Source: Methanosarcina horonobensis HB-1 = JCM 15518
GTDB lineage: Archaea > Halobacteriota > Methanosarcinia > Methanosarcinales > Methanosarcinaceae
Direction of reading: 5' to 3'
Length of the DNA stretch: 64,000 nucleotides
Assembly (NCBI RefSeq): GCF_000970285.1
Contig: NZ_CP009516.1
Span: forward strand, 1,715,036 to 1,779,035
The notes under the pieces were generated by a model. That model was given only the letters and a program-made list of their open reading frames with translations. It did not search any database and had not been told where the DNA came from. Numbering within the stretch: position 1 is the stretch's first letter; every line of letters begins with the position of its first letter. A program made the translations under genes and the position numbers. Shown here one piece after another: positions 1 to 64,000 of this stretch.

Positions 1-2
1 AA

Positions 3-209
3 AAGCGTATGGATGTCTTAAAGGAAATCATAAAGGAAATAGGGCTTGATCCTAAAAGGCTCAGAACCCTCTGGATCTCAGCTGCCGAAGGAGAACGCTT
101 CTCGAACACTATTACCGAGTTTGTAAAGGAACTTGAAGAAATAGGGCCAATAGGGAGCGAATTCAAGCAGGAATGTGCCGGAACCGGAGTTGAGGAGGTG
201 GCACAGTGA
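3..209 (+). CDS. MvhD/FrhD-like iron-sulfur subunit, C-terminal part
   Basis: The reading frame is open through the left edge of the window, so the ATG at 9 is probably internal and the gene starts upstream. The visible residues include RLRTLWISAAEGERF, close to the conserved C-terminal motif of the small MvhD subunit (or MvhD domain of HdrA) that passes electrons to heterodisulfide reductase. The stop overlaps the GTG start of the polyferredoxin gene, so the two are translationally coupled. The Cys residues of the [2Fe-2S] site lie outside the window. An HdrA-MvhD fusion cannot be excluded. Confidence 0.7.
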   Translation, partial: KRMDVLKEIIKEIGLDPKRLRTLWISAAEGERFSNTITEFVKELEEIGPIGSEFKQECAGTGVEEVAQ

Positions 210-1678
210 GCGAGAAAGAACCTGAAGAGTGCCCGGAGCAGGAAACTCAGGTATGCGGCGGGTGCTGCTGCGGAGCCGGAGAAACCGAAGAGCCCGAAAA
301 AGGAAAAAATGAAATTGAGGATATCGAATCCGAAGAGTTTGAGGAGCAGGCAGAGGCAGAGCCAGAAGAAGACGAAAATCAGGAAAAGATCACGGTTACG
401 ACCAGTATGGATCTGCAGGGAAGCCATTTCCTCTATACGCAGGCAACCGAGAAATCCCTCAAAACCCTTGATTACGATTATAAGCGCTGCAACGGCTGCG
501 GGATCTGTGTGGAGATCTGCCCCACAAGAGCTCTGGAACTGGGACCCTTGCATGAGATTGCAACCGGGCTTGATGCTCCTCCTGTGATGATGGACCTTGA
601 TAAATGTACCTTCTGCAGGATGTGCTCAAACCTCTGCCCTGTACATGCTATTTCCTTTGAAGCCATTGGAGAGATCCCTGATGAAAAGCAGTACCCAAAA
701 TACGATGCATATGTAAATATCAACGAGAAGTGCCTTCCCTGTGCCCTCTGTGAAGGAGCATGCCCGCAGGACGCAATAGAAGTCGAATTCACCTTCCCTA
801 AAAAAGAGGAGATTGCTCCATTTAAGGAGGGTGTGGAGGGCGAAATTGAAATCGACACTGACAAATGCAATTTCTGCGGGATCTGTGCCAGGTTCTGTGA
901 CGCTGTTATCCTGCTTGAACGAGAACCAACTCCTGACAACCCTGTGCCCTTCGAGCAGATCCTTGTTGATACGGATAAATGTGACTATTGTGTACTCTGC
1001 CAGGACATTTGCCCGGAAGAGGCAATAAAGGTTAAAGGGGAACGTCCCTGTGAAGCGCCGAAAATAGGAGGAAAAGTAAAGGTCGATGACCTGAAATGTA
1101 CGCAATGCGCCCGCTGCCAGGCTGTCTGCCCCTATGAAGCTGTTGACCTGCAAAAACCAATGGAAGGAAAACTGAGCCTTATTGAGCTTAACCTGAAAGA
1201 ATGCGACCCTCAGGGCTGCCGCGGCTGCTTCAATGTCTGCCCCTCTGAACTCTGGTACGTACCTACGGATCCCGAAGACCCTCGAAAGATTGCTTTTGCC
1301 GAAGATTTCTGCATGTACTGTGGAGCCTGCGTGAAGGCCTGCCACCTTGCAGCCATAAAAGTGGAAAGAACCGATGTCCACCACACTGAAATCCCTGACA
1401 CCCCCTGGGCTTCCCAGTGGAGGGATGCAATCGAGTCCCTGAAGACTGGAGTAAGGAAAGGAGTTGACAGAGCAGTTTTCAGAGAGACAGAAACCCTAAA
1501 AGCTCAAAAATTCACGGGTATAGAGCCTCCATGTACCGATGAAGAAGCACTTGCAGCCGTACAGGCAAAAATTGATTCCCTCATGCCTGCTCTTAAGAGC
1601 GCAAAGGTCAGGAAACTCTGGGAAACCGACTCCCCGGAAAATGCTGCTGCTGCCGTGAAAAAGAAAATTGAAAGCTGA
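206..1678 (+). CDS. polyferredoxin with eight [4Fe-4S] motifs
   Basis: A 490-residue cytoplasmic electron carrier. Eight ferredoxin-type clusters are visible in order, including CNGCGICVEICP, CTFCRMCSNLCP, CLPCALCEGACP, CDYCVLCQDICP, CTQCARCQAVCP and CMYCGACVKACH. One motif is altered to CDPQGCRGCFNVCP. An acidic Glu-rich N-terminus of about 60 residues carries an extra Cys cluster (VCGGCCCGAG). The GTG start overlaps the previous stop and is preceded by AGGAGGTG. With an MvhD-like gene upstream, it fits the polyferredoxin found in Methanosarcina hdr-type operons, moving electrons between ferredoxin or F420 and heterodisulfide reductase. The exact partner complex is inferred. Confidence 0.85.
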   Translation: MSEKEPEECPEQETQVCGGCCCGAGETEEPEKGKNEIEDIESEEFEEQAEAEPEEDENQEKITVTTSMDLQGSHFLYTQATEKSLKTLDYDYKRCNGCGICVEICPTRALELGPLHEIATGLDAPPVMMDLDKCTFCRMCSNLCPVHAISFEAIGEIPDEKQYPKYDAYVNINEKCLPCALCEGACPQDAIEVEFTFPKKEEIAPFKEGVEGEIEIDTDKCNFCGICARFCDAVILLEREPTPDNPVPFEQILVDTDKCDYCVLCQDICPEEAIKVKGERPCEAPKIGGKVKVDDLKCTQCARCQAVCPYEAVDLQKPMEGKLSLIELNLKECDPQGCRGCFNVCPSELWYVPTDPEDPRKIAFAEDFCMYCGACVKACHLAAIKVERTDVHHTEIPDTPWASQWRDAIESLKTGVRKGVDRAVFRETETLKAQKFTGIEPPCTDEEALAAVQAKIDSLMPALKSAKVRKLWETDSPENAAAAVKKKIES

Positions 1679-1725
1679 AAATCTGGCTAAACCTGGAACG
1701 TAATCAGGTTTGAAACTACCTTAAC

Positions 1726-1750
1726 GGGTAAAAAAGCATCTTTTTTACCC
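1726..1750 (+). terminator. hairpin terminator after polyferredoxin
   Basis: An 11-bp perfect stem (GGGTAAAAAAG / CTTTTTTACCC) with a 3-nt loop lies 48 nt after the polyferredoxin stop. The next gene is convergent, so the hairpin may serve both strands. Confidence 0.6.
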
Positions 1751-1950
1751 CGGAAACCATTTTTTTGATCTTAGAGTTCTAAAGTGCCTCTTCCAGCTTG
1801 CCTGCAGCCTGTCCTCTCCTTTTATAACCCAAAAATTAGTCCTCTTGAGCGCAGCGAAAAGGACCTCGTGCTCCCGAAGCGAAACTCGGGTGCCGAAGCG
1901 TAATTCAGGTGGCGTGATAAGGTCATTCTATAAATCTTTTAAGTTTTAGC

Positions 1951-2403
1951 TCAGGATCTGCGCTTTTCTTTTACAACCATAACAGGTACTTTTGAGTTCC
2001 GAACCATGTTTCCAGCTACGCTGCCTAAAAACAATCTGTCAAGACCGGTTTTTCCAAGAGTACCCATGACAACGATGTCCATTCCTTCCTCTTCGGCATA
2101 CCGGATAAGCTCATCAGCAGGGTGCCCTTCAAGCAGGACAGGTTCTACTCTAACCCCTTCCATTTCTCCGATTCCTGTTACGTAGTTTACAGCCTGGTTC
2201 CCTTCTTTTTTCAAGGCTTCGCGCATTCTTTCCCAGTCCAGATCTACTGCCATTGAAGAAAAATAGTCTGTAGATACTACATAGACTGCATAAACAGTCC
2301 CTCCGCTCAGGCGGGCAAGTTCTATCGCGTTGTTAGCAGCCATCCTGGAACAGACCGAGCCGTCGGTTGCGATCATTATTTTCTTAAAGTTGACAGTTTT
2401 CAC
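1951..2403 (-). CDS. universal stress protein, UspA family
   Basis: A 150-residue single Usp domain. It begins FKKIMIATDGS and has the ATP-binding signature G-x2-G-x9-GS near residues 114-128 (GTLGKTGLDRLFLGSVAGN). It probably binds ATP and acts in the cytoplasm under stress, though no substrate can be read from sequence. It is monocistronic and convergent with the polyferredoxin operon. Length is normal for the family. Confidence 0.9.
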   Translation of the reverse strand: MKTVNFKKIMIATDGSVCSRMAANNAIELARLSGGTVYAVYVVSTDYFSSMAVDLDWERMREALKKEGNQAVNYVTGIGEMEGVRVEPVLLEGHPADELIRYAEEEGMDIVVMGTLGKTGLDRLFLGSVAGNMVRNSKVPVMVVKEKRRS

Positions 2404-2543
2404 ACAGAATCCCCAACTACTCTATGCACCTGCAAGAAATATAATTTAATCGGGGTTTAGAAAGTGAATGAATAAGAAGATTCGGCTTTTAAGCCTTCTC
2501 AGTACGGAAAAACTATTTTTGCTAGGATTACATGGTATAAACT

Positions 2544-3200
2544 ATGGAGATAAGCAACGAAAACTACAGGCAGCTGGAAGGCAGGGCAAAAGAACTGGGA
2601 GCAAAAAGTGTCAGGCTTCTCCCTGCAGAGGATATTGTTGTTGAAGACCGGACCGTGTTAAAGTGCATATTTGGCTGTAACGGCTACGGAAGCCGGGTCT
2701 GTCCTCCTTTTATCCCGACAGTGGACGAATTCAAAAAAATGCTTGCTGACTATGAATGGGCCCTTCTCGTGGAATGGAACTCAGATAACGTTTTTTCCCA
2801 GGAGGTCAGCGAAAACTTCGTGAAATTCAGCACTTCTCCTCCTGGAGATGAAGCTGTAAAACAGCAGTTCCAGAATAATCTGAAAACAATAATGAAAGAC
2901 CGAAAAGAAACTATTCAGCCCGGAGTTCTGGAACTTGAAAAACTCGCCTGGACTCTCGGGTATAATACTGCTCTTGCCACCTTTCCTGGTATGTGCACAT
3001 GGTGTGCAACAAAAGACTATTCCGGCGTAAACTGCGCTGGCGCAAACGGACCATGCCACCACCCAACCCTGCGCAGGCCATGCCTTATGGGGCTCGGGGT
3101 AAGGATGGACAAAACACTGGAAAAAATCGGCAGCCAGCTTCAGAAGTTTCCGATGGATGATACGGCTCCGGTGCCGTATACATTGATATTGCTGGACTGA
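2544..3200 (+). CDS. DUF2284 Cys-rich metal-binding protein
   Basis: A 218-residue cytoplasmic protein of the DUF2284 family, common in methanogens and annotated as predicted metal-binding. Cys-rich motifs sit near residues 38-52 (CIFGCNGYGSRVCPP) and near the C-terminus (CTWCATKDYSG...CAGANGPCHHP...RRPC), enough for one or two Fe-S or Zn sites. Function is unknown. It stands alone, starting from an ATG 140 nt from the divergent UspA gene. Confidence 0.8.
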   Translation: MEISNENYRQLEGRAKELGAKSVRLLPAEDIVVEDRTVLKCIFGCNGYGSRVCPPFIPTVDEFKKMLADYEWALLVEWNSDNVFSQEVSENFVKFSTSPPGDEAVKQQFQNNLKTIMKDRKETIQPGVLELEKLAWTLGYNTALATFPGMCTWCATKDYSGVNCAGANGPCHHPTLRRPCLMGLGVRMDKTLEKIGSQLQKFPMDDTAPVPYTLILLD

Positions 3201-3388
3201 AAAAACTCGGTTTTCTCTTTTTAATTTATTTTTTACTACTGAAATAAGGGGAATAGATTCTGTTAGCTTTTGGGAGATTTAGTCCCAACGATCGAATATC
3301 GAACACAGCCGGGCCGGCTTCAGATATGCGCGATACGGGAAGGGAAAACGTCGAAGAAGAACTGAACCTACACCGAGAAAAAAATTGC

Positions 3389-4849
3389 TTACTCGATGGC
3401 AAGACGTTGAAGTGGCAGGCTAAAACCGAAGATACTGTACTTTCCATATTCACTTTTGACCCATACCTCCCCTCCGTGGAGTTCAACCAGTTTCTTGACA
3501 AGGGATAAACCCAGGCCTGTGCCTTCATGCTTCTCTTCCTCGGACCCGAGGACCTGGGAAAAAGGTTTGAACAGTTTCGGCAGGTCTTCTTCTTTTATTC
3601 CTGTGCCCTGGTCTTCAACCTCAAACTGCATAAATTTTTCAGCTGTTCTGACTCTTATGGTAATGTTTCCCCCGTCATTTGAGAATTTGCTTGCATTTCC
3701 TATGAGATTGTACAGGATCTGTTTTAACTTACCAATGTCTGCTTCAATTGTGCCGACATCAGGTTCGATATCGGTAATTATAGTTATTCCCTTGTGGTTT
3801 GCAACCGGCCTCATAACTTCGACTATTTCCCTGACTATCAGGGAGACCGAAACCTGTTGGCACTGGATTTCCATCTTTCCGGATTCTGCTTTTGACAGGT
3901 CAAGTATGTCATTGATAAGGCCAAGAAGATGCCTACCACTCACGGATATGTTTTTTGCATACCTCATCTGCTTTTCATTTAAGGGGCCTGCGAAGTTATT
4001 AATCAACAGATCGGAAAATCCGATGACTGCGTTTAAAGGTGTTCGAATTTCATGGCTCATGCTCGCCAGAAATTTGCTTTTAGCAGTACTTGAAGCCTCA
4101 GCAGCTTCCTTTGCTTCAAGGAGGCTCTGTTCCATTCTTTTCCTTTCTGTAAGGTCTATTTCCATTGAAAAGATCTCAAGCCGATCCTCCGGAATCTGGA
4201 CTCCCGAATAACTGGAGAATACGGGAATTTTTTCCTTTTTCTTAGTTAAAAAAGTATTTTCCGATGCACAGACATAAGTTCTATCTTTTTCCATGGAACT
4301 GATTATTTTTAAGAAATCATTTTCAGTCTCATTGGGGACTATGAGTTCAGTCAGTTTTTTTCCAATGGCTTCATTTTTGGGATAGCCATACATTTTTTCA
4401 CTTGCTGTATTCCAGTAAATTACAGTACAATCGGGATCAAAGCCCTGGACTGCGACATCCGGCACATTGTCAATAAAATTCTGAAATTTCAGTTCACATA
4501 GAAAAAGTTTTTTTTCCTGATCTTCGACAGTTCTCAAAAGACCTACCTGCCTGCTAAGAATCATATGAAATATATTGGCAGTCAGAAGGACCAGAATAAA
4601 TGTAAGTGCCTTAATAAAAGTTACATCACCGGGAGTAAGTCCATTTACAAGGACACTTTCAAGCCAATTTGCAATATACAACCAGGCACGATAAAAGACC
4701 AGAAGAAAAAGCAAAATTGTTGTCACAGCCACAGAATATGGTTTTGAGAACCATTCCTTCAGTCGGAGTGGATCCATGTCTTCTTGATCGCTTTTCATTG
4801 CCATAACTTCCAGTAATGCAGCCTCAGAAAAATAATAAATCTCTGCCAT
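3389..4849 (-). CDS. membrane sensor histidine kinase (PAS-HisKA-HATPase)
   Basis: A 486-residue membrane kinase. Two hydrophobic segments occur near residues 37-60 and 77-100, followed by a PAS domain of about 110 residues (FIDNVPDVAVQGFDPDCTVI). The H box SHEIRTPLNAVIGFSD carries the phospho-accepting His. The ATPase domain shows the N box (NLIGNASKF), DQGTGI and GTGLGLSLVKK. No receiver domain or response regulator lies beside it, as is usual for Methanosarcina orphan kinases. The signal is unknown. Confidence 0.9.
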   Translation of the reverse strand: MAEIYYFSEAALLEVMAMKSDQEDMDPLRLKEWFSKPYSVAVTTILLFLLVFYRAWLYIANWLESVLVNGLTPGDVTFIKALTFILVLLTANIFHMILSRQVGLLRTVEDQEKKLFLCELKFQNFIDNVPDVAVQGFDPDCTVIYWNTASEKMYGYPKNEAIGKKLTELIVPNETENDFLKIISSMEKDRTYVCASENTFLTKKKEKIPVFSSYSGVQIPEDRLEIFSMEIDLTERKRMEQSLLEAKEAAEASSTAKSKFLASMSHEIRTPLNAVIGFSDLLINNFAGPLNEKQMRYAKNISVSGRHLLGLINDILDLSKAESGKMEIQCQQVSVSLIVREIVEVMRPVANHKGITIITDIEPDVGTIEADIGKLKQILYNLIGNASKFSNDGGNITIRVRTAEKFMQFEVEDQGTGIKEEDLPKLFKPFSQVLGSEEEKHEGTGLGLSLVKKLVELHGGEVWVKSEYGKYSIFGFSLPLQRLAIE

Positions 4850-4996
4850 GCCGATATAACTATTTTAGATCTGCCGCAGATATGATATATAGTAAGAATG
4901 TTATATATATATTTATACCATTACCGATATCTCTTTTAGAGGATTGGCCACACATCAATTATGTAAAAAATTAGAGGAGAAGATATAATCCCCAAT

Positions 4997-5569
4997 ATGG
5001 AATCGATATCAACACATCTGAATATTTTTCTTTTCCTTATACTGGTAAACTCCCTTCTGTCAAGATTTGCAGTGGTAACCTCTCCAATCTCTCCTGCACC
5101 AGGTGTATCCAGTATGTATTTTGCAGTCGCTTTCATGATCGTTTTTGCCCTATGGTACGGAATATGGGGAGTTTTATCTGCCTATCTTGGCTGCATGATA
5201 GGAGCAGGAGTCCTTGCCGATATGCCCTTTTCATTGAACGTTATATGGTCAACTGCCGATCTCTGGCAGGCTCTCATACCTCTGACAGCTTTTGCATACT
5301 TCAAAGCTAATATAAGGCTGAGGACGAAAAGAGATTGGGGGATATTCCTTTTGTTCGGCTGTTTCCTTAACAATCTTATTGGGGCCCTATGGGGTGCCTT
5401 AACCATAGTCGTTGTCGGCATGGTCCCAGGGACAGAGTTTTTTGTTACATTTCAAAACTGGTTTACCGGCAACATTATTACTACCCTGGTGATCGTACCC
5501 TTCTGCCTCAGGTACATTACTCCATATATCCAGCAGACAAAATCTTACGTCCAGAATTACTGGATCTGA
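4997..5569 (+). CDS. MASE1-like integral membrane protein
   Basis: A 190-residue, very hydrophobic protein with about five membrane segments. Its pattern (PAPGVSSMYFAVAFMIVFALWYG...GCMIGAG...) resembles MASE1 sensory domains, which usually precede a histidine kinase or cyclase. No output domain follows, because the frame stops and an IS605-type element begins 127 nt later. It may be a stand-alone sensor or the remains of a larger kinase. It is divergent from the sensor kinase across a TATA-rich spacer (about 4860-4990). Confidence 0.5.
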   Translation: MESISTHLNIFLFLILVNSLLSRFAVVTSPISPAPGVSSMYFAVAFMIVFALWYGIWGVLSAYLGCMIGAGVLADMPFSLNVIWSTADLWQALIPLTAFAYFKANIRLRTKRDWGIFLLFGCFLNNLIGALWGALTIVVVGMVPGTEFFVTFQNWFTGNIITTLVIVPFCLRYITPYIQQTKSYVQNYWI

Positions 5570-5695
5570 TTATTACAAAGAAGCGGTGATTTAAAATTTA
5601 AATCGAAAATGAAATGAGGTAAGAAGCCACTTCATCTTCGACCCAGAGAGCAAGGTATTCGTAACCTTCTTGCACTCCCACGGTAATAAATAAGT

Positions 5696-7049
5696 TTTAA
5701 CTTTAAGGCGGGAAGTCCCCCCTTCCTCGGAGCGAAGCGACAGGTGGGGGATGAAAGCCGTCAACTTCACTATATTAAGTTTAACAAAACCTATATATCT
5801 CTTTAAAACGTATAATGTATAGTATGTTAAAAGCCTACAAATACCGAATCTACCCTAACAAAAAACAAAAGGAAATGATACAAGTTCATTTTGGCGCATG
5901 TAGATTTGTCTATAACTGGGCTTTAGAACAAAAGATAAAAACTTATGAACAAACTAAGAAATCAATATCGAGGTTTGATTTACAGCACATTTTAGTCCAT
6001 GAAGTAAAACCTTCTAACGAATGGTTAAAAGAAGCTAATTCACAGGCTCTACTTGCCTCTTTAGTAAATGTAGAATCAGCATTTACTAAATTCTTTAGAG
6101 AGAAATCCGGATTTCCTAAGTTCAAGTCTAAGAAAAATCCGGTTCAATCATATCAAATGCCTCAACATTATGCGGTAGATTTTGAGAAGCAGATAATTAA
6201 GCTTCCTAAAATAGGTGAAGTTAAAACCATACTTCATAGAAGGTTTGAAGGCAAACTTAAAACCGCAACAATTTCAAGATCAAGTACAGGAAAATATTAT
6301 ATCAGTATCCTTGTAGATAATGAAAAAGATATTCCTGAAAAGCAGAACTTTTCAGAATCAACTACAATAGGTATTGATGCAGGCATCAAAGATTTTGCAG
6401 TTCTATCAAATGGAGAAAAGGTTGAAAATCCAAAATACCTTAAAAATTCTCTAAAAAGAATGAAAGTTCTCCAAAAAAGAGTATCGAGAAAAGTTAAAGG
6501 CTCTAAGAATAGGAATAAGGCTAGACAGCATCTTTCAAAAATCCATGAAACTATTAGCAATCAGAGAAATAATTTCCAGCATCAACTCTCTTTTAGACTG
6601 ATTAGCGAGAACCAAGCTATTGCGCTGGAAACTCTGAATGTTAAAGGTATGGTAAAAAATCATTGTCTGGCTCAATCTATTTCAGATGCTTCGTTGAGTG
6701 GTTTTGTAACAAAATTAGAGTATAAAGCTGAATGGTTGGGAAAAACCATTTTACGAATAGGAAGATTTGAGCCATCTTCTAAATTATGCAATGTTTGTGG
6801 GCATCACAATTCTAATCTAACTCTTGATGTTAGAGAGTGGACGTGTCCTGATTGCAAAACAAAGCATGACAGAGACGTAAATGCTGCAATCAATATCAAA
6901 AAGTTCTCTCTTCAAGATCAAAATCTTATAGTTATCTGACACCTACGGAACGTAGGGGATGAGCTTGTGGACTTGCGAACGGTAGTTCGAGGGATGAAGC
7001 AAGAAGCCACTTCCTCGCTTTCATCAGAAAGCAGGGAGGGGTAGTTCAC
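5696..7049 (+). mobile_element. IS605-type element, TnpB only (copy 1)
   Basis: The boundaries come from comparison with the second copy at 19909-21262. Identity begins at TTTAAC (5696) and ends after GTAGTTCAC (7049), and the flanks are unrelated. No tnpA is present, so movement would need a TnpA in trans. Both ends contain imperfect palindromes (near 5703-5760 and 6940-7049), as expected for single-strand transposition. A degenerate stretch at 5615-5660 shares GAAGCCACTTC with the right end and may be a relic of an older copy. Confidence 0.8.
5815..6939 (+). CDS. tnpB: TnpB RNA-guided nuclease (IS605 OrfB family)
   Basis: A 374-residue intact TnpB. The RuvC-like catalytic acidic residues are visible in GIDAGIKDFAVL, IALETLNVKGM and HDRDVNAAINI. 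A four-Cys zinc ribbon (CNVCGHHN...CPDC) lies in the last 60 residues, and the N-terminus MLKAYKYRIYP is typical. Family members are guided by an RNA made from the element's right end and cut DNA next to a short target motif, helping the element persist. It differs from the second copy at only a few residues. Confidence 0.93.
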   Translation: MYSMLKAYKYRIYPNKKQKEMIQVHFGACRFVYNWALEQKIKTYEQTKKSISRFDLQHILVHEVKPSNEWLKEANSQALLASLVNVESAFTKFFREKSGFPKFKSKKNPVQSYQMPQHYAVDFEKQIIKLPKIGEVKTILHRRFEGKLKTATISRSSTGKYYISILVDNEKDIPEKQNFSESTTIGIDAGIKDFAVLSNGEKVENPKYLKNSLKRMKVLQKRVSRKVKGSKNRNKARQHLSKIHETISNQRNNFQHQLSFRLISENQAIALETLNVKGMVKNHCLAQSISDASLSGFVTKLEYKAEWLGKTILRIGRFEPSSKLCNVCGHHNSNLTLDVREWTCPDCKTKHDRDVNAAINIKKFSLQDQNLIVI

Positions 7050-7069
7050 AGTGTGTTTGTACAAAACAG
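6940..7069 (+). ncRNA. predicted omega (re) RNA of TnpB copy 1, with guide
   Basis: The conserved segment between the tnpB stop and the right end contains nested inverted repeats (for example ACCTACGGAACGTAGGGG). In IS605 elements the guide is the sequence just outside the right end. Here that is 7050-7069, beginning AGTGTGTTTGTAC. Presence and extent are inferred from the family, not from a transcript. Confidence 0.5.
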
Positions 7070-7857
7070 GATGCTCCAGCAAACAGCGTAAATTAAAATG
7101 CTTGCTCTGAGATGTCATGTCTGAAAAATCAGTTTAGAAGTAATCAGTTTAGAAGTAGATAGTAGGGTCTGAGTCCCTATTCTCAGGTCCCTACCTGCGA
7201 TCCAACCCATAGATTAAGAGGAAACCCTATTACCCTTAATCTAGATATATATAATGACAGGGTTATATATATCATAATTGATATGAAATATTGTTTCTAA
7301 TTTGAAATTTCAATATAATTGGAAAATTATATAATGTTGAATATTTTATCGGCATTAAAATAAGTTACCTTAAATTATTTTTTGTTTGAAAACAAATTTT
7401 TGTTACTAGGCTTCTCTTCACATAATTTTTTCTGCTGCCCTTTTACTGTACCTTTCTTAATGTTTTCAAACCAGTCTAAGCCTATTTATTATCTATATAT
7501 CTTCCAATTTAGACTTAGATATTAAAAGTATGTTGCTCTAATTGTCTAATTACAAATTTTGGGAGTTTGTATAATTTAGGAGTTTGTCGGAACAGGTCGT
7601 CATGTTTTGTCTATTACTCTTTTGACAGGGTTCTTAGGTATGTAGAAGTGTAGTTTTATATTTGTAAAAAGTTCTACAGATAACTATTTATTCAAACATA
7701 CTTGTATATGCACTAAATTATATTAGTGCAATAGAATAAAATTGAATTTTTTCAAAAATACGTTCAACATTAGATAAAACAGATTTGCGGCTTTAGATAA
7801 AGTAAAGACGTTGAGATAAGAGTTTTTTTTCGCTCTATACCTTTATCGGAGAGAAAC
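7070..7857. other. AT-rich intergenic region
   Basis: About 790 nt without a credible gene. It is very AT-rich with several TATA-like tracts. The last 60 nt would hold the promoter of the kinase gene, and GGAGAG lies just before its ATG. No RNA gene was recognised. Confidence 0.5.
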
Positions 7858-10800
7858 ATGAGTAACCTTAGAGTTTCTGGTGTTGATGCTGTTGGTGACA
7901 TACCCTGGGGGACACATTTCTGTCAATTTTGCCAGACAAAAGAAGACCTGATGGACATAATTATTCCATATTTTAGAGCAGGTCTGGATAATAATGAACT
8001 CTGTGTATGGATAATATCACAGACCTTTGAAGTAGAAGAAGCAAAAGAAACATTGAGAAGTGCTATTCCCGATTTCAATGTTTATCTGGAAAAGGGGCAA
8101 ATAGAACTTATTCCGTATGCTGACTGGTTCTTAAAAAAGGGTAGTTTCGATTCTCAGGAAGTTCTGGACAGCTGGACTGAGAAACTCAACCAGGCTCTGA
8201 TCAGTGGCTATGATGGATTGAGAGCGACGGAGAGTGTCTGCTGGCTGGAAAAGGAAAGCTGGAGTGATTTCATTGATTATGAGGAAAGACTGGATTCTTT
8301 CCTCAACAAAAACAGGATAATACTTCTGTGTACTTACTGTCACGATATGTGTAACGTAACAGAGACTGTTGATGTGGTTTCCAACCATGAAATGTTTTTG
8401 ATCAGAAGAAAAGGAAAGTGGGAGTACATAGAAGGTTTCACGCGAAAGAATACTACAGATCTGAAACCCGTACAAGATACACTACAGGAAAGAGAACTAC
8501 GTCATAAGGTTGCCAGGGCTGTAGAAGTTGAAAGGAAGCGACTTTTTGACGTGCTGGATGCGCTTCCGGCAATGATAGCTCTGCTAACACCTGACCATCA
8601 CGTCGTCTTTACAAACCGCAGTTTCCGTGAAAAGTTCGGCGAGCCAGGTGGTCAGCACTGTTATGAATTTTGTTTTGGGAACACCAAATCATGTGAGTTC
8701 TGCGAAGCATATAAAGTGCTTGAAACCGGTCAGCCCCACCACTGGGAGGTTGTCACCCCTGACGGAAACGTAATTGATGTCTACGATATCCCGTTCACCG
8801 ATATTGACAATTCGCCCATGATTCTCGAGATGAATATTGACGTTACAGAGCGCAAAAGAGCAGAAGAAGCCCTTAAAAAGGCATATGATACTTTGGAAGA
8901 GAAAATCAAAGAACGTACGGCAGAGCTTGAAAAATCTTACAATTCGTTAAAGGAAAGTCAAGAAAGTCTTGCTGAAGCTCAAAGAATAGCTCACATTGGG
9001 AACTGGGAGTGGGATGTTGCAACTGATGAAGCACAGTGGTCTGATGAAATGTATCGTATTTTCGGACTTAATCCTCAAGAACCGGCTCCGTGTCTTAACG
9101 AATTTTTAAATTATATACACCCTGAAGATCGAGACATTATAGATAAAATCATTAAGAAAAGGTCAGAAGGCATTTCTGAGGGCATCGATTATCGGATTAT
9201 CCGTGCTAATGGCGAAGAACGTGTGGTTTACACACAAACCGAGGTTATTTTTGATGAGAAAAGCATTCCTGTCCGGGTAAAGGGAATAGTTCAGGACATT
9301 ACTGAACGTAAAAAATCAGAAGAGAAAATTCAGAGCTTAGCGAATATTGTGGAATCGTCAAATGATGCCATTATAACCAAGTCCTTTGACGGTATAATTA
9401 CAAGCTGGAACAAAGGGGCAGAGCAGGTTTATGGTTATTCTGCTGAGGAAATTCTGGGAAAAAACATAGCGATAATTGAGCCGGATAATCGTAAAGGAGA
9501 AATAGAACAGTTAGGTGAAAAAGTTAAACAGGGAGAAATAGTCCATAACTATGAGACCCTACGGTTGAGAAAGGATGGCACAATAATAAACGTCTCATTA
9601 ACTCTTTCTCCGGTTTTTGATTCGCATGGAAAGTTGGTGTCTATCTCAGCTATTGCCAGAGATACAACCGAAAGTAAAAGAGCAGAAGAAAAATTGCGTG
9701 AAAGCGAGGAAAAATACCGCAACATCGTCGAAACCTCAAACGAAGGCATATACTTTGTGAACGATGAAGGTAAAGTTACTTTCGCCAATAAGATGATGGA
9801 AACGTCCGGGTATAGTCTGGACGAAATTATAGGCAGACCCGTATGGAATTTTGTTCCCGAGGAAAGCCTGCCTGTTGCCAAAAAAGAGTTTGAGAAAAGG
9901 CGGAAGGGGATCAGTGGAAGTTACGAATTGAAGTTAATACGTAAGGACGGCTCAGATATATGGGTACACATCACCACTAAACCATTTTTTAATAAGAAGG
10001 GCAAGTTTAAAGGCTATCTCGCCATGATGACTGATATCACCGAGAGCAAAAAGGCAGAAGAAAAACTACGTGAAAGTGAGGAAAAATACCGCAATATTGT
10101 AGAAATAGCAAATGAAGGTATACTGGTAATCGATTCTGAACTCAGGATTACTTACTATAATAAAAAACTGATGGAGATGCTCGGGTACAATTCGGAAGAA
10201 GGTATTGGCCTTCCGATATGGGATTTCATCCGCAAAGAAAGTAAGGCTTCCGCCAGACAACGTATGGAAAATAGATGACAGGGTGTCAATGAAAGCTACG
10301 AGCTGGAATTAATACGTAAGGATGGCTCATCCTTATGGGTACTTATAAACGCTAAATCTCTGTTTGATAAGGATGGCAAGTTTATGGGCTCAATAAGCAT
10401 GCTCACCGACATTACCGAGCGAAAAGCAGCTGAAAATATTCTGGCGAATATTGAGACCGCCCGTAAAAAAGAAATTCACCACAGGATCAAGAATAACTTG
10501 CAGGTGATTTCCTCACTTCTTGACCTTCAGGCTGAACAGTTCAAAGGCAGAAAGGATATTATGGATTCAGAAGTCTTGGAAGCCTTTAGAGAAAGCCAGG
10601 ACAGAGTTATATCTATGGCTCTTATTCATGAAGAACTGTATAAAGGTGGAGAGCTCGATACCCTGAACTTTTCGCCTTATATTGAGAAACTCGTTGAGAA
10701 CCTTTTCCAAACATACAGGCTTGGAAATTTAGATATCAATTTAGATACAGACCTTGAAGAAGGCATCTTCTTTAATATGGACACTGCAGTTCCGTTAGGG

Positions 10801-11136
10801 ATGGTTGTTAACGAGCTTGTTTCTAATTCTCTCAAGTATGCATTTCAAAACAGAAAAAAAGGAGAAATCCGGGTCAAACTCTTCAGCGAAGAGACCAGAA
10901 GTGAACCAAACAATATAGAAGAACTTGCGGGAAAATGTACAAGGTATACTTTAGTAGTCTCAGACAATGGAGTCGGCATTCCAGAAAATATTGATTTTGA
11001 AAACCCGGACACACTCGGTCTGCAACTTGTCACTACCCTTGTCGATCAGTTAGACGGTGAAATTGAGCTTAGAAGGGATCAAGGAACAGAATTCACTATC
11101 TGGTTTGGAAGTATAGAAGAATTGCCCGAGAAGTGA
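7858..11136 (+). pseudogene. MEDS-multi-PAS histidine kinase interrupted by one TGA
   Basis: An N-terminal MEDS domain (about residues 10-190, PWGTHFCQFCQTKEDL) is followed by about five PAS/PAC repeats, each ending in a DITERK-like linker. An in-frame TGA at 10276-10278 ends the first open segment at 806 residues, inside the fifth PAS. The same frame resumes (NESYELELIRKDG) and runs to 11136. It ends in a HisKA_2-type dimerisation box (EIHHRIKNNLQVISSLLDLQ) and HATPase (NELVSNSLKYAF, DNGVGIP). Comparison with the preceding PAS suggests an Arg codon (CGA) became TGA. Either sensor and kinase halves are now separate, with restart at ATG 10384, or the gene is dead. Confidence 0.8.
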
Positions 11137-11808
11137 GCCAGCAATTTTTATCAATCCTAAATTTGTGTGATGAAGAGTGATCCAGCAAAATATATAAATT
11201 AAAATCTACGCTTTCTTTGAAATTTTTTATTTGAAAATATTATTTGCTCAAAAACAATTTTTGATATAATTAATTTAAAATAACTTATGTCATTATTATA
11301 TTACGGAGTTGGGAAGTAAGAGATAGAGGAGTAAACTGGAACCTACTACAATAAACTGGACCTACTACAAAAGCCGCGTAAAAGAATCACCTGGAAGTCA
11401 CTGGTTCTTTCTTCGAATTGATTTGCTTGGGGGAGCATAATATTCGAAGAGGCTGTATCGAAGGATACGGTACGGATTCAGTGTCTCTGGGGTTCTTCTT
11501 AACCAATTCTTTTTGATATCATTTACTCTTTTGATGTCATTTACTCTTTTGATGCCGTTTACTCTATTCTTGACAACGTAGAAAGTTTTTACAGGATAAC
11601 CGATCTCCTAAAATGAAGTTTTAGTATATTGAATCATAAACAACTGACTCGAGATCCTGAATCTTAAATTTTAATTCTTACAACCGTGTTCCATGCTTAA
11701 CCTTTCTTGTCACGCCCGGCGAAGGAGAACTCCTTTCATCGAAAAAGAGGAAAACATTAAGAAAAGAGAGAAAAGATCAAAAGTCATTAAACAGTCAAGA
11801 TTTTTTAG
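11137..11808. other. AT-rich intergenic region with short tandem repeats
   Basis: No gene is evident. It holds a three-copy 18-bp repeat at 11511-11564 and a twice-repeated ACTGGA(A)CCTACTACAA near 11335-11370. The stretch CTTGTCACGCCCGGCGAAGG near 11706 recurs in altered form near 15309, followed in both by GAGA, so it is part of a dispersed short repeat. Confidence 0.4.
11511..11564 (+). repeat. 18-bp tandem repeat, three copies
   Basis: Three consecutive units of TTTTGATRTCATTTACTC, the third altered to TTTTGATGCCGTTTACTC. They lie in a gene-free spacer and no role is apparent. Confidence 0.8.
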
Positions 11809-12109
11809 TTACCTTTTAGCCACTTTTTCCTCTTTCAGCACCTTTTTTGCAATAACAAAGACTACAAATGCAATAATAACGAAGCTAATCAGTTCTCCAA
11901 GAAAAGCACCCCAGTACTATTTGTCCTATTTCAAGTGTTGCCGTCCTCTAGGCTCCGCCTGGGACAAAAGGTGTTATGATAGGCATGATGATGTTGTCTA
12001 CAAAAGATTTTATGAAAGCTGTAGATGTGATACCCATAATCAAAGCAATTGCCAGGGGAATTACTTTGTACTCATAAAGGAACTCTTTAAATTCGCCAAT
12101 AAGTCTCAC
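11809..12109 (-). pseudogene. mscL: mscL, large-conductance mechanosensitive channel, broken
   Basis: Reading leftward from GTG at 12109 (GAGGAGAAG upstream), the N-terminal half matches MscL: GEFKEFLYEYKVIPLAIALI and the pore-helix end NIIMPIITPFVPGGA. The next codon is TAG where MscL has Trp in ...PGG(A)WRTATLEIGQ. About 15 codons later the frame shifts, and the rest (GAFLGELISFVIIAFVVFVI, then AKKVLKEEKVAKR) continues in another frame to TAA at 11809. A stop plus a frameshift make this a pseudogene. An alternative ATG lies at 12136. Confidence 0.8.
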
Positions 12110-12670
12110 TGTACTTCTCCTCAAACATTTCAACACATAAGAGTAAAAAAATAAAATTAATAGTTATTATTTTTTAGGATATATTCTCTGTATGTTTTCT
12201 TCAGATATTCAGAGCCGATTGTTGAACTGGAATTTACGTGAAAGCTTATGATTCGGACTTAAGTCTTTAGAATTAAGCAATAATGCCTTAAAAACAAAAA
12301 AGAAAAAATTAGCCTGAAGTTTACCATACAGATAAGCTTAAAACGCCTATTTCATGACCGGAAACAGAATATAAAAATCGATGCAGAAATTGAATACTCA
12401 CGATAATAATCAAAAATTGAAAAGTTAAGCCCATACAAACTTTCGCCCTAAAAAAGCCAGAGATTGGGAATTGATTATGCAACCTGAAATTCCTGTATCT
12501 ATATCTTTTCAGGGTTTCGGGAGAACATATGGCTGGTAAAAGCTCAGCTACTGGAGAGATAATTCAGACATGACAACTTCAGACATGACAACAATACCTA
12601 CTGGAAGCTGTATCCGAAGATGACAAGTAATAGGAGCCAAAAATAACAATTAACGGAGGGATTGATTCAG
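12110..12670. other. intergenic region
   Basis: About 560 nt with no gene seen. A small direct repeat (ACTTCAGACATGACAAC-like) lies at about 12563-12592 near the start of the flavodoxin gene. The rest is AT-rich. Confidence 0.4.
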
Positions 12671-13186
12671 ATGAAAACCAGAGTTCTTGTGGCTTGTGCT
12701 TCCAAATATGGCTCAACACAGGAAGTGGCCGAGTCAATTGCGGAAAAATTGAGTGAAAACGGCCTTGCGGTAGACCTTGAGCCCATGAAAAAAGTAAAGT
12801 CACTCGAAGAATATTCCGCAGTTGTGCTGGGCTCTCCACTCTATCTTATGCACTGGCACAAAGATGCGCACGTTTTCCTTTCGCGGCACCATGAGGCCCT
12901 CACAAAGCTCCCAGTTGCGGTTTTTGCACTCGGCCCATTGAGTGATGAAGAGGAGGAGTGGAAGGAAGTGCGTGCTCAGCTTGATAAAGAGCTTGCAAAG
13001 TTTCCCTGGCTTAGACCTGTTGATATAGAAGTATTTGGAGGCAAGTTCGACCCGCATAACCTACATTTTACTGACAACTTACTTGTCAAACTGCCAGCAA
13101 GCCCCTTACACAATGTGCCAGCAAGCGATGTTCGGGACTGGAAGGCAATTCGTGCATGGGCTAGTAGCCTGGCTACGCAGTTTTAG
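12671..13186 (+). CDS. flavodoxin-domain protein (HemG-like)
   Basis: A 171-residue FMN-binding flavodoxin fold beginning MKTRVLVACASKYGSTQEVA, with the phosphate-binding loop SKYGSTQE. Later motifs (VVLGSPLYLMHWHKDAHVF, VAVFALGPLSDEEEEW) match the HemG/menaquinone-dependent protoporphyrinogen oxidase-like flavodoxins of methanogens. It is probably a cytoplasmic redox protein. ATG at 12671 fits the AACGGAGGG site better than the in-frame TTG at 12662. It appears monocistronic. Confidence 0.85.
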   Translation: MKTRVLVACASKYGSTQEVAESIAEKLSENGLAVDLEPMKKVKSLEEYSAVVLGSPLYLMHWHKDAHVFLSRHHEALTKLPVAVFALGPLSDEEEEWKEVRAQLDKELAKFPWLRPVDIEVFGGKFDPHNLHFTDNLLVKLPASPLHNVPASDVRDWKAIRAWASSLATQF

Positions 13187-13268
13187 CCTGCTATGCCGCA
13201 GTAACAGGGATTCAAAGGAAAAAAGAAGGCTAAAGTACCCGGCTGAAATAAAGGCAAAAGAGTCAAAA

Positions 13269-13346
13269 TTAGAACTCAAGTTCCAGCCCCACCGGACAGT
13301 GGTCAGAACCCATAATATCAGAATAAATGAGGGCAGATTTTACAGT
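13269..13346 (-). pseudogene. exonuclease III C-terminal fragment
   Basis: Twenty-five codons plus stop translate to SALIYSDIMGSDHCPVGLEL plus EF, nearly identical to the C-terminus of the intact exonuclease III at 17488-18264 (SALIYPEITGSDHCPVGLEL). DNA identity is about 80 percent and nothing upstream matches. It is the remnant of a duplicated or recombined xth gene. Confidence 0.75.
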
Positions 13347-13814
13347 AGAATTGTGGCTCTGCAACATGATATCCGTTTCTCTATTTTTCTCTCCTCTCAG
13401 TTAGATTTTCTTTATTCCTTTTCACACTAATTTTATAGTCTCAATTTTTTCTTTACAACTTCATTTAATATTTTATACTAAAGCTTGAACAAATAATTTT
13501 CAGTTTTATTATCTTATTTAGTTCCATGAATATAAAAATATGAAAACTAAAAATGAAACTGTAAGTTATTCGTTACTGAAGACTTTAAAAAACTTAACTC
13601 CAACAGCTTTAATGTTTATATTTTTTACGAAATTGACTCACTATTTAAAAAGTATTATTTTACAATAGATTAGCAAAAAACAAAATCCAAAAGCTACGTT
13701 TCTTAATTATTGTAAATCTTTGTTTAGATAGGTGTAAGTGAATACAAAAAGATAATACCTCAATAATGCAAAAAATAAAAAATTTCATATACAAACCTTT
13801 CAATACAAAATTTT
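13347..13814. other. AT-rich intergenic region
   Basis: Nearly 470 nt of very AT-rich sequence without a recognisable gene, RNA or repeat. It contains promoter-like TATA tracts before the membrane protein gene. Confidence 0.4.
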
Positions 13815-14939
13815 ATGGTTAGAGACGAACTTATGAGAGAAGAATTAAACTTACTAAGAGATGAATTAAAGGCTTTAAAAGACTGTCAAACTCGATACAT
13901 AGGGATTGCTGTAGCTTCAGTAGGAGCTATTTTTTCATATCTATTTGGGAATTTTGGAGATGTAACTCCATTTGATCCATTTATACAAACAAATATTGGA
14001 GTTAATTCTGTATATTTGATTCCACTGGTTATAATTCTTCCAATATCTTGTATATTTTTCAACAAAGCAGTAACAGTAACCAGAATTGTTGGGTACTACC
14101 AGTTATTAGAAGATTTTAATTTAGGAATAAACGAAGGAAAATATATAGGGTGGGAAAACTCACTTAAAAGATATAGAGAGTACGGTCGAGATAGGGAGAA
14201 ACTTATTAAGCAGCATATAGGCAGGATAAAACTGTGGGAAGAGTTAGCGCTAGTAAATAAGATCGAATACTTTTTTAGAATATTTGGTTTCAATATGGAG
14301 CCGTTACATGAACTCACATTTACTGACAATACTAAATATACTATTAATAATACTAATTATAGTAAAGCTCTCTCAGATTTCGGCAAACCACAAACATATT
14401 GGGAATTGGTTTATGGCACTTTTTTTGCAATGTGCGCTCTTTGTTTTATTTTAGCGACTGGACCTGTCATCATATTTGGCATAAGATATTTAATAGAGAA
14501 CATATCTCAACAAACAATTGAGTACAGTTTTTTACTAGACTTGACAATGGAGTCAGTTCAAAAAAATAGATTTAGCTTTCTATTAATATGGATATTCTTA
14601 GCAGTTTCAATTTGTCTATTCAGATACAATTTGAAAACTCTCTATCAATTGGAGAGAGGATTCCATAGTTACTATGCAAATTACATCTTCTGGAAAGCAA
14701 TACTTATAGATCAGATTAGCGAGCATGATGTTGATAAACTTAAAAATTCTTCAGTATCAGAAGAGAAAATAAATGTTAGTAAGGGTTATATTTATGATCT
14801 TAATAATCCTTCAAAGTCACTAAAAAAGAAAAATGTTAGTTTGAAGCTAATACTAAAGAGTATTCCAAAATCTCAAAAACGAATGATTATTTTTTTTATT
14901 ATATATATTGGAGTCATGACAATTATTGTAGGTGTTTAA
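13815..14939 (+). CDS. hypothetical multi-pass membrane protein
   Basis: A 374-residue protein I do not recognise. A short charged N-terminal helix (MREELNLLRDELKALKD) precedes five hydrophobic segments, near residues 31-48, 66-85, 196-218, 250-268 and 352-373, with long polar loops between. The gene is much more AT-rich than neighbouring metabolic genes and lies among relics of restriction genes, suggesting horizontal acquisition or a defence-island origin. No catalytic motif was seen. Confidence 0.6.
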   Translation: MVRDELMREELNLLRDELKALKDCQTRYIGIAVASVGAIFSYLFGNFGDVTPFDPFIQTNIGVNSVYLIPLVIILPISCIFFNKAVTVTRIVGYYQLLEDFNLGINEGKYIGWENSLKRYREYGRDREKLIKQHIGRIKLWEELALVNKIEYFFRIFGFNMEPLHELTFTDNTKYTINNTNYSKALSDFGKPQTYWELVYGTFFAMCALCFILATGPVIIFGIRYLIENISQQTIEYSFLLDLTMESVQKNRFSFLLIWIFLAVSICLFRYNLKTLYQLERGFHSYYANYIFWKAILIDQISEHDVDKLKNSSVSEEKINVSKGYIYDLNNPSKSLKKKNVSLKLILKSIPKSQKRMIIFFIIYIGVMTIIVGV

Positions 14940-15141
14940 TTATTATAATTTTTAGATTTATTAAAGAATTAGCAACGATTAAAACCTATCAAAATTGTTC
15001 TTTATTAAAGACAAAATTAAAAATATCTAAAAGTATTGATATTTATTAACGAATACGTAGATTTAATCCCTAATCCTCTAATATAAGCAAATATAATATG
15101 ATAAAATAATCTTTCGTTATTTAGACATTTCGAGGGTGAAA

Positions 15142-15255
15142 ATGCTCGACCTGAACGAGTTTCAGACGAGGAAATTAAAAATAGATGTTTTGCTTAAGGA
15201 GCAGGGATGGGGCGTTGGTGACAGGTCGAAGTTTGTTCTCGAAGTTGAAACGTAA
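15142..15255 (+). pseudogene. type I restriction HsdR N-terminal remnant
   Basis: Thirty-seven codons (MLDLNEFQTRKLKIDVLLKE, then QGWGVGDRSKFVLEVET) match the extreme N-terminus of HsdR-type restriction subunits, then stop. No nuclease or helicase domain follows. With the HsdM fragment at 17265 it marks a deleted type I restriction-modification locus. Confidence 0.55.
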
Positions 15256-15689
15256 GAATTGAATCTTGAACTCTGACCCTAAAACCTTATTAGGCTTATC
15301 AAACCATTCTTGTCACGCTCGACGCAGGAGAGCGGTCTTTCCTATAAAATGATAAAAAAGAAGAGAATCGCCAAATAACAACCCAATTGAATTCCGCTTT
15401 TATCACTCCTTTTTGCGTTCTCAAGCTTCCTTTTTCTCCTTTTTACTTATTGTGCTTCCTTCCACTTTTTTCTTCTTTATGGGAAGGGCCGCCAGACAAG
15501 CTGGCGGAGGTTTTCGATCCCAAGTGAATTAAAAAGTCCTTTTTCGGGGGTAGAAGGATATTTCCTGACCTGTAGAAATTTATCTAATGCTGAGCTATTT
15601 TCATCGCCTCAACGCAGGAGAGGTCTTTTCCAAAAGACAAAAACCAGCCCCGGATTTCCTGGAAGATTTGAAGGGATGTTGGAGAAAGT
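15256..15689. other. intergenic region with hairpin
   Basis: No gene is seen. A perfect 7-bp stem (CCGCCAG / CTGGCGG, 5-nt loop) at 15489-15507 followed by AGGTTTTCG resembles a terminator. Short motifs around ACGCAGGAGAG occur at 15313 and 15605 and resemble the copy near 11709. Confidence 0.4.
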
Positions 15690-16040
15690 TTATGACTCTT
15701 CATTATCATCTTCAGCCAGTTTCCCCAATATTTTTTCTGATTTTGCAGTAAACTCCTCTGCCTCTTCGTTCCGGTTAAGGTCTGAGAGAGCTTTTGCATA
15801 CTCCCTGGAGATTCCAGCCAATTCTGCCAGATAGCCGGAGTCTCCCGACTCTTCCTCATCTCCTTCTCCAAGAAAAACATGTGCTAGGTCCAGGGATTCT
15901 TTTGTGCTGTCTTCAAGTTCTTCTTTATCTACTTGATAGAATCTAACCTGAAAAAAATCAGGCTCGAAACCCTTAATCCTGATTCTAACCCATACAACCT
16001 TATTCGCTATACAGAACCGTTTTTTTAAAAATTCGGTCAC
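15690..16040 (-). CDS. TPR-like hypothetical protein, possibly truncated
   Basis: A 116-residue acidic protein. The C-terminal half (YLAELAGISREYAKALSDLN, then RNEEAEEFTAKSEKILGKL) has the spacing of tetratricopeptide helices, a fold for protein interaction. The first 30 residues look unlike a TPR and may be fortuitous. It could be the tail of a once longer TPR protein. Surrounding sequence is eroded. Confidence 0.35.
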   Translation of the reverse strand: MTEFLKKRFCIANKVVWVRIRIKGFEPDFFQVRFYQVDKEELEDSTKESLDLAHVFLGEGDEEESGDSGYLAELAGISREYAKALSDLNRNEEAEEFTAKSEKILGKLAEDDNEES

Positions 16041-16254
16041 AGATACGACCGGTGAGAGTTTGGAGAGTTAAAAGTTGAAAATTAAACCACTGAAGACACA
16101 AAATATAGGAAACATGGGAATGGATGTTCCTTGATTTTCGCCCCGAATTACTTGCTTTTTTCAATTTTTAATTAGATTTTTCAGGAACTGCTAATTAAAA
16201 GTAATTAATAATAACTTATAAGTTCTTATAACTCTAATAATCTAACAGAGCATT

Positions 16255-16446
16255 ATGAGTGAAGCTACCACAATTCCGGTCACAAAAGACGTAAGAGACA
16301 GGCTGAAGAAATATGGCATGAAAGGGGAAACCTACAACGAAATTCTCAAGCGCCTGATGGACGAAGTTGATTATGAGACATTCATGGAGCGCCAGTACAA
16401 AAAACTTGAAGAAAAAGAGAAGTTTGTGAGTCTGGATGAAGTCTGA
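16255..16446 (+). CDS. antitoxin of a RelE-type toxin-antitoxin pair
   Basis: A 63-residue protein with an N-terminal DNA-binding region (TTIPVTKDVRDRLKKYGMKG) and an acidic, helical C-terminus that would wrap the toxin. Its size and position match archaeal antitoxins of the VapB/RelB type. The TGA stop overlaps the ATG of the downstream toxin (TGATG). The toxin partner is frameshifted, so this may now be an orphan. Confidence 0.7.
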   Translation: MSEATTIPVTKDVRDRLKKYGMKGETYNEILKRLMDEVDYETFMERQYKKLEEKEKFVSLDEV

Positions 16447-16699
16447 TGGGTTTCAAGATAAGGCTGCATCCTGACGCAGTGAATTCCTGCTTGATTTGAA
16501 TATAGAGACGAAAGAGAGGCTTAAATCAGAAATAAAAAGCCTTGAAACAGACCCTTTCAAGAGTCGATCCCATGCCGGCATAAAAAAGCTGAAAGGAACG
16601 AAAAAAAGAGAAGATCTCTATCGTTTACGAGTCGGTGATTATAGAGTTATTTACGCAGTAGAAGACAATACAATTTTTGTTCTTGAAATAATTCCGTGA
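16446..16699 (+). pseudogene. RelE/ParE toxin with a frameshift
   Basis: From ATG 16446 the frame reads MGFKIRLHPDAV and stops soon after. The RelE family sequence continues in a second frame from 16481 (FLLDLNIETKERLKSEIKSL ... LYRLRVGDYRVIYAVEDN) to TGA at 16699. Adding one A near 16482 would restore the expected PDAVKFLLDLN. The RelE core (KLKGT, RLRVGDYRVIY) is otherwise intact, so a single-base deletion inactivated an mRNA-cleaving toxin. A sequencing error is possible. Confidence 0.75.
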
Positions 16700-16855
16700 G
16701 AAAAGGGATATGGCTGGCTTTGAGTGAGTTTTTCCATGCCATCAGCATTATAAATGTACAACATTTAACTGTAAGCGGCTTGACTTTGTTGCTGAAAATC
16801 GTATCTCAACTACATATTTATTTTTTGACCTGGAAACTTGTAACTAAGAAAGTAT

Positions 16856-17095
16856 TTACCCCACTCTGAACAGCGAAGAGCCGTCTTCCTTATTTATATC
16901 GCCGGCATATTCGCGGTATATTACGTATTTGCCGTTTGCTTTCTTTACGCATCTGACTCCGAGCCCACTCTTTTTAATCATGGATTTTCTTTTCTCGGCA
17001 TTGGATTTATCAAGCCCGAAGTAGCTTAACTCGTCGAGTATATACATTTTGCCGTTAAATTCTCTGAAAGTTTTGTGCATCCTATCAGACCGCAT
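16856..17095 (-). CDS. small hypothetical protein
   Basis: A 79-residue basic protein; a second possible start is Met6 (17080). The pattern KTFREFNGKMYILDELSYFG ... GVRCVKKANGKYVIYREYAG suggests a compact beta-rich fold, and I recall no function. It is followed by a long spacer with restriction-gene remains. Confidence 0.5.
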   Translation of the reverse strand: MRSDRMHKTFREFNGKMYILDELSYFGLDKSNAEKRKSMIKKSGLGVRCVKKANGKYVIYREYAGDINKEDGSSLFRVG

Positions 17096-17264
17096 GATTT
17101 CCAGTCATTTAAATTTATCACTTCAATAAGTAATTTTAGTTGGATACCTATAATTTCTATCGGTTACTCTGATATATTAGCTATCATTTTCCAAACAAAG
17201 CACAACATTTAAAACCCAATATCCGAAACTAACGCTCAGAACAAATTAAAAAATAAGTGATCCC

Positions 17265-17436
17265 ATGAGACTCCCACCCGAAAAAAAGTCAAAAATAGAC
17301 GCCCTCTGGGACAGGTTATGGAGCGGTGGGCTGTCCAATCCTTTTCAATTCATTGAACAGATGTCGTACTTCACTTCATGAAAAGCCTGAGGTCATAATT
17401 GAAAAGATAAAAAAGATAGAAAAGCTTGAGGGGTAG
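17265..17436 (+). pseudogene. type I restriction HsdM remnants
   Basis: Thirty-eight codons (MRLPPEKKSKIDALWDRLWS, then GGLSNPFQFIEQMSYF) match the N-terminus of HsdM DNA methylases, then a stop. Just after it another frame (EKPEVIIEKIKKIEKLEG, ending 17436) resembles the C-terminal helix of such subunits. The catalytic NPPF region is absent, so an internal deletion removed nearly the whole gene. Confidence 0.5.
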
Positions 17437-17487
17437 ATCCTGGAAAAATAATAAAAATTTGAAAAACAAAGTCAAATAAAGTCAAAC

Positions 17488-18264
17488 TTAAAATTCAAGC
17501 TCCAGTCCCACCGGGCAGTGGTCAGAACCTGTAATCTCAGGATAAATAAGGGCGGAATTTACATATTCCCTGAGATTTTCACTGACAAAGAAATAGTCAA
17601 GCCGCCAGCCAACATTTCTTTCGCGAGCCTGAGTCCTCATTGACCACCATGAATAATTTCCACTTTCGTTATTGAACATGCGGAAAGTATCAAGGTATCC
17701 GGCTGCAAGGAACTTATCCATCCATTCCCGCTCTTCGGGAAGAAAACCGGATATCGTTTCGTTTTGCTTTGGGCGAGCAAGGTCGATTTCTTTATGGGCA
17801 GTGTTAACATCCCCGCAGATAACAAGTTTTTTGCCTTCGGCGTTGAGGGCGTTTGCGTAATCTAAAAAGGCATCATAAAATGCCATTTTGTAGTCCAGGC
17901 GTTCCTGGGAGGCTTTGCCGTTAGGGAAGTAGATGTTCATAAGGACGAAGTCTTCGTAATCGGTTCTTAAGAAGCGGCCTTCCCTGTCAAATATCTCGCT
18001 ACCCATGCCCTTTTCAATATTCAGGGGTTTTTTCTTTGAAAATGTTCCGACCCCGCTGTAACCGTTCTGCTCTGCGGAAACAAAATAATTGTAGTAGCCT
18101 GGAATATTCTTGACTTCACGAGGGAGCTTATCCTGAGAGGCTTTTGTCTCCTGAATGCATACAACATCAAATCTATGCTCGAGTAAAAGGTCCAGGAAGC
18201 CTTTTTTGACGGCAGCCCTGAGACCGTTTACGTTCCAGGAAATAAGGTTGTATTTTTCCGGCAT
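17488..18264 (-). CDS. xth: exodeoxyribonuclease III (AP endonuclease)
   Basis: A 258-residue full-length member of the ExoIII/APE family, which incises DNA at abasic sites in base-excision repair. Catalytic motifs are present: SWNVNGLRA (Asn), QETKA (metal-binding Glu), YFPNG, GDVNTAH (Asp and Asn) and the C-terminal SDHCPV (Asp-His). The start ATG follows a GGAG-like site (AAAGGAGTAAAAA). A duplicated C-terminal fragment lies 4 kb upstream at 13269. Confidence 0.95.
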   Translation of the reverse strand: MPEKYNLISWNVNGLRAAVKKGFLDLLLEHRFDVVCIQETKASQDKLPREVKNIPGYYNYFVSAEQNGYSGVGTFSKKKPLNIEKGMGSEIFDREGRFLRTDYEDFVLMNIYFPNGKASQERLDYKMAFYDAFLDYANALNAEGKKLVICGDVNTAHKEIDLARPKQNETISGFLPEEREWMDKFLAAGYLDTFRMFNNESGNYSWWSMRTQARERNVGWRLDYFFVSENLREYVNSALIYPEITGSDHCPVGLELEF

Positions 18265-18652
18265 TTTTTACTCCTTTTATTATTTTTCCACCTTTACCTC
18301 TCTTTTTATTCTTTTTCACCTTTACCTCTTTTTATTCTTCTCTACTTATTCTTACGCTTTCCGGATGTTTCAGTTCAAATCGATATAAAGTTATTCAGGA
18401 TGGAACATAAGGCATAGAGCCATAAAAAAATCACTGAATAGAAGCGATGTAGCCGTAAAAGCCCTGATTTATAATGAGGTTACCAGGGTCCAAGTAGATA
18501 TAGGCTTTTTAAAGCTTCTTAAAAGTTCCTGCATAAACATAGTGAAAAAATAAAATAATACTTCTGACAATTATTATAAGCATATATTTAAATATATTCT
18601 GAAAAGCAGCTTCAAAACCTAGAATCACAAGCCAGAAAAATAAGGAAGTCAT
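18265..18652. other. intergenic region with pyrimidine-rich repeat
   Basis: A direct repeat of CACCTTTACCTC plus a T-rich tract lies at about 18288-18340, upstream of the exonuclease gene. No gene was recognised. TATA-rich sequence near 18580-18600 would serve the Cache-cupin gene. Confidence 0.4.
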
Positions 18653-19669
18653 ATGGATTTAATTAGAATTATCTGTGGAATGCTTGCAGTTGCACTTATT
18701 CTGGGCATTCTTACCTGCGGGAGTCATGACGAACCGACAGCAGTTGCAGAAGAGCTCGAAAACAATACCGTAAGCGATTCTCCCTCGGGAGTAACCGGAG
18801 AAGCTAAGGCTGCAGGAGAAAACATAACCGAAGAACAGGCTGTCATGAAACCTGCACCTCCAGACTCTCTCACTCTTGCAAAAGGAGAGAGTGAGATGGC
18901 AAACGAGAGAAGAAACATCGAAAATAAAGTTAGGGCCACAGTCAGACTTCTTGAAGCACAGGGAGAAAAGCTTTTTCCTTCTTTCAGGGAAGCTGAATCC
19001 CCCTGGAACGATCATAACTTTTGTATTTTTGTCTGGACAATAAACGGGACTCAGGTAGTCTGCCCTCAGGACACAGGCAGTGAAGGAGAAGAAATGAAAG
19101 GGCTTCTTGATGCAGACGGAAAGCCCATAGGAGAACTCTTCATAGAAACAGTCCAGAGTGAAGCTGGAGAGGGCTGGGTAGATTACAACTGGAAGGAACC
19201 AGGAAATTCCGAACCATCCCGCAGGCTTACTTTCGTTAAGAAAGCTACCTTTGAAGGACGGGCTTACATCGTAGGATCAAGTTTCTATCTGGACGACCAT
19301 ATAATATGCAGGAACCTTAGCGACTGCAAATACCTTGAAGAGCCTGGAAATATCCATGTTGCAGAGCTACTAAACCCCGGAAACATTGATAAAAACATTG
19401 ACCTGAATTACAGCGTTGCCCACGCAGTTATCGAACCCGGAGAAAATAATGCTCCCCACCTGATGAGAAACCCCGAAGTCCATTATATCCTTGAAGGAGA
19501 AGGCATTCTCTATATTGACGGAATCCCTGTTGAACTGCACCGGGACCAAGTTATATACATCCCTGCAGGCGCCGTTCAAACTACATACAACACAGGAAAT
19601 ATCACCCTCAAGTTCCTTGCCATAAACCAGCCCGGATGGTCAGAGAAAAATACTAAAGTTTTCGAATAA
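18653..19669 (+). CDS. secreted Cache-like plus cupin protein
   Basis: A 338-residue protein. The N-terminal hydrophobic segment (IICGMLAVALILGILTCGS) ends at a Cys and looks like a signal peptide or lipobox. Residues about 85-220 resemble the single Cache sensor domain (VRATVRLLEAQGEKLFPSFR ... GWVDYNWKEPG ... AYIVGSSFY). Residues about 255-335 form a cupin barrel (HLMRNPEVHYILEGEGILYI ... DQVIYIPAGAVQTTYN). His and Glu positions suit a metal site. It probably acts at the cell surface binding a small ligand. The substrate is unknown. Confidence 0.7.
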   Translation: MDLIRIICGMLAVALILGILTCGSHDEPTAVAEELENNTVSDSPSGVTGEAKAAGENITEEQAVMKPAPPDSLTLAKGESEMANERRNIENKVRATVRLLEAQGEKLFPSFREAESPWNDHNFCIFVWTINGTQVVCPQDTGSEGEEMKGLLDADGKPIGELFIETVQSEAGEGWVDYNWKEPGNSEPSRRLTFVKKATFEGRAYIVGSSFYLDDHIICRNLSDCKYLEEPGNIHVAELLNPGNIDKNIDLNYSVAHAVIEPGENNAPHLMRNPEVHYILEGEGILYIDGIPVELHRDQVIYIPAGAVQTTYNTGNITLKFLAINQPGWSEKNTKVFE

Positions 19670-19908
19670 AAGGCGAAAAGTGAACGAACAAAAGCCCTTG
19701 GAACTAAACCTTAACTCTGGCTAAATTAAGCACTAGAAGGCTCGGGCCAGCTTGATATATAAAAACTGAATATATAATCATGTATGAAGGTTATCCAGAG
19801 CCTGAACATATTATCCTTCTGGCTTTGGTTCTTTTTACCGCATATATTCGGTACTTAACTGATTTTTTTTGATCAGGACAGGGCTATACTGGATTCTCTT
19901 CTGGCTTC

Positions 19909-21262
19909 TTTAACTTTAAGGCGGGAAGTCTCCCCTTCCTCGGAGCGAAGCGACAGGTGGGGGATGAAAGCCGTCAACTTCACTATATTAAGTTTAACAG
20001 AACCTATATATCTTTTTAAAACGCATAATGTATAGTATGTTAAAAGCCTACAAATATCGAATCTACCCTAGCAAAAAACAAAAGGAAATGATACAAGTTC
20101 ATTTTGGTGCATGTAGATTTGTCTATAACTGGGCTTTAGAACAAAAGATAAAAACTTATGAACAAACTGGGAAATCAATATCGAGGTTTGATTTACAGCA
20201 CATTTTAGTCCATGAAGTAAAACCTTCTAATGAATGGTTAAAAGAAGCTAATTCACAGGCTCTACTTGCCTCTTTAGTAAATGTAGAATCAGCATTTACT
20301 AAATTCTTTAGAGAGAAATCCGGATTTCCTAAGTTCAAGTCTAAGAAAAATCCGGTTCAATCATATCAAATGCCTCAACATTATGCGGTAGATTTTGAGA
20401 AGCAGATAATTAAGCTTCCTAAAATAGGTGAAGTTAAAACCATACTTCATAGAAGGTTTGAAGGCAAACTTAAAACCGCAACAATTTCAAGATCAAGTAC
20501 AGGAAAATATTATATCAGTATCCTTGTAGATAATGAAAAAGATATTCCTGAAAAGCAGAACTTTTCAGAATCAACTACAATAGGTATTGATGCAGGCATC
20601 AAAGATTTTGCAGTTCTATCAAATGGAGAAAAGGTTGAAAATCCAAAATACCTTAAAAATTCTCTAAAAAGAATGAAAGCTCTCCAAAAAAGAGTATCGA
20701 GAAAAGTTAAAGGCTCTAAGAATAGGAATAAGGCTAGACAGCATCTTTCAAAAATCCATGAAACTATTAGCAATCAGAGAAATAATTTCCAGCATCAACT
20801 CTCTTTCAGACTGATTAGCGAGAACCAAGCTATTGCGCTGGAAACTCTGAATGTTAAAGGTATGGTAAAAAATCATTGTCTGGCTCAGTCTATTTCCGAT
20901 GCTTCGTTGAGTAGTTTTGTAACAAAATTAGAGTATAAAGCTGAATGGTTGGGAAAAACCATTTTACGAATAGGAAGATTTGAGCCATCTTCTAAATTAT
21001 GCAATGTTTGTGGGTATCACAATTCCAATCTAACTCTTGATATTAGAGAGTGGACGTGTCCTGATTGCAAAACAAAGCATGACAGAGACATAAATGCTGC
21101 AATCAATATCAAAAAGTTCTCTCTTCAAGATCAAAATCTTATAGTTATCTGACACCTATGGAACGCAGGGGATGAGCTTGTGGACTTGCGAACGGTAGTT
21201 CGAGGGATGAAGCAAGAAGACACTTCCTCGCTTTCATCAGAAAGCAGGGAGGGGTAGTTCAC
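19909..21262 (+). mobile_element. IS605-type element, TnpB only (copy 2)
   Basis: Nearly identical to copy 1 at 5696-7049 over its whole length, from TTTAAC to GTAGTTCAC. The near identity implies recent movement or gene conversion. No tnpA. It sits 34 nt upstream of the K+ channel gene, which it could affect. Confidence 0.8.
20028..21152 (+). CDS. tnpB: TnpB RNA-guided nuclease (copy 2)
   Basis: 374 residues, intact, with the same RuvC residues (GIDAGIKDFAVL, IALETLNVKGM, HDRDINAAINI) and zinc ribbon (CNVCGYHN...CPDC) as copy 1. It differs at a handful of positions (for example Asn to Ser near residue 14, Val to Ala near 217, Gly to Ser near 301), none at a catalytic residue. Confidence 0.93.
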   Translation: MYSMLKAYKYRIYPSKKQKEMIQVHFGACRFVYNWALEQKIKTYEQTGKSISRFDLQHILVHEVKPSNEWLKEANSQALLASLVNVESAFTKFFREKSGFPKFKSKKNPVQSYQMPQHYAVDFEKQIIKLPKIGEVKTILHRRFEGKLKTATISRSSTGKYYISILVDNEKDIPEKQNFSESTTIGIDAGIKDFAVLSNGEKVENPKYLKNSLKRMKALQKRVSRKVKGSKNRNKARQHLSKIHETISNQRNNFQHQLSFRLISENQAIALETLNVKGMVKNHCLAQSISDASLSSFVTKLEYKAEWLGKTILRIGRFEPSSKLCNVCGYHNSNLTLDIREWTCPDCKTKHDRDINAAINIKKFSLQDQNLIVI

Positions 21263-21282
21263 GTCTTGAAGGAAGACATATT
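21153..21282 (+). ncRNA. predicted omega (re) RNA of TnpB copy 2, with guide
   Basis: Same right-end structure as copy 1. The adjoining candidate guide, 21263-21282 (starting GTCTTGAAGG), differs from that of copy 1, so the two nucleases would recognise different sites. Inferred from family behaviour. Confidence 0.5.
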
Positions 21283-21296
21283 GAGGGGGAAAGGCT

Positions 21297-21707
21297 ATGA
21301 TTCAGTTTCTTTTACCTATTATGGTGATTGTAAGGACATTAACAGTGCTGCTTAAAGATCCCAGGTTTCGTTCTCTCCTGTTTCTTGTTCTTTTTACCCT
21401 TGCCATGGGTACTTTTTTCTACCATTCTGTTGAGGGCTGGAGCTTGCTTGATTCTCTTTATTTTTCGGTTATCACACTGACAACTGTGGGGTATGGGGAC
21501 TTCACACCTCAAACTGTTTACGGAAAAATTTTTACTATGATCTATATTTTCTTTGGGCTGGGAATTCTTATTGGTTTTATTACACCAATTGGAGAGTTTT
21601 TAGTAGATCGAAGACTGGAACGCCTGGAGAAACAAGTGCAGAAAAAAGAAAAATCTGAAGACGAATTTGATTTCTCTGGAGTAATTGGAAAGCTTGGAAA
21701 AAGATAA
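21297..21707 (+). CDS. two-TM potassium channel
   Basis: A 136-residue membrane protein with two transmembrane helices (about 24-44 and 78-98) around a pore loop carrying the K+ selectivity filter TVGYGDFTP. The short charged cytoplasmic tail lacks an RCK/TrkA-N domain. It would form a tetramer in the membrane. It starts just after an IS605-type element, with AGGGGGAAAGG before the ATG, so part of its original promoter region may be displaced. Confidence 0.9.
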   Translation: MIQFLLPIMVIVRTLTVLLKDPRFRSLLFLVLFTLAMGTFFYHSVEGWSLLDSLYFSVITLTTVGYGDFTPQTVYGKIFTMIYIFFGLGILIGFITPIGEFLVDRRLERLEKQVQKKEKSEDEFDFSGVIGKLGKR

Positions 21708-22042
21708 GATTTATTCTCAAAAATTGGAACTTGTGGATATCATCGCCAAATAAACATAATGGGAGTTCAGGACGATTATTTTTTTCTCATTTTCATGCTG
21801 TCCGGTGTTTCGTCTTTTATTCAGTATTTCTTTTCAACAGTCTGTTTTTCGGGTTAAGAAGCCTGAAGGTAGTACGGTTTCCCATGGTATACTAATTCTA
21901 TATCGGTAAGTTCAATTATAGTTTAATAATTCGATTCAATAAGAACTTCTTCAATAGATGAACATTTTTACTGAAAACTAATATATATATTTAAAAGAGT
22001 ATAATTCTTACTCATATAAAAAATTAGACATGAGGTGTTTTT
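21708..22042. other. intergenic region
   Basis: AT-rich, with TATA-like tracts near 21980-21996 (TATATATATTTAAA) about 50 nt before the small Ala/Lys protein frame. This looks like a promoter for that frame. Confidence 0.4.
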
Positions 22043-22180
22043 ATAGCAAAAAATGCTGCAACTGAAAAAGCCCCAAAGGCAGGAGCTGCATGTGGAAATG
22101 CAAAGGCTCCGGCACCGGAAAAATCTGCAAAAAAGGACGTAAAAACTAATAGCAAACCGTCCAAAGGTGCAAAGAAGTAA
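22043..22180 (+). CDS. small Ala/Lys-rich protein, apparent ATA start
   Basis: Forty-five codons (AKNAATEKAPKAGAACGNAK, then APAPEKSAKKDVKTNSKPSKG) ending at TAA 22180. The only codon at the right distance from the GAGGTG site is ATA at 22043; no ATG, GTG or TTG is in frame. A TATA-like box lies about 50 nt upstream. Basic, low-complexity composition suggests a nucleic-acid-associated or disordered protein. Either ATA is used as a start, or the gene lost its ATG by one substitution. Confidence 0.4.
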   Translation: MAKNAATEKAPKAGAACGNAKAPAPEKSAKKDVKTNSKPSKGAKK

Positions 22181-22633
22181 GCACAACCAATCACTACCTG
22201 AAAGCCAACCCTCTCAGCAATAGCTTATCAATGTTCAAGACTTCTTAAAACTGGATAATACAGTAAAAATTAACATAAGAGCTCTAAAGTAACTGAAAAA
22301 CGGAATACAAATTAAAGCGACTAAGTATTAAAAACGAAATAAATTAAAAAACGGTCAACTAATTTAAAAACGGTTAAGTAATTTAAAAACGGTCAACTAA
22401 TTTAAAAACGGTTAAGTAATTTAAAAACGATAGGCTATTGTTTTTAAATCAAATCTCGGGATCCGGGCTGCCAGAAGTAAGCAGTCAAGCAGTCCGGAAA
22501 ACCCAAAAAAAGAATTATAAACGAATTTTTTATCTGTCTTGTCTTTTAGTAAGATTCTTCTTCTTTCCTCTGCCAGGGCAAAACTACAAAATATATTTAA
22601 ACCTATGATGTACCATTCGGCTCTTGTCGGTTC
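22181..22633. other. intergenic region with tandem repeats
   Basis: No gene apart from the repeat tract at 22341-22432. A pyrimidine-rich tract follows the marker 8 gene end. Confidence 0.4.
22341..22432 (+). repeat. 19-bp alternating tandem repeat
   Basis: About five units of AATTTAAAAACGGTYAASTA, alternating between GGTCAACT and GGTTAAGT versions, so the true period is 38 bp. Degenerate single units (ATTAAAAACG) lie just upstream. Function unknown. Confidence 0.85.
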
Positions 22634-23485
22634 TCAAACCAACTCCTTCGGCTGCTTGTGCTCAGGCAAAACCGGGAGAGACATGGTATTGATCAGAATA
22701 GGGCTTTCAATCTCTTTTGCTCTTTCAATAACAAGTTCCTTTCCTTTCTGTGTGAGGGCAAAAAGAGGGATCGCAGCTGCTACCTGCACAAGAGGCTTTG
22801 CAAGTTCTCGGATATGTTTTGAGGCACAGCTGATTACAATATCCGAGTTATCCAAAAGCCCCTGAGCTTCTTCCCGACTGACGCCCGTAACATGTACCGC
22901 AATAACGAACAGGTCAAGCCCGAGTTCGGATTCGATTTTCCTTACTCTTTTTACGGTTTTTGCATCTGCAACCGTAACTGCGATCTTTTTATAGCCGAGT
23001 TCAGCAGCTTTTTTTACCCCGCCTGCCGGGTCAATAGCTGCGGTTGAGGGGTCGAGTACGGTTCCTCCGCGTTCTTCAATTCCTTTGATTACTGCATCGA
23101 TTGGCTCGGTTTCAACGAGACCGGACATCCTGCCTCCGATTCCCTGGACCAGTGAGGGATTGCCTGATATTACGGTACCTGCGCCGTCGCAGGCGGTCAC
23201 GGTTGTTTCAAGGAATCCGCTATTAAGGCCGCTCATCATTATTTCTGAGGCGCCGAAAGCAACGACGGTTGTTTCAAATTCCAGCTTGCGGTTTTCAGTA
23301 AACATTCCCAGCTCGCTGATCCGGGACTCCATGTTTTTCCTGATTTCCTCATGAGTCATCTTCTCTACTCCTCGCAGTTTGACAAATAGAGGGCACCATT
23401 CTACTTCAGGAGTTCCGACTTCTATTACTTTTCCATCTTTTACAACTACTCTCGCTTTTCCCATTAATTCCATAATGTGAGGCAT
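22634..23485 (-). CDS. DUF2099 / methanogenesis marker protein 8
   Basis: A 283-residue protein of the DUF2099 family, known as methanogenesis marker 8 because of its near-restriction to methanogens. Visible features are the N-terminal MELMGKARVVVKDGKVIEVG, EWCPLFVKLRG, a Gly-rich central stretch (GAGTVISGNPSLVQGIGGRM) and SCASKHIRELAKPLVQVAAA. Biochemical role is unsettled. A close paralogue begins at the far right of the window beyond the provirus. Alternative starts at Met5 and Met8. Confidence 0.85.
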   Translation of the reverse strand: MPHIMELMGKARVVVKDGKVIEVGTPEVEWCPLFVKLRGVEKMTHEEIRKNMESRISELGMFTENRKLEFETTVVAFGASEIMMSGLNSGFLETTVTACDGAGTVISGNPSLVQGIGGRMSGLVETEPIDAVIKGIEERGGTVLDPSTAAIDPAGGVKKAAELGYKKIAVTVADAKTVKRVRKIESELGLDLFVIAVHVTGVSREEAQGLLDNSDIVISCASKHIRELAKPLVQVAAAIPLFALTQKGKELVIERAKEIESPILINTMSLPVLPEHKQPKELV

Positions 23486-23662
23486 TCGAAATACACCTTC
23501 CAGAACCGAAAAATTGTATTATTTAATAATGTGATTCTTGCCTTAACTATTCCTGTTCCTTAATCTCAGTTTCATCAAGAAAGTAATATTGAGCAGAGGT
23601 AGAAACGAAAATAAAGAGCGAAAGGAGAAAAAAGAGAAAAGCGTAAAAGAAGGGCGCAGGAC

Positions 23663-23908
23663 TTAAAGCCCTGCTCTTTCAACTATTGTATCTGCCACCT
23701 GTTTTGCATCCTTAAACGGAAAGTCCGCTGGAGTGAGCAATTTGCCTGCTTCTCCTGCAGTAACGGCAAGGTCACCTGATCTGCATGTGGTATCCGCACC
23801 CGCTGGGAAAGCAGAGAGCAATTCTTCGGGTGTGTTTATGGGAAACTTTGCACCTTTAAGACCTGCAACGATCTGTCCGTGAATATCGTCTCTTACAGTC
23901 ATTTCCAT
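23663..23908 (-). CDS. MTH865-family protein
   Basis: An 81-residue small helical protein typical of the MTH865 family of methanogens: MTVRDDIHGQIVAGLKGAKF, PINTPEELLSAFPAGADTTC and DFPFKDAKQVADTIVERAGL. Function is unknown although a structure of the family is known. The upstream 42-codon frame overlaps its start. Confidence 0.9.
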   Translation of the reverse strand: MEMTVRDDIHGQIVAGLKGAKFPINTPEELLSAFPAGADTTCRSGDLAVTAGEAGKLLTPADFPFKDAKQVADTIVERAGL

Positions 23909-24027
23909 TCCTCAGATTTTGCTTTTTCCTCAGATTTATCTTTTGATTTATCTTTTTCCCGTGTTTCTGATTTATTCTGTTTCTGACCTTCTGGTTCTTT
24001 GCAGTCTGATTTCTCCGGAGAATTCAT
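23899..24027 (-). CDS. tiny Lys/Glu-rich protein
   Basis: Forty-two codons (MNSPEKSDCKEPEGQKQNKS ... EEKAKSEEWK) ending inside the start region of the MTH865 gene, a coupled arrangement. Highly charged and presumably disordered. The weak ribosome site makes this uncertain. Confidence 0.3.
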   Translation of the reverse strand: MNSPEKSDCKEPEGQKQNKSETREKDKSKDKSEEKAKSEEWK

Positions 24028-24230
24028 TCTACAATCTCTTATTGGTGGGTTATTGATATATACTTGATCGGCACGGGAATGTAGTTAATGCATTCCACTG
24101 TATTACTATAGCCCTTAATTGTCCACTGTATTACTACAGCCCTTAGTTGTCGAATATTTACCAGATAGCATGAAAATAATGTAAAATTAAAATGAAATGA
24201 TGCAAAAATGAAGATCGAGAATACACGAAT

Positions 24231-25103
24231 TCAAATGGTTAACTCCGGGTTTTCCTGTCTTTTCTGGAGACTATTCTCTGCAGAGTCCTGTTTTGAAGAA
24301 TTTTGAAGTGGAGAGCTTTGAAGTGAAGAGTAAATTTCGTTGAGACCCTGCAGTATCCTGAACCCTTTCTCGGTAATCATATAATCTCCTCTCTCGTGCT
24401 GTTGCAGGATCAAGCCACTGTCCATGAGCTTCTGGAGATGGAAAAGCAGATTTCCTCCTCTAAGGCCCGTAAGTTCGGAAAAAGCAGAGAAACTTTTCAT
24501 TTCGAACGCTACTGCCCTCAGGATTTCCAGACGCTGGGGATTTGAGACCGGCTCAAGAATCTCGCTCATGACTACAGCGGTTTTGAGAGCTGAAATATCC
24601 GGTTTCTGTTCCTGGTTATCAGCATAAATCCTCATAGAGCGCATAAGATTGACCTGTTTTACAAGAAGGCTCGAAACTTCAGAAAAACATTTTTCACATT
24701 TGCTGTAAGGAGCTATACACCGCAATTCCTCCAGTTTTTTTCTGTTGTCCGAGATTGATGTTTCATCTACTCTATTTTTCGTTATGAGCTCTGCATTCTG
24801 CTGCAGGAGAGCTGTAAATGCAGAGGTACATTTTTGCTTCTCAGGACATTTCTTTATCATGTTCCGTTCAAGCCCGGTATCAATATCTTCGAAAAGGTGG
24901 CTGAGAATAGCATTTGAATACTCCTTCCTTGAGCTTTCAAGAGCAGCTTCAAAACGCAGCCTTCTGGTAAATTCCATTAATTTTTTAATATCGCTATGCA
25001 TTTCGGAAAGCTTTTCTTTGATAGCTTTTACTTCTACCATTTCCTGTTCTTCGGACAGCACCGAACTCTCAGGATGGTTCTCTTTTTTACTGCTATTTTT
25101 CAT
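24231..25103 (-). CDS. winged-helix transcriptional regulator (ArsR-like)
   Basis: A 290-residue protein. The C-terminal third is a winged helix (LEPVSNPQRLEILRAVAFEM ... LTGLRGGNLLFHLQKLMDSG ... GDYMITEKGFRIL), the ArsR-like form found in many methanogen regulators. The N-terminal half is helical, with Cys clusters (CPEKQKC, CIAPYSKCEKC) that might bind metal or sense redox state. Ligand and target are unknown. It is the last host gene before the provirus. Confidence 0.75.
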   Translation of the reverse strand: MKNSSKKENHPESSVLSEEQEMVEVKAIKEKLSEMHSDIKKLMEFTRRLRFEAALESSRKEYSNAILSHLFEDIDTGLERNMIKKCPEKQKCTSAFTALLQQNAELITKNRVDETSISDNRKKLEELRCIAPYSKCEKCFSEVSSLLVKQVNLMRSMRIYADNQEQKPDISALKTAVVMSEILEPVSNPQRLEILRAVAFEMKSFSAFSELTGLRGGNLLFHLQKLMDSGLILQQHERGDYMITEKGFRILQGLNEIYSSLQSSPLQNSSKQDSAENSLQKRQENPELTI

Positions 25104-25460
25104 GATTCCATATCTTCCTGCTTTATTGTTAAAGTTTTTGTTATAACCTTTAAAGTTATTCTGCTGTAAAAATTCTCTAAGAACAAAGCAACAATTCAGT
25201 GTCTTCTGGCAATGATAAAGAGTTTATATTGTTATTTGAGACGTTCAAATTAACAAAAAAGTAGTCTATGAAAGAGAGCTTGCGAAAGAGAATTCATGAA
25301 AAAAGAGTCCGTAAAAAATAGATCCACAAAACTGATTTACGAAAAAAAAGGAAAGGTTTTCTGAATTCAGATTACAAATTTTAAGACTAAGGCAGGATTT
25401 CTTTTTACTTTCAGTCCACTCAGCTATGCTATTTCTATCAAATCTATTGGAGATATATGT
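25104..25460. other. provirus left junction region
   Basis: The promoter region of the winged-helix gene and, from about 25362, the start of proviral sequence. It holds the candidate attL core at 25362-25379 and TATA-like sequence before the integrase ATG. No tRNA gene is present at this junction. Confidence 0.4.
25362..25379 (+). other. candidate attL core
   Basis: TGAATTCAGATTACAAAT matches TGAATTTAGATTACGAAT at 62309-62326 in direct orientation with 16 of 18 bases identical. On the minus strand both encode Phe-Val-Ile-stop, the end of the 390-residue host gene at the right. The geometry (integrase just inside, intact host gene on the other side) fits site-specific insertion into a gene 3' end. 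Confidence 0.35.
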
Positions 25461-26594
25461 ATGGGTATTCACGATCATAAAATATACAAGAGCCTGCCAG
25501 CAGCTGAAGAACGAATCCGGACAGCGGAATATTCTGAAACGAATAGAATAGCCATTCTCGATTTCGAGAACTATCTTTTCGCAAACGGTATAGGAGCGTT
25601 GCGGATCCTTTCTTGTATCTCAACCCTTCACCGCTTCGCTGGATCCGCAAAGAAGGATTTTGCCCAGATGAACCGGTTAGATGTCCAGGGGATCGTAGCG
25701 GAGATTGAGCGGTCAGGGAAGGCAGACTCCACGAAACTGCAATACAAAGCGATTCTGAAACAGTTTTTCCGATGGCTGCAAGGAGAAAATCATGCAGCTG
25801 CTTGGATCAAAACAGGCATGAAATTGAAATCGAAGAAGTTGCCAGAGAACCTGCTCACAGAGGATGAAGTTGGGCGGATGATCAAGGCTGCAAAAAACCC
25901 ACGGGACAAAGCTCTGATCTCACTATTATACGACTCCGGAGCTAGGATAGGAGAACTCGGAGACCTCAAAATCAGGAATGTCATCTTCGATCAACATGGT
26001 GCAACTCTTGAGATCAAAGGTAAGACTGGGCCGAGGCGGCCGAGAATAATGTTTTCGATGTCATATATCTCGACCTGGATTGACAACCACCCCAACAGGC
26101 AGAACAGGGACGATTTTCTTTTTGTGAACATCACAGGGAAAAACACCGGGAAGCAGATGGGACATGATGGAATCCTGAAGGTAGTCACGAAAACGGCTGA
26201 AAGAGCAGGCATTGACAAGAGGGTATACAATCATCTCTTCCGGCATTCTCGTGCAACCGAGCTGGCAAATCATCTCACAGAAGCTCAGATGGACTCTTAC
26301 CTCGGGTGGGTTCCTGGATCGAACATGCCTTCTGTCTATGTCCACTTATCCGGAAGAGATACAGACGAAGCAATCCTCCGTATGTATGGGAAATCAACAA
26401 AAGAAGAAATGCTTCCTGAACTCATGAGCAAGGCCTGCCCCAGATGCGAAAAAGAAAACGGCCCCACCTCCAAATTCTGCACCAGATGCGGACTGCCTCT
26501 TGACATGAAAACAATGCAGGAGATACAGGCATACGAAGAGGATTTCAGGCATGCGTATGAGATTATGAGAAAAATGAAAGAAGAAGGGATTTAA
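25461..26594 (+). CDS. tyrosine recombinase, viral integrase
   Basis: A 377-residue integrase. It has an N-terminal SAM-like core-binding domain (about 35-130) and a catalytic domain with Arg in SGARIGELGDLKI, His-x-x-Arg in HLFRHSRATEL and the nucleophile Tyr in PSVYVHLSGRD. The C-terminus carries a zinc ribbon (CPRCEKENG...CTRCGLP), common in archaeal integrases of this type. It would integrate and excise the provirus between the att sites. It is the only early gene at the left end and overlaps 4 nt tail-to-tail with the last tail gene. Confidence 0.93.
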   Translation: MGIHDHKIYKSLPAAEERIRTAEYSETNRIAILDFENYLFANGIGALRILSCISTLHRFAGSAKKDFAQMNRLDVQGIVAEIERSGKADSTKLQYKAILKQFFRWLQGENHAAAWIKTGMKLKSKKLPENLLTEDEVGRMIKAAKNPRDKALISLLYDSGARIGELGDLKIRNVIFDQHGATLEIKGKTGPRRPRIMFSMSYISTWIDNHPNRQNRDDFLFVNITGKNTGKQMGHDGILKVVTKTAERAGIDKRVYNHLFRHSRATELANHLTEAQMDSYLGWVPGSNMPSVYVHLSGRDTDEAILRMYGKSTKEEMLPELMSKACPRCEKENGPTSKFCTRCGLPLDMKTMQEIQAYEEDFRHAYEIMRKMKEEGI

Positions 26595-27364
26595 GGCACT
26601 GCCACATAGCTCAGGAAGTCTACATAAATATTATTTGTGGATGTTTTATTTTTAAAAACTTCGAAAAGTATGCGGTGTCCAGCTTCAGAAGAAGATATTT
26701 CAAAGTTTAATGTGTATATTTTGAAACTACTTGTCGCCGTTGTGGTTAGAGTCGGATTGTATGAACCATCACGATCATAGACATCAAGAATTAGGTCATC
26801 AGTGACCTGGTTAGAGTCTTTAATCCGTGCGAACATTGTGTAGTTTCCGGTTGGTAGCATAATCTTAGACTGTCGAACTTCAAAACTGACACTGCTTCCG
26901 ATTCCGGACAATCTTTTCGTTTTCCCTCCGGATGCAAGAGCGTCTGAATACTCGGCCCCTCCACCATCGTCTCTCGGATCCTCAGCCTCCCAAAAATGCC
27001 CCCTGACATCTCCAAGAAACTGCATCGACAGACTTGCTTTCTGCACAGTCCCGACGGTCCTTACGAAAGATGCGTCTGTGATTTTGGCCCAGCTCGCTAG
27101 ATCCAACCTGCCAAAACCGATTATGACCTGTTTGCCTTTGAGATAATCAAGGTAGCGATAGATATCGGTTATGTGGTTCGTGTCCCAGGTGCATTCAAAA
27201 GTCGCAGTTGGCAACTGCCTTATCGCTTTCGATTTCAACTTCCCATCAGAGGCACCGACATATTCTGTTGTGTTGCAGCCAGAAACGTATGATACCTGCT
27301 GTACAGTATCGATGAAAAGTTCAAGTTCGTCGTTAGGATAGTAGATCCAATTTGGGTAGATCAC
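26591..27364 (-). CDS. distal tail protein, unassigned
   Basis: 257 residues, the last gene of the leftward structural operon. The N-terminal half looks like a tail component; the C-terminal half (KIMLPTGNYTMFARIKDSNQ ... GHRILFEVFKNKTSTNNIYV) has the beta-sandwich character of carbohydrate-binding modules. Its place after the tape measure suggests a baseplate or receptor-contact role. GGAGAG precedes the ATG. Confidence 0.55.
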   Translation of the reverse strand: MIYPNWIYYPNDELELFIDTVQQVSYVSGCNTTEYVGASDGKLKSKAIRQLPTATFECTWDTNHITDIYRYLDYLKGKQVIIGFGRLDLASWAKITDASFVRTVGTVQKASLSMQFLGDVRGHFWEAEDPRDDGGGAEYSDALASGGKTKRLSGIGSSVSFEVRQSKIMLPTGNYTMFARIKDSNQVTDDLILDVYDRDGSYNPTLTTTATSSFKIYTLNFEISSSEAGHRILFEVFKNKTSTNNIYVDFLSYVAVP

Positions 27365-27377
27365 TGGTACACTCTCC

Positions 27378-27962
27378 TTACACTAGCGGAAAGATGAAAT
27401 ATGTGTCATCAGAGTCAGCAGAATACACGGTGTAGACCTTGGCCGGGGACAATGTCCCTGTTGCTGTGACGCGGACCTCAACAACAATATGTTCTCCTGA
27501 ATTGATTTCAGCATACACAGGAACCCATCCAAATATTTGCCCGTATTTGATGCCTGGGGTGTCAGAATCTTGAGAAAGCGGTCCATTTACATTTCCTCCA
27601 TCAAGCAGGGCGACAACTCCAGACAGGCTTGTCAATGCTCCTGAAGAATTGATTTTTTTGATATCAACATCGACATCAGAAACATATGCATAACCATCTG
27701 ACGGTTTTTCGATTCCAACCCGCACGTTGCAGAAAACATTGCCGTCGATAAGTTCTCCGTTCCATGTGTCGGGGAGTATGAAAGACGGTGCCAACGTGAC
27801 AGGACGACCTGATACGGTATCGTTAGCCGCTGCAAGCACGTTTTCCGATCCGATTGTCGTTTCAGAGTTCATCAGGATTCTATTCCAGTTCGTCCCGCCG
27901 AAACTATACGGCACATTTGTGTATTGTTGTGCTCTGACCTTGTACTTCAGTCTCATATCCAT
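27378..27962 (-). CDS. tail protein, unassigned
   Basis: 194 residues, beta-rich (TIGSENVLAAANDTVSGRPV ... DTWNGELIDGNVFCNVRVGI), no recognised domain. It sits between the tape measure and the final tail gene with minimal spacing, so a distal tail or tip component is the natural inference. Confidence 0.5.
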   Translation of the reverse strand: MDMRLKYKVRAQQYTNVPYSFGGTNWNRILMNSETTIGSENVLAAANDTVSGRPVTLAPSFILPDTWNGELIDGNVFCNVRVGIEKPSDGYAYVSDVDVDIKKINSSGALTSLSGVVALLDGGNVNGPLSQDSDTPGIKYGQIFGWVPVYAEINSGEHIVVEVRVTATGTLSPAKVYTVYSADSDDTYFIFPLV

Positions 27963-27971
27963 GGTAGGACC

Positions 27972-29801
27972 TCATGAGTATGTGTATTTTCCAGAAACCC
28001 CTCTTGCTGTAGCCTCACCTATCTGTTTCTGCAGGTTCCGCATGCTTGATTCGTTTCTGACAACCACGTTCATGTTGATTTCCACATCTCTCGGTTCCTG
28101 CTTGAGAGCCGCAACAAACTCGTCCTTGATCCCCGTGATCAGACTTGTGAGGTTAAAACCTATGTTTGTCGGACTTTGTATCGCTGTGATCCGAGTGGAT
28201 GTGACCTCCGTGTCAGCAGCAGGGATGGTGGATGTCTGAGAAACCTTGGCTGCGGGAATTCCCATAGACCCATAGACTCCCGAAAGGCCTGCAGCTTTGG
28301 CAGCATCCACACCCATGATCTGAGCGTATGATCTTCTTCCGCCCGGGATGATCTCTGCACCTTTTGCAGCTCCGGTCATCTCGTCAACAGCGGCCCGGTG
28401 ATCCGCTACGACTTGATCCATTTCTTTTTTGACTTCTTCCCTGGCATCCTTAGCAGAGTCCTTGACAGGTTTGAACATGTCCATTGAGACTACTTCAGCA
28501 TCAATGCCTGCTTTCTGCAGAAGAGGGACAAGGGAGTTGTATCTAGTGATGATCTCATCGAGTGCCCAGACGAGTTTGTCATGGATCCAGGAGTAGACGG
28601 CAGAGATTGACTCAAGGGCAAGCCTGAACGACAAGACAAATTTGCCTCCAATATCGTGCGAATCTATGTACTCAAAAACGTAGGCAGCCCCCCTCCTGAG
28701 CAGGACAAATGCTCCGTACAGGTCCTGTAGAAGGAGTTTCAACCCATCAAGATCTCCAGTGATCTCAGTTCCTAGGGCATTCTTAACGTCCTTCAATATC
28801 CCAAAAACTGCTTTATTGATGCGCTTTTCCGCATCTGTCCAGGGTTGCAGGATCTCCTTCCCTTTATCCATCCAACCCAGGAAAGTTTCAACCCCTTGTC
28901 CTGCCTTTTCGAAGTCGATGTTCTGAACAGTATCAAGAACTCCCCCGAGGCCTGTCTTCATGCGATCAAAAAGACTTCCTTCCCGGAACTGTTTCGTAGC
29001 TTCATCAAAACCCATGAAGGCAAGTTGCCCTTTATACAGACTGTCCCAAATATTTGACCAAATACCTTTCGCAGATTTTGAAAGGGCTTCCATGCCTCCC
29101 ATATATTTCTCATCAAAGATACCGGTAATCGCTGTAGTAATTGCCTGCCTGTTGTTTCGGTCAATGACTTTGATAGCCTGTTGCATCTGAGAGTCAGTAT
29201 AGGTCAGAGCTGTCAGCCCGATCTGCTCCTGTGTTGCACCAAGCATCTCGTAATTGTTTTTCGTAATTTCGATAGCCTTTATCCCGAACTCTTTAAGCCG
29301 CTCAAATTCCCCCGTTTGTGCATCCGCGAGAGCTTCGACAGCTGCGTCAAGGGGTTTTGTCAGGGCAGAAGCAGCATTGCCCAGGGAGCGTATAACGGTC
29401 TCAAACTCAATCCCGTAAGCCTTCAGCTTCGTCATTGAATCTATCAAGCCTGGGAGCTCAAAGGGCGTTCGTTGTGCGAAGTCGAGAAGCCATTCCATCT
29501 TCTGCCCCGCAGTCTCCAGATCACCGTACAGGTTAGTAAGGGTGATCATGTAGGCTTCCATATCGGCTGAACTCTTGACAGTAGCACGAGCCATCAAGGC
29601 AATTGCTGCAGTGATTGTAACAGCTACAAGTTGCCAGGCCTTCGCGACAAGAGCTGCTCCCTTCTCCATGGCCTTCGATGACTTGTCCATTTTCTTATCT
29701 ACGTCACCGATTGACTTCTCGACCTTCTCAAAGCCCGCGATGGCCTTGTCAACTTTTGCCTCGAGTTCGTATATCAGTTTTTCAATTGTTTCATCTGTCA
29801 T
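27972..29801 (-). CDS. tail tape measure protein
   Basis: 609 residues. An N-terminal coiled coil (LIYELEAKVDKAIAGFEKVE) is followed by a hydrophobic segment (about 50-70) and the conserved tape-measure region TLTNLYGDLETAGQKMEWLL, DFAQRTPFELPGLIDSMTKL, FGIKAIEI. The long helical remainder sets tail length and is ejected with DNA in tailed viruses. The size is modest and would predict a fairly short tail of roughly 90 nm by the usual length relation. Confidence 0.88.
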   Translation of the reverse strand: MTDETIEKLIYELEAKVDKAIAGFEKVEKSIGDVDKKMDKSSKAMEKGAALVAKAWQLVAVTITAAIALMARATVKSSADMEAYMITLTNLYGDLETAGQKMEWLLDFAQRTPFELPGLIDSMTKLKAYGIEFETVIRSLGNAASALTKPLDAAVEALADAQTGEFERLKEFGIKAIEITKNNYEMLGATQEQIGLTALTYTDSQMQQAIKVIDRNNRQAITTAITGIFDEKYMGGMEALSKSAKGIWSNIWDSLYKGQLAFMGFDEATKQFREGSLFDRMKTGLGGVLDTVQNIDFEKAGQGVETFLGWMDKGKEILQPWTDAEKRINKAVFGILKDVKNALGTEITGDLDGLKLLLQDLYGAFVLLRRGAAYVFEYIDSHDIGGKFVLSFRLALESISAVYSWIHDKLVWALDEIITRYNSLVPLLQKAGIDAEVVSMDMFKPVKDSAKDAREEVKKEMDQVVADHRAAVDEMTGAAKGAEIIPGGRRSYAQIMGVDAAKAAGLSGVYGSMGIPAAKVSQTSTIPAADTEVTSTRITAIQSPTNIGFNLTSLITGIKDEFVAALKQEPRDVEINMNVVVRNESSMRNLQKQIGEATARGVSGKYTYS

Positions 29802-29873
29802 GATGGCCCCCAGAAAGATAGTTTTTTTAAGGAAGTTATTCTATATTCATCTAAATTATATTGGAGAGATGAT

Positions 29874-30167
29874 ATGGCGTTCTGTAGAACATGTGGTTCT
29901 GAAATTCGCGATGAAGCTGAAATTTGTCCTAAATGTGGTGTGAGGCAACCCATCAAGCGTGCCTCTGGAAAAAGCAAGGTTGTTGCCGGGGTTCTCGCTA
30001 TATTCCTTGGAGGATTTGGAATCCACAAATTCTATATGGGGAAAGCCGGACAGGGGATTTTGTATCTGTTGTTCTGCTGGACTTTCATTCCCGCACTTCT
30101 CGGCCTGCTCGAAGGCCTGATGTATCTGCTCGAATCAGACGAGTCCTTTGAAAGACGTGTGAGCTGA
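29874..30167 (+). CDS. zinc-ribbon TM2-domain protein (cargo gene)
   Basis: 97 residues. A zinc ribbon (CRTCGSEIRDEAEICPKCG) is followed by a TM2 domain with two membrane helices (VVAGVLAIFLGGFGIHKFYM and GQGILYLLFCWTFIPALLGL) and the diagnostic GIHKFYMGK. It is on the opposite strand inside the tail operon with its own TATA-rich upstream and AGGAGAG-like site, typical of a moron acquired from a host. TM2 proteins are membrane proteins of unclear role. Confidence 0.85.
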   Translation: MAFCRTCGSEIRDEAEICPKCGVRQPIKRASGKSKVVAGVLAIFLGGFGIHKFYMGKAGQGILYLLFCWTFIPALLGLLEGLMYLLESDESFERRVS

Positions 30168-31292
30168 TCACCACCTCCTCGAAACGTACCATTCTGCCTG
30201 ACGGTCTACGAGACAGTTTTTTGCTTCTTGCTCCGGATCAGAAGCTTCGTAGAAAATCCATTTTTTTCCGGGCCCTGCGATCACTCCTTCCGAGATGCTA
30301 AGGGCCTGATTACTTGCTACATACAGGCCCGTGCCCAGGACCAGGAAGTTATCAGCTCCGGTGCTCGAATCTGAAGGGGACAGTTCCGAGCAGGTCAAAC
30401 TATAGACAGTCATCTGAGGGGGTTTTCCAGCTTCAAGGATTACCCAATCAAGGATTGTCGGATACCCATTCAAACAAAAACATACTTCGACCCGGTCTGG
30501 CCTTAAAGTCCTCAAGAAAACCCCTATAAGTGAATAGCCCACTGAGAAATTATCGATTAAGGTGTACTCTGCTCCGGACCAGTAGGATACTGAAATCGTG
30601 CCCTGATCCTTGTCTATTGCTACCGAGTACAGGCCATTCTTGACCGTGAGGACCTCTCCGACCAGGTGAGCTGCTGAGTGGATCCGGAGGGACCCATCAA
30701 AGACCTGGACCTCTCCAACTCCGTCCATACTCCCTGCAGGCATGAAGTTTGCAAAAGATCCGGATGTCTGGGTCAGAGTCCCGTACTCAGAAGATACTTC
30801 CCGGGTGGATCCAGAAGTTGCATAGCTACTACCTGCAGGTAGAGTGGTCCAGCTCTGACAGTCTTCCAGGGTAATTCCGAAATCATTCTGAATGACTACA
30901 GGAAGAGTTTCAACCCTGCCCCAGTACTCAGAGAGAGGGAGGAAAAGACCGTCTACAGTGAATTCCCGGAAGGCCTTCGTACGTTCCCTGGGATCCACAT
31001 TGCAGGATTCCACCGAGACGAAACCGTACTTCCCCTGCACATTGTGGACATAGTTCCAGACTGACTTCCTGCGGGCCAGAGCTGCAAGGTCCTCAGCGTA
31101 CTGGTCAGCTGTCTTTGTTCCGGAAAACTCTTTGAAGAGAGATCCGGACATTTCCAGAGTAACAGGATCTGGCTCAAACTCAGCAATGGTATGAAGGTTT
31201 GTTCCAAGGGGGGAGATTATTTCAGTAGACCTCTTGACTGCAGCTGCATTAAAGACTGCCACACATGGCAGGTCGATATCTCCAATTTTCAC
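30168..31292 (-). CDS. tail-associated protein, unassigned
   Basis: 374 residues, beta-rich. It starts MKIGDIDLPCVAVFNAAAVK and has a central concanavalin-like stretch (GLYSVAIDKDQGTISVSYWS ... VFLRTLRPDRVEVCFCLNGY). The start overlaps the end of the tail chaperone frame by ATGA. A position between chaperones and tape measure suggests a tail hub or distal tail component. The N-terminus could correspond to a Dit-like fold, but I cannot show that. Confidence 0.5.
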   Translation of the reverse strand: MKIGDIDLPCVAVFNAAAVKRSTEIISPLGTNLHTIAEFEPDPVTLEMSGSLFKEFSGTKTADQYAEDLAALARRKSVWNYVHNVQGKYGFVSVESCNVDPRERTKAFREFTVDGLFLPLSEYWGRVETLPVVIQNDFGITLEDCQSWTTLPAGSSYATSGSTREVSSEYGTLTQTSGSFANFMPAGSMDGVGEVQVFDGSLRIHSAAHLVGEVLTVKNGLYSVAIDKDQGTISVSYWSGAEYTLIDNFSVGYSLIGVFLRTLRPDRVEVCFCLNGYPTILDWVILEAGKPPQMTVYSLTCSELSPSDSSTGADNFLVLGTGLYVASNQALSISEGVIAGPGKKWIFYEASDPEQEAKNCLVDRQAEWYVSRRW

Positions 31293-31980
31293 GTTTTTCC
31301 CTCGATGTATCTTGCATATGCGACAAATTTCCTGTACATGACATCCTCTTCCGGCATCTTGTCAAGGAGGTCCTGGGATATCCCCCAGGACTCACAGGTC
31401 AGGACATCGTCGAGTTCCTGCGAAATTGGAAACGATTCGCCTCTACTGGCTGCACGGATCGCTCTCCTAGCCTCTGAGAATGTCCACACCGCACCTCTCA
31501 GGAATTCTTCGAGGGACAGCTCGTCTCGTTCGTTTCCTCCGGTGTCTCTCTCCGGGAGGGAGAACCTGTACCGGAGGTACCAAAAAAATCCGCAGCTGTC
31601 CCTCCAAGAGTTGAGATGCATCTCTTCAGGAGAGCCTGGAATTCGTCCTCGCTTGCTTCCTCCTCGTAGGCGAGCATTTTCTGCAGGTTCCAGGATGTTG
31701 CCAGCATTATTGTCTGATATTCTCCAAGGCCATCCTGCATCCTTAGGAACTCGGACATTAAATCCTGATCATTTTCAAACATCAGTTTTAGGATAGAGTC
31801 CATTTTCTCTTCCTGTTCATCTTCCTTTTTTGTTGCAGTTCTCTTCTTTTTCTCAGCGATAAATTTCTGAAATCCAGGAAGGCCAAGTTTCATCATCATC
31901 CAGTCTTCGGTGATTCTGGAAACACGTTTTACTGAACCATGAGATGGTTTCTCACGCAGAGGGATTTCACTCACGTTCAT
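31289..31980 (-). CDS. tail assembly chaperone, frameshifted gpGT-type fusion
   Basis: Two overlapping frames sit just after the tail tube gene and ahead of the tape measure. On T TTT TTT (complement of 31582-31588) a -1 shift would join 133 codons of the first frame to about 97 codons of the second (WYLRYRFSLPERDTGGNERD ... PEEDVMYRKFVAYARYIEG). The product is about 230 residues. This reproduces the lambda G/G-T arrangement, where the fusion loads onto the tape measure during tail assembly. The second frame has no good start of its own. Confidence 0.75.
31498..31980 (-). CDS. tail assembly chaperone, gpG-type short product
   Basis: 160 residues made without frameshifting. It starts MNVSEIPLREKPSHGSVKRV, is helical and charged, and ends SCPSKNS. 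The start overlaps the tail tube stop by ATGA. The final 27 residues are specific to this form. Confidence 0.7.
   Translation of the reverse strand: MNVSEIPLREKPSHGSVKRVSRITEDWMMMKLGLPGFQKFIAEKKKRTATKKEDEQEEKMDSILKLMFENDQDLMSEFLRMQDGLGEYQTIMLATSWNLQKMLAYEEEASEDEFQALLKRCISTLGGTAADFFGTSGTGSPSRRETPEETNETSCPSKNS
31582..31588 (-). promoter_or_regulatory. -1 ribosomal frameshift site
   Basis: A run of seven T on the coding strand, read GAT TTT TTT GGT in the first frame and TTT TTT TGG after slipping back one. It fits the X XXY YYZ rule. Gly/Cys-rich GC sequence with short inverted repeats (GGTACC TCC GGTACA) follows and could form a stimulatory structure. Confidence 0.65.
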
Positions 31981-32894
31981 GCTACCACCAGCCTTGCAGC
32001 CTCAGCATCGTTCTGCAGGTTCATTCCTATCAGTTCGGCAGGAGCAGCCTTCACGCCTGGGGCATTTGTCCATGCAATGGAACTTATAGTATACGTTTTC
32101 CCATCAAGGGTGAACGCCAGTGTGTGGTCATTGTCTCCGGTGAGGACCTCATCTGACAGATACATGGACGTGAGTGTGCAGCCCAGGTCGACGGAGATCT
32201 CCCTGCCTGTATAGTTCCAGGATGAGATCTTTGAGGCCCATGATGCGGAGCCATCCCGAACAGCTTCGATATTGTTCTTGACACCGAATTTTAGTGAGTC
32301 TACGATTCCGCCGATTGCACTCATGGCTGCAGTATCATACAGGATGCTTGTGACATCGCCCAGCTGCATAGGAGCTTCTGAAACCGCGCTCGCGTGGGAG
32401 CTGGTTCCAATGTAGTCAGACCCCCAGTCGGTCCTTTCCATCCCCATGAATTCAAGTGTCAGTTCTCCTACACTTTTGCGATCCTTGAAGTTGACCTCGT
32501 GGTTTGTGAGGATACAGCCCTTGACGACACAGAATTCTGTCCCAATCATAGCTCCGATACTGACCGGATGGGGGGTAGTTCCGGGAGTGTACGTACTGGT
32601 CGTTGATCCCATGACCACATAAGGAATCAGGTCCATGCCGGTGACCTTCAGAGTCACCTTAACTGTGTGTTCTTTTTCTACTGTTTTTCTTGTGACACCA
32701 CAACTGAGTGGATCTGAATCTGTCGGTCCCTTCATGATTTTGTAGGTGTCAAACTCGGCTCCTCCGTCGATTTCAAAGTCAATCAGTTCCCCTGGGAAAG
32801 CTTTCATTGTTGGGTTGTTAGGGGTAGTCCCAAGGGTTGCTTCGTCAACATATTCTATCCATTTCACTTTACGCTGGTCTATTTGGTCCGCCAT
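31977..32894 (-). CDS. major tail tube protein
   Basis: 305 residues. It begins with the tail-tube pattern VKWIEYVDEATLGTTPNNPT and GELIDFEIDGGAEFDTYKIM and continues as alternating beta strands (TVEKEHTVKVTLKVTGMDLI ... GELTLEFMGMERTDWG). It would polymerise into the hexameric tube. It overlaps the chaperone gene by 4 nt and follows the terminator-like gene, the standard order in long-tailed viruses. Confidence 0.8.
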   Translation of the reverse strand: MADQIDQRKVKWIEYVDEATLGTTPNNPTMKAFPGELIDFEIDGGAEFDTYKIMKGPTDSDPLSCGVTRKTVEKEHTVKVTLKVTGMDLIPYVVMGSTTSTYTPGTTPHPVSIGAMIGTEFCVVKGCILTNHEVNFKDRKSVGELTLEFMGMERTDWGSDYIGTSSHASAVSEAPMQLGDVTSILYDTAAMSAIGGIVDSLKFGVKNNIEAVRDGSASWASKISSWNYTGREISVDLGCTLTSMYLSDEVLTGDNDHTLAFTLDGKTYTISSIAWTNAPGVKAAPAELIGMNLQNDAEAARLVVA

Positions 32895-32903
32895 GGTTTC
32901 ACC

Positions 32904-33341
32904 TCATGAGTGGTAGATTTTCACAGAAAGAACAAGATCGGTAATGCCCTCCACAGATGTCCCTAAGCTCCGCATGGAGGAAATGTCTCCTTCCAGGTCG
33001 AAGATCCGGACATTTTCTGGCAAAGGATCTATCCAGGTTTCAATTGCAGAAACGGTCTGACCTGCAAGAGCTTCTGCCAGGATCACGCCTGGAATGCCAT
33101 GAGTAGTCCCGGCCAAGACATGAACTGTCAGGGTTGCCTGATAGTACAGTACCCCTTCAACAACATCGACATAATGCGGGATGTCGTCTAGGGAAATGTT
33201 GAGAGTGATAGAAGGGTAAGATGTCAGTTTCTGGTTTGACCAGATCTTCGATGCAGTGACTGTCGTTTCTCCGATTGTCACCTGAGCAGGAATAGCTTTG
33301 AAAACTTCTTTCTTTTGTGGGTCGGAAATTATTCGGGACAA
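32904..33341 (-). CDS. tail terminator / completion-like protein
   Basis: 145 residues. The start is TTG with GAGGAGG 10 nt upstream. A size and order (between a gp10-like protein and the tail tube) typical of tail terminator proteins supports the role, as does the alpha-beta pattern (VVEGVLYYQATLTVHVLAGT). Sequence alone does not identify it. The leader carries one of the shared viral promoters at 33408-33424. Confidence 0.55.
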   Translation of the reverse strand: MSRIISDPQKKEVFKAIPAQVTIGETTVTASKIWSNQKLTSYPSITLNISLDDIPHYVDVVEGVLYYQATLTVHVLAGTTHGIPGVILAEALAGQTVSAIETWIDPLPENVRIFDLEGDISSMRSLGTSVEGITDLVLSVKIYHS

Positions 33342-33407
33342 AAGTGAGGGTCCTCCTCTGGAGTCTGAGAATGTGGGTGCTCCACAGGGGAGGGTTTGAG
33401 GAGGCAG

Positions 33408-33424
33408 TATTTAAAGGAAAGTCG
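33408..33424 (-). promoter_or_regulatory. shared viral promoter motif, copy 1
   Basis: On the minus strand GACTTTCCTTTAAATA followed by YRCCTCCTSAAAC, almost the same as the copy at 42295. It lies 67 nt before the terminator-like gene. TTTAAATA would be the TATA box. Confidence 0.55.
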
Positions 33425-33594
33425 AATCGACTCCAACCCCTGAAGAAACACCAGCTGCTGGAGATATCCAGGAAGCAAATGAAACTGAAGAACCCGGGGA
33501 GAGCAAAAATACGACTCCCCTTCTTAGTCTTGGAATCGTACTCGGTGCTCTCGGGATGGTAGGGATTATTCTAAAAAGTATGAAGAAGGAGTAA
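33415..33594 (+). pseudogene. C-terminal anchor fragment of a surface protein
   Basis: An open frame without a start codon encodes an acidic Thr/Pro-rich linker (TPTPEETPAAGDIQEANETE) followed by a single hydrophobic segment and basic end (TTPLLSLGIVLGALGMVGII, then LKSMKKE). This is the architecture of a C-terminal membrane anchor on archaeal secreted proteins. It is on the strand opposite to the structural operon and begins just after a viral promoter motif, so it looks like a captured and decayed host segment. Confidence 0.5.
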
Positions 33595-34017
33595 TCACTT
33601 CGCTGCCTTTGCGAAGATCTTCTTCAACCCTTTTCTATTTTCTTCCAAGGCACTCCGCATGAAGGACCTTTCCGGAATGTTGCCCTCTGGATACCCCCAC
33701 TCATGCACAAGAGCTATGTAAGCTCTTTTCTCTTTTCCATCAAAGACACCAACTTCAGCCCTCATTCCATACACTTTGTGGTCGATTTGCTGAAGCAGGT
33801 AGCCCTTATCAAAGAGTACTCGAGAAGATCCTTTCCTCCGGATCGTTGCTTCCTTGAGAGGAGGTGCTAACTGATCGAGAGAGATCTTCTCAGAGATCTT
33901 TGCTTCAAGAAAAAGGCTTGCCTGTTGGATACCCCGTTCACCTTTCCCTTTCAAGGTAGCTTTCCGGATCTCCAGCCTGGAAAGCACTTTTTCAGAATTT
34001 GACGAGAATTTTATCAT
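33595..34017 (-). CDS. gp10/virion-morphogenesis-type neck protein
   Basis: 140 residues from ATG 34017, chosen because it overlaps the preceding stop as ATGA. A longer frame exists to 34092. The pattern FLEAKISEKISLDQLAPPLK, TIRRKGSSRVLFDKGYLLQQ, YIALVHEWG and IPERSFMRSALEENR is characteristic of HK97 gp10-like or Mu virion morphogenesis proteins, which sit at the head-tail joint. Confidence 0.75.
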   Translation of the reverse strand: MIKFSSNSEKVLSRLEIRKATLKGKGERGIQQASLFLEAKISEKISLDQLAPPLKEATIRRKGSSRVLFDKGYLLQQIDHKVYGMRAEVGVFDGKEKRAYIALVHEWGYPEGNIPERSFMRSALEENRKGLKKIFAKAAK

Positions 34018-34274
34018 GACATCCACAGTTCCCAGAGCCACCGAACCAGAAAGCCTATGATGAGGCATGCACCAAGAATATACGCTCTCCATTTCTCCAG
34101 GCTCGAAACTCTACATTCAAGATCTTCTAAGATTTTGTTTTGTGTTTTTGTCGTGGCCTCAACAGACTGAAACTTTACATCAATCAGTTTTTCCAGGCCA
34201 TCGAACCGAGAATCAAGATACTCCTTCAAACTGACATCAGGAGGAATCGGAGGGAACATGGTATCGCTGCTCAA
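34014..34274 (-). CDS. coiled-coil protein with C-terminal TM (XhlA/holin-like)
   Basis: 86 residues: a predicted coiled coil (LDSRFDGLEKLIDVKFQSVE ... ILEDLECRVSSLEKW) followed by one membrane helix (AYILGACLIIGFLVRWLWEL). The design matches XhlA-type proteins that act with holins. It overlaps both neighbours by 4 nt. It is paired with another one-TM protein and lies in the same operon as the GH46 enzyme. The lysis role is inferred. Confidence 0.6.
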   Translation of the reverse strand: MSSDTMFPPIPPDVSLKEYLDSRFDGLEKLIDVKFQSVEATTKTQNKILEDLECRVSSLEKWRAYILGACLIIGFLVRWLWELWMS

Positions 34275-34588
34275 GCGGACAGCTCCTCCCGAAGTGCCTT
34301 CACGTCAGGAGAATTCGCAAGGTTCTTAATATCTACAAGGAGATCTTTAGCTTCCGTTGTGTCAATTTCACCGTCATTTTCAATGTATTTGTCAATCTTT
34401 GATGCGATCGCATAGATCATGCCCATGATGTTCAGGACCGTTTTTGCCTTTACCCTGAGGTTTGACAGCTGACGAGCATATTCAAGCAGTTCTGGAGCAG
34501 CTTTCCTGAGCTTTACTACGAGAACGCCAAGAAGAGGGAGGAGAACGGCGTTCATAATATATGATGCGGTTTCGGCATTAAGATCCAT
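34271..34588 (-). CDS. one-TM small protein, holin candidate
   Basis: 105 residues with an N-terminal membrane helix (IMNAVLLPLLGVLVVKLRKA) and a helical tail ending in acidic residues. Size and partner gene suggest a holin-like factor. A viral promoter motif lies about 35 nt upstream. Confidence 0.5.
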   Translation of the reverse strand: MDLNAETASYIMNAVLLPLLGVLVVKLRKAAPELLEYARQLSNLRVKAKTVLNIMGMIYAIASKIDKYIENDGEIDTTEAKDLLVDIKNLANSPDVKALREELSA

Positions 34589-34622
34589 GGTTTTTTCACC
34601 AGTTGGAAGTTTTCAGCCGAGC

Positions 34623-34638
34623 ATATAAAGGAAAGTTC
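34623..34638 (-). promoter_or_regulatory. shared viral promoter motif, copy 2
   Basis: Minus strand GAACTTTCCTTTATAT, 35 nt before the ATG of the candidate holin. It overlaps the end of the upstream zinc-finger gene. Confidence 0.55.
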
Positions 34639-34873
34639 AGCTTCTAACCAGTCCAGTTCCCCGGTCTTTGATGGCCTGAGGTTCAAACCGTGAGCTTGCC
34701 GAGAGCAATTTCATATGCTCTTCCTGGCAGGCTTTGCAACAATAAGGAAGCTCAAATCTTTCGTATCTCAAAAAAAAGTCTAAAAAGAACTGTCGTTTCT
34801 GTTTTTTAGTAATCCAGAATAACTCATTACAGTTAGGATTTGTGCAGCTGACTTGGACAAGATCTTCAGTCAT
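34637..34873 (-). CDS. small zinc-binding protein
   Basis: 78 residues with CTNPNC and CCKAC pairs that could coordinate zinc and a polar linker between. It overlaps the upstream gene by 8 nt. No function assigned. Confidence 0.6.
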   Translation of the reverse strand: MTEDLVQVSCTNPNCNELFWITKKQKRQFFLDFFLRYERFELPYCCKACQEEHMKLLSASSRFEPQAIKDRGTGLVRS

Positions 34874-35099
34874 CTAAGACTCCATTAAGAAATGCGTTTT
34901 GTGTGACTTCAGAAATTGAAAAACTAACCGTGAAAATTCCTGAGATGTTTGATTGTTCCGGGGGAGAACACTTTGTGCTTGCTGTCTCTATAAGGAGGGA
35001 GAATCGCTTCTGTTGACAGCGTGAACGTTCGGGGCAGTCCGTGGTGCAGATATCTCCTAGTTTGTTGTAGCCGAGATAGCACAGCCGCTTCATTTTCAA
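34866..35099 (-). CDS. small Cys-rich protein
   Basis: 77 residues. It begins MKMKRLCYLGYNKLGDICTT, followed by CPERSRC; the first 35 residues contain the Cys residues and the rest is unremarkable. The ATG follows CAAGGATTGAAA. A strong TATA tract (TATATATAA, minus strand, near 35161-35172) lies 65 nt upstream, so it may open a transcription unit. Confidence 0.5.
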   Translation of the reverse strand: MKMKRLCYLGYNKLGDICTTDCPERSRCQQKRFSLLIETASTKCSPPEQSNISGIFTVSFSISEVTQNAFLNGVLDD

Positions 35100-35186
35100 T
35101 CCTTGTTTTAGTGGACGCCACTATAGAACGCCACACTTGTCATATCAAAGTTAGAACTTTTTTTATATATATCTATTCCTGTTTTT

Positions 35187-35543
35187 TTACAATCGTTTAA
35201 GCAGATACGTTTTTCTAGCTTCCCCGGAATACTTCGCAATCAAGGAAGCTTCATACATCAGTTGTTCAATAACCCAATCGGTCAAGCTGTTATTATATTC
35301 AGTTACACGAATAATGTCGCCAACAGTTACACTGTCAGATGTAGCAAATTTTCGTACACCCTGCTCCACGAGAGCTGCATCAAGAATAGAGAGTTCCTGC
35401 TGTGTCAGGTCTGAGATGTGACCCGAAATTGTGACAGGTTCAGCTTCAGAAGCGGGAGTAATCTCTCCTGACGACTGGTCAACTGTTTCCTCAGTAATTA
35501 TGATTTTTTGAATTGTTCGTGGGTAATCGAATATTTCAAACAG
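35187..35543 (-). CDS. head-tail connector-type protein with CTG start
   Basis: 118 residues beginning (M)FEIFDYPRTIQKIIITEE and continuing VTISGHISDLTQQELSILDA, VGDIIRVTEYNNSLTDW, WVIEQLMYEASLIAKYSG. No ATG, GTG or TTG exists between the upstream in-frame stop and Val66. CTG at 35541-35543 is preceded by AGGTGATC, a perfect complement of the 16S rRNA 3' end, so CTG is the likely start. It follows the connector gene by 5 nt. It may be a neck or tail-completion component. Confidence 0.6.
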   Translation of the reverse strand: MFEIFDYPRTIQKIIITEETVDQSSGEITPASEAEPVTISGHISDLTQQELSILDAALVEQGVRKFATSDSVTVGDIIRVTEYNNSLTDWVIEQLMYEASLIAKYSGEARKTYLLKRL

Positions 35544-35548
35544 TCAGA

Positions 35549-35947
35549 TCACCTGTAGAAAGTCTTGTTTGGAGGATCCGTGAAAGTCAATTCGGAGGGA
35601 TGGGCAGTTCCTGGCAGCCTCAGAGATGAGATCAGAGACTCTGCATCCTTCCTGTAGGTTTCCAGACTCTTTCCATTCGAGAACTTGATCTTTGCACCGT
35701 TCTCAGTGATCTCCTCGATTGCTCCGTCAATCAATCCTCTATCAGATGATGCAAGACGATCTATGACAAGATAGAGAACCGCCTTATCTGCCAGGCGTGC
35801 AGCTGCACTTGAGAATGAGCTTCGATGGGTTTTCAGTTTCAGGATATCGGTTTCATCCTCAATCATCCCTGAAATGATGGAATCAGTGTAGCCTGCATCG
35901 AGAGTGGTTTGCAGTTCAGCTTCAATGGATTCTTTTGTGACAGCCAT
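35549..35947 (-). CDS. head-tail connector (gp6-like)
   Basis: 132 residues, all-helical pattern of DNA-packaging/connector proteins: MAVTKESIEAELQTTLDAGY, then FSSAAARLADKAVLYLVIDR. The family closes the portal after packaging. It starts 3 nt after the GH46 stop. Confidence 0.6.
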   Translation of the reverse strand: MAVTKESIEAELQTTLDAGYTDSIISGMIEDETDILKLKTHRSSFSSAAARLADKAVLYLVIDRLASSDRGLIDGAIEEITENGAKIKFSNGKSLETYRKDAESLISSLRLPGTAHPSELTFTDPPNKTFYR

Positions 35948-35950
35948 GTT

Positions 35951-36988
35951 TCAACATCTGCCATGTTTGTGATACTTTTTATGATGCCTATCATTCCGTC
36001 TGTTGTCATATTTTTTATGATGTTTATCCCAATCTTTCTGGTCTTTATCTTCAGGTTCAGTGGGGGTTACCACTGGTTCTTCAGGTTCAATTTCAGGTTC
36101 TTCAGGTTCAATTTCAGGTTCTTCAGGTTCAATTTCAGGTTCTTCAGGTTCAATCACTTCAGGCTCTTCAGGCTTGTCTTCAACTGGAGTTTCTTCCTGG
36201 TATTCACCTAGATCCAGATTGCCGTCAATAGTGAAGGATTCTCCATATGCAACGAACTTAAAAGGAGTCTGAAGATTTACATTTCCACTGTTGAGGACGT
36301 TTTTATATCCCTGATCTCTGTTTACGTCCCCAAGTCCCTCCTGCTTTAATTTTGAATCCCTGAGCGAAATTAGTTTCTGGAGATATGCGTTTTCATCGGC
36401 TCCCTGTTTTGGGGTTGTGCCTGCATTCTTTATGATTCTTTCTGCCCCGTCAACTCCATGCCTGACACACATATCATAGATGAAAGCTTTAGTAAGTGCA
36501 TTTTTTGCACCTATAGAATCTGCAATTTTCATTGCAGGATTATAGTAGAGCTCATCCAGTTTGTCCATCTGAGCTGTCTTGAAAAGAGGGTCATTACAGT
36601 TCTGTACATCTTTTATAAATCCTGATAATCCTTCAGTGCTTGGATTTCCGTCTCCACCTGCTGCATTGTGCCTTCCTGCATCTATCGTATCCAGAGCTGG
36701 AATATATTTTGCCAGGGTATTATCCGGATTTAACTCCATGTAATGATGGATTAGTATATTTCCATCATAAGTCCCGGTACAAAAACCTATACATCCGAAC
36801 GTGATACCGCGACCGTCTCCTATGTTTTCGGCGTAATTAAACTGTAACTCAGTGTCGCTATTTTCCAGAGTTGTTGTCATCTGAATTATAGCGCCTTTTT
36901 CACTTGCGGCTGCTGGTGTTGCTAAGAGCATTACTAAGAAAAGGAATACTGACAGTGTTTTTAACATCGTTTTTAGCTCCGTTTTCAT
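35951..36988 (-). CDS. secreted GH46 chitosanase-like glycosidase, lysin candidate
   Basis: 345 residues from ATG 36988. A Sec signal peptide (MLKTLSVFLFLVMLLATPAA) precedes a domain with GH46 signatures: IIQMTTTLENSDTE with the catalytic Glu, ENIGDGRGITFGCIGFCTGT with the catalytic Asp in GDGRG, and GHNAAGGDGNPS-like and MCVRHGVDGAERI later on. After the catalytic domain come tandem EPEEPEI repeats and a very basic His/Lys tail (DKHHKKYDNRRNDRHHKKYH). GH46 enzymes cleave chitosan. In a Methanosarcina virus the likely target is the acidic wall polymer methanochondroitin, with the basic tail binding it. Signal export would make it an SAR-independent lysin. Confidence 0.75.
   Translation of the reverse strand: MKTELKTMLKTLSVFLFLVMLLATPAAASEKGAIIQMTTTLENSDTELQFNYAENIGDGRGITFGCIGFCTGTYDGNILIHHYMELNPDNTLAKYIPALDTIDAGRHNAAGGDGNPSTEGLSGFIKDVQNCNDPLFKTAQMDKLDELYYNPAMKIADSIGAKNALTKAFIYDMCVRHGVDGAERIIKNAGTTPKQGADENAYLQKLISLRDSKLKQEGLGDVNRDQGYKNVLNSGNVNLQTPFKFVAYGESFTIDGNLDLGEYQEETPVEDKPEEPEVIEPEEPEIEPEEPEIEPEEPEIEPEEPVVTPTEPEDKDQKDWDKHHKKYDNRRNDRHHKKYHKHGRC
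36073..36153. repeat. 21-bp tandem repeat in the glycosidase gene
   Basis: Nearly four copies of TTCAGGTTCTTCAGGTTCAA plus T, encoding the EPEEPEI repeats on the minus strand. Copy number is likely variable by slippage, changing linker length. Confidence 0.85.
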
Positions 36989-37001
36989 TGTGTTTGTGCC
37001 A

Positions 37002-38972
37002 TTAAAGTGTCGCCAGCCAGTCGAATGATATGTCAGCGCCTGCTGTGCTGTCGATTGATATCGTGAACATCGTGCTGGTTTTTGCCGAGACGTGGTATTG
37101 CTTCCCGGCAGTCGATGTAGTTGGTGACAGTATGACATTTGCTGGTTCTCTTGGCATACCATGTGTCACGTTTACGCTTGTCTGACCGGCTGTGATTTTT
37201 GCTGACCCGAATCGCTTGCTGTAGTCTACAGGTACTCTGCTGTACACGTCAATTACTTCAGAGAATGTTGCAACACGTAGCTTCTTTGAAACCACGTACT
37301 GAACCATCAATTCGAAATCCTCTACGGTCGGTGAGCCAGCCATCGACGGTGTATGCGTGTAATAAATGAGCCAACCGCCGCGTTTTATCACTTCATCAAC
37401 GGCTGTCTGCCACGCCGCAACGGAGGCGGGTGCGTATCTGAAGAGGTACGGATATGGTAATTCCGGAATTGGGTTTATCCGCTGGATAGTAGATGGGAAA
37501 TACATATGATTCCTGAGAGCATCGAACCCTTCTGTGCTCATCTGACCCGTATAGCATAAAAGTAGGAATCTAGCCCCGTCAGTGAATCCGTTTGAGACAA
37601 GGAAGTCCTGTCCTGCAAACGCCTGATCTTCGCACGAGGCCGCTGAGTTATAGGACAGAGCGCGGTGGTTCCATGTGTGATTTATGATCTCATGACCACA
37701 GTCGTGTGCATCTCTCAGGTCAGCTAAAGACATGAAGTTTGAAGGGATTGACATCCCAGGATTGAAGCCCCACACACCTGACAGGCCGTACTTTCTGAGC
37801 ACTGCCCCGTAGGTGTCCCATGCTTCTTTCCAGCAGTCATCGAACGAGAAGCTAATAATGGGCATCGAATTATGTGTGTACCACACCCTGTCAACGTATG
37901 CGTTCCCGTTCGTGGACAGAAACTGCAATCCGAGCCTATTTACTCTTGCTTCATTGAAAGCGCCTGAAGTGTCATACCAGGCAGACGGCTGACCTGGATG
38001 GAACGTAAGATGCATCCATCTACCGGCGATTGCGTTATTGGTCAGCCGCATTTCATCTCCAGTCCTATTAGTGATTGAGTCAGTCATGAAAGTTGCTTTC
38101 AGGGTGGTACTGCCGGTTGGTACTTCATCGAACTTTACAAGTACGTGAAGTATACACCGTCTGAAATCCACTGCTTCAGGGAATTGAAACTCTGATCTGG
38201 CGCTATTGTACGCCATTTTGAGAGACTTTCCATTTGTAAGATATGTCCCCTCAACAGTCGAGTATGATGCATTTGAGCCGAGCTGCCAGCCAGTATCACA
38301 GTTTGATAGCAGTAACTGCTCAGAATTCTGATTCATCGGAGAATATGCTGGTACCACATTGAGTATGTTCGGGAACTTGCGGTTTACAATTGTGTTTCCA
38401 TAACACCGACCAACCTGTTTTACATACGCCCCGTTTATTGTGGCGGGTGCATTGTCAGCTGCCACGGACACGTTTGTCATATACGTGTCAATACGGGAGT
38501 TCGATACATTTGTTAACAGTATAACGGTCCTGTATCCTGGAGACTGGTTTGTTGCGTTACCGTCGAGTCTCCCGCCTGTTATTGATATACCGGTTGCATC
38601 TGTTGCAGCAAACATTACTGCACCATCAGCAACAACATCTAACGTTATACTTCCGTCAAGTTCGATGTTAGTATTTGATGGAACTGTGATTGGATCAAAT
38701 GATGATTTTACAAATGACCCCATCAATTTTACCGTGCGAGTGCCCGTGGCTGGCAATGCTTCTATCGCAGCGATAATTTCTTCCTGGTCATCTACTCCAT
38801 CACAAACATAATCTGCCTGAATCTTCGACTTCGCAGAACAATCTGCTCCAGCTATAACAATAGTAGCAGAGCGAGTTATTTTATGAGATGCTGATAGATT
38901 TGAATTGCGAACTGTTGAAAACACATCATCCATTTGTGCAGCCGGGATTGGTCCAGCGTGAGTTCCTGTCAT
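37002..38972 (-). CDS. tail spike: beta-helix plus NodB polysaccharide deacetylase
   Basis: 656 residues. An N-terminal pectate-lyase-like region (about 45-190: CDGVDDQEEIIAAIEALPAT ... GISITGGRLDGNATN) is followed by a beta-sandwich, then a NodB deacetylase (about 375-580). Its metal and catalytic residues are visible: SFSFDDCW (Asp-Asp) and GHEIINHTWNH (His-x3-His). A small beta domain ends the protein (NVTHGMPREPANVILSPTTS). Family members remove N-acetyl groups from polysaccharides. As a spike it could deacetylate the GalNAc of methanochondroitin during entry. Confidence 0.75.
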   Translation of the reverse strand: MTGTHAGPIPAAQMDDVFSTVRNSNLSASHKITRSATIVIAGADCSAKSKIQADYVCDGVDDQEEIIAAIEALPATGTRTVKLMGSFVKSSFDPITVPSNTNIELDGSITLDVVADGAVMFAATDATGISITGGRLDGNATNQSPGYRTVILLTNVSNSRIDTYMTNVSVAADNAPATINGAYVKQVGRCYGNTIVNRKFPNILNVVPAYSPMNQNSEQLLLSNCDTGWQLGSNASYSTVEGTYLTNGKSLKMAYNSARSEFQFPEAVDFRRCILHVLVKFDEVPTGSTTLKATFMTDSITNRTGDEMRLTNNAIAGRWMHLTFHPGQPSAWYDTSGAFNEARVNRLGLQFLSTNGNAYVDRVWYTHNSMPIISFSFDDCWKEAWDTYGAVLRKYGLSGVWGFNPGMSIPSNFMSLADLRDAHDCGHEIINHTWNHRALSYNSAASCEDQAFAGQDFLVSNGFTDGARFLLLCYTGQMSTEGFDALRNHMYFPSTIQRINPIPELPYPYLFRYAPASVAAWQTAVDEVIKRGGWLIYYTHTPSMAGSPTVEDFELMVQYVVSKKLRVATFSEVIDVYSRVPVDYSKRFGSAKITAGQTSVNVTHGMPREPANVILSPTTSTAGKQYHVSAKTSTMFTISIDSTAGADISFDWLATL

Positions 38973-39535
38973 CGTATAGCCTCCAGTGTATAGCCATCAG
39001 AAGAGACGTAGAAATAATCATCAGAAGAAACGTAGAATACTTTTTGAAAATCGTAAATTTGTAAGACCTTTGTAATTGAACCTGGTAGTGAACTATCCAA
39101 GAAGTCTGGGATTAGATCAGCGTTTGAATCCTGCGTGAGATTTGCATACAAAAAGTTCCTTCCGTAGATTATTCCGTTTCCCGGATACAGAACAAGCTGA
39201 GTAATCGTCCCTGACGCATCTACTATACACTGAAAATTTTTAGGGCGTTTCGTGAAAATGAAAACATCTACTTCCGAACCTGCCGGATCGAAGCAGGCAA
39301 TCCAGGGGTAGATTAGATTATGAAGCCCTGTGTTGATGTCTGTATCATCCGTGAACGAGTGAATCCCTTCAGTGAGAGCTCTTCCCTCGGTGAGTGTATA
39401 TTCATTGTATCTGGGGAGAACACCTGTGGTTCCAGAGGACATGACGAGGACTTTTCCAGATACATGAATGGTTACTGTATCCCCCACAACCCTCAACCGT
39501 TTCAGCGCAGGATGTCGCACGGCATCACCTGACAA
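38969..39535 (-). CDS. structural protein, unassigned
   Basis: 188 residues, beta-rich. It starts MSGDAVRHPALKRLRVVGDT and ends with a duplicated FYVSSDDYFYVSSDGYT. It overlaps both the upstream gene and the tail-spike gene (ATGA), so it may connect the spike to the virion or chaperone it. Confidence 0.5.
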   Translation of the reverse strand: MSGDAVRHPALKRLRVVGDTVTIHVSGKVLVMSSGTTGVLPRYNEYTLTEGRALTEGIHSFTDDTDINTGLHNLIYPWIACFDPAGSEVDVFIFTKRPKNFQCIVDASGTITQLVLYPGNGIIYGRNFLYANLTQDSNADLIPDFLDSSLPGSITKVLQIYDFQKVFYVSSDDYFYVSSDGYTLEAIR

Positions 39536-39881
39536 TATTTAGAACTACTTTCAATGTGGCAGGGTTCACCGTGTCGCCGTTGAACCCTTCAATTTTCACG
39601 AAAGGCAGTCCGCCCTCAACAATCATCTTTCCTGAAGTTGCTCCTGTTCCCAGAGTCATTGTTCTGATTACATCGCCGTTGTCGTTTTCGTCTGCATAGC
39701 CGAGGACATTGATTGTTACTGAAGAACTGTTTCCGGTGTAAGAGCCTGTCAGCCAGAAGTATTCTGCACCGTCTACGTTGACGAAACCGTTTTCAGGTTT
39801 TGTTACGGTTCCAGATGCTTCTATTTCAGTACCGTTGTCACCGAAAGGATACTTCCTGTTTCTTGTATCACTGTCACCCAT
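39525..39881 (-). CDS. small structural protein, possible decoration protein
   Basis: 118 residues of beta-sandwich character (NRKYPFGDNGTEIEASGTVT ... EYFWLTGSYTGNSSSVTINV). It is the first gene after the capsid protein. A head decoration or fibre role is possible; there is no sequence signature. Confidence 0.45.
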   Translation of the reverse strand: MGDSDTRNRKYPFGDNGTEIEASGTVTKPENGFVNVDGAEYFWLTGSYTGNSSSVTINVLGYADENDNGDVIRTMTLGTGATSGKMIVEGGLPFVKIEGFNGDTVNPATLKVVLNIVR

Positions 39882-39917
39882 TTTCCCACCTCAAAAAAAA
39901 GAAAAAGAGAATTCCGA

Positions 39918-40850
39918 TTATGAGGTCGGGACGCAAGCTATGCAGTAGCGCCAGTTACCATAGCCGATGTTGAAACGAGCATCAACGCCCATCTTGATCA
40001 CGCCGGAATTGAACCAGTCATCAGAGACAGAGCCAGTTCCACCCAGGGTGATGAAACGTGGAGCTCTCCTTGTCTGGTAGATCAGGGGTTTTGTGGGTCT
40101 GTTACAACAGGCAAAATACCAGCTGTCAACGTCGGTGATGAATGGATTGACGATTACTGTGTACTTGCCCCTGTGAACGTTGATTGTAGGTGCGCTGTCA
40201 GTTCCGGATGCGACGTACCTGGCGATCTCCGTAGCTCCGATGAGTTCCAGAGAGGTTTTTTCGAGCTCTGGAGGTACGATAAGAGTGTCACCCACAATTC
40301 CCATAGGCTTGCCCTTGTCATCCTTGTAGCGGAGCATTGTTGCTCTGACGGTCGCCAGGTTGTCAGATGTCAGTTCCAGGGTAAGGTCATTTGACTGAGT
40401 TCCGGATGCACCTTCAGAGTGGTCAGTGTCGAAGAAGTACTGCCCATCGTAGCACTCAGCAGAAACCCCGCCAACCAGGACTTCCATTGCTCTTTCGCCT
40501 GGGAACCTGCGAGCCTCGTTTGCAAGATCCCTGATTGCCAGCATGATCTGTCCGGTCTGGTCGTCCTCAATTGCTTCCTCTGTGATGGCAATAGAAGCTT
40601 CATATTTCTTGTTGAGGATTTCGAAACCGTATTCCTTGATGAGTTTCGGCAGACGCTCGTCAATCCACTCTCTCATTTTGGGAGTAGCTCCGAGCATGGC
40701 ATAGACTTCCTTGCTCTTGGTAGATGGCACTTCTGTGCAGAGACTCTTCCAAGTTTCGTCAATCTGTCCTTCCCGGAATTCCTTGTTGAAGGTCGTCCTT
40801 GCAGCGTTGACGATGTGGTACGGGAAATCAGATGGTGTATTGACGCCCAT
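39918..40850 (-). CDS. major capsid protein, Mu gpT-like
   Basis: 310 residues, HK97-fold capsid protein of the Mu gpT type. Marks are the N-terminal helix FPYHIVNAARTTFNKEFREG, YGFEILNKKYEASIAITEEA, the family-typical YDGQYFFDTDH and the C-terminal domain (YTVIVNPFITDVDSWYFACC). Its order after protease/scaffold and DUF2190 genes is the Mu arrangement. The start overlaps the previous stop. Confidence 0.85.
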   Translation of the reverse strand: MGVNTPSDFPYHIVNAARTTFNKEFREGQIDETWKSLCTEVPSTKSKEVYAMLGATPKMREWIDERLPKLIKEYGFEILNKKYEASIAITEEAIEDDQTGQIMLAIRDLANEARRFPGERAMEVLVGGVSAECYDGQYFFDTDHSEGASGTQSNDLTLELTSDNLATVRATMLRYKDDKGKPMGIVGDTLIVPPELEKTSLELIGATEIARYVASGTDSAPTINVHRGKYTVIVNPFITDVDSWYFACCNRPTKPLIYQTRRAPRFITLGGTGSVSDDWFNSGVIKMGVDARFNIGYGNWRYCIACVPTS

Positions 40851-41254
40851 TAGCAGTACCCTCCTATATCGATGAAGATTTTTCCGGTGTTTTCAAACTT
40901 GGCTGCTTTCCCTACCTGAGTTGCATCAGTTGAGGTCTTTGTGACGGTCTGATTGTCAAGAGCGTACACGGCAGCACCTACGTCAGTGATTGCAGCACTG
41001 CCCAGGATGAACTCGTGAATGCCTTTCCTGGCACATCTGATGACTTTGTCCCCAGCTGAACCTCCTGTATTGTCAACTGCTTCTAGGCTGACTCCACAGA
41101 AGATCAGGTTGGCAGCTTTGGTCATTGAAGTTGCGTAGCCGCTGGCGAGCTGCACCATGACACCCTTCGGGATCTTGGTATCTGCAGCAACAGGGGAAGC
41201 AACGATCTCTCCAGGTCTGGAGAGAGTTTCGATGTCAGAAGTTGTAGCGGTCAT
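40850..41254 (-). CDS. DUF2190 capsid cement/decoration protein
   Basis: 134 residues. The pattern DTKIPKGVMVQLASGYATSM, FCGVSLEAVDNTGGSAGDKV, RCARKGIHEF and DVGAAVYALDNQTVT matches DUF2190 head-stabilising proteins found beside Mu-like capsids. It overlaps both neighbours. Confidence 0.75.
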   Translation of the reverse strand: MTATTSDIETLSRPGEIVASPVAADTKIPKGVMVQLASGYATSMTKAANLIFCGVSLEAVDNTGGSAGDKVIRCARKGIHEFILGSAAITDVGAAVYALDNQTVTKTSTDATQVGKAAKFENTGKIFIDIGGYC

Positions 41255-42171
41255 TCTTCAAGTCCTCCATACTTCTCAAGGTCTTCAGGAGTGATCCCAG
41301 CAGCAGTGTAGACGTCCTTCCCGGCTTCGTAGGTACTCTTGACCTTTCCACCGCCACCGCTGCCGCCTCCGCCTCCACCGCCCGTTCCGATGTGGGAAGC
41401 GACAGTTGCTTTCATTGCAGCTGCGGTTGCTCGGATGATTCCAGCAGACGGTTTTTCGCTCAGGAACTCATCAAGCTCCTTTTCCTTGCCCTTCATGAAG
41501 CTGGAGAGTTCCTTGACTGCCTCATTGTACTCACTGGCTTCCTTCTGTCTTTTGTCGTGGCTTTCGAGAGCTATCTTGACAGCTTTCTCGACAGTAGACT
41601 CTATGGTCTTGTCCTTCGCGATGAGGTCCTCTCTGAGCTTTGCATTCTCGCTTTTGAGAGTCTCTATTGTGGATTTGAGTTCGTCAATTGTGGGTTCGTT
41701 TTCTGGCGTTTTTTCGCCTCCTGTTTTGTATTGTGGATACTTTGATGCAAGAGTCGCAGCCATCATGGAGCCGGTAGAGGGTCTGACCCCTACGCCCATC
41801 TCAGGAGTGGCAGCTGGTTTGTATGGATAGCTCACCAGAGTAGCCCCTGTGCCGTATCCTTTCTTGATCTTTCTTCCTTCCATTTCGAGGGGAACGCATT
41901 CCTGCGAAACCCCTTCGTAGAAATCTGAATTGATAAGGTCGAGAGTTTTCTGTGGCAGGTCGTTGAATGTAGCCCAGACCAGCTTTGTTTCGGGATCATA
42001 CTCCAGGTCGGAGATTCGTGCTTTGTTGAGCAGATGGTTGTTGTTCTCATGGTTGATCGAGACCAGCCCACCCTCCCACGTCCTGAAGTCCTTGCTCAGG
42101 AACTCCTCGGTCAGAATAGCCTCATCACCAAACATGTCGTAGGCGGATTGTCCAGCAACGGCTATTGCCAT
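41251..42171 (-). CDS. capsid maturation protease / scaffold (Mu gpI-like)
   Basis: 306 residues. The N-terminal 120 residues resemble prohead proteases (AILTEEFLSKDFRTWEGGLV, SINHENNN, DFYEGVSQECVPLEMEG). A long coiled coil follows (EPTIDELKSTIETLKSENAK ... VKIALESHDKRQKEA), typical of a scaffold. A glycine run (GGGGGGGSGGGG) links it to a C-terminal peptide likely to bind capsid. Fusion of protease and scaffold is normal for this family. Confidence 0.75.
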   Translation of the reverse strand: MAIAVAGQSAYDMFGDEAILTEEFLSKDFRTWEGGLVSINHENNNHLLNKARISDLEYDPETKLVWATFNDLPQKTLDLINSDFYEGVSQECVPLEMEGRKIKKGYGTGATLVSYPYKPAATPEMGVGVRPSTGSMMAATLASKYPQYKTGGEKTPENEPTIDELKSTIETLKSENAKLREDLIAKDKTIESTVEKAVKIALESHDKRQKEASEYNEAVKELSSFMKGKEKELDEFLSEKPSAGIIRATAAAMKATVASHIGTGGGGGGGSGGGGKVKSTYEAGKDVYTAAGITPEDLEKYGGLEE

Positions 42172-42294
42172 GCGGATACCTCCACCGTCAGTTTGTTTGG
42201 AAGTGTATTTTAGAGGGGTTGTGATGAAAGGGGATGCTGTCAGCCGATCGCACCTCCAAAAATAATTGTCATGAGGGAGAGTTTCAGGAGGTGG

Positions 42295-42310
42295 TATTTA
42301 AAGGAAAGTC
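42295..42310 (-). promoter_or_regulatory. shared viral promoter motif, copy 3
   Basis: Minus strand GGACTTTCCTTTAAATACC then ACCTCCTGAAAC, closely matching the 33408 copy. It lies 124 nt before the protease/scaffold gene, giving a long leader with an internal GGAGGTG. Confidence 0.55.
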
Positions 42311-42519
42311 CAAAGTGTTGAATAACATTAATGACGTACAATATGGTATGTGCCCTCGCACTGACACGAAAGACAAGATCAGAAAGGATGTGCAGGAGTA
42401 TCATTCACTTGGGTATGACGATTCTAAAATTGCTGGATAAAAAAATAAAACGTAACGGTGGTTTCGTGGCAACGTTAACATTAATCGAACATAGCAATTG
42501 AGAAAACACCGAGGAGCAT

Positions 42520-43788
42520 ATGACTACTTTAGAACTCCGTCCAGGCACTTTCCAACAGTCTACATTCACAAAAGTCGGCTACGATCAACACTACGACTCG
42601 ATTTTCTTGAATTCTGGAGCTTACAAAGTCACAATTCCTCTGAAACTGAATTCCGGGACTGCAATAACGAAAGATCCGGATGTCGAGCCTGCAACAATAA
42701 CGCTGGCATCTGCCGTAACTGAAACTGTTTTCCCCTCGATGACTCCTATTTTTGGGCAGGCAAAAACGACCATCCAAGACATCCTTCTTGAAAACATTAC
42801 ATTCGATGGGAACGCAGCAGCACAAACTGTTACGTGGGGCAAGGGATTTCATAATCTCGTAGGTATCCTCCGCGGGAAAAATATCGTAATTCGGGGGTGC
42901 ACAGCGGGCAACTCTCAGGGAGACATAGCCAGGCTTATTGACTGTGAGGATATAGAATTTTACGAAAACACTGTGTTGGGGGGCGGACATGACGGTCTAT
43001 ACGTCGAACGCAGTACGGGAGTTGAAGCATGGAAAAATAAAATTTACGCCCGTGTCAATAGCGGTCTACGTTCCAAAGGAAGCAAAGGAGTATACTTCCA
43101 CGACAACGATATCCAGCGTTCGCCTGCTTACAATCCATCAACGGGCCCCTTGATCCAAGTCGAAAACTCCCGAGCAAATGAAACGACGTCAGATGTCGTC
43201 ATTGAAAATAATTATCTTGCATATGCTAGAGGTCCTGGGATTTGGGCAGCAGGACACTCCACAATCGCTCTAGATGCTGCAAAGGATCTCGTCATCAAGG
43301 GCAATACAATAGTGGACTGTGGTCAAATGCCTGTATCCATCGAGGCTGTTGCAAAAGTCTGCGGAATATCGGTTGACGGTTGGGACCAAGTCAGAATAGA
43401 AAACAACCTGATTGACGGAAATTTTGGTGGTGGGATACACTTTTCCCCGTATCTAACTACCTCAGCCGGGACAGGATACCGGGCAACTGTCAAGGGGAAC
43501 ACCATTTGCAACACAAAAAAGAATCTGAAAGGGTCAGGTGGTGCGGCAATCGCAAACGCAGGAAAGTACATCCTCGAAATTGACGGCAACAGGTACTATG
43601 GCAATATCTCTGATGGACTGACAGGGACCAATCCCCTATTTGATCCCTGTGAGCCGGAAATACCTGATACCGTAGGGGACGGGGAGCCTGTCGGAAGATC
43701 TGCGTTTGTTTTTTTGTCCTGCCCGGCTGATCAGATTCAGGCTGTCCGAAATGCAGTACCTGAAAAAAGAATTTTTGTGAGGGAATAA
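42520..43788 (+). CDS. right-handed beta-helix protein (cargo)
   Basis: 422 residues, opposite in strand to the head genes. Parallel beta-helix repeats are visible from about 75 to 350 (DILLENITFDGN, NIVIRGCTAGNSQGD, DIEFYENTVLGGGHDGLYVE, LVIKGNTIVDCGQMP, RIENNLIDGNFGGGI), the fold of polysaccharide lyases and of disaggregatase-associated domains. A separate C-terminal module of about 30 residues (FVFLSCPADQIQAVRNAVPE) resembles the end of the next protein. GAGGAG precedes the ATG. It probably binds or cleaves a surface polysaccharide. Confidence 0.75.
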   Translation: MTTLELRPGTFQQSTFTKVGYDQHYDSIFLNSGAYKVTIPLKLNSGTAITKDPDVEPATITLASAVTETVFPSMTPIFGQAKTTIQDILLENITFDGNAAAQTVTWGKGFHNLVGILRGKNIVIRGCTAGNSQGDIARLIDCEDIEFYENTVLGGGHDGLYVERSTGVEAWKNKIYARVNSGLRSKGSKGVYFHDNDIQRSPAYNPSTGPLIQVENSRANETTSDVVIENNYLAYARGPGIWAAGHSTIALDAAKDLVIKGNTIVDCGQMPVSIEAVAKVCGISVDGWDQVRIENNLIDGNFGGGIHFSPYLTTSAGTGYRATVKGNTICNTKKNLKGSGGAAIANAGKYILEIDGNRYYGNISDGLTGTNPLFDPCEPEIPDTVGDGEPVGRSAFVFLSCPADQIQAVRNAVPEKRIFVRE

Positions 43789-43789
43789 C

Positions 43790-44476
43790 ATGATTGAAAA
43801 CCGTCTACGTGAAGCCTCTTCAGAGGCTGTATATCCGGACCCTACCTTTCTTGACGTGGGAGGGATGAATAACGCAAGATACAGGGATGTAATAGTGTTT
43901 GACCTGAGCGAATATACCGGGGCGGGTATTCAGAAAGCAGTTCTGTCTCTCTACTGGTATTATCCTGAAGGAAGTACCAGACCTCAAGATACTGTAATTG
44001 AGGTTTATAGACCTGCTTCTGCCTGGAACTCAAACTATGTAAGCTGGACTAAGAGAGACAAAGGGGTTGCGTGGAATAACGCAGGAGGAGACTGGTATGA
44101 CAAAAACGGTGTCTTGCAGGGCAGTACCCCCTATGCTACACTTACCCTTAAAGGCAGCACTCTTCCTGACAACAGGTATTACGAGCTCGATGTAACTGAT
44201 CTCGTGAAAGAGTATATTGGTGGCAAATATGAAAATACAGGATTCCTTATCAAGGCCAGGACTGAAAACGATAATTATATTGCATTCTACAGTTCCAAAG
44301 CCGGGGATGAAAGTCAGAAACCAAGGATCGACGTGACCGTGCAGACCGGACAACCAGCCACCGAACCTGATGTATACCTGATTATCCCATGCTACTCTGA
44401 GGAGGATGCTGAAGCAGCCAAGGCAAGAATATTAGAGATCGTGCCCGAAGTTGAGATATATACGAAGTTGAGTTAA
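43790..44476 (+). CDS. disaggregatase-repeat protein
   Basis: 228 residues. About 175 residues match the Disaggr_repeat/DNRLRE module of Methanosarcina surface proteins: DNRLREAS-like ENRLREASSEAVYPDPTFLD, VGGMNNARYRDVIVFDLSEY, SLYWYYPEGS, NNAGGDWYDKNGVLQGSTPY and NTGFLIKARTENDNYIAFYS. Disaggregatase of M. mazei degrades methanochondroitin and carries such repeats. A 35-residue C-terminal module (VYLIIPCYSEEDAEAAKARI) follows. It begins 2 nt after the beta-helix gene, so the two form one cassette. No signal peptide. Confidence 0.8.
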   Translation: MIENRLREASSEAVYPDPTFLDVGGMNNARYRDVIVFDLSEYTGAGIQKAVLSLYWYYPEGSTRPQDTVIEVYRPASAWNSNYVSWTKRDKGVAWNNAGGDWYDKNGVLQGSTPYATLTLKGSTLPDNRYYELDVTDLVKEYIGGKYENTGFLIKARTENDNYIAFYSSKAGDESQKPRIDVTVQTGQPATEPDVYLIIPCYSEEDAEAAKARILEIVPEVEIYTKLS

Positions 44477-44738
44477 TTATCTTTTTTCCTTTTTGTGTTA
44501 ATATTTGCAGGCCTGCAGTTGACCTGCAGGTAGTTTTTGTTTATATACTTCCCTAAGCTCTTCCTAATCTCTTTGGACAAAATGACATCCATAGACGTTT
44601 TCACAAAAAGGACGACACAAGGACATTGAGAAGAGAAATGAGTCAACGATGTGAACAAGAAGTGGCTCTTTATCCAAAGCGGTTGGAGAAAATAGGGAGG
44701 TAGTGAAGAAGTTTAAGGAGAGTGAAATTACTACTTTT

Positions 44739-44963
44739 TTAAACGTGCTCAAACTGAGTCCCGTGATCCCCAGGATAAGGCTTTTTGTGATCGTTGTCGC
44801 CTCTCCAGATCTCATCAGGAATGCCTTCAGGGAAAGCATCGCATTCATGAATTCCCCGACCTTTCCATAGAAAATGCTTGCAATATGAGCAGACAGGACT
44901 ATAGATGATTTCTGCGTCAGAGGAGTCATCTAAAACGAATTCTTCTTCAGCCGTGATTACCAC
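44739..44963 (-). CDS. small conserved viral zinc protein
   Basis: 74 residues with CSYCKHFLWKGRGIHECDAF, a four-ligand site, then PEGIPDEIWRGDNDHKKPYP. Such proteins commonly follow MuF genes in tailed viruses. It overlaps the MuF stop. Role unknown. Confidence 0.65.
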   Translation of the reverse strand: MVITAEEEFVLDDSSDAEIIYSPVCSYCKHFLWKGRGIHECDAFPEGIPDEIWRGDNDHKKPYPGDHGTQFEHV

Positions 44964-46369
44964 TCCATTCGTTTATAGTCAAGTCCGAGATCCCTTGAGA
45001 CACGCTCCCATACCATATGATTATGGAGCATGTTCCACTCTTCATTCGATAGTTCTCCAGAGATAACTCGAGGAGTCAACTCTGCATATACTTCATCATC
45101 GTACTTGCTATATAAAGGTTTTATTTTTTTATCAAAGTACTTCTTATTCCACCCGGATTCTCCTGGTTTCATCGAGTAAATGTACTTTTTTCCACAGGCG
45201 CGGGCTTCAACCACTCTATAAGTCGATGCAAGTTGAATGTCTGGCAGGGAGAAAGATGTGCCACGTGGATGGTTGTGAGTGAAGCTATTACCCTTAATCT
45301 TTTCAAGTTCTTCAGCATTGAACGATACTGAACTTTTCTTTCCCTTTTTTGAGAAGATGATATCTCCTTTATTATCAAGAACTATGGCAGTTTCAAAGTC
45401 ATTATCCTTAATAACCTTCTCATGCTCCCTAAATATCTCCTCAAAATCGGTCTTCTTCTTTTCTTGAGTTTTCTTTTCCTGTTTCTTCTCTTCCTTCTTC
45501 TTTTCAGTCTTGGTTTCGGTCTTGTTGGTCTCTGTCTTCTTCTTTGTATCTGAGGGATCATTGAAAGCCCACTTTCCCTTTTCTTCATCGTAGTACAGCC
45601 CAGCTTTCTCCTTCTGCTTCTCATACTCTTCCTGAGGAGTATCCAGATCAGGATCATTAAAAAAGACAATAGCTCGATGTCGGCAATTCGGTTCATGAAG
45701 CAGGGACAGTCCCATGTCTGATTCAGGAGTGCCATAGGTGAAATGCTCTCCCACGAGTGCGGAATGATCAGGTCTGCTGCGTTCGTCTACCGGACCAACG
45801 AACCTCCACATGTTCTGTCCTTCTTCCTGATATGCAGCTGCTCTTCCCTCTTCGTATGCTCCGTGTGTAGAGGTCCTGGCGAGCATCTCCGCATAGGAGT
45901 CTACCGTGGTTGTATACGCTCTTGTGATCTCTCTTTCCACTTTTCTGAGGGATCTGTCCTTCGTTACCTCAATTACCGTTCTGGTCTGGCCTGTCCGGTC
46001 AATGGTGACAGTTTCTGAGCCTCCCCAGATATCCTCTGCATACTTCAAGATCTCATCTTTAAGATCCTGTTGTGGACCGCCCTTCCTGATGATCTCCCGG
46101 GCTTTGTCCTTCAGCTGTTCTCCGGCTGCCTCATTGAACTCTGCAATGTATCCGAAATACTCAACTGACAGCTTTTCTATGGTCTGCTTCTGGACCTCAG
46201 TAAGTTCTGCAGAAGAGCTCTTGAAGAAACTCTTCTTCTGTTCTCCTGCCTGCAGGCCTGCGACAAATCCTGCCGAGATTTCGATAGTCAGAGCTGCTAC
46301 TTGCGCTGCATTGATGCTCTTGACCTGCCTGTCAATGTTCTTGTCCAGGACCTCGAGATCAATTGCCAA
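44957..46369 (-). CDS. MuF-type minor head protein with JAMM-like C-terminal domain
   Basis: About 470 residues. TTG at 46369 is preferred (AGGGGATC before it, 11-nt overlap with portal); an upstream ATG lies at 46408. The head-morphogenesis domain covers about 120-260 (REITRAYTTTVDSYAEMLAR, WRFVGPVDERSRPDHSALVG, EPNCRHRA). A long Lys/Glu/Thr linker follows. The last 150 residues carry SFTHNHPRGTSFSLPD, the HxHP...SxxD arrangement of JAMM/RadC-type metal enzymes. MuF proteins with C-terminal effector domains are known in polymorphic viral toxins. Its activity is inferred. Confidence 0.7.
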   Translation of the reverse strand: MAIDLEVLDKNIDRQVKSINAAQVAALTIEISAGFVAGLQAGEQKKSFFKSSSAELTEVQKQTIEKLSVEYFGYIAEFNEAAGEQLKDKAREIIRKGGPQQDLKDEILKYAEDIWGGSETVTIDRTGQTRTVIEVTKDRSLRKVEREITRAYTTTVDSYAEMLARTSTHGAYEEGRAAAYQEEGQNMWRFVGPVDERSRPDHSALVGEHFTYGTPESDMGLSLLHEPNCRHRAIVFFNDPDLDTPQEEYEKQKEKAGLYYDEEKGKWAFNDPSDTKKKTETNKTETKTEKKKEEKKQEKKTQEKKKTDFEEIFREHEKVIKDNDFETAIVLDNKGDIIFSKKGKKSSVSFNAEELEKIKGNSFTHNHPRGTSFSLPDIQLASTYRVVEARACGKKYIYSMKPGESGWNKKYFDKKIKPLYSKYDDEVYAELTPRVISGELSNEEWNMLHNHMVWERVSRDLGLDYKRMEW

Positions 46370-48086
46370 GAAGATCCCCTGCCGCTTTCCTGGCTGCTTC
46401 GTATGCATCTCTCAGCTTCTTTGAGAGAGTGTCTCCATCTGATCCGGAGGGATCTGTCTCGGCTGTGCTCCTACCTGCAGAGGTACTCCTGCCCATATTG
46501 AAGGCAGGTATTGTTTGAGTAGGTGCAGCTGCAGTCTGACCATAATTGTCCAGCCCTAGCATACCATATCCTCTTTCGTCTGCGAGTGCCTGGACATCCT
46601 CTTTTGAAGCTCCTACCCTCGAGAGAGTCTCAAGTTCCTGAGCTTTCTTCAGACCTGCTTCTGCCTGCTCGAGTGCGTCCTTGACGTCTGGGGTGATGAG
46701 GAGGAATTCTGCCTGCAGGTCCTTGAAAGAATATGTATCCGAATCTGGTTCTTCATCTTCTTCTGATTCGACTTCCACTATCCAGGTCATGCCCTCGAAT
46801 CTTTCCCGGATCAGCTGATCAGCCACAGCTTGGTAATCTCTTCTGGCGCCGGCATTAACTGAGTTGAAGAACTGCAGGATAGTTCTGGAGGTTGCCAGCT
46901 CTGAACCGTTGGCACTGATAAGAGCTAGGGGAAAACCGAAGGCCTGACCTATTTCGTTGTTGAGCAGATTATTAAGAATGTCAATTAGTTTGTACGAGAC
47001 GTCTCGCCCAGACTCGACAACTTTGATTTCCATGTCCGGACCAGAGGCATACGCGCTGCCGTCCCTAAGTGCATTTATAATGTCCCTAATAGCTCGTTTG
47101 ATTGCTGCTTTCCAGGCGTTGTAATCTGCTGCCAGAGCGTTGTACATCTCCGGATCGTTCTCTTTTTCCGCCTCAGATGGCTTTTGAGGCACGCTTGGCA
47201 CCAGTCTCTTAGTTCCATCGTTGTCAGTGACCTCCAAGAGCTTCCCGGAAACCACATGAATGAACGGGCTGAGCACTCTGAAAATAAGATTAGGACTGTT
47301 GACCAAGAGCAGCCTCTTAAGCCAAATGGCCAGGATCACACTGTCTATAGGTGCAGGATCTCCGGGATTCACCCTATGCATGGCAATGATACGGTCTGCA
47401 CTGTCCACTCTCAAGTTCTGCTTGTTCTGGATCTTGTGTTTCTGTGCAACCCGGTTGAAGATCTCTAAGGCCTTTTCATCTTCGAACTCTTTCTGAATGT
47501 ACGGAAGGCCTTCTGGAATGAACCAGCAGTCCACAGTAACGGTAGGAGAGTCTTTGGTCCAGCTGTCTGGAACATCAATGTGCTGATGATAAGCTACTAT
47601 ATTACTATCCCAGGGATCCTCATATGTCTGGATGCTGCTTGGCTCCAGTCTGACCAGTTTTGCCAGCCTCTCGGACCCTGGCACATAGTCTCTGCGACGG
47701 TAGCTGTGACCTGTCCGGATCAGAAGGTCAGGAGCGTCTTCCCTGAAGGCCTCCATCAAAGCGATTTCGTCAAGGTAGCTGGAGATATCCTTGATTGCCT
47801 GAGCAAAACGCTTGTTATCGGCAGTCATGATATCATAGTCCTGCAGCAGGACGTTTTTCAGGAAAGGAACGATTGTGCCCTTGATCAGAGGGTCCACGTC
47901 ATAGCTGTCCTTGCGGAGGGCAGGATCTGCTACTGGAATCTTATTCTTTGTGTTCTTGAGCCAGTCAAGCATTCGAGAGTAATTTTCATATTCGTTGGAC
48001 CCTACCTTGCCGAGGGTAGCGCCAACAGATGGGAGTTGAGATTTTTTAGAAGGAATTGCAGATTTGAAGAATGAGAAAAGTTTCAT
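46359..48086 (-). CDS. portal protein
   Basis: 575 residues. The clip and stem region is recognisable (KIPVADPALRKDSYDVDPLI ... LNNEIGQAFGFPLALISANG) as is the mid-region YVPGSERLAKLVRLEPSSIQ. A long C-terminal helical and Gln/Ala-rich tail follows. It forms the dodecameric DNA gate of the head. Position after terminase and before MuF is canonical. A promoter motif and an inverted repeat lie just before its ATG. Confidence 0.85.
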   Translation of the reverse strand: MKLFSFFKSAIPSKKSQLPSVGATLGKVGSNEYENYSRMLDWLKNTKNKIPVADPALRKDSYDVDPLIKGTIVPFLKNVLLQDYDIMTADNKRFAQAIKDISSYLDEIALMEAFREDAPDLLIRTGHSYRRRDYVPGSERLAKLVRLEPSSIQTYEDPWDSNIVAYHQHIDVPDSWTKDSPTVTVDCWFIPEGLPYIQKEFEDEKALEIFNRVAQKHKIQNKQNLRVDSADRIIAMHRVNPGDPAPIDSVILAIWLKRLLLVNSPNLIFRVLSPFIHVVSGKLLEVTDNDGTKRLVPSVPQKPSEAEKENDPEMYNALAADYNAWKAAIKRAIRDIINALRDGSAYASGPDMEIKVVESGRDVSYKLIDILNNLLNNEIGQAFGFPLALISANGSELATSRTILQFFNSVNAGARRDYQAVADQLIRERFEGMTWIVEVESEEDEEPDSDTYSFKDLQAEFLLITPDVKDALEQAEAGLKKAQELETLSRVGASKEDVQALADERGYGMLGLDNYGQTAAAPTQTIPAFNMGRSTSAGRSTAETDPSGSDGDTLSKKLRDAYEAARKAAGDLLGN

Positions 48087-48088
48087 GT

Positions 48089-48124
48089 TGCGACTTTTGG
48101 AGGTCGCATATAAAAAGGAAAGTC
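48089..48124 (-). promoter_or_regulatory. shared viral promoter motif, copy 4, with operator-like inverted repeat
   Basis: Minus strand GACTTTCCTTTTTATAT at 48108-48124. Between the TATA box and the portal ATG is a perfect inverted repeat, TGCGAC-8 nt-GTCGCA (48089-48108). The TATA box is only 22-26 nt from the ATG, which predicts a leaderless transcript with the repeat acting as an operator. Confidence 0.6.
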
Positions 48125-48128
48125 GAAA

Positions 48129-48380
48129 TTACTTCTTCGGAGGAACACCCGTTCCACCTTGAGGAGGATTGTCCAGGTCAAGATTCCCATACGGTTGATA
48201 CCCTTGTCCTGGATAATGAGGAGGAATATTTTCCCAATACCTGCAGTACGTCTTCTTCCCTTCTTGATGCTTTGCAGGATGTACCTTCCACTTGCTACAA
48301 TACCCGTCACTGTTCATTCTTCTGCATGTGCTGCATCTTCTCCAGAAGAGAAGCCAGTATTTGATTTGTCTGAGAATCAT
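48129..48380 (-). CDS. small Cys-rich protein between terminase and portal
   Basis: 83 residues. It begins MILRQIKYWLLFWRRCSTCR and contains CSTC and further Cys/His pairs (YCSKWKVHPAKH, KTYC), suggesting a zinc-binding fold, and ends in a Gly/Pro-rich tail. The ATG overlaps the terminase stop (ATGA). Confidence 0.6.
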   Translation of the reverse strand: MILRQIKYWLLFWRRCSTCRRMNSDGYCSKWKVHPAKHQEGKKTYCRYWENIPPHYPGQGYQPYGNLDLDNPPQGGTGVPPKK

Positions 48381-49747
48381 ACTCTAAATCCTCCACCTGC
48401 TACTCCTACTCCGTCCCAGGCCATAGCAGCCTGCCTTTTTGGAGCTTTGACCAGCTGCAGGTATCCACCTGAGAAACAGTCTACCTGGTCATCGTGAACA
48501 CCTTCCTGAGGGAATAACTCTAACTCAACAATGAAGGCTGTATTCCAGTGACCTTTCACGATATGGACCAGTCCGTTTTTGCTGGCAGAACTTACGGACC
48601 CGGCTCGAACGACCTTTGAACCTAATTGCTTTGTTTCCGGGATCCCGACAAAATCCCGTCCTTTGAAGACAGTCTTTGCAAAAGTGAGTGTTACGTCCTT
48701 TCCTGAGGATCCTGGCTCCTGACCCAGACGCTGCTTGATGTGTAGAGGGTCAAGTGCTATAGTTGCCTCTATTGCTTTGTCTCGATCTCCAGAGTTCTTC
48801 CTGCAGCGGAATACATCTATGACATAATATTCTCCGTTTTTCTCACCCATCAATAGCCCTACGGTCCAGTCGGGATCCGGATTTGCCTTGCTCGGTTCAG
48901 TGGAGGCCATATCCCAATAACGGACCAACTGGCAACCTTGGGGAGCTGCATCCACGAAGTCATACCATTCCCTCTTGAACATCTCACCCTTTGCTTGAAT
49001 GTCCCAGTTTCCATCCCTGAGTTGAGCTTGAGTGACCGGATCCAGTTCGTCAAGGGACTCGAGGTACTCCTCCTGATCGAGATATGGGTTATCTTGGAGC
49101 TTTGCAGGAACAAAGAATCTGCCTCTTTTAGAAAGATCTTCAGGAGGATTAATAATAGTGCCCTGTTCGTCTTTGTAAGTGATGAATCGATTCTTCACCC
49201 ATTCGTGACCTGCGCCTCCTGGATTGCTGGCACTCCTGCACCTTATAGGGACGTCTGAACCTTCTAACCTGCGAAGTCTGGAAAAGAGATACCTGTACTG
49301 AGTTTCTGTAAACTGTGTAAGTTCATCAAACCCTACATATTGATACTCAGAACCCTGGTATCTGAACTTATCTTTTTCAGCTTCAAGGTATCCGAATGTA
49401 AGTGTAGCTCCAGAAGGAAACCCCCACGTCTTTGTTTTCTCTTTCCATTCAGCATCTGTCCCTCTAAGCCATTCGTCTGCACGGTCCATCAGAGCGCCTG
49501 GAAGGGAAAGGTCCGTGAATGTTTTTCTAAAAAGAATAGCTGCATAATCAGGTTCTGTTACATACTGCAGACCTGCCATAAGAAGAGCGTCAGACTTCCC
49601 TCCTCCTGCAGCTCCCCCATACATTCCTTCTTTCCGGAGATCCACAAGGAACTCTGCCTGCTTGATCGTAGGGTCATGAGGGATGTAAGGGTTGTCCAGG
49701 ACTGTGGCTGCAAACTCAGCTTTCGTCTGCCTCTTCGAAGATCGCAT
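48377..49747 (-). CDS. terL: terminase large subunit
   Basis: 456 residues. The ATPase domain has Walker A MYGGAAGGGKSDALL and Walker B-like YQYVGFDELTQF. The RNase-H-like nuclease domain has acidic residues in LVRYWDMASTE, YYVIDVFRCR and GVHDDQVDCF. It packages DNA into the head and cuts it. It overlaps the small subunit by 31 nt. Confidence 0.95.
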   Translation of the reverse strand: MRSSKRQTKAEFAATVLDNPYIPHDPTIKQAEFLVDLRKEGMYGGAAGGGKSDALLMAGLQYVTEPDYAAILFRKTFTDLSLPGALMDRADEWLRGTDAEWKEKTKTWGFPSGATLTFGYLEAEKDKFRYQGSEYQYVGFDELTQFTETQYRYLFSRLRRLEGSDVPIRCRSASNPGGAGHEWVKNRFITYKDEQGTIINPPEDLSKRGRFFVPAKLQDNPYLDQEEYLESLDELDPVTQAQLRDGNWDIQAKGEMFKREWYDFVDAAPQGCQLVRYWDMASTEPSKANPDPDWTVGLLMGEKNGEYYVIDVFRCRKNSGDRDKAIEATIALDPLHIKQRLGQEPGSSGKDVTLTFAKTVFKGRDFVGIPETKQLGSKVVRAGSVSSASKNGLVHIVKGHWNTAFIVELELFPQEGVHDDQVDCFSGGYLQLVKAPKRQAAMAWDGVGVAGGGFRV

Positions 49748-50201
49748 CGTACACCTTCATCCGATCTCTCAGCTTTGCAGGTTCTGCACCTGGAGCATTC
49801 ACAAAGAAGTTGTTCTGAGTGTTCTTGGTAGGAGATAGCTTCCCCAGACGAGAGTCTAGGGAGTCCAGGGAATCTTTCAATGCTAATGAAGCTTTCACCC
49901 TGTTGTGCTCATGCTCTCCATTCTCAGCTATATTAAGGAGTACCTCGATGCCTCTCATGCGGTACTCGATCGTAGAGATCTCGGCCTCTACAACCCGGGC
50001 CTTAAGTTTATCCTGCTTCTCAATGACCTGGGCAGCTTCCCTGTCCTTGGCCTCAAAATATCGAAACACCGTTGATTTGGTGATCTTTTGTTCCGACTCA
50101 ACTGAGAGGATCTCGGAAATCTCATCCAGGGTTTTCCCCTGATCCTTGAGTTCCTTGGTTCTCGTTTCAAGGTTAAATTTTATTATATTGTTGAGTCGCA
50201 T
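49716..50201 (-). CDS. terS: terminase small subunit
   Basis: 161 residues. An N-terminal helix-turn-helix (DQGKTLDEISEILSVESEQK ITKSTVFRYFEAKD) precedes a coiled coil. It recognises viral DNA for packaging. Order and overlap with terL support the assignment. A shared promoter motif is 40 nt upstream. Confidence 0.8.
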   Translation of the reverse strand: MRLNNIIKFNLETRTKELKDQGKTLDEISEILSVESEQKITKSTVFRYFEAKDREAAQVIEKQDKLKARVVEAEISTIEYRMRGIEVLLNIAENGEHEHNRVKASLALKDSLDSLDSRLGKLSPTKNTQNNFFVNAPGAEPAKLRDRMKVYDAIFEEADES

Positions 50202-50240
50202 GTTGTTTCACCTTATTTCGAAATGTTTCGAAAAGTGAGA

Positions 50241-50256
50241 ATATAAAGGAATGTTC
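50241..50256 (-). promoter_or_regulatory. shared viral promoter motif, copy 5
   Basis: Minus strand GAACATTCCTTTATATTC, 40 nt before the terS ATG; one base differs from copy 2 in the upstream element. It starts the packaging operon. Confidence 0.55.
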
Positions 50257-50407
50257 AGTCCTTTGGGAGATGTCCTTCTGCATTGCATACGATAATGAAT
50301 GTTGCAATTTGCTCTCTTGATTTGCTCAAAAAAGTTGCTGGTCGTCTTTTAAGTTTTAATCTGTTAGCTCGCTTTACGCAGTTAGACTGATTTTTTTGAG
50401 CTGTCAT
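50255..50407 (-). CDS. small basic protein after the primase gene
   Basis: 50 residues from ATG 50407 (GAGGAGAT upstream), overlapping the helicase-primase stop as ATGA. Basic and possibly helical (KRANRLKLKRRPATFLSKSR), a candidate nucleic-acid binder. A longer frame to 50440 is less likely. Confidence 0.5.
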   Translation of the reverse strand: MTAQKNQSNCVKRANRLKLKRRPATFLSKSREQIATFIIVCNAEGHLPKD

Positions 50408-53364
50408 ACTATAATCTCCTCTACTCTTCCCCTGTTGCATGCACGAAAGGAGGCATCATCTCTGTATAATGGACAGCCTAAACAGTTGACAAAATTACTT
50501 GCCTCTGCCCGAAGCCTATCACATCTAACATTTTTCGATTCTTTTCGGATAATCGAAAGAACTCCTTTCATGGATTCTTCATAAGAGAAGTCGTTCTGAC
50601 CCCTATACAGGTCCACAAGCTTCTCAAGGTCCCGAACACCAGAGTTGTAATATTCCCGACAAACAGCAATCCTCATGAAATGACCCTGTGTGCCTGTCAA
50701 CTGCATCTTAAGAGCGCTTTCAATACACGGTCTTACCTTGGTCCTGTAATTAGCATGTTCAGTTGTCACAGCTTTAGAAACAGGTTTCTTGGTCTTTACT
50801 TCAGGTTTAGGCAGAGGATACTTGCTGATATCCAAAACTTCAAGCTCAATATTCGAAAATGAGGTTACGAACTCACCATTAACCTGGATTTTTGACTCTG
50901 TTTTATGGATCTGATGAGTAGCAAGAGGAAGCTTGACAAGGTTACCATACCCATCCTTACCTATTTTCTCTTGCTTCGGGAAGACTTCACAGTCAATCCC
51001 GACTTCTTTTCTAATATCCGTTCCAAACTGTTTTGCAATCTTGCCGTCTACAAGTTCTACGAATATCCAGATATGATAAGAGTGAGGACTGCCGGACTTC
51101 TCCAAGAGATAAGGTACGTCAATGGTTTTCAGGAAATTACACAGTTTAGTGCAGTTTGTTTCTGCAAGTTCATTCCTTCGTTTTACGTCTTCCTCGGTTT
51201 CAACTGTGTTTTTAGGAGCATGAGAATCAATATCAAAACAGATCCACTTCACCTTGTTATCAGGATTGAACTGGTATGCTCCTATTGTCATTTTTCCTTC
51301 TAAGTGCTGCTTTATCAGGAAATCATTTACAGGGATTTTGGTTTTGAGGTAACCCCCTTTTGGATTCTGTTGAGCAAAGACATCAGTGCGGTTAAGGACG
51401 AGAGATAACAGATCTTCGGAACTTCTTAAACAAACTCCTTTTTTTGTGCAAAATCTCCCTATATTATTAATAAATAGGGAGATTTTCGAGTTTTCGGGAA
51501 GTTTGTTTAAGAAGTTGTCTATAGGGAGATTTTGTTGATTTTCGGGAATCTGTTTAGACAGTTTATGCTTAATTGCTTCTTTAATCATTTCTTCAAAGTT
51601 TTTGCACTTGATAATCTCAGGGGTTGTAATCAAGCCTCTCTCACATGAAACTTTTATTTTCTTTTTTTGGCGTTCTTTGTAAGGCTCGATTACAACCCTC
51701 CTTTTGTATCCCCAAGTAGTAACGGCATTGCATTCTTCAACCGTACAACCAAGTGCAAAGACCAAGCTAGGAACTGCACCATTAGGATCTTTGACCCTAC
51801 TCCATGCCTGCCATGTGTCACAGTGCACAGACTCATGCAGCATCCGTTTAGACTCTTCAGTATTCGAAGTAATTACATCAAAAGCATTAGATGGTTTATT
51901 GGCGACACCGACAGCGATCATTACCCTGGCTTTCGCGGATACGCCCATCATCTCAGGAGCTTTATAGTAGGTGACATCGTGTTCATGTCCTGCTTCTTTT
52001 AGGGCAGCTTCTAATTTGATTGCTTCTTTGGTATTTAGGGCAATTATAATGCAATCGTCGTTGCCGTACATTTCTAAAATGTTTATTGTTTTCGAAACAA
52101 TTTCGTCTCGTTTATTATACCTTGATTCTCGCCCAATAGCGTAATATTTCTTCGAATCTGCAAGAATTAACATCTTTGAATTTGTGTTCATAGGGTCTCC
52201 CCCTATACCGAATGAAATGTTTTTTGGCGGGTCTCCGCCCATAAACATTTTTCCATAGTTATAACTGCAAACGGTAGCCGATGTCAGGAAAATCCGCTTG
52301 TCTTCCTTTTGCATGCTCATCACGAATGACGCTATAGACTGCGTATATGCCTCGTTGACAGCTGCAATACTCACCCTGATGATTCCTTGGTCCCGAATTG
52401 CACTTATAGAAATTGTTTTGCTCTGTATGATCAAAAGCATTGAAAATAATTCTAAGATGTTACGCATTTCAAGACCGAAGTCTTCACGATGCTTTGTCAA
52501 TTCTATAAGTTCGCTGTACGCTCCGACGGTGACTTTGTACTCGTTTTCTCCTTCCCTGATGCCAGGGGAAGGATTAGGGAGCGAAATGTTGAGGTGATGC
52601 TTCCAGTAATTCTCGTCCTGTGCTCCCCCTAGCACCTCATGAACAGAGTTTTCTATCTGTGGGACCGTGAGCAGTTTTCCAAACTCGTTCAACACCCTAC
52701 GCAGATACTTGTAGTCGCTCGGCACTCGGTGATACTTCTTCACGTCTATTAGTTTTCCAATGCCGTCTTCGTACACGTCTATTTTTACATAGTCTCCGAA
52801 CTGGATTTCGTGTACCTCGTCAAGGATTACATTTTTAGAGAATGACAGCTCGTTGAGTATTTTTTCAGCCATTGTGTTTGGTGCAGATCCTGCTGCCATC
52901 ATGAGAGCTGCGAGTTTTTTGTATGTGATGACAGTTCCGTGGGCATCTGGCCTCCGAAGTACTGCCGTAACTTCGCAAGAATCAAAGTTTTGGCATTCTT
53001 CACATGATCCTGCAAGAGGGAGGATAGGAAGTTTTTTTAGGTCAGGATAATCTTTGCACAGTTCCTGGTTGTATAAACACTCATGATTTGCTGGAATATG
53101 GATAATGTGTGCAGACCCTAAATCGGAATATTTTTTAGAATCTGCGACCACCGTCTTATCTGCAATCCAGTTTGTTGGAACCATACAAAGGAACTTTTCA
53201 TCTCTGTTCATTGACTCGGCTATTAACGCGGTTGTTGCCCCCGCCCTCGTCGTTTTGTGGATGAGGTATTTTCCGGACTTGAAAGCCTCATAGATCTTGT
53301 AGGCTATCTCTATCCTCTTGTCTTGATTGTCCCGTGGATTTGGGGCTAGAGTAACCTGCGCCAT
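50404..53364 (-). CDS. helicase-primase with PriL-like Fe-S tail
   Basis: 986 residues. N-terminal SF2-type helicase: Walker A-like HKTTRAGATTALIAES, Walker B NVILDEVHEIQ, and an inserted Cys cluster near 115-145 (CLYNQELC...CEECQNFDSC) that may hold Fe-S. Residues about 640-860 match the TOTE-type AEP primase: LEGKMTIGAYQF, the catalytic WICFDIDSH, SGSPHSYHIWIFVE and GYGNLVKLPLATHQ. The last 120 residues (RPCIESALKMQLTGTQGHFM ... RDLEKLVDLYRGQND ... CLGCPLY) resemble the Fe-S C-terminal domain of archaeal PriL. One protein could thus unwind, prime and regulate priming at the viral origin. Confidence 0.8.
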   Translation of the reverse strand: MAQVTLAPNPRDNQDKRIEIAYKIYEAFKSGKYLIHKTTRAGATTALIAESMNRDEKFLCMVPTNWIADKTVVADSKKYSDLGSAHIIHIPANHECLYNQELCKDYPDLKKLPILPLAGSCEECQNFDSCEVTAVLRRPDAHGTVITYKKLAALMMAAGSAPNTMAEKILNELSFSKNVILDEVHEIQFGDYVKIDVYEDGIGKLIDVKKYHRVPSDYKYLRRVLNEFGKLLTVPQIENSVHEVLGGAQDENYWKHHLNISLPNPSPGIREGENEYKVTVGAYSELIELTKHREDFGLEMRNILELFSMLLIIQSKTISISAIRDQGIIRVSIAAVNEAYTQSIASFVMSMQKEDKRIFLTSATVCSYNYGKMFMGGDPPKNISFGIGGDPMNTNSKMLILADSKKYYAIGRESRYNKRDEIVSKTINILEMYGNDDCIIIALNTKEAIKLEAALKEAGHEHDVTYYKAPEMMGVSAKARVMIAVGVANKPSNAFDVITSNTEESKRMLHESVHCDTWQAWSRVKDPNGAVPSLVFALGCTVEECNAVTTWGYKRRVVIEPYKERQKKKIKVSCERGLITTPEIIKCKNFEEMIKEAIKHKLSKQIPENQQNLPIDNFLNKLPENSKISLFINNIGRFCTKKGVCLRSSEDLLSLVLNRTDVFAQQNPKGGYLKTKIPVNDFLIKQHLEGKMTIGAYQFNPDNKVKWICFDIDSHAPKNTVETEEDVKRRNELAETNCTKLCNFLKTIDVPYLLEKSGSPHSYHIWIFVELVDGKIAKQFGTDIRKEVGIDCEVFPKQEKIGKDGYGNLVKLPLATHQIHKTESKIQVNGEFVTSFSNIELEVLDISKYPLPKPEVKTKKPVSKAVTTEHANYRTKVRPCIESALKMQLTGTQGHFMRIAVCREYYNSGVRDLEKLVDLYRGQNDFSYEESMKGVLSIIRKESKNVRCDRLRAEASNFVNCLGCPLYRDDASFRACNRGRVEEIIV
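51450..51531. repeat. inverted and direct repeat inside the primase gene
   Basis: Arms AAAATCTCCCTAT and ATAGGGAGATTTT (51450-51462 and 51474-51486) with an 11-nt loop. A second ATAGGGAGATTTT starts at 51521, followed by a similar TTTTCGGGAA segment, so about 48 bp is imperfectly duplicated. It encodes the twice-repeated LPENS/IPENQ linker between helicase and primase. Confidence 0.7.
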
Positions 53365-53388
53365 ATCAAGCCTCTGGGAGCGGGAATC

Positions 53389-53508
53389 TCATCTGATAAT
53401 ACATTTCTTGCCAGCTACACCCCTCATCGTCAGAGTCATGCTTGGCATCTGCTTTCCCACTCTCCAGTTCATCGGGAACTCGGCTGTATATAAGGGAGAG
53501 TTCATCAT
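53389..53508 (-). CDS. very small protein before the helicase-primase
   Basis: 39 codons (MMNSPLYTAEFPMNWRVGKQ ...). The ATG overlaps the nuclease stop as ATGATGA. The promoter motif at 53487 lies inside its start, so it may be only a transcribed leader. Confidence 0.35.
   Translation of the reverse strand: MMNSPLYTAEFPMNWRVGKQMPSMTLTMRGVAGKKCIIR
53487..53503 (-). promoter_or_regulatory. shared viral promoter motif, copy 6
   Basis: Minus strand GAACTCTCCCTTATATA, a weaker match, 123 nt before the helicase-primase ATG. It may give the replication gene its own promoter inside the early operon. Confidence 0.4.
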
Positions 53509-53879
53509 AGAACCCTCCTCGCAATAGTCCTCCAGGAAACCGTCATCGCTCCGGAAAAGTCCTTCAGGAGAAGGCGTGCTTCTGTAAGATAAAAAAAGCA
53601 AAGATTGCCCTTGTCGTGAACAACAAGAGCATAGAACCCGTCTTCTTCCTTCAGTACCTTGTCCTGGTCAGCTCTAAACCAGAACCGTCCTGACCGTTCA
53701 CCTCTGCCCCTGTCAGATCTATGACAGGTTCTCTGGCAGGACTTAATCTCAAGGGGTCTTTCATGATACACGGCATCAAGGTTCTTTCCTACATACTGCA
53801 GTTCTGGAAGGAGAGTCTGTACAATCTCCTCGACCATCTTGCCGTTGTGGTTTGCGAGAGCGGCAGACTCAGAGGTCAC
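53505..53879 (-). CDS. PD-(D/E)XK nuclease candidate
   Basis: 124 residues from GTG 53879. The motif NLDAVYHERPLEIKSCQ has the Asp-x(n)-Glu-x-Lys spacing of PD-(D/E)XK nucleases, and FWFRADQDKVLKEEDGFYAL resembles later strands of the fold. A Holliday-junction or repair nuclease role is plausible from its place beside the helicase-primase. A basic Cys/His patch (CQRTCHRSDRGRGER) is unusual. Confidence 0.55.
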   Translation of the reverse strand: MTSESAALANHNGKMVEEIVQTLLPELQYVGKNLDAVYHERPLEIKSCQRTCHRSDRGRGERSGRFWFRADQDKVLKEEDGFYALVVHDKGNLCFFYLTEARLLLKDFSGAMTVSWRTIARRVL

Positions 53880-53881
53880 TT

Positions 53882-53998
53882 CTAAGCACCTCTTTCTCGC
53901 CTCTTGAACTCTCCACAGTAGTCATGCGTCTCGAGTCCTTTGCAGGTTGCAGCTGATGGGTCATAGAGCAGGCACTTCTTATGGTAAGGACACTTCAT
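53882..53998 (-). CDS. 38-residue Cys-rich mini-protein
   Basis: MKCPYHKKCLLYDPSAATCK followed by CGEFKRRERG, with four Cys and two His suited to zinc. The ATG overlaps the previous stop (ATGA). Confidence 0.5.
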   Translation of the reverse strand: MKCPYHKKCLLYDPSAATCKGLETHDYCGEFKRRERGA

Positions 53999-54147
53999 AC
54001 AGATCTCTCCTTATGCTCACTGATTACGACTCTACACGCCGCGATACTGCACTCAGGACAGATGTACTTGGCAACACCGATATGGACACCGAAGAGACCG
54101 TGAGCGAACCCAAAAACTTCTTTGGAGAGGTTGAAGATCCGCTTCAC
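53995..54147 (-). CDS. 50-residue zinc-knuckle mini-protein
   Basis: GTG start inside the ASCH gene stop (GTGA). The sequence KRIFNLSKEVFGFAHGLFGV then YICPECSIAAC is a short helix plus a CPEC knuckle. Coupling to both neighbours supports expression. Confidence 0.5.
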   Translation of the reverse strand: MKRIFNLSKEVFGFAHGLFGVHIGVAKYICPECSIAACRVVISEHKERSV

Positions 54148-54608
54148 TCATATCCCTCCGGCAAATCAAAAGTAGACCAGATCACGGCGCCCTTCGGAGG
54201 GGTATACCGTATAGGCTTCTCAAACTTTATAGGATCCGCAAGTTTCCAATAATAATGATTTAATCCTACATCGTAAGCAAAATGTTCATGTCTACGGACT
54301 TCAATTTCATCTGGGTTTACAGGTTCACACCCTCTAATTTCAACAGTTCCGACTATCCAACCTCGTGTATATGTTCTCCATAAACAGAGTTCAGCAATTC
54401 TTTTTTGCTCAGTTGTTAGCCTGCTATAATCTTCCATCCTCTGAACTGTACACATAAACCAGTTCTGTTCAGCTATAGTTGGATTATGAGAACTTCCGTA
54501 AATTGCAACTCTCCCTCGAATATTAGTTGGTCTGCTTCTCACTTCGAGAGTTTTCAATCCTTCTACAATAAGAGAAGCCCAAGGCTGTCTAACTGCTAAA
54601 ACTTTCAT
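54144..54608 (-). CDS. ASCH-domain protein
   Basis: 154 residues. It starts MKVLAVRQPWASLIVEGLKT then LEVRSRPTNIRGRVAIYGS, the classical ASCH signature (QPWA, G-x-KT-x-E-x-R). ASCH domains bind RNA or modified nucleosides; some are nucleases or amidohydrolases for modified cytidines. In a virus it may act on RNA or protect modified nucleotides. Its start overlaps the preceding stop by 1 nt. Confidence 0.85.
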   Translation of the reverse strand: MKVLAVRQPWASLIVEGLKTLEVRSRPTNIRGRVAIYGSSHNPTIAEQNWFMCTVQRMEDYSRLTTEQKRIAELCLWRTYTRGWIVGTVEIRGCEPVNPDEIEVRRHEHFAYDVGLNHYYWKLADPIKFEKPIRYTPPKGAVIWSTFDLPEGYE

Positions 54609-55030
54609 CAGACCGCCTCCACCATCTTCAAAGACTTTGAAGGCTTCAACTTCTCCAGGTCTGACAGATCAATCCTGAGCTTCCAGATCGACAGCTGATG
54701 CTTGCACTTTGAGCACTGGTGGTAGACCCACTGAGGCTGACCAAACCCTTTCAGATCCAGCCCGCCGTCATGATCATAGCTCTGGATCTCCCCTGTTTCC
54801 AGGGGTTCTCCGCAGGCCCTGCACTCGGTGCGATCTCCCTGCAGTACTCTCTTCCGGATCTCCCTCATGGTATGATTTGCGAGACCTGCATAGGCAATCG
54901 TGCAGGGTTCGTAGATCTTCCTTTGTTCTTCATCTTCCAGCTGCACTTTCTTCCAGCATTTCGGACCATATCCTCGTTTCACGGATGCAGAGTCTTTTAA
55001 AGGTCTGTTGCAGCGGTTGCACGTGTTCAC
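54608..55030 (-). CDS. zinc-ribbon protein (DUF6011-like)
   Basis: 140 residues from GTG 55030, which overlaps the upstream TGA and is preceded by GGGGGA; a longer frame to 55093 is unlikely. The N-terminal CNRCNRPLKDSASVKRGYGP then KCWKK is the DUF6011-type zinc finger. A second pair of Cys sites follows (CRACGEPL, HQCSKCKHQL). A DNA- or protein-binding accessory in replication is inferred. Confidence 0.65.
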   Translation of the reverse strand: MNTCNRCNRPLKDSASVKRGYGPKCWKKVQLEDEEQRKIYEPCTIAYAGLANHTMREIRKRVLQGDRTECRACGEPLETGEIQSYDHDGGLDLKGFGQPQWVYHQCSKCKHQLSIWKLRIDLSDLEKLKPSKSLKMVEAV

Positions 55031-55170
55031 ATAAGTCCCCCCGTACAAATTGCACTTTCTCCTCCAAGGTACAGCCCAAGACAGCCACACCACATTGAAC
55101 GCTGGTCTTGATACAGAATTCCTTGAGAAACGTGAGTCAAGAAGAAGGCCATCTGGTCTTCAGAAATCAT
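55027..55170 (-). CDS. 47-residue mini-protein
   Basis: ATG 55170 overlaps the previous stop (ATGA) and its TGA overlaps the next GTG, with GGGGTGA upstream. The sequence MISEDQMAFFLTHVSQGILY ... CGCLGLYLGGESAIC is compact and Cys-containing. Function unknown. Confidence 0.45.
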   Translation of the reverse strand: MISEDQMAFFLTHVSQGILYQDQRSMWCGCLGLYLGGESAICTGGLM

Positions 55171-55802
55171 GCACTCACCCCTGTATCGTCTTCTTCAGCC
55201 TGGAACTTCGAAATTGTGACTTTGGAAACCTCTCCCTTCTCAACAAGCTTGAGGAACAGGTTAACAGCTGCCTTCCGGTTTGATGCCTGTCTGTTTCCAA
55301 GGATCTTAGCGATCTCTTGATTCCAGTATTTCTGGTCAAGCCTTGCGGTGTTCTCTACTTGCTGCCAGGTGGTTTCCACAATCGAGCCTGCGTAGTTCAG
55401 GATGAGTTTCCCGTCTTCTTCCCTGTAGCGAAGATGAGGATGATTAGGGATGTCGATCCAGTAGACCTTTGTGCTTTTCTTTTTTACAGGTTCCTTCGTT
55501 TTCGCTTCTTCAGACAAAGGCTCGATCTCATCTGGTTTCGGGCCTACAAAAGGCCTGCAACGTTCTTCAGCAGGCCCCTTCTTCAACCCGCGAAACACTA
55601 CCTCAGATCTGGAAAGGGGTTCAGGCTCTTTCTGCACTGGTTTCAGAGCCTCAGCAATCCTCTCTAGAGCTGCCTGCAGGGCGGAGTCAGCTGTCAAGGT
55701 AACATGAAGGTGGATAGAAAAATTCAAATCAGGAAGGGTGATACCTTCTTGGTGAGTGGAGTTCTGCCCCGGGGTGGAAGCTGAGGACGGAATTTCACTC
55801 AT
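55167..55802 (-). CDS. hypothetical early protein
   Basis: 211 residues from ATG 55802 (GAGAGGTG upstream). The N-terminal half is Pro/Glu-rich; the C-terminal half (STKVYWIDIPNHPHLRYREE ... DQKYWNQEIAKILGNRQASN) is globular and ends in a helical segment that looks like a DNA-binding domain. I do not recognise the family. Confidence 0.55.
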   Translation of the reverse strand: MSEIPSSASTPGQNSTHQEGITLPDLNFSIHLHVTLTADSALQAALERIAEALKPVQKEPEPLSRSEVVFRGLKKGPAEERCRPFVGPKPDEIEPLSEEAKTKEPVKKKSTKVYWIDIPNHPHLRYREEDGKLILNYAGSIVETTWQQVENTARLDQKYWNQEIAKILGNRQASNRKAAVNLFLKLVEKGEVSKVTISKFQAEEDDTGVSA

Positions 55803-55953
55803 CCTTAACACCTCTCAGGATTTCATCGAAGTGTTTCCTGCATTCTTCAAGTGTCTGGCCCTTGACATCTATGTTAATATATTCGTGTTTGTCAAGCGTA
55901 GTAATAGTGCGCTGATAGTCTATTCTCGGGAGTTCGGTGGCATTTTCAGTCAC
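55795..55953 (-). CDS. 52-residue mini-protein
   Basis: GTG 55953 overlaps the RecA-like gene stop (GTGA). The sequence TENATELPRIDYQRTITTLD ... IDVKGQTLEECRKHFDEI resembles a small beta-alpha unit. Coupling on both sides supports it. Confidence 0.5.
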   Translation of the reverse strand: MTENATELPRIDYQRTITTLDKHEYINIDVKGQTLEECRKHFDEILRGVKDE

Positions 55954-57329
55954 TGTATCACCTTCACGCCGCCATCTGTTATTTCGACAGTAAACAACTT
56001 CGTACCCTGTCCGTAATCTCTTGACCTGTAAGTTTTGACAACTACAACGGTCTTACCAGGGGATTTGCTAACAAAACAGGTTTTAAGCAACTCCTTATAA
56101 AAAAATTCAACTTTGTCTCCAAAACTACGCCTTTCAGTATTTGGGTCCTTATTCATATCACTCTCTGGCTGATTGATAACAATGACAAGAGAATTGTTTC
56201 GGTTGGCGTAACTTTTCAAAGTGTTAGAAATGAGCATCATTTTTTGAAGTGTCAGTCCCTGCTCTCTTTGATTTCCAGCACAATAAACAGACAGACACGG
56301 GAGTCCAAGGGAATCGATTATCAAAAGGTCGACTTTAGGTATTTTTTTTATGAACTCGTGAAATGCTTCGAGGTCCTTAACACTTTCAAAATTTTTGTTA
56401 TTGTTTGATGGAGTATACGGGTAGTACGTGACTCCAGCGTGCAACATTTCAGCTTTTTTCTTCTTAGAAATGTTTTTTTCAGGGTCTAGGTAGTATACTG
56501 ACTTCCCGGCTTTCCTTGCTTCGAGTGCGGCCTGGATAGCTATACTTGTTTTACAGGTCCCTGTTTTTCCGAATATCTGTATAAGGTCGTCGTCTACGAG
56601 ATCACATAGTATATCGAGCAGCCCGACCTCTCCTTTCTTTGGATCCGGTGCAGTTTCCAGCTTGTCCTCTGGCTGACTGTACAGCTCCTGACTTTTTGAA
56701 TTCGCCTTCTGAAAATCAGATTTTTGTTTTTCTCGCGATTCTCTTTCTTGGCGTTCCAGCTCGTACTGCTCAGCCATCGCAAGTTTTTTTTCGTTCTCTT
56801 CCCTGGCAAGTCTGGATTTCTCTTCCTGCTCTTTTTTCTTCTGCTCGATAACCAAAGCTTCCATGCGTTTTTCTTCGTCTGTGAGCTCTCTTTTTTTTGG
56901 GGTTTCTTTTGGGGTTGAATCCACAACTGGGGGTACGTGTTCAGGAGCTTTAAGGGCATCAGCCTCCTGGGTGAACTCAAATCCTCCTGCTTTCAGGTTA
57001 TCAATGGGGTCTTTTGCAGGTTCTTCTTTTTTCCCTTCACTCGCGGAATAGTCAGCTTGTTCATCAAGCAGTGCTAGAAGCGCTGGTTTATATTTTTCAT
57101 CCAGAGCGTCAATAATGCTTATGACATCTGCCGGGACGCCAATGTCTTTTTTCGGGTTGTATGATTTCCCCTTGCTCCGGGCTTCGTAGATGATACTCTT
57201 CTCAAGAATTATGACTTTGACATCCCATTCGGAGTTGATCCTCATTACTGCGGTTTGCTCATCTATTTTGATCAAGGAAGGAATATTGAGGTCAAGAAGG
57301 GCTTTCATTCGGAGTTGGATAGTGTTCAT
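55950..57329 (-). CDS. RecA/RadB-like ATPase with N-terminal coiled coil
   Basis: 459 residues. The C-terminal ATPase has Walker A IQIFGKTGTCKTSIA and Walker B VDLLIIDSLG, plus QREQGLTLQKMMLISN and the sensor-like VIVINQPES, as in RecA/RadB/RepA-type ATPases. The N-terminal 90 residues form a separate domain, followed by a long Glu/Lys coiled coil (about 150-210). It could load helicase or act in recombination-dependent replication. Confidence 0.75.
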   Translation of the reverse strand: MNTIQLRMKALLDLNIPSLIKIDEQTAVMRINSEWDVKVIILEKSIIYEARSKGKSYNPKKDIGVPADVISIIDALDEKYKPALLALLDEQADYSASEGKKEEPAKDPIDNLKAGGFEFTQEADALKAPEHVPPVVDSTPKETPKKRELTDEEKRMEALVIEQKKKEQEEKSRLAREENEKKLAMAEQYELERQERESREKQKSDFQKANSKSQELYSQPEDKLETAPDPKKGEVGLLDILCDLVDDDLIQIFGKTGTCKTSIAIQAALEARKAGKSVYYLDPEKNISKKKKAEMLHAGVTYYPYTPSNNNKNFESVKDLEAFHEFIKKIPKVDLLIIDSLGLPCLSVYCAGNQREQGLTLQKMMLISNTLKSYANRNNSLVIVINQPESDMNKDPNTERRSFGDKVEFFYKELLKTCFVSKSPGKTVVVVKTYRSRDYGQGTKLFTVEITDGGVKVIQ

Positions 57330-57649
57330 GCTTGTGCCTCCGCCGCTCTCTTTTTCCTTTCAGCTCGGAACTTTGCCTCCTCTTGAACACGCTTGGTGTT
57401 TGCAGATATCTCCTCGACAAGCTCTTCCCCCATAGAAAATGCATCGAGAGTTGCCTGTGGGTCTCTGATCTCCAGCTCAAGGTTCCTTCCAGGAATCAAA
57501 GGAACGATGTACGAAAGATCTCTCTCGGTCTCAGCCTCAAAGGAAAGGACACATTGAACTCCGCGGTAATACCCTCTGAATGTCGCTTTGAACTTGGGAG
57601 GCTTTCCGACGGTATCATTCAGGCTTTTCTTTTCCAGCTCAATTGACAT
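57326..57649 (-). CDS. hypothetical early protein
   Basis: 107 residues, beta-rich start (KPPKFKATFRGYYRGVQCVL SFEAETERDL) and a basic helical end. It overlaps the RecA-like gene by ATGA and may be a partner protein. Unrecognised. Confidence 0.5.
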   Translation of the reverse strand: MSIELEKKSLNDTVGKPPKFKATFRGYYRGVQCVLSFEAETERDLSYIVPLIPGRNLELEIRDPQATLDAFSMGEELVEEISANTKRVQEEAKFRAERKKRAAEAQA

Positions 57650-57773
57650 TGCCCAGCCTCCTCTTCTCCATCTTCTCTATCCTTACACAGTCCACACAAA
57701 GAGGTCTGATCTCATCCTCCAGAGCAACTACTCCGCACCCACACCTGGCACAGGTAGCTTTTTTGTAGGTCAT
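57639..57773 (-). CDS. 44-residue zinc-ribbon mini-protein
   Basis: MTYKKATCARCGCGVVALED ... LCVDCVRIEKM carries two CxxC pairs forming a complete zinc ribbon. It overlaps neighbours on both sides (ATGA upstream). Confidence 0.6.
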   Translation of the reverse strand: MTYKKATCARCGCGVVALEDEIRPLCVDCVRIEKMEKRRLGNVN

Positions 57774-58237
57774 TTCTTACCACCAACCTTGATCTGCACC
57801 GAAGCCTCAACCACTGAGACCTTCCTGCATTCCAGGATTTCAGGATGCAAGATAGCAAAGCCCTGAAGTTTCTTATCATCCCATGAAGCTCTCTCGTATG
57901 CTTTCCGGAAGGCAGCACTGCCATAAGAACACTTGAAAGATTCTCCATGCTTCAGGATTTCAGCCATAATCTTCTTCTCAACCTCTTCGATCTCGGGAGC
58001 ATACTCTGCTTCCTTCTCAGCCCTTTCCTTCTGAAGAACGGTTATGAGGTGGTCAATTTCCTTGCACTCGACAATCAGAGCATACTTCAGGACGTCGAGC
58101 TTGTAGAACAGGCTTTCAAGGTTAGCAGGGTCTTCAATGTCAACGAAGATCGGGTCAGCAGGTGCTTTGACTGCTGGGTATTCTCCTATCTCGGCAGCTG
58201 CGAGAGCGTCTACCCTTCTTGTGTCAAACTCGCTCAT
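57770..58237 (-). CDS. coiled-coil early protein (Gam-like?)
   Basis: 155 residues. A central coiled coil (IDHLITVLQKERAEKEAEYA ... EEVEKKIMAEILKHGESF) is followed by KCSYGSAAFRKAYERASWDD, a strand-rich end seen in some viral proteins annotated as Gam-like DNA-end binders. Resemblance is loose; the coupling in the recombination gene cluster supports it. Confidence 0.45.
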   Translation of the reverse strand: MSEFDTRRVDALAAAEIGEYPAVKAPADPIFVDIEDPANLESLFYKLDVLKYALIVECKEIDHLITVLQKERAEKEAEYAPEIEEVEKKIMAEILKHGESFKCSYGSAAFRKAYERASWDDKKLQGFAILHPEILECRKVSVVEASVQIKVGGKK

Positions 58238-58545
58238 GCTTTCACCCTCTCATCATAGACACATTCAACAAGTCCACCAGGGCGACATATTGAAAAAGAA
58301 GTAATACCTGCTTTGATACAGTGATATGTCAGCCTGCTTGGCAGCAGCAATGGCATGTAGCCTACGACCAACAGGTCCACATCCTTCTTTCCCTTGACTT
58401 TTTCCTGGATGCAGGACCATACCTTTTCTATCTCAATGTCGTTGTAGAACCTGTGCGGCTGCTTGTCCATCTTGTCGGCATAGACGTGGCCTACGTCTGC
58501 CGGAAGCTCCTTCAGATCTATTCTGATGTCTGTCACAATATTCAC
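58234..58545 (-). CDS. hypothetical early protein
   Basis: 103 residues. The C-terminal half (DVDLLVVGYMPLLLPSRLTY ... TSFSICRPGGLVECVYDE) is an alpha-beta pattern with a loose resemblance in layout to Csx3-like ring nucleases. No catalytic residue can be assigned. It overlaps the next gene by 4 nt. Confidence 0.5.
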   Translation of the reverse strand: MNIVTDIRIDLKELPADVGHVYADKMDKQPHRFYNDIEIEKVWSCIQEKVKGKKDVDLLVVGYMPLLLPSRLTYHCIKAGITSFSICRPGGLVECVYDERVKA

Positions 58546-58598
58546 CTTTGAAAGTTTTAGATGTCGGGGGGTGACATCCGATGCTTCAGCCCGGAATC

Positions 58599-58630
58599 AT
58601 TTCAATCCACACACCCGCGAAGGGTGCGAC
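58599..58630 (-). CRISPR. solitary type I-C-like CRISPR repeat 1
   Basis: A single 32-nt unit on the minus strand, GTCGCACCCTTCGCGG followed by GTGTGTGGATTGAAAT. The inverted CACCC/GGGTG stem and GGATTGAAAT end are those of type I-C repeats. No second copy follows at spacer distance and no cas gene is present. It lies in the 300-nt gap between two early genes, transcribed with them. Confidence 0.75.
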
Positions 58631-58639
58631 GCGAGTTGA

Positions 58640-58853
58640 CCCCGGCAGGAACCGGGGCACGACTTCTACGAGTTTTTTGACTTTTGTAGGTTGGCTTAAT
58701 TTATTTGGTCTGTTCGAGTTTTTTTTCTCATCCAGATTTTTTGATTTGTGTTAGTTCGTCCGGGTTGTCCCGGAAGCCGTCAGCAGGAATCGAACCTACT
58801 CTCCAGCCGTGAGAAGACCTTATGATGGCAAGGAGGAGAGCTCCGAAGAGCTC
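58640..58853 (-). ncRNA. structured non-coding region before CRISPR repeat 1
   Basis: In transcription order there is a 6-bp GAGCTC stem with UUCG loop (58838-58853), a tRNA-like acceptor/T-arm fold lacking a D arm (58775-58829), a TCCGGG/CCCGGA stem with a 4-nt loop (58759-58774) and a CCCCGG/CCGGGG stem (58640-58657). No open frame fits. The tRNA-like part has GCCATCA pairing with TGACGGC (6 of 7) and T stem GTAGG/CCTGC around TTCGATT. It may be processed by tRNA enzymes. Transcription is inferred from the operon. Confidence 0.45.
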
Positions 58854-59202
58854 AATTCGAAAATGCTTCAGAAATCGCTTTACCAAGCTTTTCCATAACG
58901 GTTTTGTGTATATGGTTTCCAACTTCGTTTTTGGCTCCAACGCCCAGAGCATACCCTAAAACAACAGAATCAGAAGAATTCCGGAGATGTTTGTTATCCT
59001 CTTTAATCACAGGAATGGTCTTTTGGACTGCATCGAAAGCTGCTTTCGGTATCTTGAAAGTGCCTTCTATCATGTTTTCCTCATCACGCCATGCTTTGCA
59101 TACTTCACAGTTACATAGTCCATCTGTAGATTCTTCAGAATCCACTTTTTTTCCAACTGGAATTTCCAGTACTATAGTTCCATGCTCTTCATTTTCTGAC
59201 AT
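58852..59202 (-). CDS. hypothetical early protein
   Basis: 116 residues. Near residue 30 a Cys cluster (CNCEVCKAW) may bind metal; the rest is helical (KIPKAAFDAVQKTIPVIKED ... TVMEKLGKAISEAF). It lies between two tRNA-like elements. Unrecognised. Confidence 0.5.
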   Translation of the reverse strand: MSENEEHGTIVLEIPVGKKVDSEESTDGLCNCEVCKAWRDEENMIEGTFKIPKAAFDAVQKTIPVIKEDNKHLRNSSDSVVLGYALGVGAKNEVGNHIHKTVMEKLGKAISEAFSN

Positions 59203-59223
59203 TTCTTACACCTTCTTATTGAG

Positions 59224-59311
59224 AGCCGTCGCCAAGGTTTGAACTTGGAGTGGGGGTTATTTTTGGGGAGATCTGACACAGGAAAAAAAGAGTTCAAGCC
59301 CAATCGACGGC
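59224..59311 (-). ncRNA. tRNA-like element in a 180-nt gap
   Basis: A perfect 7-bp acceptor (GCCGTCG / CGACGGC) and a T arm (CCAAG-TTCAAAC-CTTGG) enclose 56 nt, total 88 nt, the length of a class II tRNA. The D arm and anticodon arm are not convincing. An inverted copy of the same motif (TTGGGCTTGAACT) forms the other side, so an imperfect stem-loop is an alternative reading. Confidence 0.4.
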
Positions 59312-59379
59312 ATTCAGCTTCAATAGTAATCTTTGTTTAGTAACTCTCTTTCCTGATCATTTATTAGGATAAAAAACAA

Positions 59380-59556
59380 TTATGAAGTAACACCTTTGGG
59401 AGCATTTGCCGGGAGTTCACAACTTCGGGGGGAGTACTTTTCTACTAGCTTCCGGCAATCTCTAACTATCTGAGCCCTCAATGGATCGGTTTTTTCAAGC
59501 ATCTGAAAAATTTCTTCAGGCATGGCTGCCAGACGTTCGATTGACGGATCAAGCAT
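59380..59556 (-). CDS. 58-residue early protein
   Basis: ATG 59556 (a longer TTG frame exists). Helical, LDPSIERLAAMPEEIFQMLE then KTDPLRAQIVRDCRKLVEKY. It overlaps the end of the preceding gene. Function unknown. Confidence 0.5.
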   Translation of the reverse strand: MLDPSIERLAAMPEEIFQMLEKTDPLRAQIVRDCRKLVEKYSPRSCELPANAPKGVTS

Positions 59557-59836
59557 TCTGAGCAACCCCCTTCAACGTTGCAATGTAGTCTCTGTAGTCC
59601 TGTTCCTGCATCTCTGGAGTCTTCTTCATCCAGCCTCTGCCTGGCAGGTTTGCGACTATCGAGCCGTCGGCTTCTTCGCGGTAGTCTATTCCTTCCTCAA
59701 GGAGTTCTGCCAGGATTCCGAGCTTGTATTGCCAGAAATCAGGGAGAAGACCTGAGCGGTAAGTTCTGCGCTTTCCGTAGCTGGTGTTTCCGGAGGTTGA
59801 TGATTCAAAGCCGGCACGCTTGGGAGACCAGGTCAT
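59549..59836 (-). CDS. 95-residue early protein
   Basis: Basic start (MTWSPKRAGFESSTSGNTSY GKRRTYRS) then a helical part (KLGILAELLEEGIDYREE) and GRGWMKKTPEMQEQDYRDYI. It overlaps both neighbours. Unrecognised. Confidence 0.5.
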   Translation of the reverse strand: MTWSPKRAGFESSTSGNTSYGKRRTYRSGLLPDFWQYKLGILAELLEEGIDYREEADGSIVANLPGRGWMKKTPEMQEQDYRDYIATLKGVAQNA

Positions 59837-59961
59837 GCAGCTACCTCCTGCCTGACAGGTTTCTCGATTGTATAAGTTTCATCACATCTTGGGCAGTATC
59901 GGTAGAAACCTGTAGCATCTGCCATGATACGAAGTTCCTTTCCGCACGTTTGACAGTTCAC
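59833..59961 (-). CDS. 42-residue zinc-ribbon mini-protein
   Basis: GTG 59961 after a strong AAGGAGGA site. The sequence NCQTCGKELRIMADATGFYR YCPRCDETYTI is a complete two-knuckle zinc ribbon, as in transcription-factor-like mini-proteins. It overlaps genes on both sides by GTGA/ATGA. Confidence 0.6.
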   Translation of the reverse strand: MNCQTCGKELRIMADATGFYRYCPRCDETYTIEKPVRQEVAA

Positions 59962-60110
59962 TGCGCTTCCTCCTTCGGGCATTCTGACAGGTTCCCAGGA
60001 ATCCTGCCGTTGAACTGACAGACTCTTCTATCTCTTCCTTCGAATCGCGTGCTAACCAGGGATGGACAGGCTTTTTGAGTGCAGGCTTGAACTGAGGGTT
60101 TGAAGGTCAT
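59958..60110 (-). CDS. 50-residue early protein
   Basis: MTFKPSVQACTQKACPSLVS ... FNGRIPGNLSEC contains several Cys. The ATG overlaps the RHH-like gene stop and the TGA overlaps the next GTG. No family recognised. Confidence 0.45.
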   Translation of the reverse strand: MTFKPSVQACTQKACPSLVSTRFEGRDRRVCQFNGRIPGNLSECPKEEAQ

Positions 60111-60262
60111 GCTTCGACCCCACACGTTTCCATTTTCATCACCCTAATCCCACGAGAGATTGCAGCTCGGTATACTTCGCTCATTTTTACATAAGGGCCG
60201 GTTCTGAGAATTTCTAGAATTTCATTGTCATCTGATTGAGGGACTTCTATAGTTCTCCTCAC
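60107..60262 (-). CDS. first early gene, small helix-rich protein
   Basis: GTG 60262 (AAGGAAACA upstream). 51 residues, RRTIEVPQSDDNEILEILRT then GPYVKMSEVYRAAISRGIRV, reminiscent of ribbon-helix-helix or AbrB-type small regulators. It is the first gene of the long leftward operon, directly at the divergent control region, so an autoregulatory role is plausible. Confidence 0.5.
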   Translation of the reverse strand: MRRTIEVPQSDDNEILEILRTGPYVKMSEVYRAAISRGIRVMKMETCGVEA

Positions 60263-60451
60263 TGTTTCCTTGGGTATAATTAGTCACCTCTCTATCTAAT
60301 AATTATATGCTAATATCTAATTTGTATGGGCAATATATAAACTTTCCTGCGAATTGCGTATAATTATATGAAAAACGATGAAAAAACGAGTATAATTATT
60401 TCCATCGTTTATATGAAACAAAACAGCATACCAATAATTATTGGTGCATGC
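60263..60451. promoter_or_regulatory. divergent control region of the provirus
   Basis: Separates the leftward early operon from the rightward RHH gene. Repeated TATAATTA-type sites occur at 60275-60282, 60299-60308, 60359-60368 and 60391-60400, some being TATA boxes and others candidate operators of the RHH protein. A TATATAAACTTTCC stretch lies at 60335-60348. This looks like the lysogeny switch. Confidence 0.5.
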
Positions 60452-61045
60452 ATGGCGGAAATAAAGTATAAAAAAGAGAAAGTCACTGCAACGGTCAGTC
60501 CTCACGTTCGCAAACGGATTGATGAGTATGTGGCATCAGAAGAATTCAGCAGTGTTTCTGATTTCGTGAATACTGCATTAGCTTATTTTTTAGGAAAACT
60601 CGATTACCAGAAGGAGCTTGAAGCTGCGGCAAAAGAGCCTACACAAGTGACCGATGAACGAGATCAGCTACTCATAGATGTCATAAAAAAACTAGTGGAG
60701 AACCCTGAGCTATTGAGTAGTATAAAAGAGCAGACAAAATCTGGGGCAAGTAAAAAACATGAATCTCTCCCCTATCCTGCTAAAAGAGAATCGTTCAGCC
60801 AACAAGACTATCAAAAAGAAAGAGAAGAATGCCGCCGAAACTTCTGCCCAAACCCCAGAGAACTTACTCCAGAAGAGGCCAGAAAAGCAGCAGAAGCCAA
60901 AGCATATTATAGAGCTCTCCGTGGGGAGAAAGAAGAACCTGAAGAGGTAGGGTCAGATCAAAAAACAGAACCGGACGGTAAAAAACCCAGAGTACTTTTT
61001 GAAGGGGAACCGAAAGATTATCCACAAGAGTGGATTTTGGAATGA
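60452..61045 (+). CDS. ribbon-helix-helix regulator with long charged tail
   Basis: 197 residues from ATG 60452; an in-frame ATG at 60368 would add 28 hydrophobic residues and is unlikely. The RHH fold is in EKVTATVSPHVRKRIDEYVA SEEFSSVSDFVNTALAYFLG. The rest is hydrophilic and charged (EEARKAAEAKAYYRALRGEK). As the only rightward regulator at the divergent control region it is the candidate repressor or switch protein. Confidence 0.7.
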   Translation: MAEIKYKKEKVTATVSPHVRKRIDEYVASEEFSSVSDFVNTALAYFLGKLDYQKELEAAAKEPTQVTDERDQLLIDVIKKLVENPELLSSIKEQTKSGASKKHESLPYPAKRESFSQQDYQKEREECRRNFCPNPRELTPEEARKAAEAKAYYRALRGEKEEPEEVGSDQKTEPDGKKPRVLFEGEPKDYPQEWILE

Positions 61046-61055
61046 TCTGAAGGGG

Positions 61056-61185
61056 GTGAAAAAAAACGTCCAAAGAAAAAACCGATAATAAAAAAGAAAC
61101 TCCTTCTAAATCCCCGTCTAACTGGGATGGTGTACCAAGGGGAGAACGTGTAACTAGCGGCGATAAAAAAGGAAAGAAAAATTAA
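61056..61185 (+). pseudogene. small basic protein with A8 frameshift
   Basis: GTG 61056 follows AGGGGGT-type Shine-Dalgarno sequence, but eight A bases throw it out of frame with a long open stretch ending TAA 61185 (TSKEKTDNKKETPSKSPSNW DGVPRGERVTSGDKKGKKN). With seven A the product would be about 42 residues. A sequencing error, a mutation or slippage could explain it. Confidence 0.4.
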
Positions 61186-61667
61186 ATTCCGAGGAATGCC
61201 GCAATTGCATAGAAACCCATCAATAGGATACTCACCTGAAGAGCTCTGACTGCATTCCATAGCTGTGTGGCTTTCTTGTCACAAATATCAAGACGCTCTT
61301 TTTCATCGTCCGCCATTGTGCCTATAGTTCCCTGGATCTGACGTTCTGGATTTTCATTTGATAAATGTTTAATTAAGTCATGGATTGACATCTCGTGGTT
61401 TTTTCTAGGTTTGATAGCCTTCGTGCAGATCCAGACAGTAATGAAAAAAGCTAATATGCAGCACAGGAAAAGAACTTTTGCCATTATATACGAAGAGTCA
61501 AACACTCCACAGGAATTTGAGATTGAACCCCCTGCAAGCAGACTTATCAAAAACCCTGAAATCGTGATTATAGCAATTGCTTTGTTGTCAATGTTTGAAT
61601 GTTTGTTTGAAGCAATAGTAAGATTATTTATAGAGACATCGAGCAACGCATCTTCAAAATCTTTCAT
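61182..61667 (-). CDS. Pycsar-effector-like membrane protein
   Basis: 161 residues with three hydrophobic helices (about 31-48, 64-83, 142-160). The signature DNKAIAIITISGFLISLLAG near 27-46, followed by CTKAIKPRKNH at the end of TM2 and the late DICDKKATQLWNAVRALQVS before TM3, matches the layout of Pycsar TM effectors, which permeabilise the membrane. No nucleotide cyclase gene is nearby. It lies at the right end of the provirus and could be a superinfection-exclusion or host-defence cargo gene. Confidence 0.6.
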   Translation of the reverse strand: MKDFEDALLDVSINNLTIASNKHSNIDNKAIAIITISGFLISLLAGGSISNSCGVFDSSYIMAKVLFLCCILAFFITVWICTKAIKPRKNHEMSIHDLIKHLSNENPERQIQGTIGTMADDEKERLDICDKKATQLWNAVRALQVSILLMGFYAIAAFLGI

Positions 61668-61790
61668 GGGGTATTATTTAATGCTCTTATATATAAAGAA
61701 ATTACTGATCTATTCAATACGAACGTTTCGTTTACAATAAAACAACTTTTACTTATTCTTTATATATAATAAAATTAAATTTTAACTTTA

Positions 61791-61822
61791 GTCACACCCT
61801 TCGCGGGTATGTGGATTGAAAT
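61791..61822 (+). CRISPR. solitary type I-C-like CRISPR repeat 2
   Basis: GTCACACCCTTCGCGG followed by GTATGTGGATTGAAAT, 30 of 32 bases identical to repeat 1 and on the opposite strand. It lies in a 250-nt gap after an AT-rich leader-like stretch. No partner repeat occurs within spacer distance. A crRNA-like guide would start at 61823. Confidence 0.75.
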
Positions 61823-61914
61823 ATATATTATAAAATTAGATTTTTACATGGCGTATTTTTCGCCATCTCTCCCCATAAAAGCAAAGAGGTGAAGCCCTCT
61901 GAGGTTGTGAAATT

Positions 61915-62235
61915 ATGTATATAAAAACGAAATGCCCTTATTGTGAGAATGCAGTTTACCACAATGTCCATATCCGGAACGTCGAGACTCAAGATCTAAC
62001 CATTAAAACCATTGAAGTTACAGACTCTATTACCGAGGAGGGCATGGTACGACATGTACTGCATACTATTCAGAAATATCTCAGTGACGGGATGGAAGTC
62101 CGGGAACTGTGCAAAATACTGACAAAGTGTTATGGGATCGCGTCAGATTACTGTTGTGATCTCGTACAGAGAATAAAAATAGAACTGGACATGTATAGTC
62201 CAGACAAGAGACATCTGTATTTTGTCCAACCATAA
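61915..62235 (+). CDS. small zinc-binding protein at the right end of the provirus
   Basis: 106 residues. N-terminal CPYCENAVYHNVHI looks like the start of a zinc site; further Cys near residues 68-82 (CKILTKCYGIASDYCC). Role unknown. It is the last gene before the candidate attR, so it is probably viral, though a host origin cannot be excluded. Confidence 0.5.
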   Translation: MYIKTKCPYCENAVYHNVHIRNVETQDLTIKTIEVTDSITEEGMVRHVLHTIQKYLSDGMEVRELCKILTKCYGIASDYCCDLVQRIKIELDMYSPDKRHLYFVQP

Positions 62236-62308
62236 TCAAAGCGGACCGAGAAATATATATTTTGTAAACCTATTTTAATTGTTGTATAATTAATCCTGCC
62301 TTAGTTTT

Positions 62309-62326
62309 TGAATTTAGATTACGAAT
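62309..62326 (+). other. candidate attR core
   Basis: TGAATTTAGATTACGAAT, direct partner of 25362-25379. It overlaps the last codons and stop of the 390-residue gene, so an insertion here would keep that gene intact. Confidence 0.35.
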
Positions 62327-63486
62327 CCTGAAGTATCTTCCACCATGCCCAGTCCACTTCCGGTCTTCTGTAACGTTACTACACTATCTCCGGTATCGAC
62401 CTGAAAATCGACGACTTCTACAAGGTTTTCGATATATCTGAAGTTGAAGTTATTTGTAAAACTGAAAGATTCCTTGCAGTAGCTCTTCGTGACCATGAAC
62501 ACTTTACCTTCTTCAGTGGTAACGACCCACCTTTTGTCCCCTTTTTCGGATGGGTACTCATATACTTTTACCTTCTTAAAACGGTGTATCTTCCTGGATT
62601 CAGCATCATAGAACTCCATGGAGTTGTATATATTGTATTCTACTCCTCCAATCTCTAAATTCGGTATGTAATAGGTAAGAATTGATCCGTTCCTGAAAAC
62701 TATTCTCGACCATTTCCAGGGTATGAAAGGTCCTACAACAATTACTTTCTGAGCATAGCATTTTCCTGAGAAATCTTTTTCAAACAATGCACCCCTGAAA
62801 TCGAAATACAGGTTGGCAAGCCTGTACCCGAATAAGCCCCTGAACTGCTCGGATATCTCTGAGTTATAATTGCTATCTGAGGGCTCTTTTATATCCAGAC
62901 AGCAGATTTTTTCGCCGCTGTTTGAAACATCAAGTACATACTTAGGGAAGGAACCATGGAACTCTGCCTTCATGTCTTTACTTGAGCAGGTAACCCTTTC
63001 ATTTTTCACTTCAATAACTCCTAGATCATCAGTGATACCCCTCCGTATCTCATCATACGCCCAGGAAACGCAATATCCCTCCGTTTTATCGTCTATTATC
63101 CTGCTGTTCTCTACATATTTGCCATTGACTTCTATATCCCCAGCGCTCCTGCCGAATGTAAGAAAAAACTGCCGCCTTGACCCGTCATCGGCTGTAAATT
63201 TCATAAACCAGTATTCCTTTCCAAAAATAGGTAGCTCTTCAAAAGAAAACAGCAGGTCGTCAATACTTCTTTTAATTTCTTTTTTTACCAGCAGCCTTTC
63301 TATTTTGTCCTTACTTTCCTTTATCTTCTTTATTGACTCGATAAATGCCTTCTTTTCAATTTCAGGCAGGTTTCTGATATAATCATTTCTTTCTTTTATG
63401 AAGCGTAAAAGTCTGTCTTTTTCGGTGATAATTATCTCTTCAAGAGTTGTGGATCTAAGCTCTCTGTCACCTGATATGGCAGTCAT
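62314..63486 (-). CDS. host hypothetical protein at the integration site
   Basis: 390 residues, cytoplasmic, no signal peptide. An N-terminal coiled coil (about 15-75) precedes a beta-rich body (FGKEYWFMKFTADDGSRRQF ... GYCVSWAYDEIRRGITDD ... IPNLEIGGVEYNIYNSMEFY) reminiscent in pattern of AttH/CrtC-type lipocalin folds, which I cannot confirm. Its 3' end holds the candidate attR core, identifying it as the likely viral target gene. Confidence 0.6.
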   Translation of the reverse strand: MTAISGDRELRSTTLEEIIITEKDRLLRFIKERNDYIRNLPEIEKKAFIESIKKIKESKDKIERLLVKKEIKRSIDDLLFSFEELPIFGKEYWFMKFTADDGSRRQFFLTFGRSAGDIEVNGKYVENSRIIDDKTEGYCVSWAYDEIRRGITDDLGVIEVKNERVTCSSKDMKAEFHGSFPKYVLDVSNSGEKICCLDIKEPSDSNYNSEISEQFRGLFGYRLANLYFDFRGALFEKDFSGKCYAQKVIVVGPFIPWKWSRIVFRNGSILTYYIPNLEIGGVEYNIYNSMEFYDAESRKIHRFKKVKVYEYPSEKGDKRWVVTTEEGKVFMVTKSYCKESFSFTNNFNFRYIENLVEVVDFQVDTGDSVVTLQKTGSGLGMVEDTSGFVI

Positions 63487-63722
63487 TTCATTCTCCTTTA
63501 ATACTCATGCAAAGTTTTTCAAGAATATAACATTCATAAGTTCTAAAAAATATAATCCTATCGTAGAAAATAAAAAATGTAATTCATCCTGGCAAAATAA
63601 GATCAAAAAGATGACTGAAAAGAGAAAATAAGGAATAAAAGTAAAAACAAGATGGAAAAATGACAAAAGGAAATTGCAAATAAAAGAAGTAATAACGGCT
63701 TTGACGCCGTTTTAATCTGTTT

Positions 63723-64000
63723 TTATTTTAGTTCTCTCGGCTGCTTGTTCTCAGGAAGCACAGGCAGGGCCATGGTATTAATCAGAATAGGGCTTTTGAT
63801 GTCTTTTGCCCTTTCGATAACAAGTTCTTTTCCTTTCTGAGTAAGAGCAAAAAGCGGTACAGCAGTCCCTACCTGAGCGAGAGGCTTTACAAGGTCCCTG
63901 ATGGGCTTTGAAGCGCAGCTGGTTGCTATATCTGAGTTTTCCAGAAGTGCCTGGGCTTCTTCCCTGTCTAAACCTGTAACATGGACTCCAATTACTATTA
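63723..64000 (-). CDS. DUF2099 / methanogenesis marker 8 paralogue, C-terminal part
   Basis: The partial gene runs off the right edge. Its C-terminus (ENKQPRELK) and the preceding sequence closely parallel the intact copy at 22634-23485 (EHKQPKELV). Two marker 8 genes therefore lie a few kilobases apart in the host, with the provirus inserted between them. Confidence 0.85.
   Translation of the reverse strand, partial: IVIGVHVTGLDREEAQALLENSDIATSCASKPIRDLVKPLAQVGTAVPLFALTQKGKELVIERAKDIKSPILINTMALPVLPENKQPRELK

Follow-up and report, generated by a model that had tools for sequence, protein, structure and literature searches.

Provirus structure and boundaries

The window analysed here comprises 64,000 nt of the Methanosarcina horonobensis HB-1 genome. 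A tailed provirus was delimited in it by protein families and by empty sites in relatives (window coordinates throughout):

25361-62327, no strand assigned: tailed provirus, 37 kb
25461-26594: integrase
27972-29801: tape measure
39918-40850: major capsid
48377-49747: terminase (TerL)
50404-53364: primase-helicase

In three relatives (G007, G022 and G023) the site is empty, the homologues of window positions about 24093-24118 and 62311-62312 lying about 300 bp apart. The 3′ end of the host gene at 62314-63486 (TGAATTTAGATTACGAAT) is echoed at 25359-25378 (TGAATTCAGATTACAAAT), and we propose about 25359-25378 and 62308-62327 as the att pair. In G001, the same host gene is interrupted by a different element with an integrase that is 41% identical (L180:8881-10955). 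DUF2099 paralogues flank the insertion on both sides (22634-23485 and about 63721-64000). Four ORFs of exactly 374 aa, at 5815-6939, 13815-14939 and 20028-21152 (+) and at 30168-31292 (−), are probably copies of one insertion-sequence transposase, the last of them inside the provirus.

Relatives of the primase gene were found in G029 and G020, those of the terminase gene in IMG/VR contigs (best L102, 80%). Their carriers are only distantly related to the provirus, have little of the early region in common with it and show no repeat, and an orthologous provirus in which repeat conservation could be followed was not found. Among 1205 spacers from the host's own and related arrays only short chance matches to the provirus were observed.

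Two solitary type I-C repeats in the provirus

The first repeat, copy A, lies within the intergenic region 58546-58851, which has a minus-strand ORF on either side:

58631-58676, minus: GC-rich hairpin just upstream of copy A, −16.9 kcal/mol, z −2.24
58599-58630, minus: copy A, full solitary type I-C repeat of 32 nt with stem-loop and intact 3′ end, assigned by sequence match
58564-58598, minus: 35 nt that follow copy A in the spacer position, target search negative
58234-58545, minus: viral ORF of 103 aa following copy A, not assigned to any known family

Read on the minus strand, 58630-58599 is GTCGCACCCTTCGCGGGTGTGTGGATTGAAAT, a perfect type I-C CRISPR repeat. It matches the array repeats of four Methanosarcina genomes (G002, G025, G027 and G030) at 32/32 positions with 63.9 bits, which excludes a chance origin. 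The predicted fold has −11.2 kcal/mol. In type I-C the crRNA carries an 11-nt 5′ handle, and the expected handle, TGGATTGAAAT, forms the intact 3′ end of both copies A and B.

The initial annotation had described a lone type I-C repeat in an early operon, preceded by a GC-rich structured block. The repeat is indeed perfect and solitary, and the block is a real hairpin, equally stable in only 7 of 200 shuffles. What did not hold is its uniqueness, as the same provirus contains a second copy and a type I-B fragment, both of which had been missed. That copy A belongs to an early operon is suggested by gene order. The strict TATA octamers of the whole provirus, just 17 on both strands with overlapping ones counted apart, include none that could serve as a TATA box of its own for copy A, and its transcription would depend on operon read-through or a weak promoter. 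No Rfam family was found in 57.5-60.5 kb at E up to 1. The minus strand also contains tRNA-like pieces at 59225-59311 and about 58776-58803, with GCCGTCG / CGACGGC arms, a T-arm-like CCAAG-TTCAAAC-CTTGG and, upstream of copy A, GTAGG-TTCGATT-CCTGC; no tRNA was called in them by ARAGORN or Rfam (E up to 1).

It had also been suggested that copy A and the 35 nt downstream of it might act as a mini-array producing a crRNA against rival viruses. Archaeal viruses use mini-arrays in this way (PMC6858448, PMC11656645). Such arrays consist of at least two repeats around a virus-targeting spacer, whereas no second repeat lies within 100 bp of copy A. Furthermore, no convincing protospacer for 58564-58598 was found in phages, plasmids, IMG/VR (exact first 18 nt), the 31 Methanosarcina genomes (first 31 nt, up to three mismatches) or the provirus, and the sequence continues into the viral leader with its own hairpin. 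With neither a nearby second repeat nor a convincing target, this reading fails, and we consider it extremely improbable.

The second repeat, copy B, is placed between divergent genes, with about 500 bp separating it from the right end of the provirus:

61759-61768, plus: TATA box of copy B, two overlapping (TTTATATA at 61759 and TATATATA at 61761)
61761-61786, plus: left copy of a 26-nt AT-rich direct repeat, overlapping the TATA box
61791-61822, plus: copy B, solitary type I-C repeat, handle intact, one stem mismatch (C5-A19), 30/32 to copy A
61822-61847, plus: right copy of this repeat, occupying the spacer position behind copy B, with T5 near its end
61915-62235, plus: 106-aa ORF downstream of copy B, with relatives in 16 of the 31 Methanosarcina genomes, the host's own included

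Copy B (GTCACACCCTTCGCGGGTATGTGGATTGAAAT) is oriented opposite to copy A at a distance of 3.2 kb, and its predicted fold is weaker (−7.3 compared with −11.2 kcal/mol). When the host genome (G000, one contig of 5,018,607 bases) was searched by pattern and by family, exactly two sites with up to three mismatches to the copy A repeat were obtained, namely copy A (0 mismatches) and copy B (2 mismatches). Since both are inside the provirus as bounded by the empty sites and the att pair, they are viral DNA. The general spacing between TATA box and transcription start was used for start predictions and places the start of copy B at 61790-61792, at the first base of the repeat; T5 at 61843-61847, 3′ of the repeat, is a possible terminator. 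The two arms of the direct repeat are identical at 23 of 26 positions (maximum 21 in 1000 dinucleotide-preserving shuffles), and near the left arm TTC is found at 61756-61758 and TTT at 61759-61761. A pure assembly artefact was considered and rejected: the genome consists of a single contig of 5.0 Mb, and sequence differences exist both between copies A and B and between the two arms around copy B.

A partial type I-B repeat and the CRISPR systems of the genus

A third element was found when the host's own type I-B repeats were compared with the window:

35164-35171, minus: TATA box preceding the I-B element, with a start predicted at about 35140
35094-35115, minus: partial type I-B repeat, covering 22 of 37 nt
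34866-35093, minus: 75-aa ORF with its ATG directly after the I-B element (0 nt), no Pfam match

The sequence at 35094-35115 (TCCACTAAAACAAGGATTGAAA), inside the provirus, is the exact 22-nt 3′ end of a repeat variant in the host's own I-B array, and the predicted start lies 25 nt before the match. Taken as a 37-mer, the element agrees with the own repeats at 28/37 and with the G030-type repeat at 29/37 positions, compared with at most 26/37 in 30 shuffles of the provirus. Judged from these sequences, two I-C copies and one I-B piece in a 37-kb provirus are far beyond chance. In 26 viral stretches from IMG/VR contigs (L277-L302), the 3′ half of the I-B repeat (TCCAYTAAAAYAAGGATTGAAA) is single in most cases, which suggests that partial I-B solitary repeats are common in viruses.

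The host genome encodes a type I-B operon (Cas8b, Cas7, Cas5b, Cas3, Cas4, Cas1) with 37-nt repeats and also Cas10-type genes of a type III locus. It has no cas8c and no array of the I-C repeat. Among the 31 Methanosarcina genomes, arrays with a one-base variant of the repeat occur in G022 and G026 in addition to the arrays with the identical repeat in the four genomes named above, and cas8c is present in exactly these six genomes with arrays of the I-C repeat family. The comparison with Methanosarcina arrays that the initial annotation had proposed thus came out in favour of its reading as a solitary repeat and RNA anti-CRISPR, which stands as the best one because type I-C arrays do exist in the genus.

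Four genomes without cas8c (G007, G010, G021 and G023) carry one or two I-C-like repeats outside any evident provirus; these look like remnants of lost arrays. They resemble copies A and B as one or two I-C repeats in genomes lacking cas8c. They differ in that no viral genes were seen adjacent to them (the neighbours are tuf/rpsJ-like genes in G007 and rnhB in G010 and G023) and in that some are pairs with a spacer, while copies A and B are inside a provirus. I-C repeats adjoin rnhB in two Methanosarcina without cas8c (L008:1501-1532 and L005:1438-1532), and in G023 the single I-C repeat directly borders an rnhB gene whose N-terminal part appears to be missing.

Chromosomal remnants of one or two repeats in I-C-negative Methanosarcina raise the question whether the viral copies are non-functional leftovers as well, i.e. 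repeats taken from host arrays by recombination (for instance protospacer crossover followed by repeat-repeat excision) and still undecayed; the protospacer-repeat-protospacer layout of the IMG/VR contig L134 (see below), which resembles copy B, would fit this origin. However, copy A still agrees at all positions and the handle is intact in both copies, no similarity to array leader or spacer sequence captured along with the I-C copies was seen when looked for, and three elements of two subtypes with two well-placed TATA boxes are unlikely as debris. We therefore regard leftovers as very unlikely.

Solitary repeats as putative RNA anti-CRISPRs

Solitary repeat units (SRUs) were identified by SRUFinder as sequences that are at least 90% identical to a known CRISPR repeat over no less than 90% of its length and score at least 41.1 bits, that have no further repeat, whole or partial, within 100 bp and that are intergenic on a virus or plasmid (PMC10651486). 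Copy A exceeds the identity and score values. Copy B does so end to end (30/32, 48.1 bits), the BLAST local alignment covering 28/32, and the I-B element with its 22/37 falls below them. The best identities in the 100-bp flanks are 12-16/32, within the range of the shuffled null, and the I-C copies are intergenic on a provirus. The cognate subtypes exist in hosts, I-C in 6/31 Methanosarcina (not in the present host) and I-B in the present host. SRUs often sit immediately downstream of a promoter (PMC10651486); a TATA box with predicted start is found at copy B and near the I-B element, and none at copy A. One SRU of type I-C, RacrIC1, inhibits type I-C (Camara-Wilpert et al. 2023, PMC10651486). 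The same paper notes SRUs in viruses of archaeal hosts, so that the solitary-repeat kind is already known.

Taken together, we consider it reasonably probable that the provirus encodes solitary repeat units acting as Racr-like RNA anti-CRISPRs. Short viral transcripts would bear a repeat identical to that of the host in the case of I-C copies A and B, or the 3′ half of one in the case of the I-B element, and the repeat-processing protein of the host, Cas5c in type I-C and Cas6 in type I-B, would bind them and cut where the stem allows. The resulting viral RNAs, with a crRNA-like handle and no useful guide, would sequester Cascade subunits in unproductive assemblies during establishment of the virus. 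For the I-C copies the relevant hosts would be those Methanosarcina that have type I-C immunity, and not the present host, which has none, whereas the I-B element would be aimed at the present host's own I-B system. Transcription, processing, Cas binding and inhibition are steps that we infer from sequence.

In support of such decoys are the exact or near-exact match to cognate repeats, the intergenic position of the I-C copies away from neighbouring repeats, TATA boxes for two of the three elements, the absence of the provirus from relatives with empty sites and the recurrence of solitary I-C repeats in IMG/VR contigs, with 74 intact-flank cases in one set and 66 in another. Counting against decoys are the missing TATA box of copy A, the lack of type I-C in the present host, the stem mismatch of copy B, the restriction of the I-B element to 22 of 37 nt and the persistence of lone repeats as chromosomal remnants in Methanosarcina without cas8c. 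Among the IMG/VR loci, L144:6177-6208 is an ideal Racr candidate, since a textbook intrinsic terminator (aagcacctttcacagggtgctttttttat) comes immediately after the solitary I-C repeat. One viral contig, IMGVR_UViG_3300020171_000101, carries a solitary repeat apart from its I-C mini-array of two repeats (L131, L132).

Each of the three elements precedes a small ORF and shares its coding strand, at a distance of 53 nt (A), 92 nt (B) and 0 nt (I-B), an arrangement that would also suit cis-acting leader elements, in which binding or cutting of the viral mRNA leader by Cas5c or Cas6 regulates the small ORF, perhaps a protein anti-CRISPR. AAGGATTGAAA in the I-B element could double as a ribosome-binding site, and Racr and acr genes are often neighbours (PMC10651486). 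The ORFs next to the elements, however, match no known anti-CRISPR family, and in the many Methanosarcina genomes that have a member of the 61915 ORF family no I-C repeat was found beside it. We judge leader elements to be quite unlikely. The decoy reading, that stray viral copies of the hosts' repeat make small RNAs jamming CRISPR immunity, is probably the right one as far as sequence can tell. It would place RNA-based CRISPR inhibition in a tailed methanogen virus, and a single provirus would hold elements directed against two CRISPR subtypes. The literature search yielded no report of such elements in Methanosarcina viruses.

Self-matching solitary repeats in viral contigs

The direct repeat around copy B resembles an arrangement seen in other viral contigs. 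In set 1 of the IMG/VR solitary I-C repeats, an 8-mer taken from the start of the spacer position recurred within 60 nt upstream in 7 of 74 loci (expected 0.41, maximum 3 in 500 permutations), and in set 2, composed of loci outside set 1, in 4 of 66 (expected 0.30, maximum 3 in 1000 permutations). Thus, in about 8% of these repeats the sequence after the repeat matches that just before it, far above chance. TTC or TTT directly precedes the upstream 8-mer copy in 7 of the 11 cases (L134, L143, L185, L192, L225, L226, L238, L333, L348, L352, L367), and TTC is a proven I-C PAM, interference in Xanthomonas requiring about 27 matched nt (PMC8406640). No self-match was seen among I-B-like solitary repeats (0/14).

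At the sequence level there is thus a statistically supported sign of matches, beside a PAM, between some viral solitary repeats and the region upstream of them, and this may be a new observation. In several pairs, for example L192 and L238, the two sequences have diverged while retaining the PAM-proximal part, which speaks against assembly loops there; L134, where both arms are identical in a protospacer-repeat-protospacer layout, could be an assembly artefact of a metagenomic case.

As the self-match is above chance and often behind a TTC PAM, some viral decoys may guide host Cascade to their own promoter. A self-targeting guide repressing its own promoter, by analogy with CreA/CreR, would explain PAM, seed and position; the main alternative is duplication during acquisition. 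Copy B is a probable member of the self-matching group and not a certain one, because its arms are AT-rich, the exact register gives TTT as PAM (TTC being 3 nt off) and the strict 8-mer criterion is missed. In copy A the spacer position matches neither its own upstream region nor the provirus.

It is possible, if doubtful, that a subset of viral solitary I-C repeats, copy B included, are guides that, by a partial match next to a PAM, steer host Cascade to the promoter or leader immediately 5′ of the repeat. If so, the virus would use host immunity as a repressor of its own anti-CRISPR locus, with output rising when free Cascade runs out and falling when Cascade is free, and in the Methanosarcina provirus this would be combined with decoys for two CRISPR subtypes. 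Solitary repeats of this kind would connect RNA anti-CRISPRs with CRISPR-guided gene regulation.

For the provirus itself, a CreR-like self-repression, in which the SRU-derived crRNA partly matches its own promoter and the bound Cascade, without cutting, represses either the SRU itself or the gene that follows it, would be compatible with Racr action and could limit the decoy dose. The 23/26 match of the copy B spacer position to its own promoter, with TTT/TTC near the PAM position, and the 8-mer excess in IMG/VR speak for it. On the other hand, the AT-rich stretches of copy B may be simply two similar TATA promoters, its register and 8-mer shortcomings are those given above, copy A has no such match and the present host has no I-C Cascade. 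On balance such self-repression appears unlikely.

Comparison with known systems

Like CreA/CreR, crRNA-like regulators reviewed in PMC8730458 and PMC12737573, copy B and the self-matching IMG/VR repeats appear to combine a single repeat with a spacer-like sequence partly matching a nearby promoter. Unlike CreA/CreR, they are virus-encoded and outside cas loci, the target would be their own promoter and the regulation is conjectural. The mini-CRISPR arrays of the portogloboviruses SPV1/SPV2 (PMC6858448) are likewise host-type repeats in an archaeal virus without cas genes; the provirus differs from these in that repeat-spacer-repeat units are absent, as are spacers with a viral target.

There is a particular likeness to Racr and especially RacrIC1 (PMC10651486), with a single host-type repeat of type I-C, intergenic in a provirus without cas genes and, for copy B, a predicted promoter just upstream. 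Inhibition by RacrIC1 was shown by experiment, while for the Methanosarcina elements it is predicted, and RacrIC1 is co-transcribed downstream of AcrIC5, while no known acr gene was found in the provirus. A methanogen virus, two I-C copies together with a partial I-B repeat in one element and a lysogen without type I-C further set the present case apart from RacrIC1. The Methanosarcina elements would add to a known class, as decoys are already known from other viruses.
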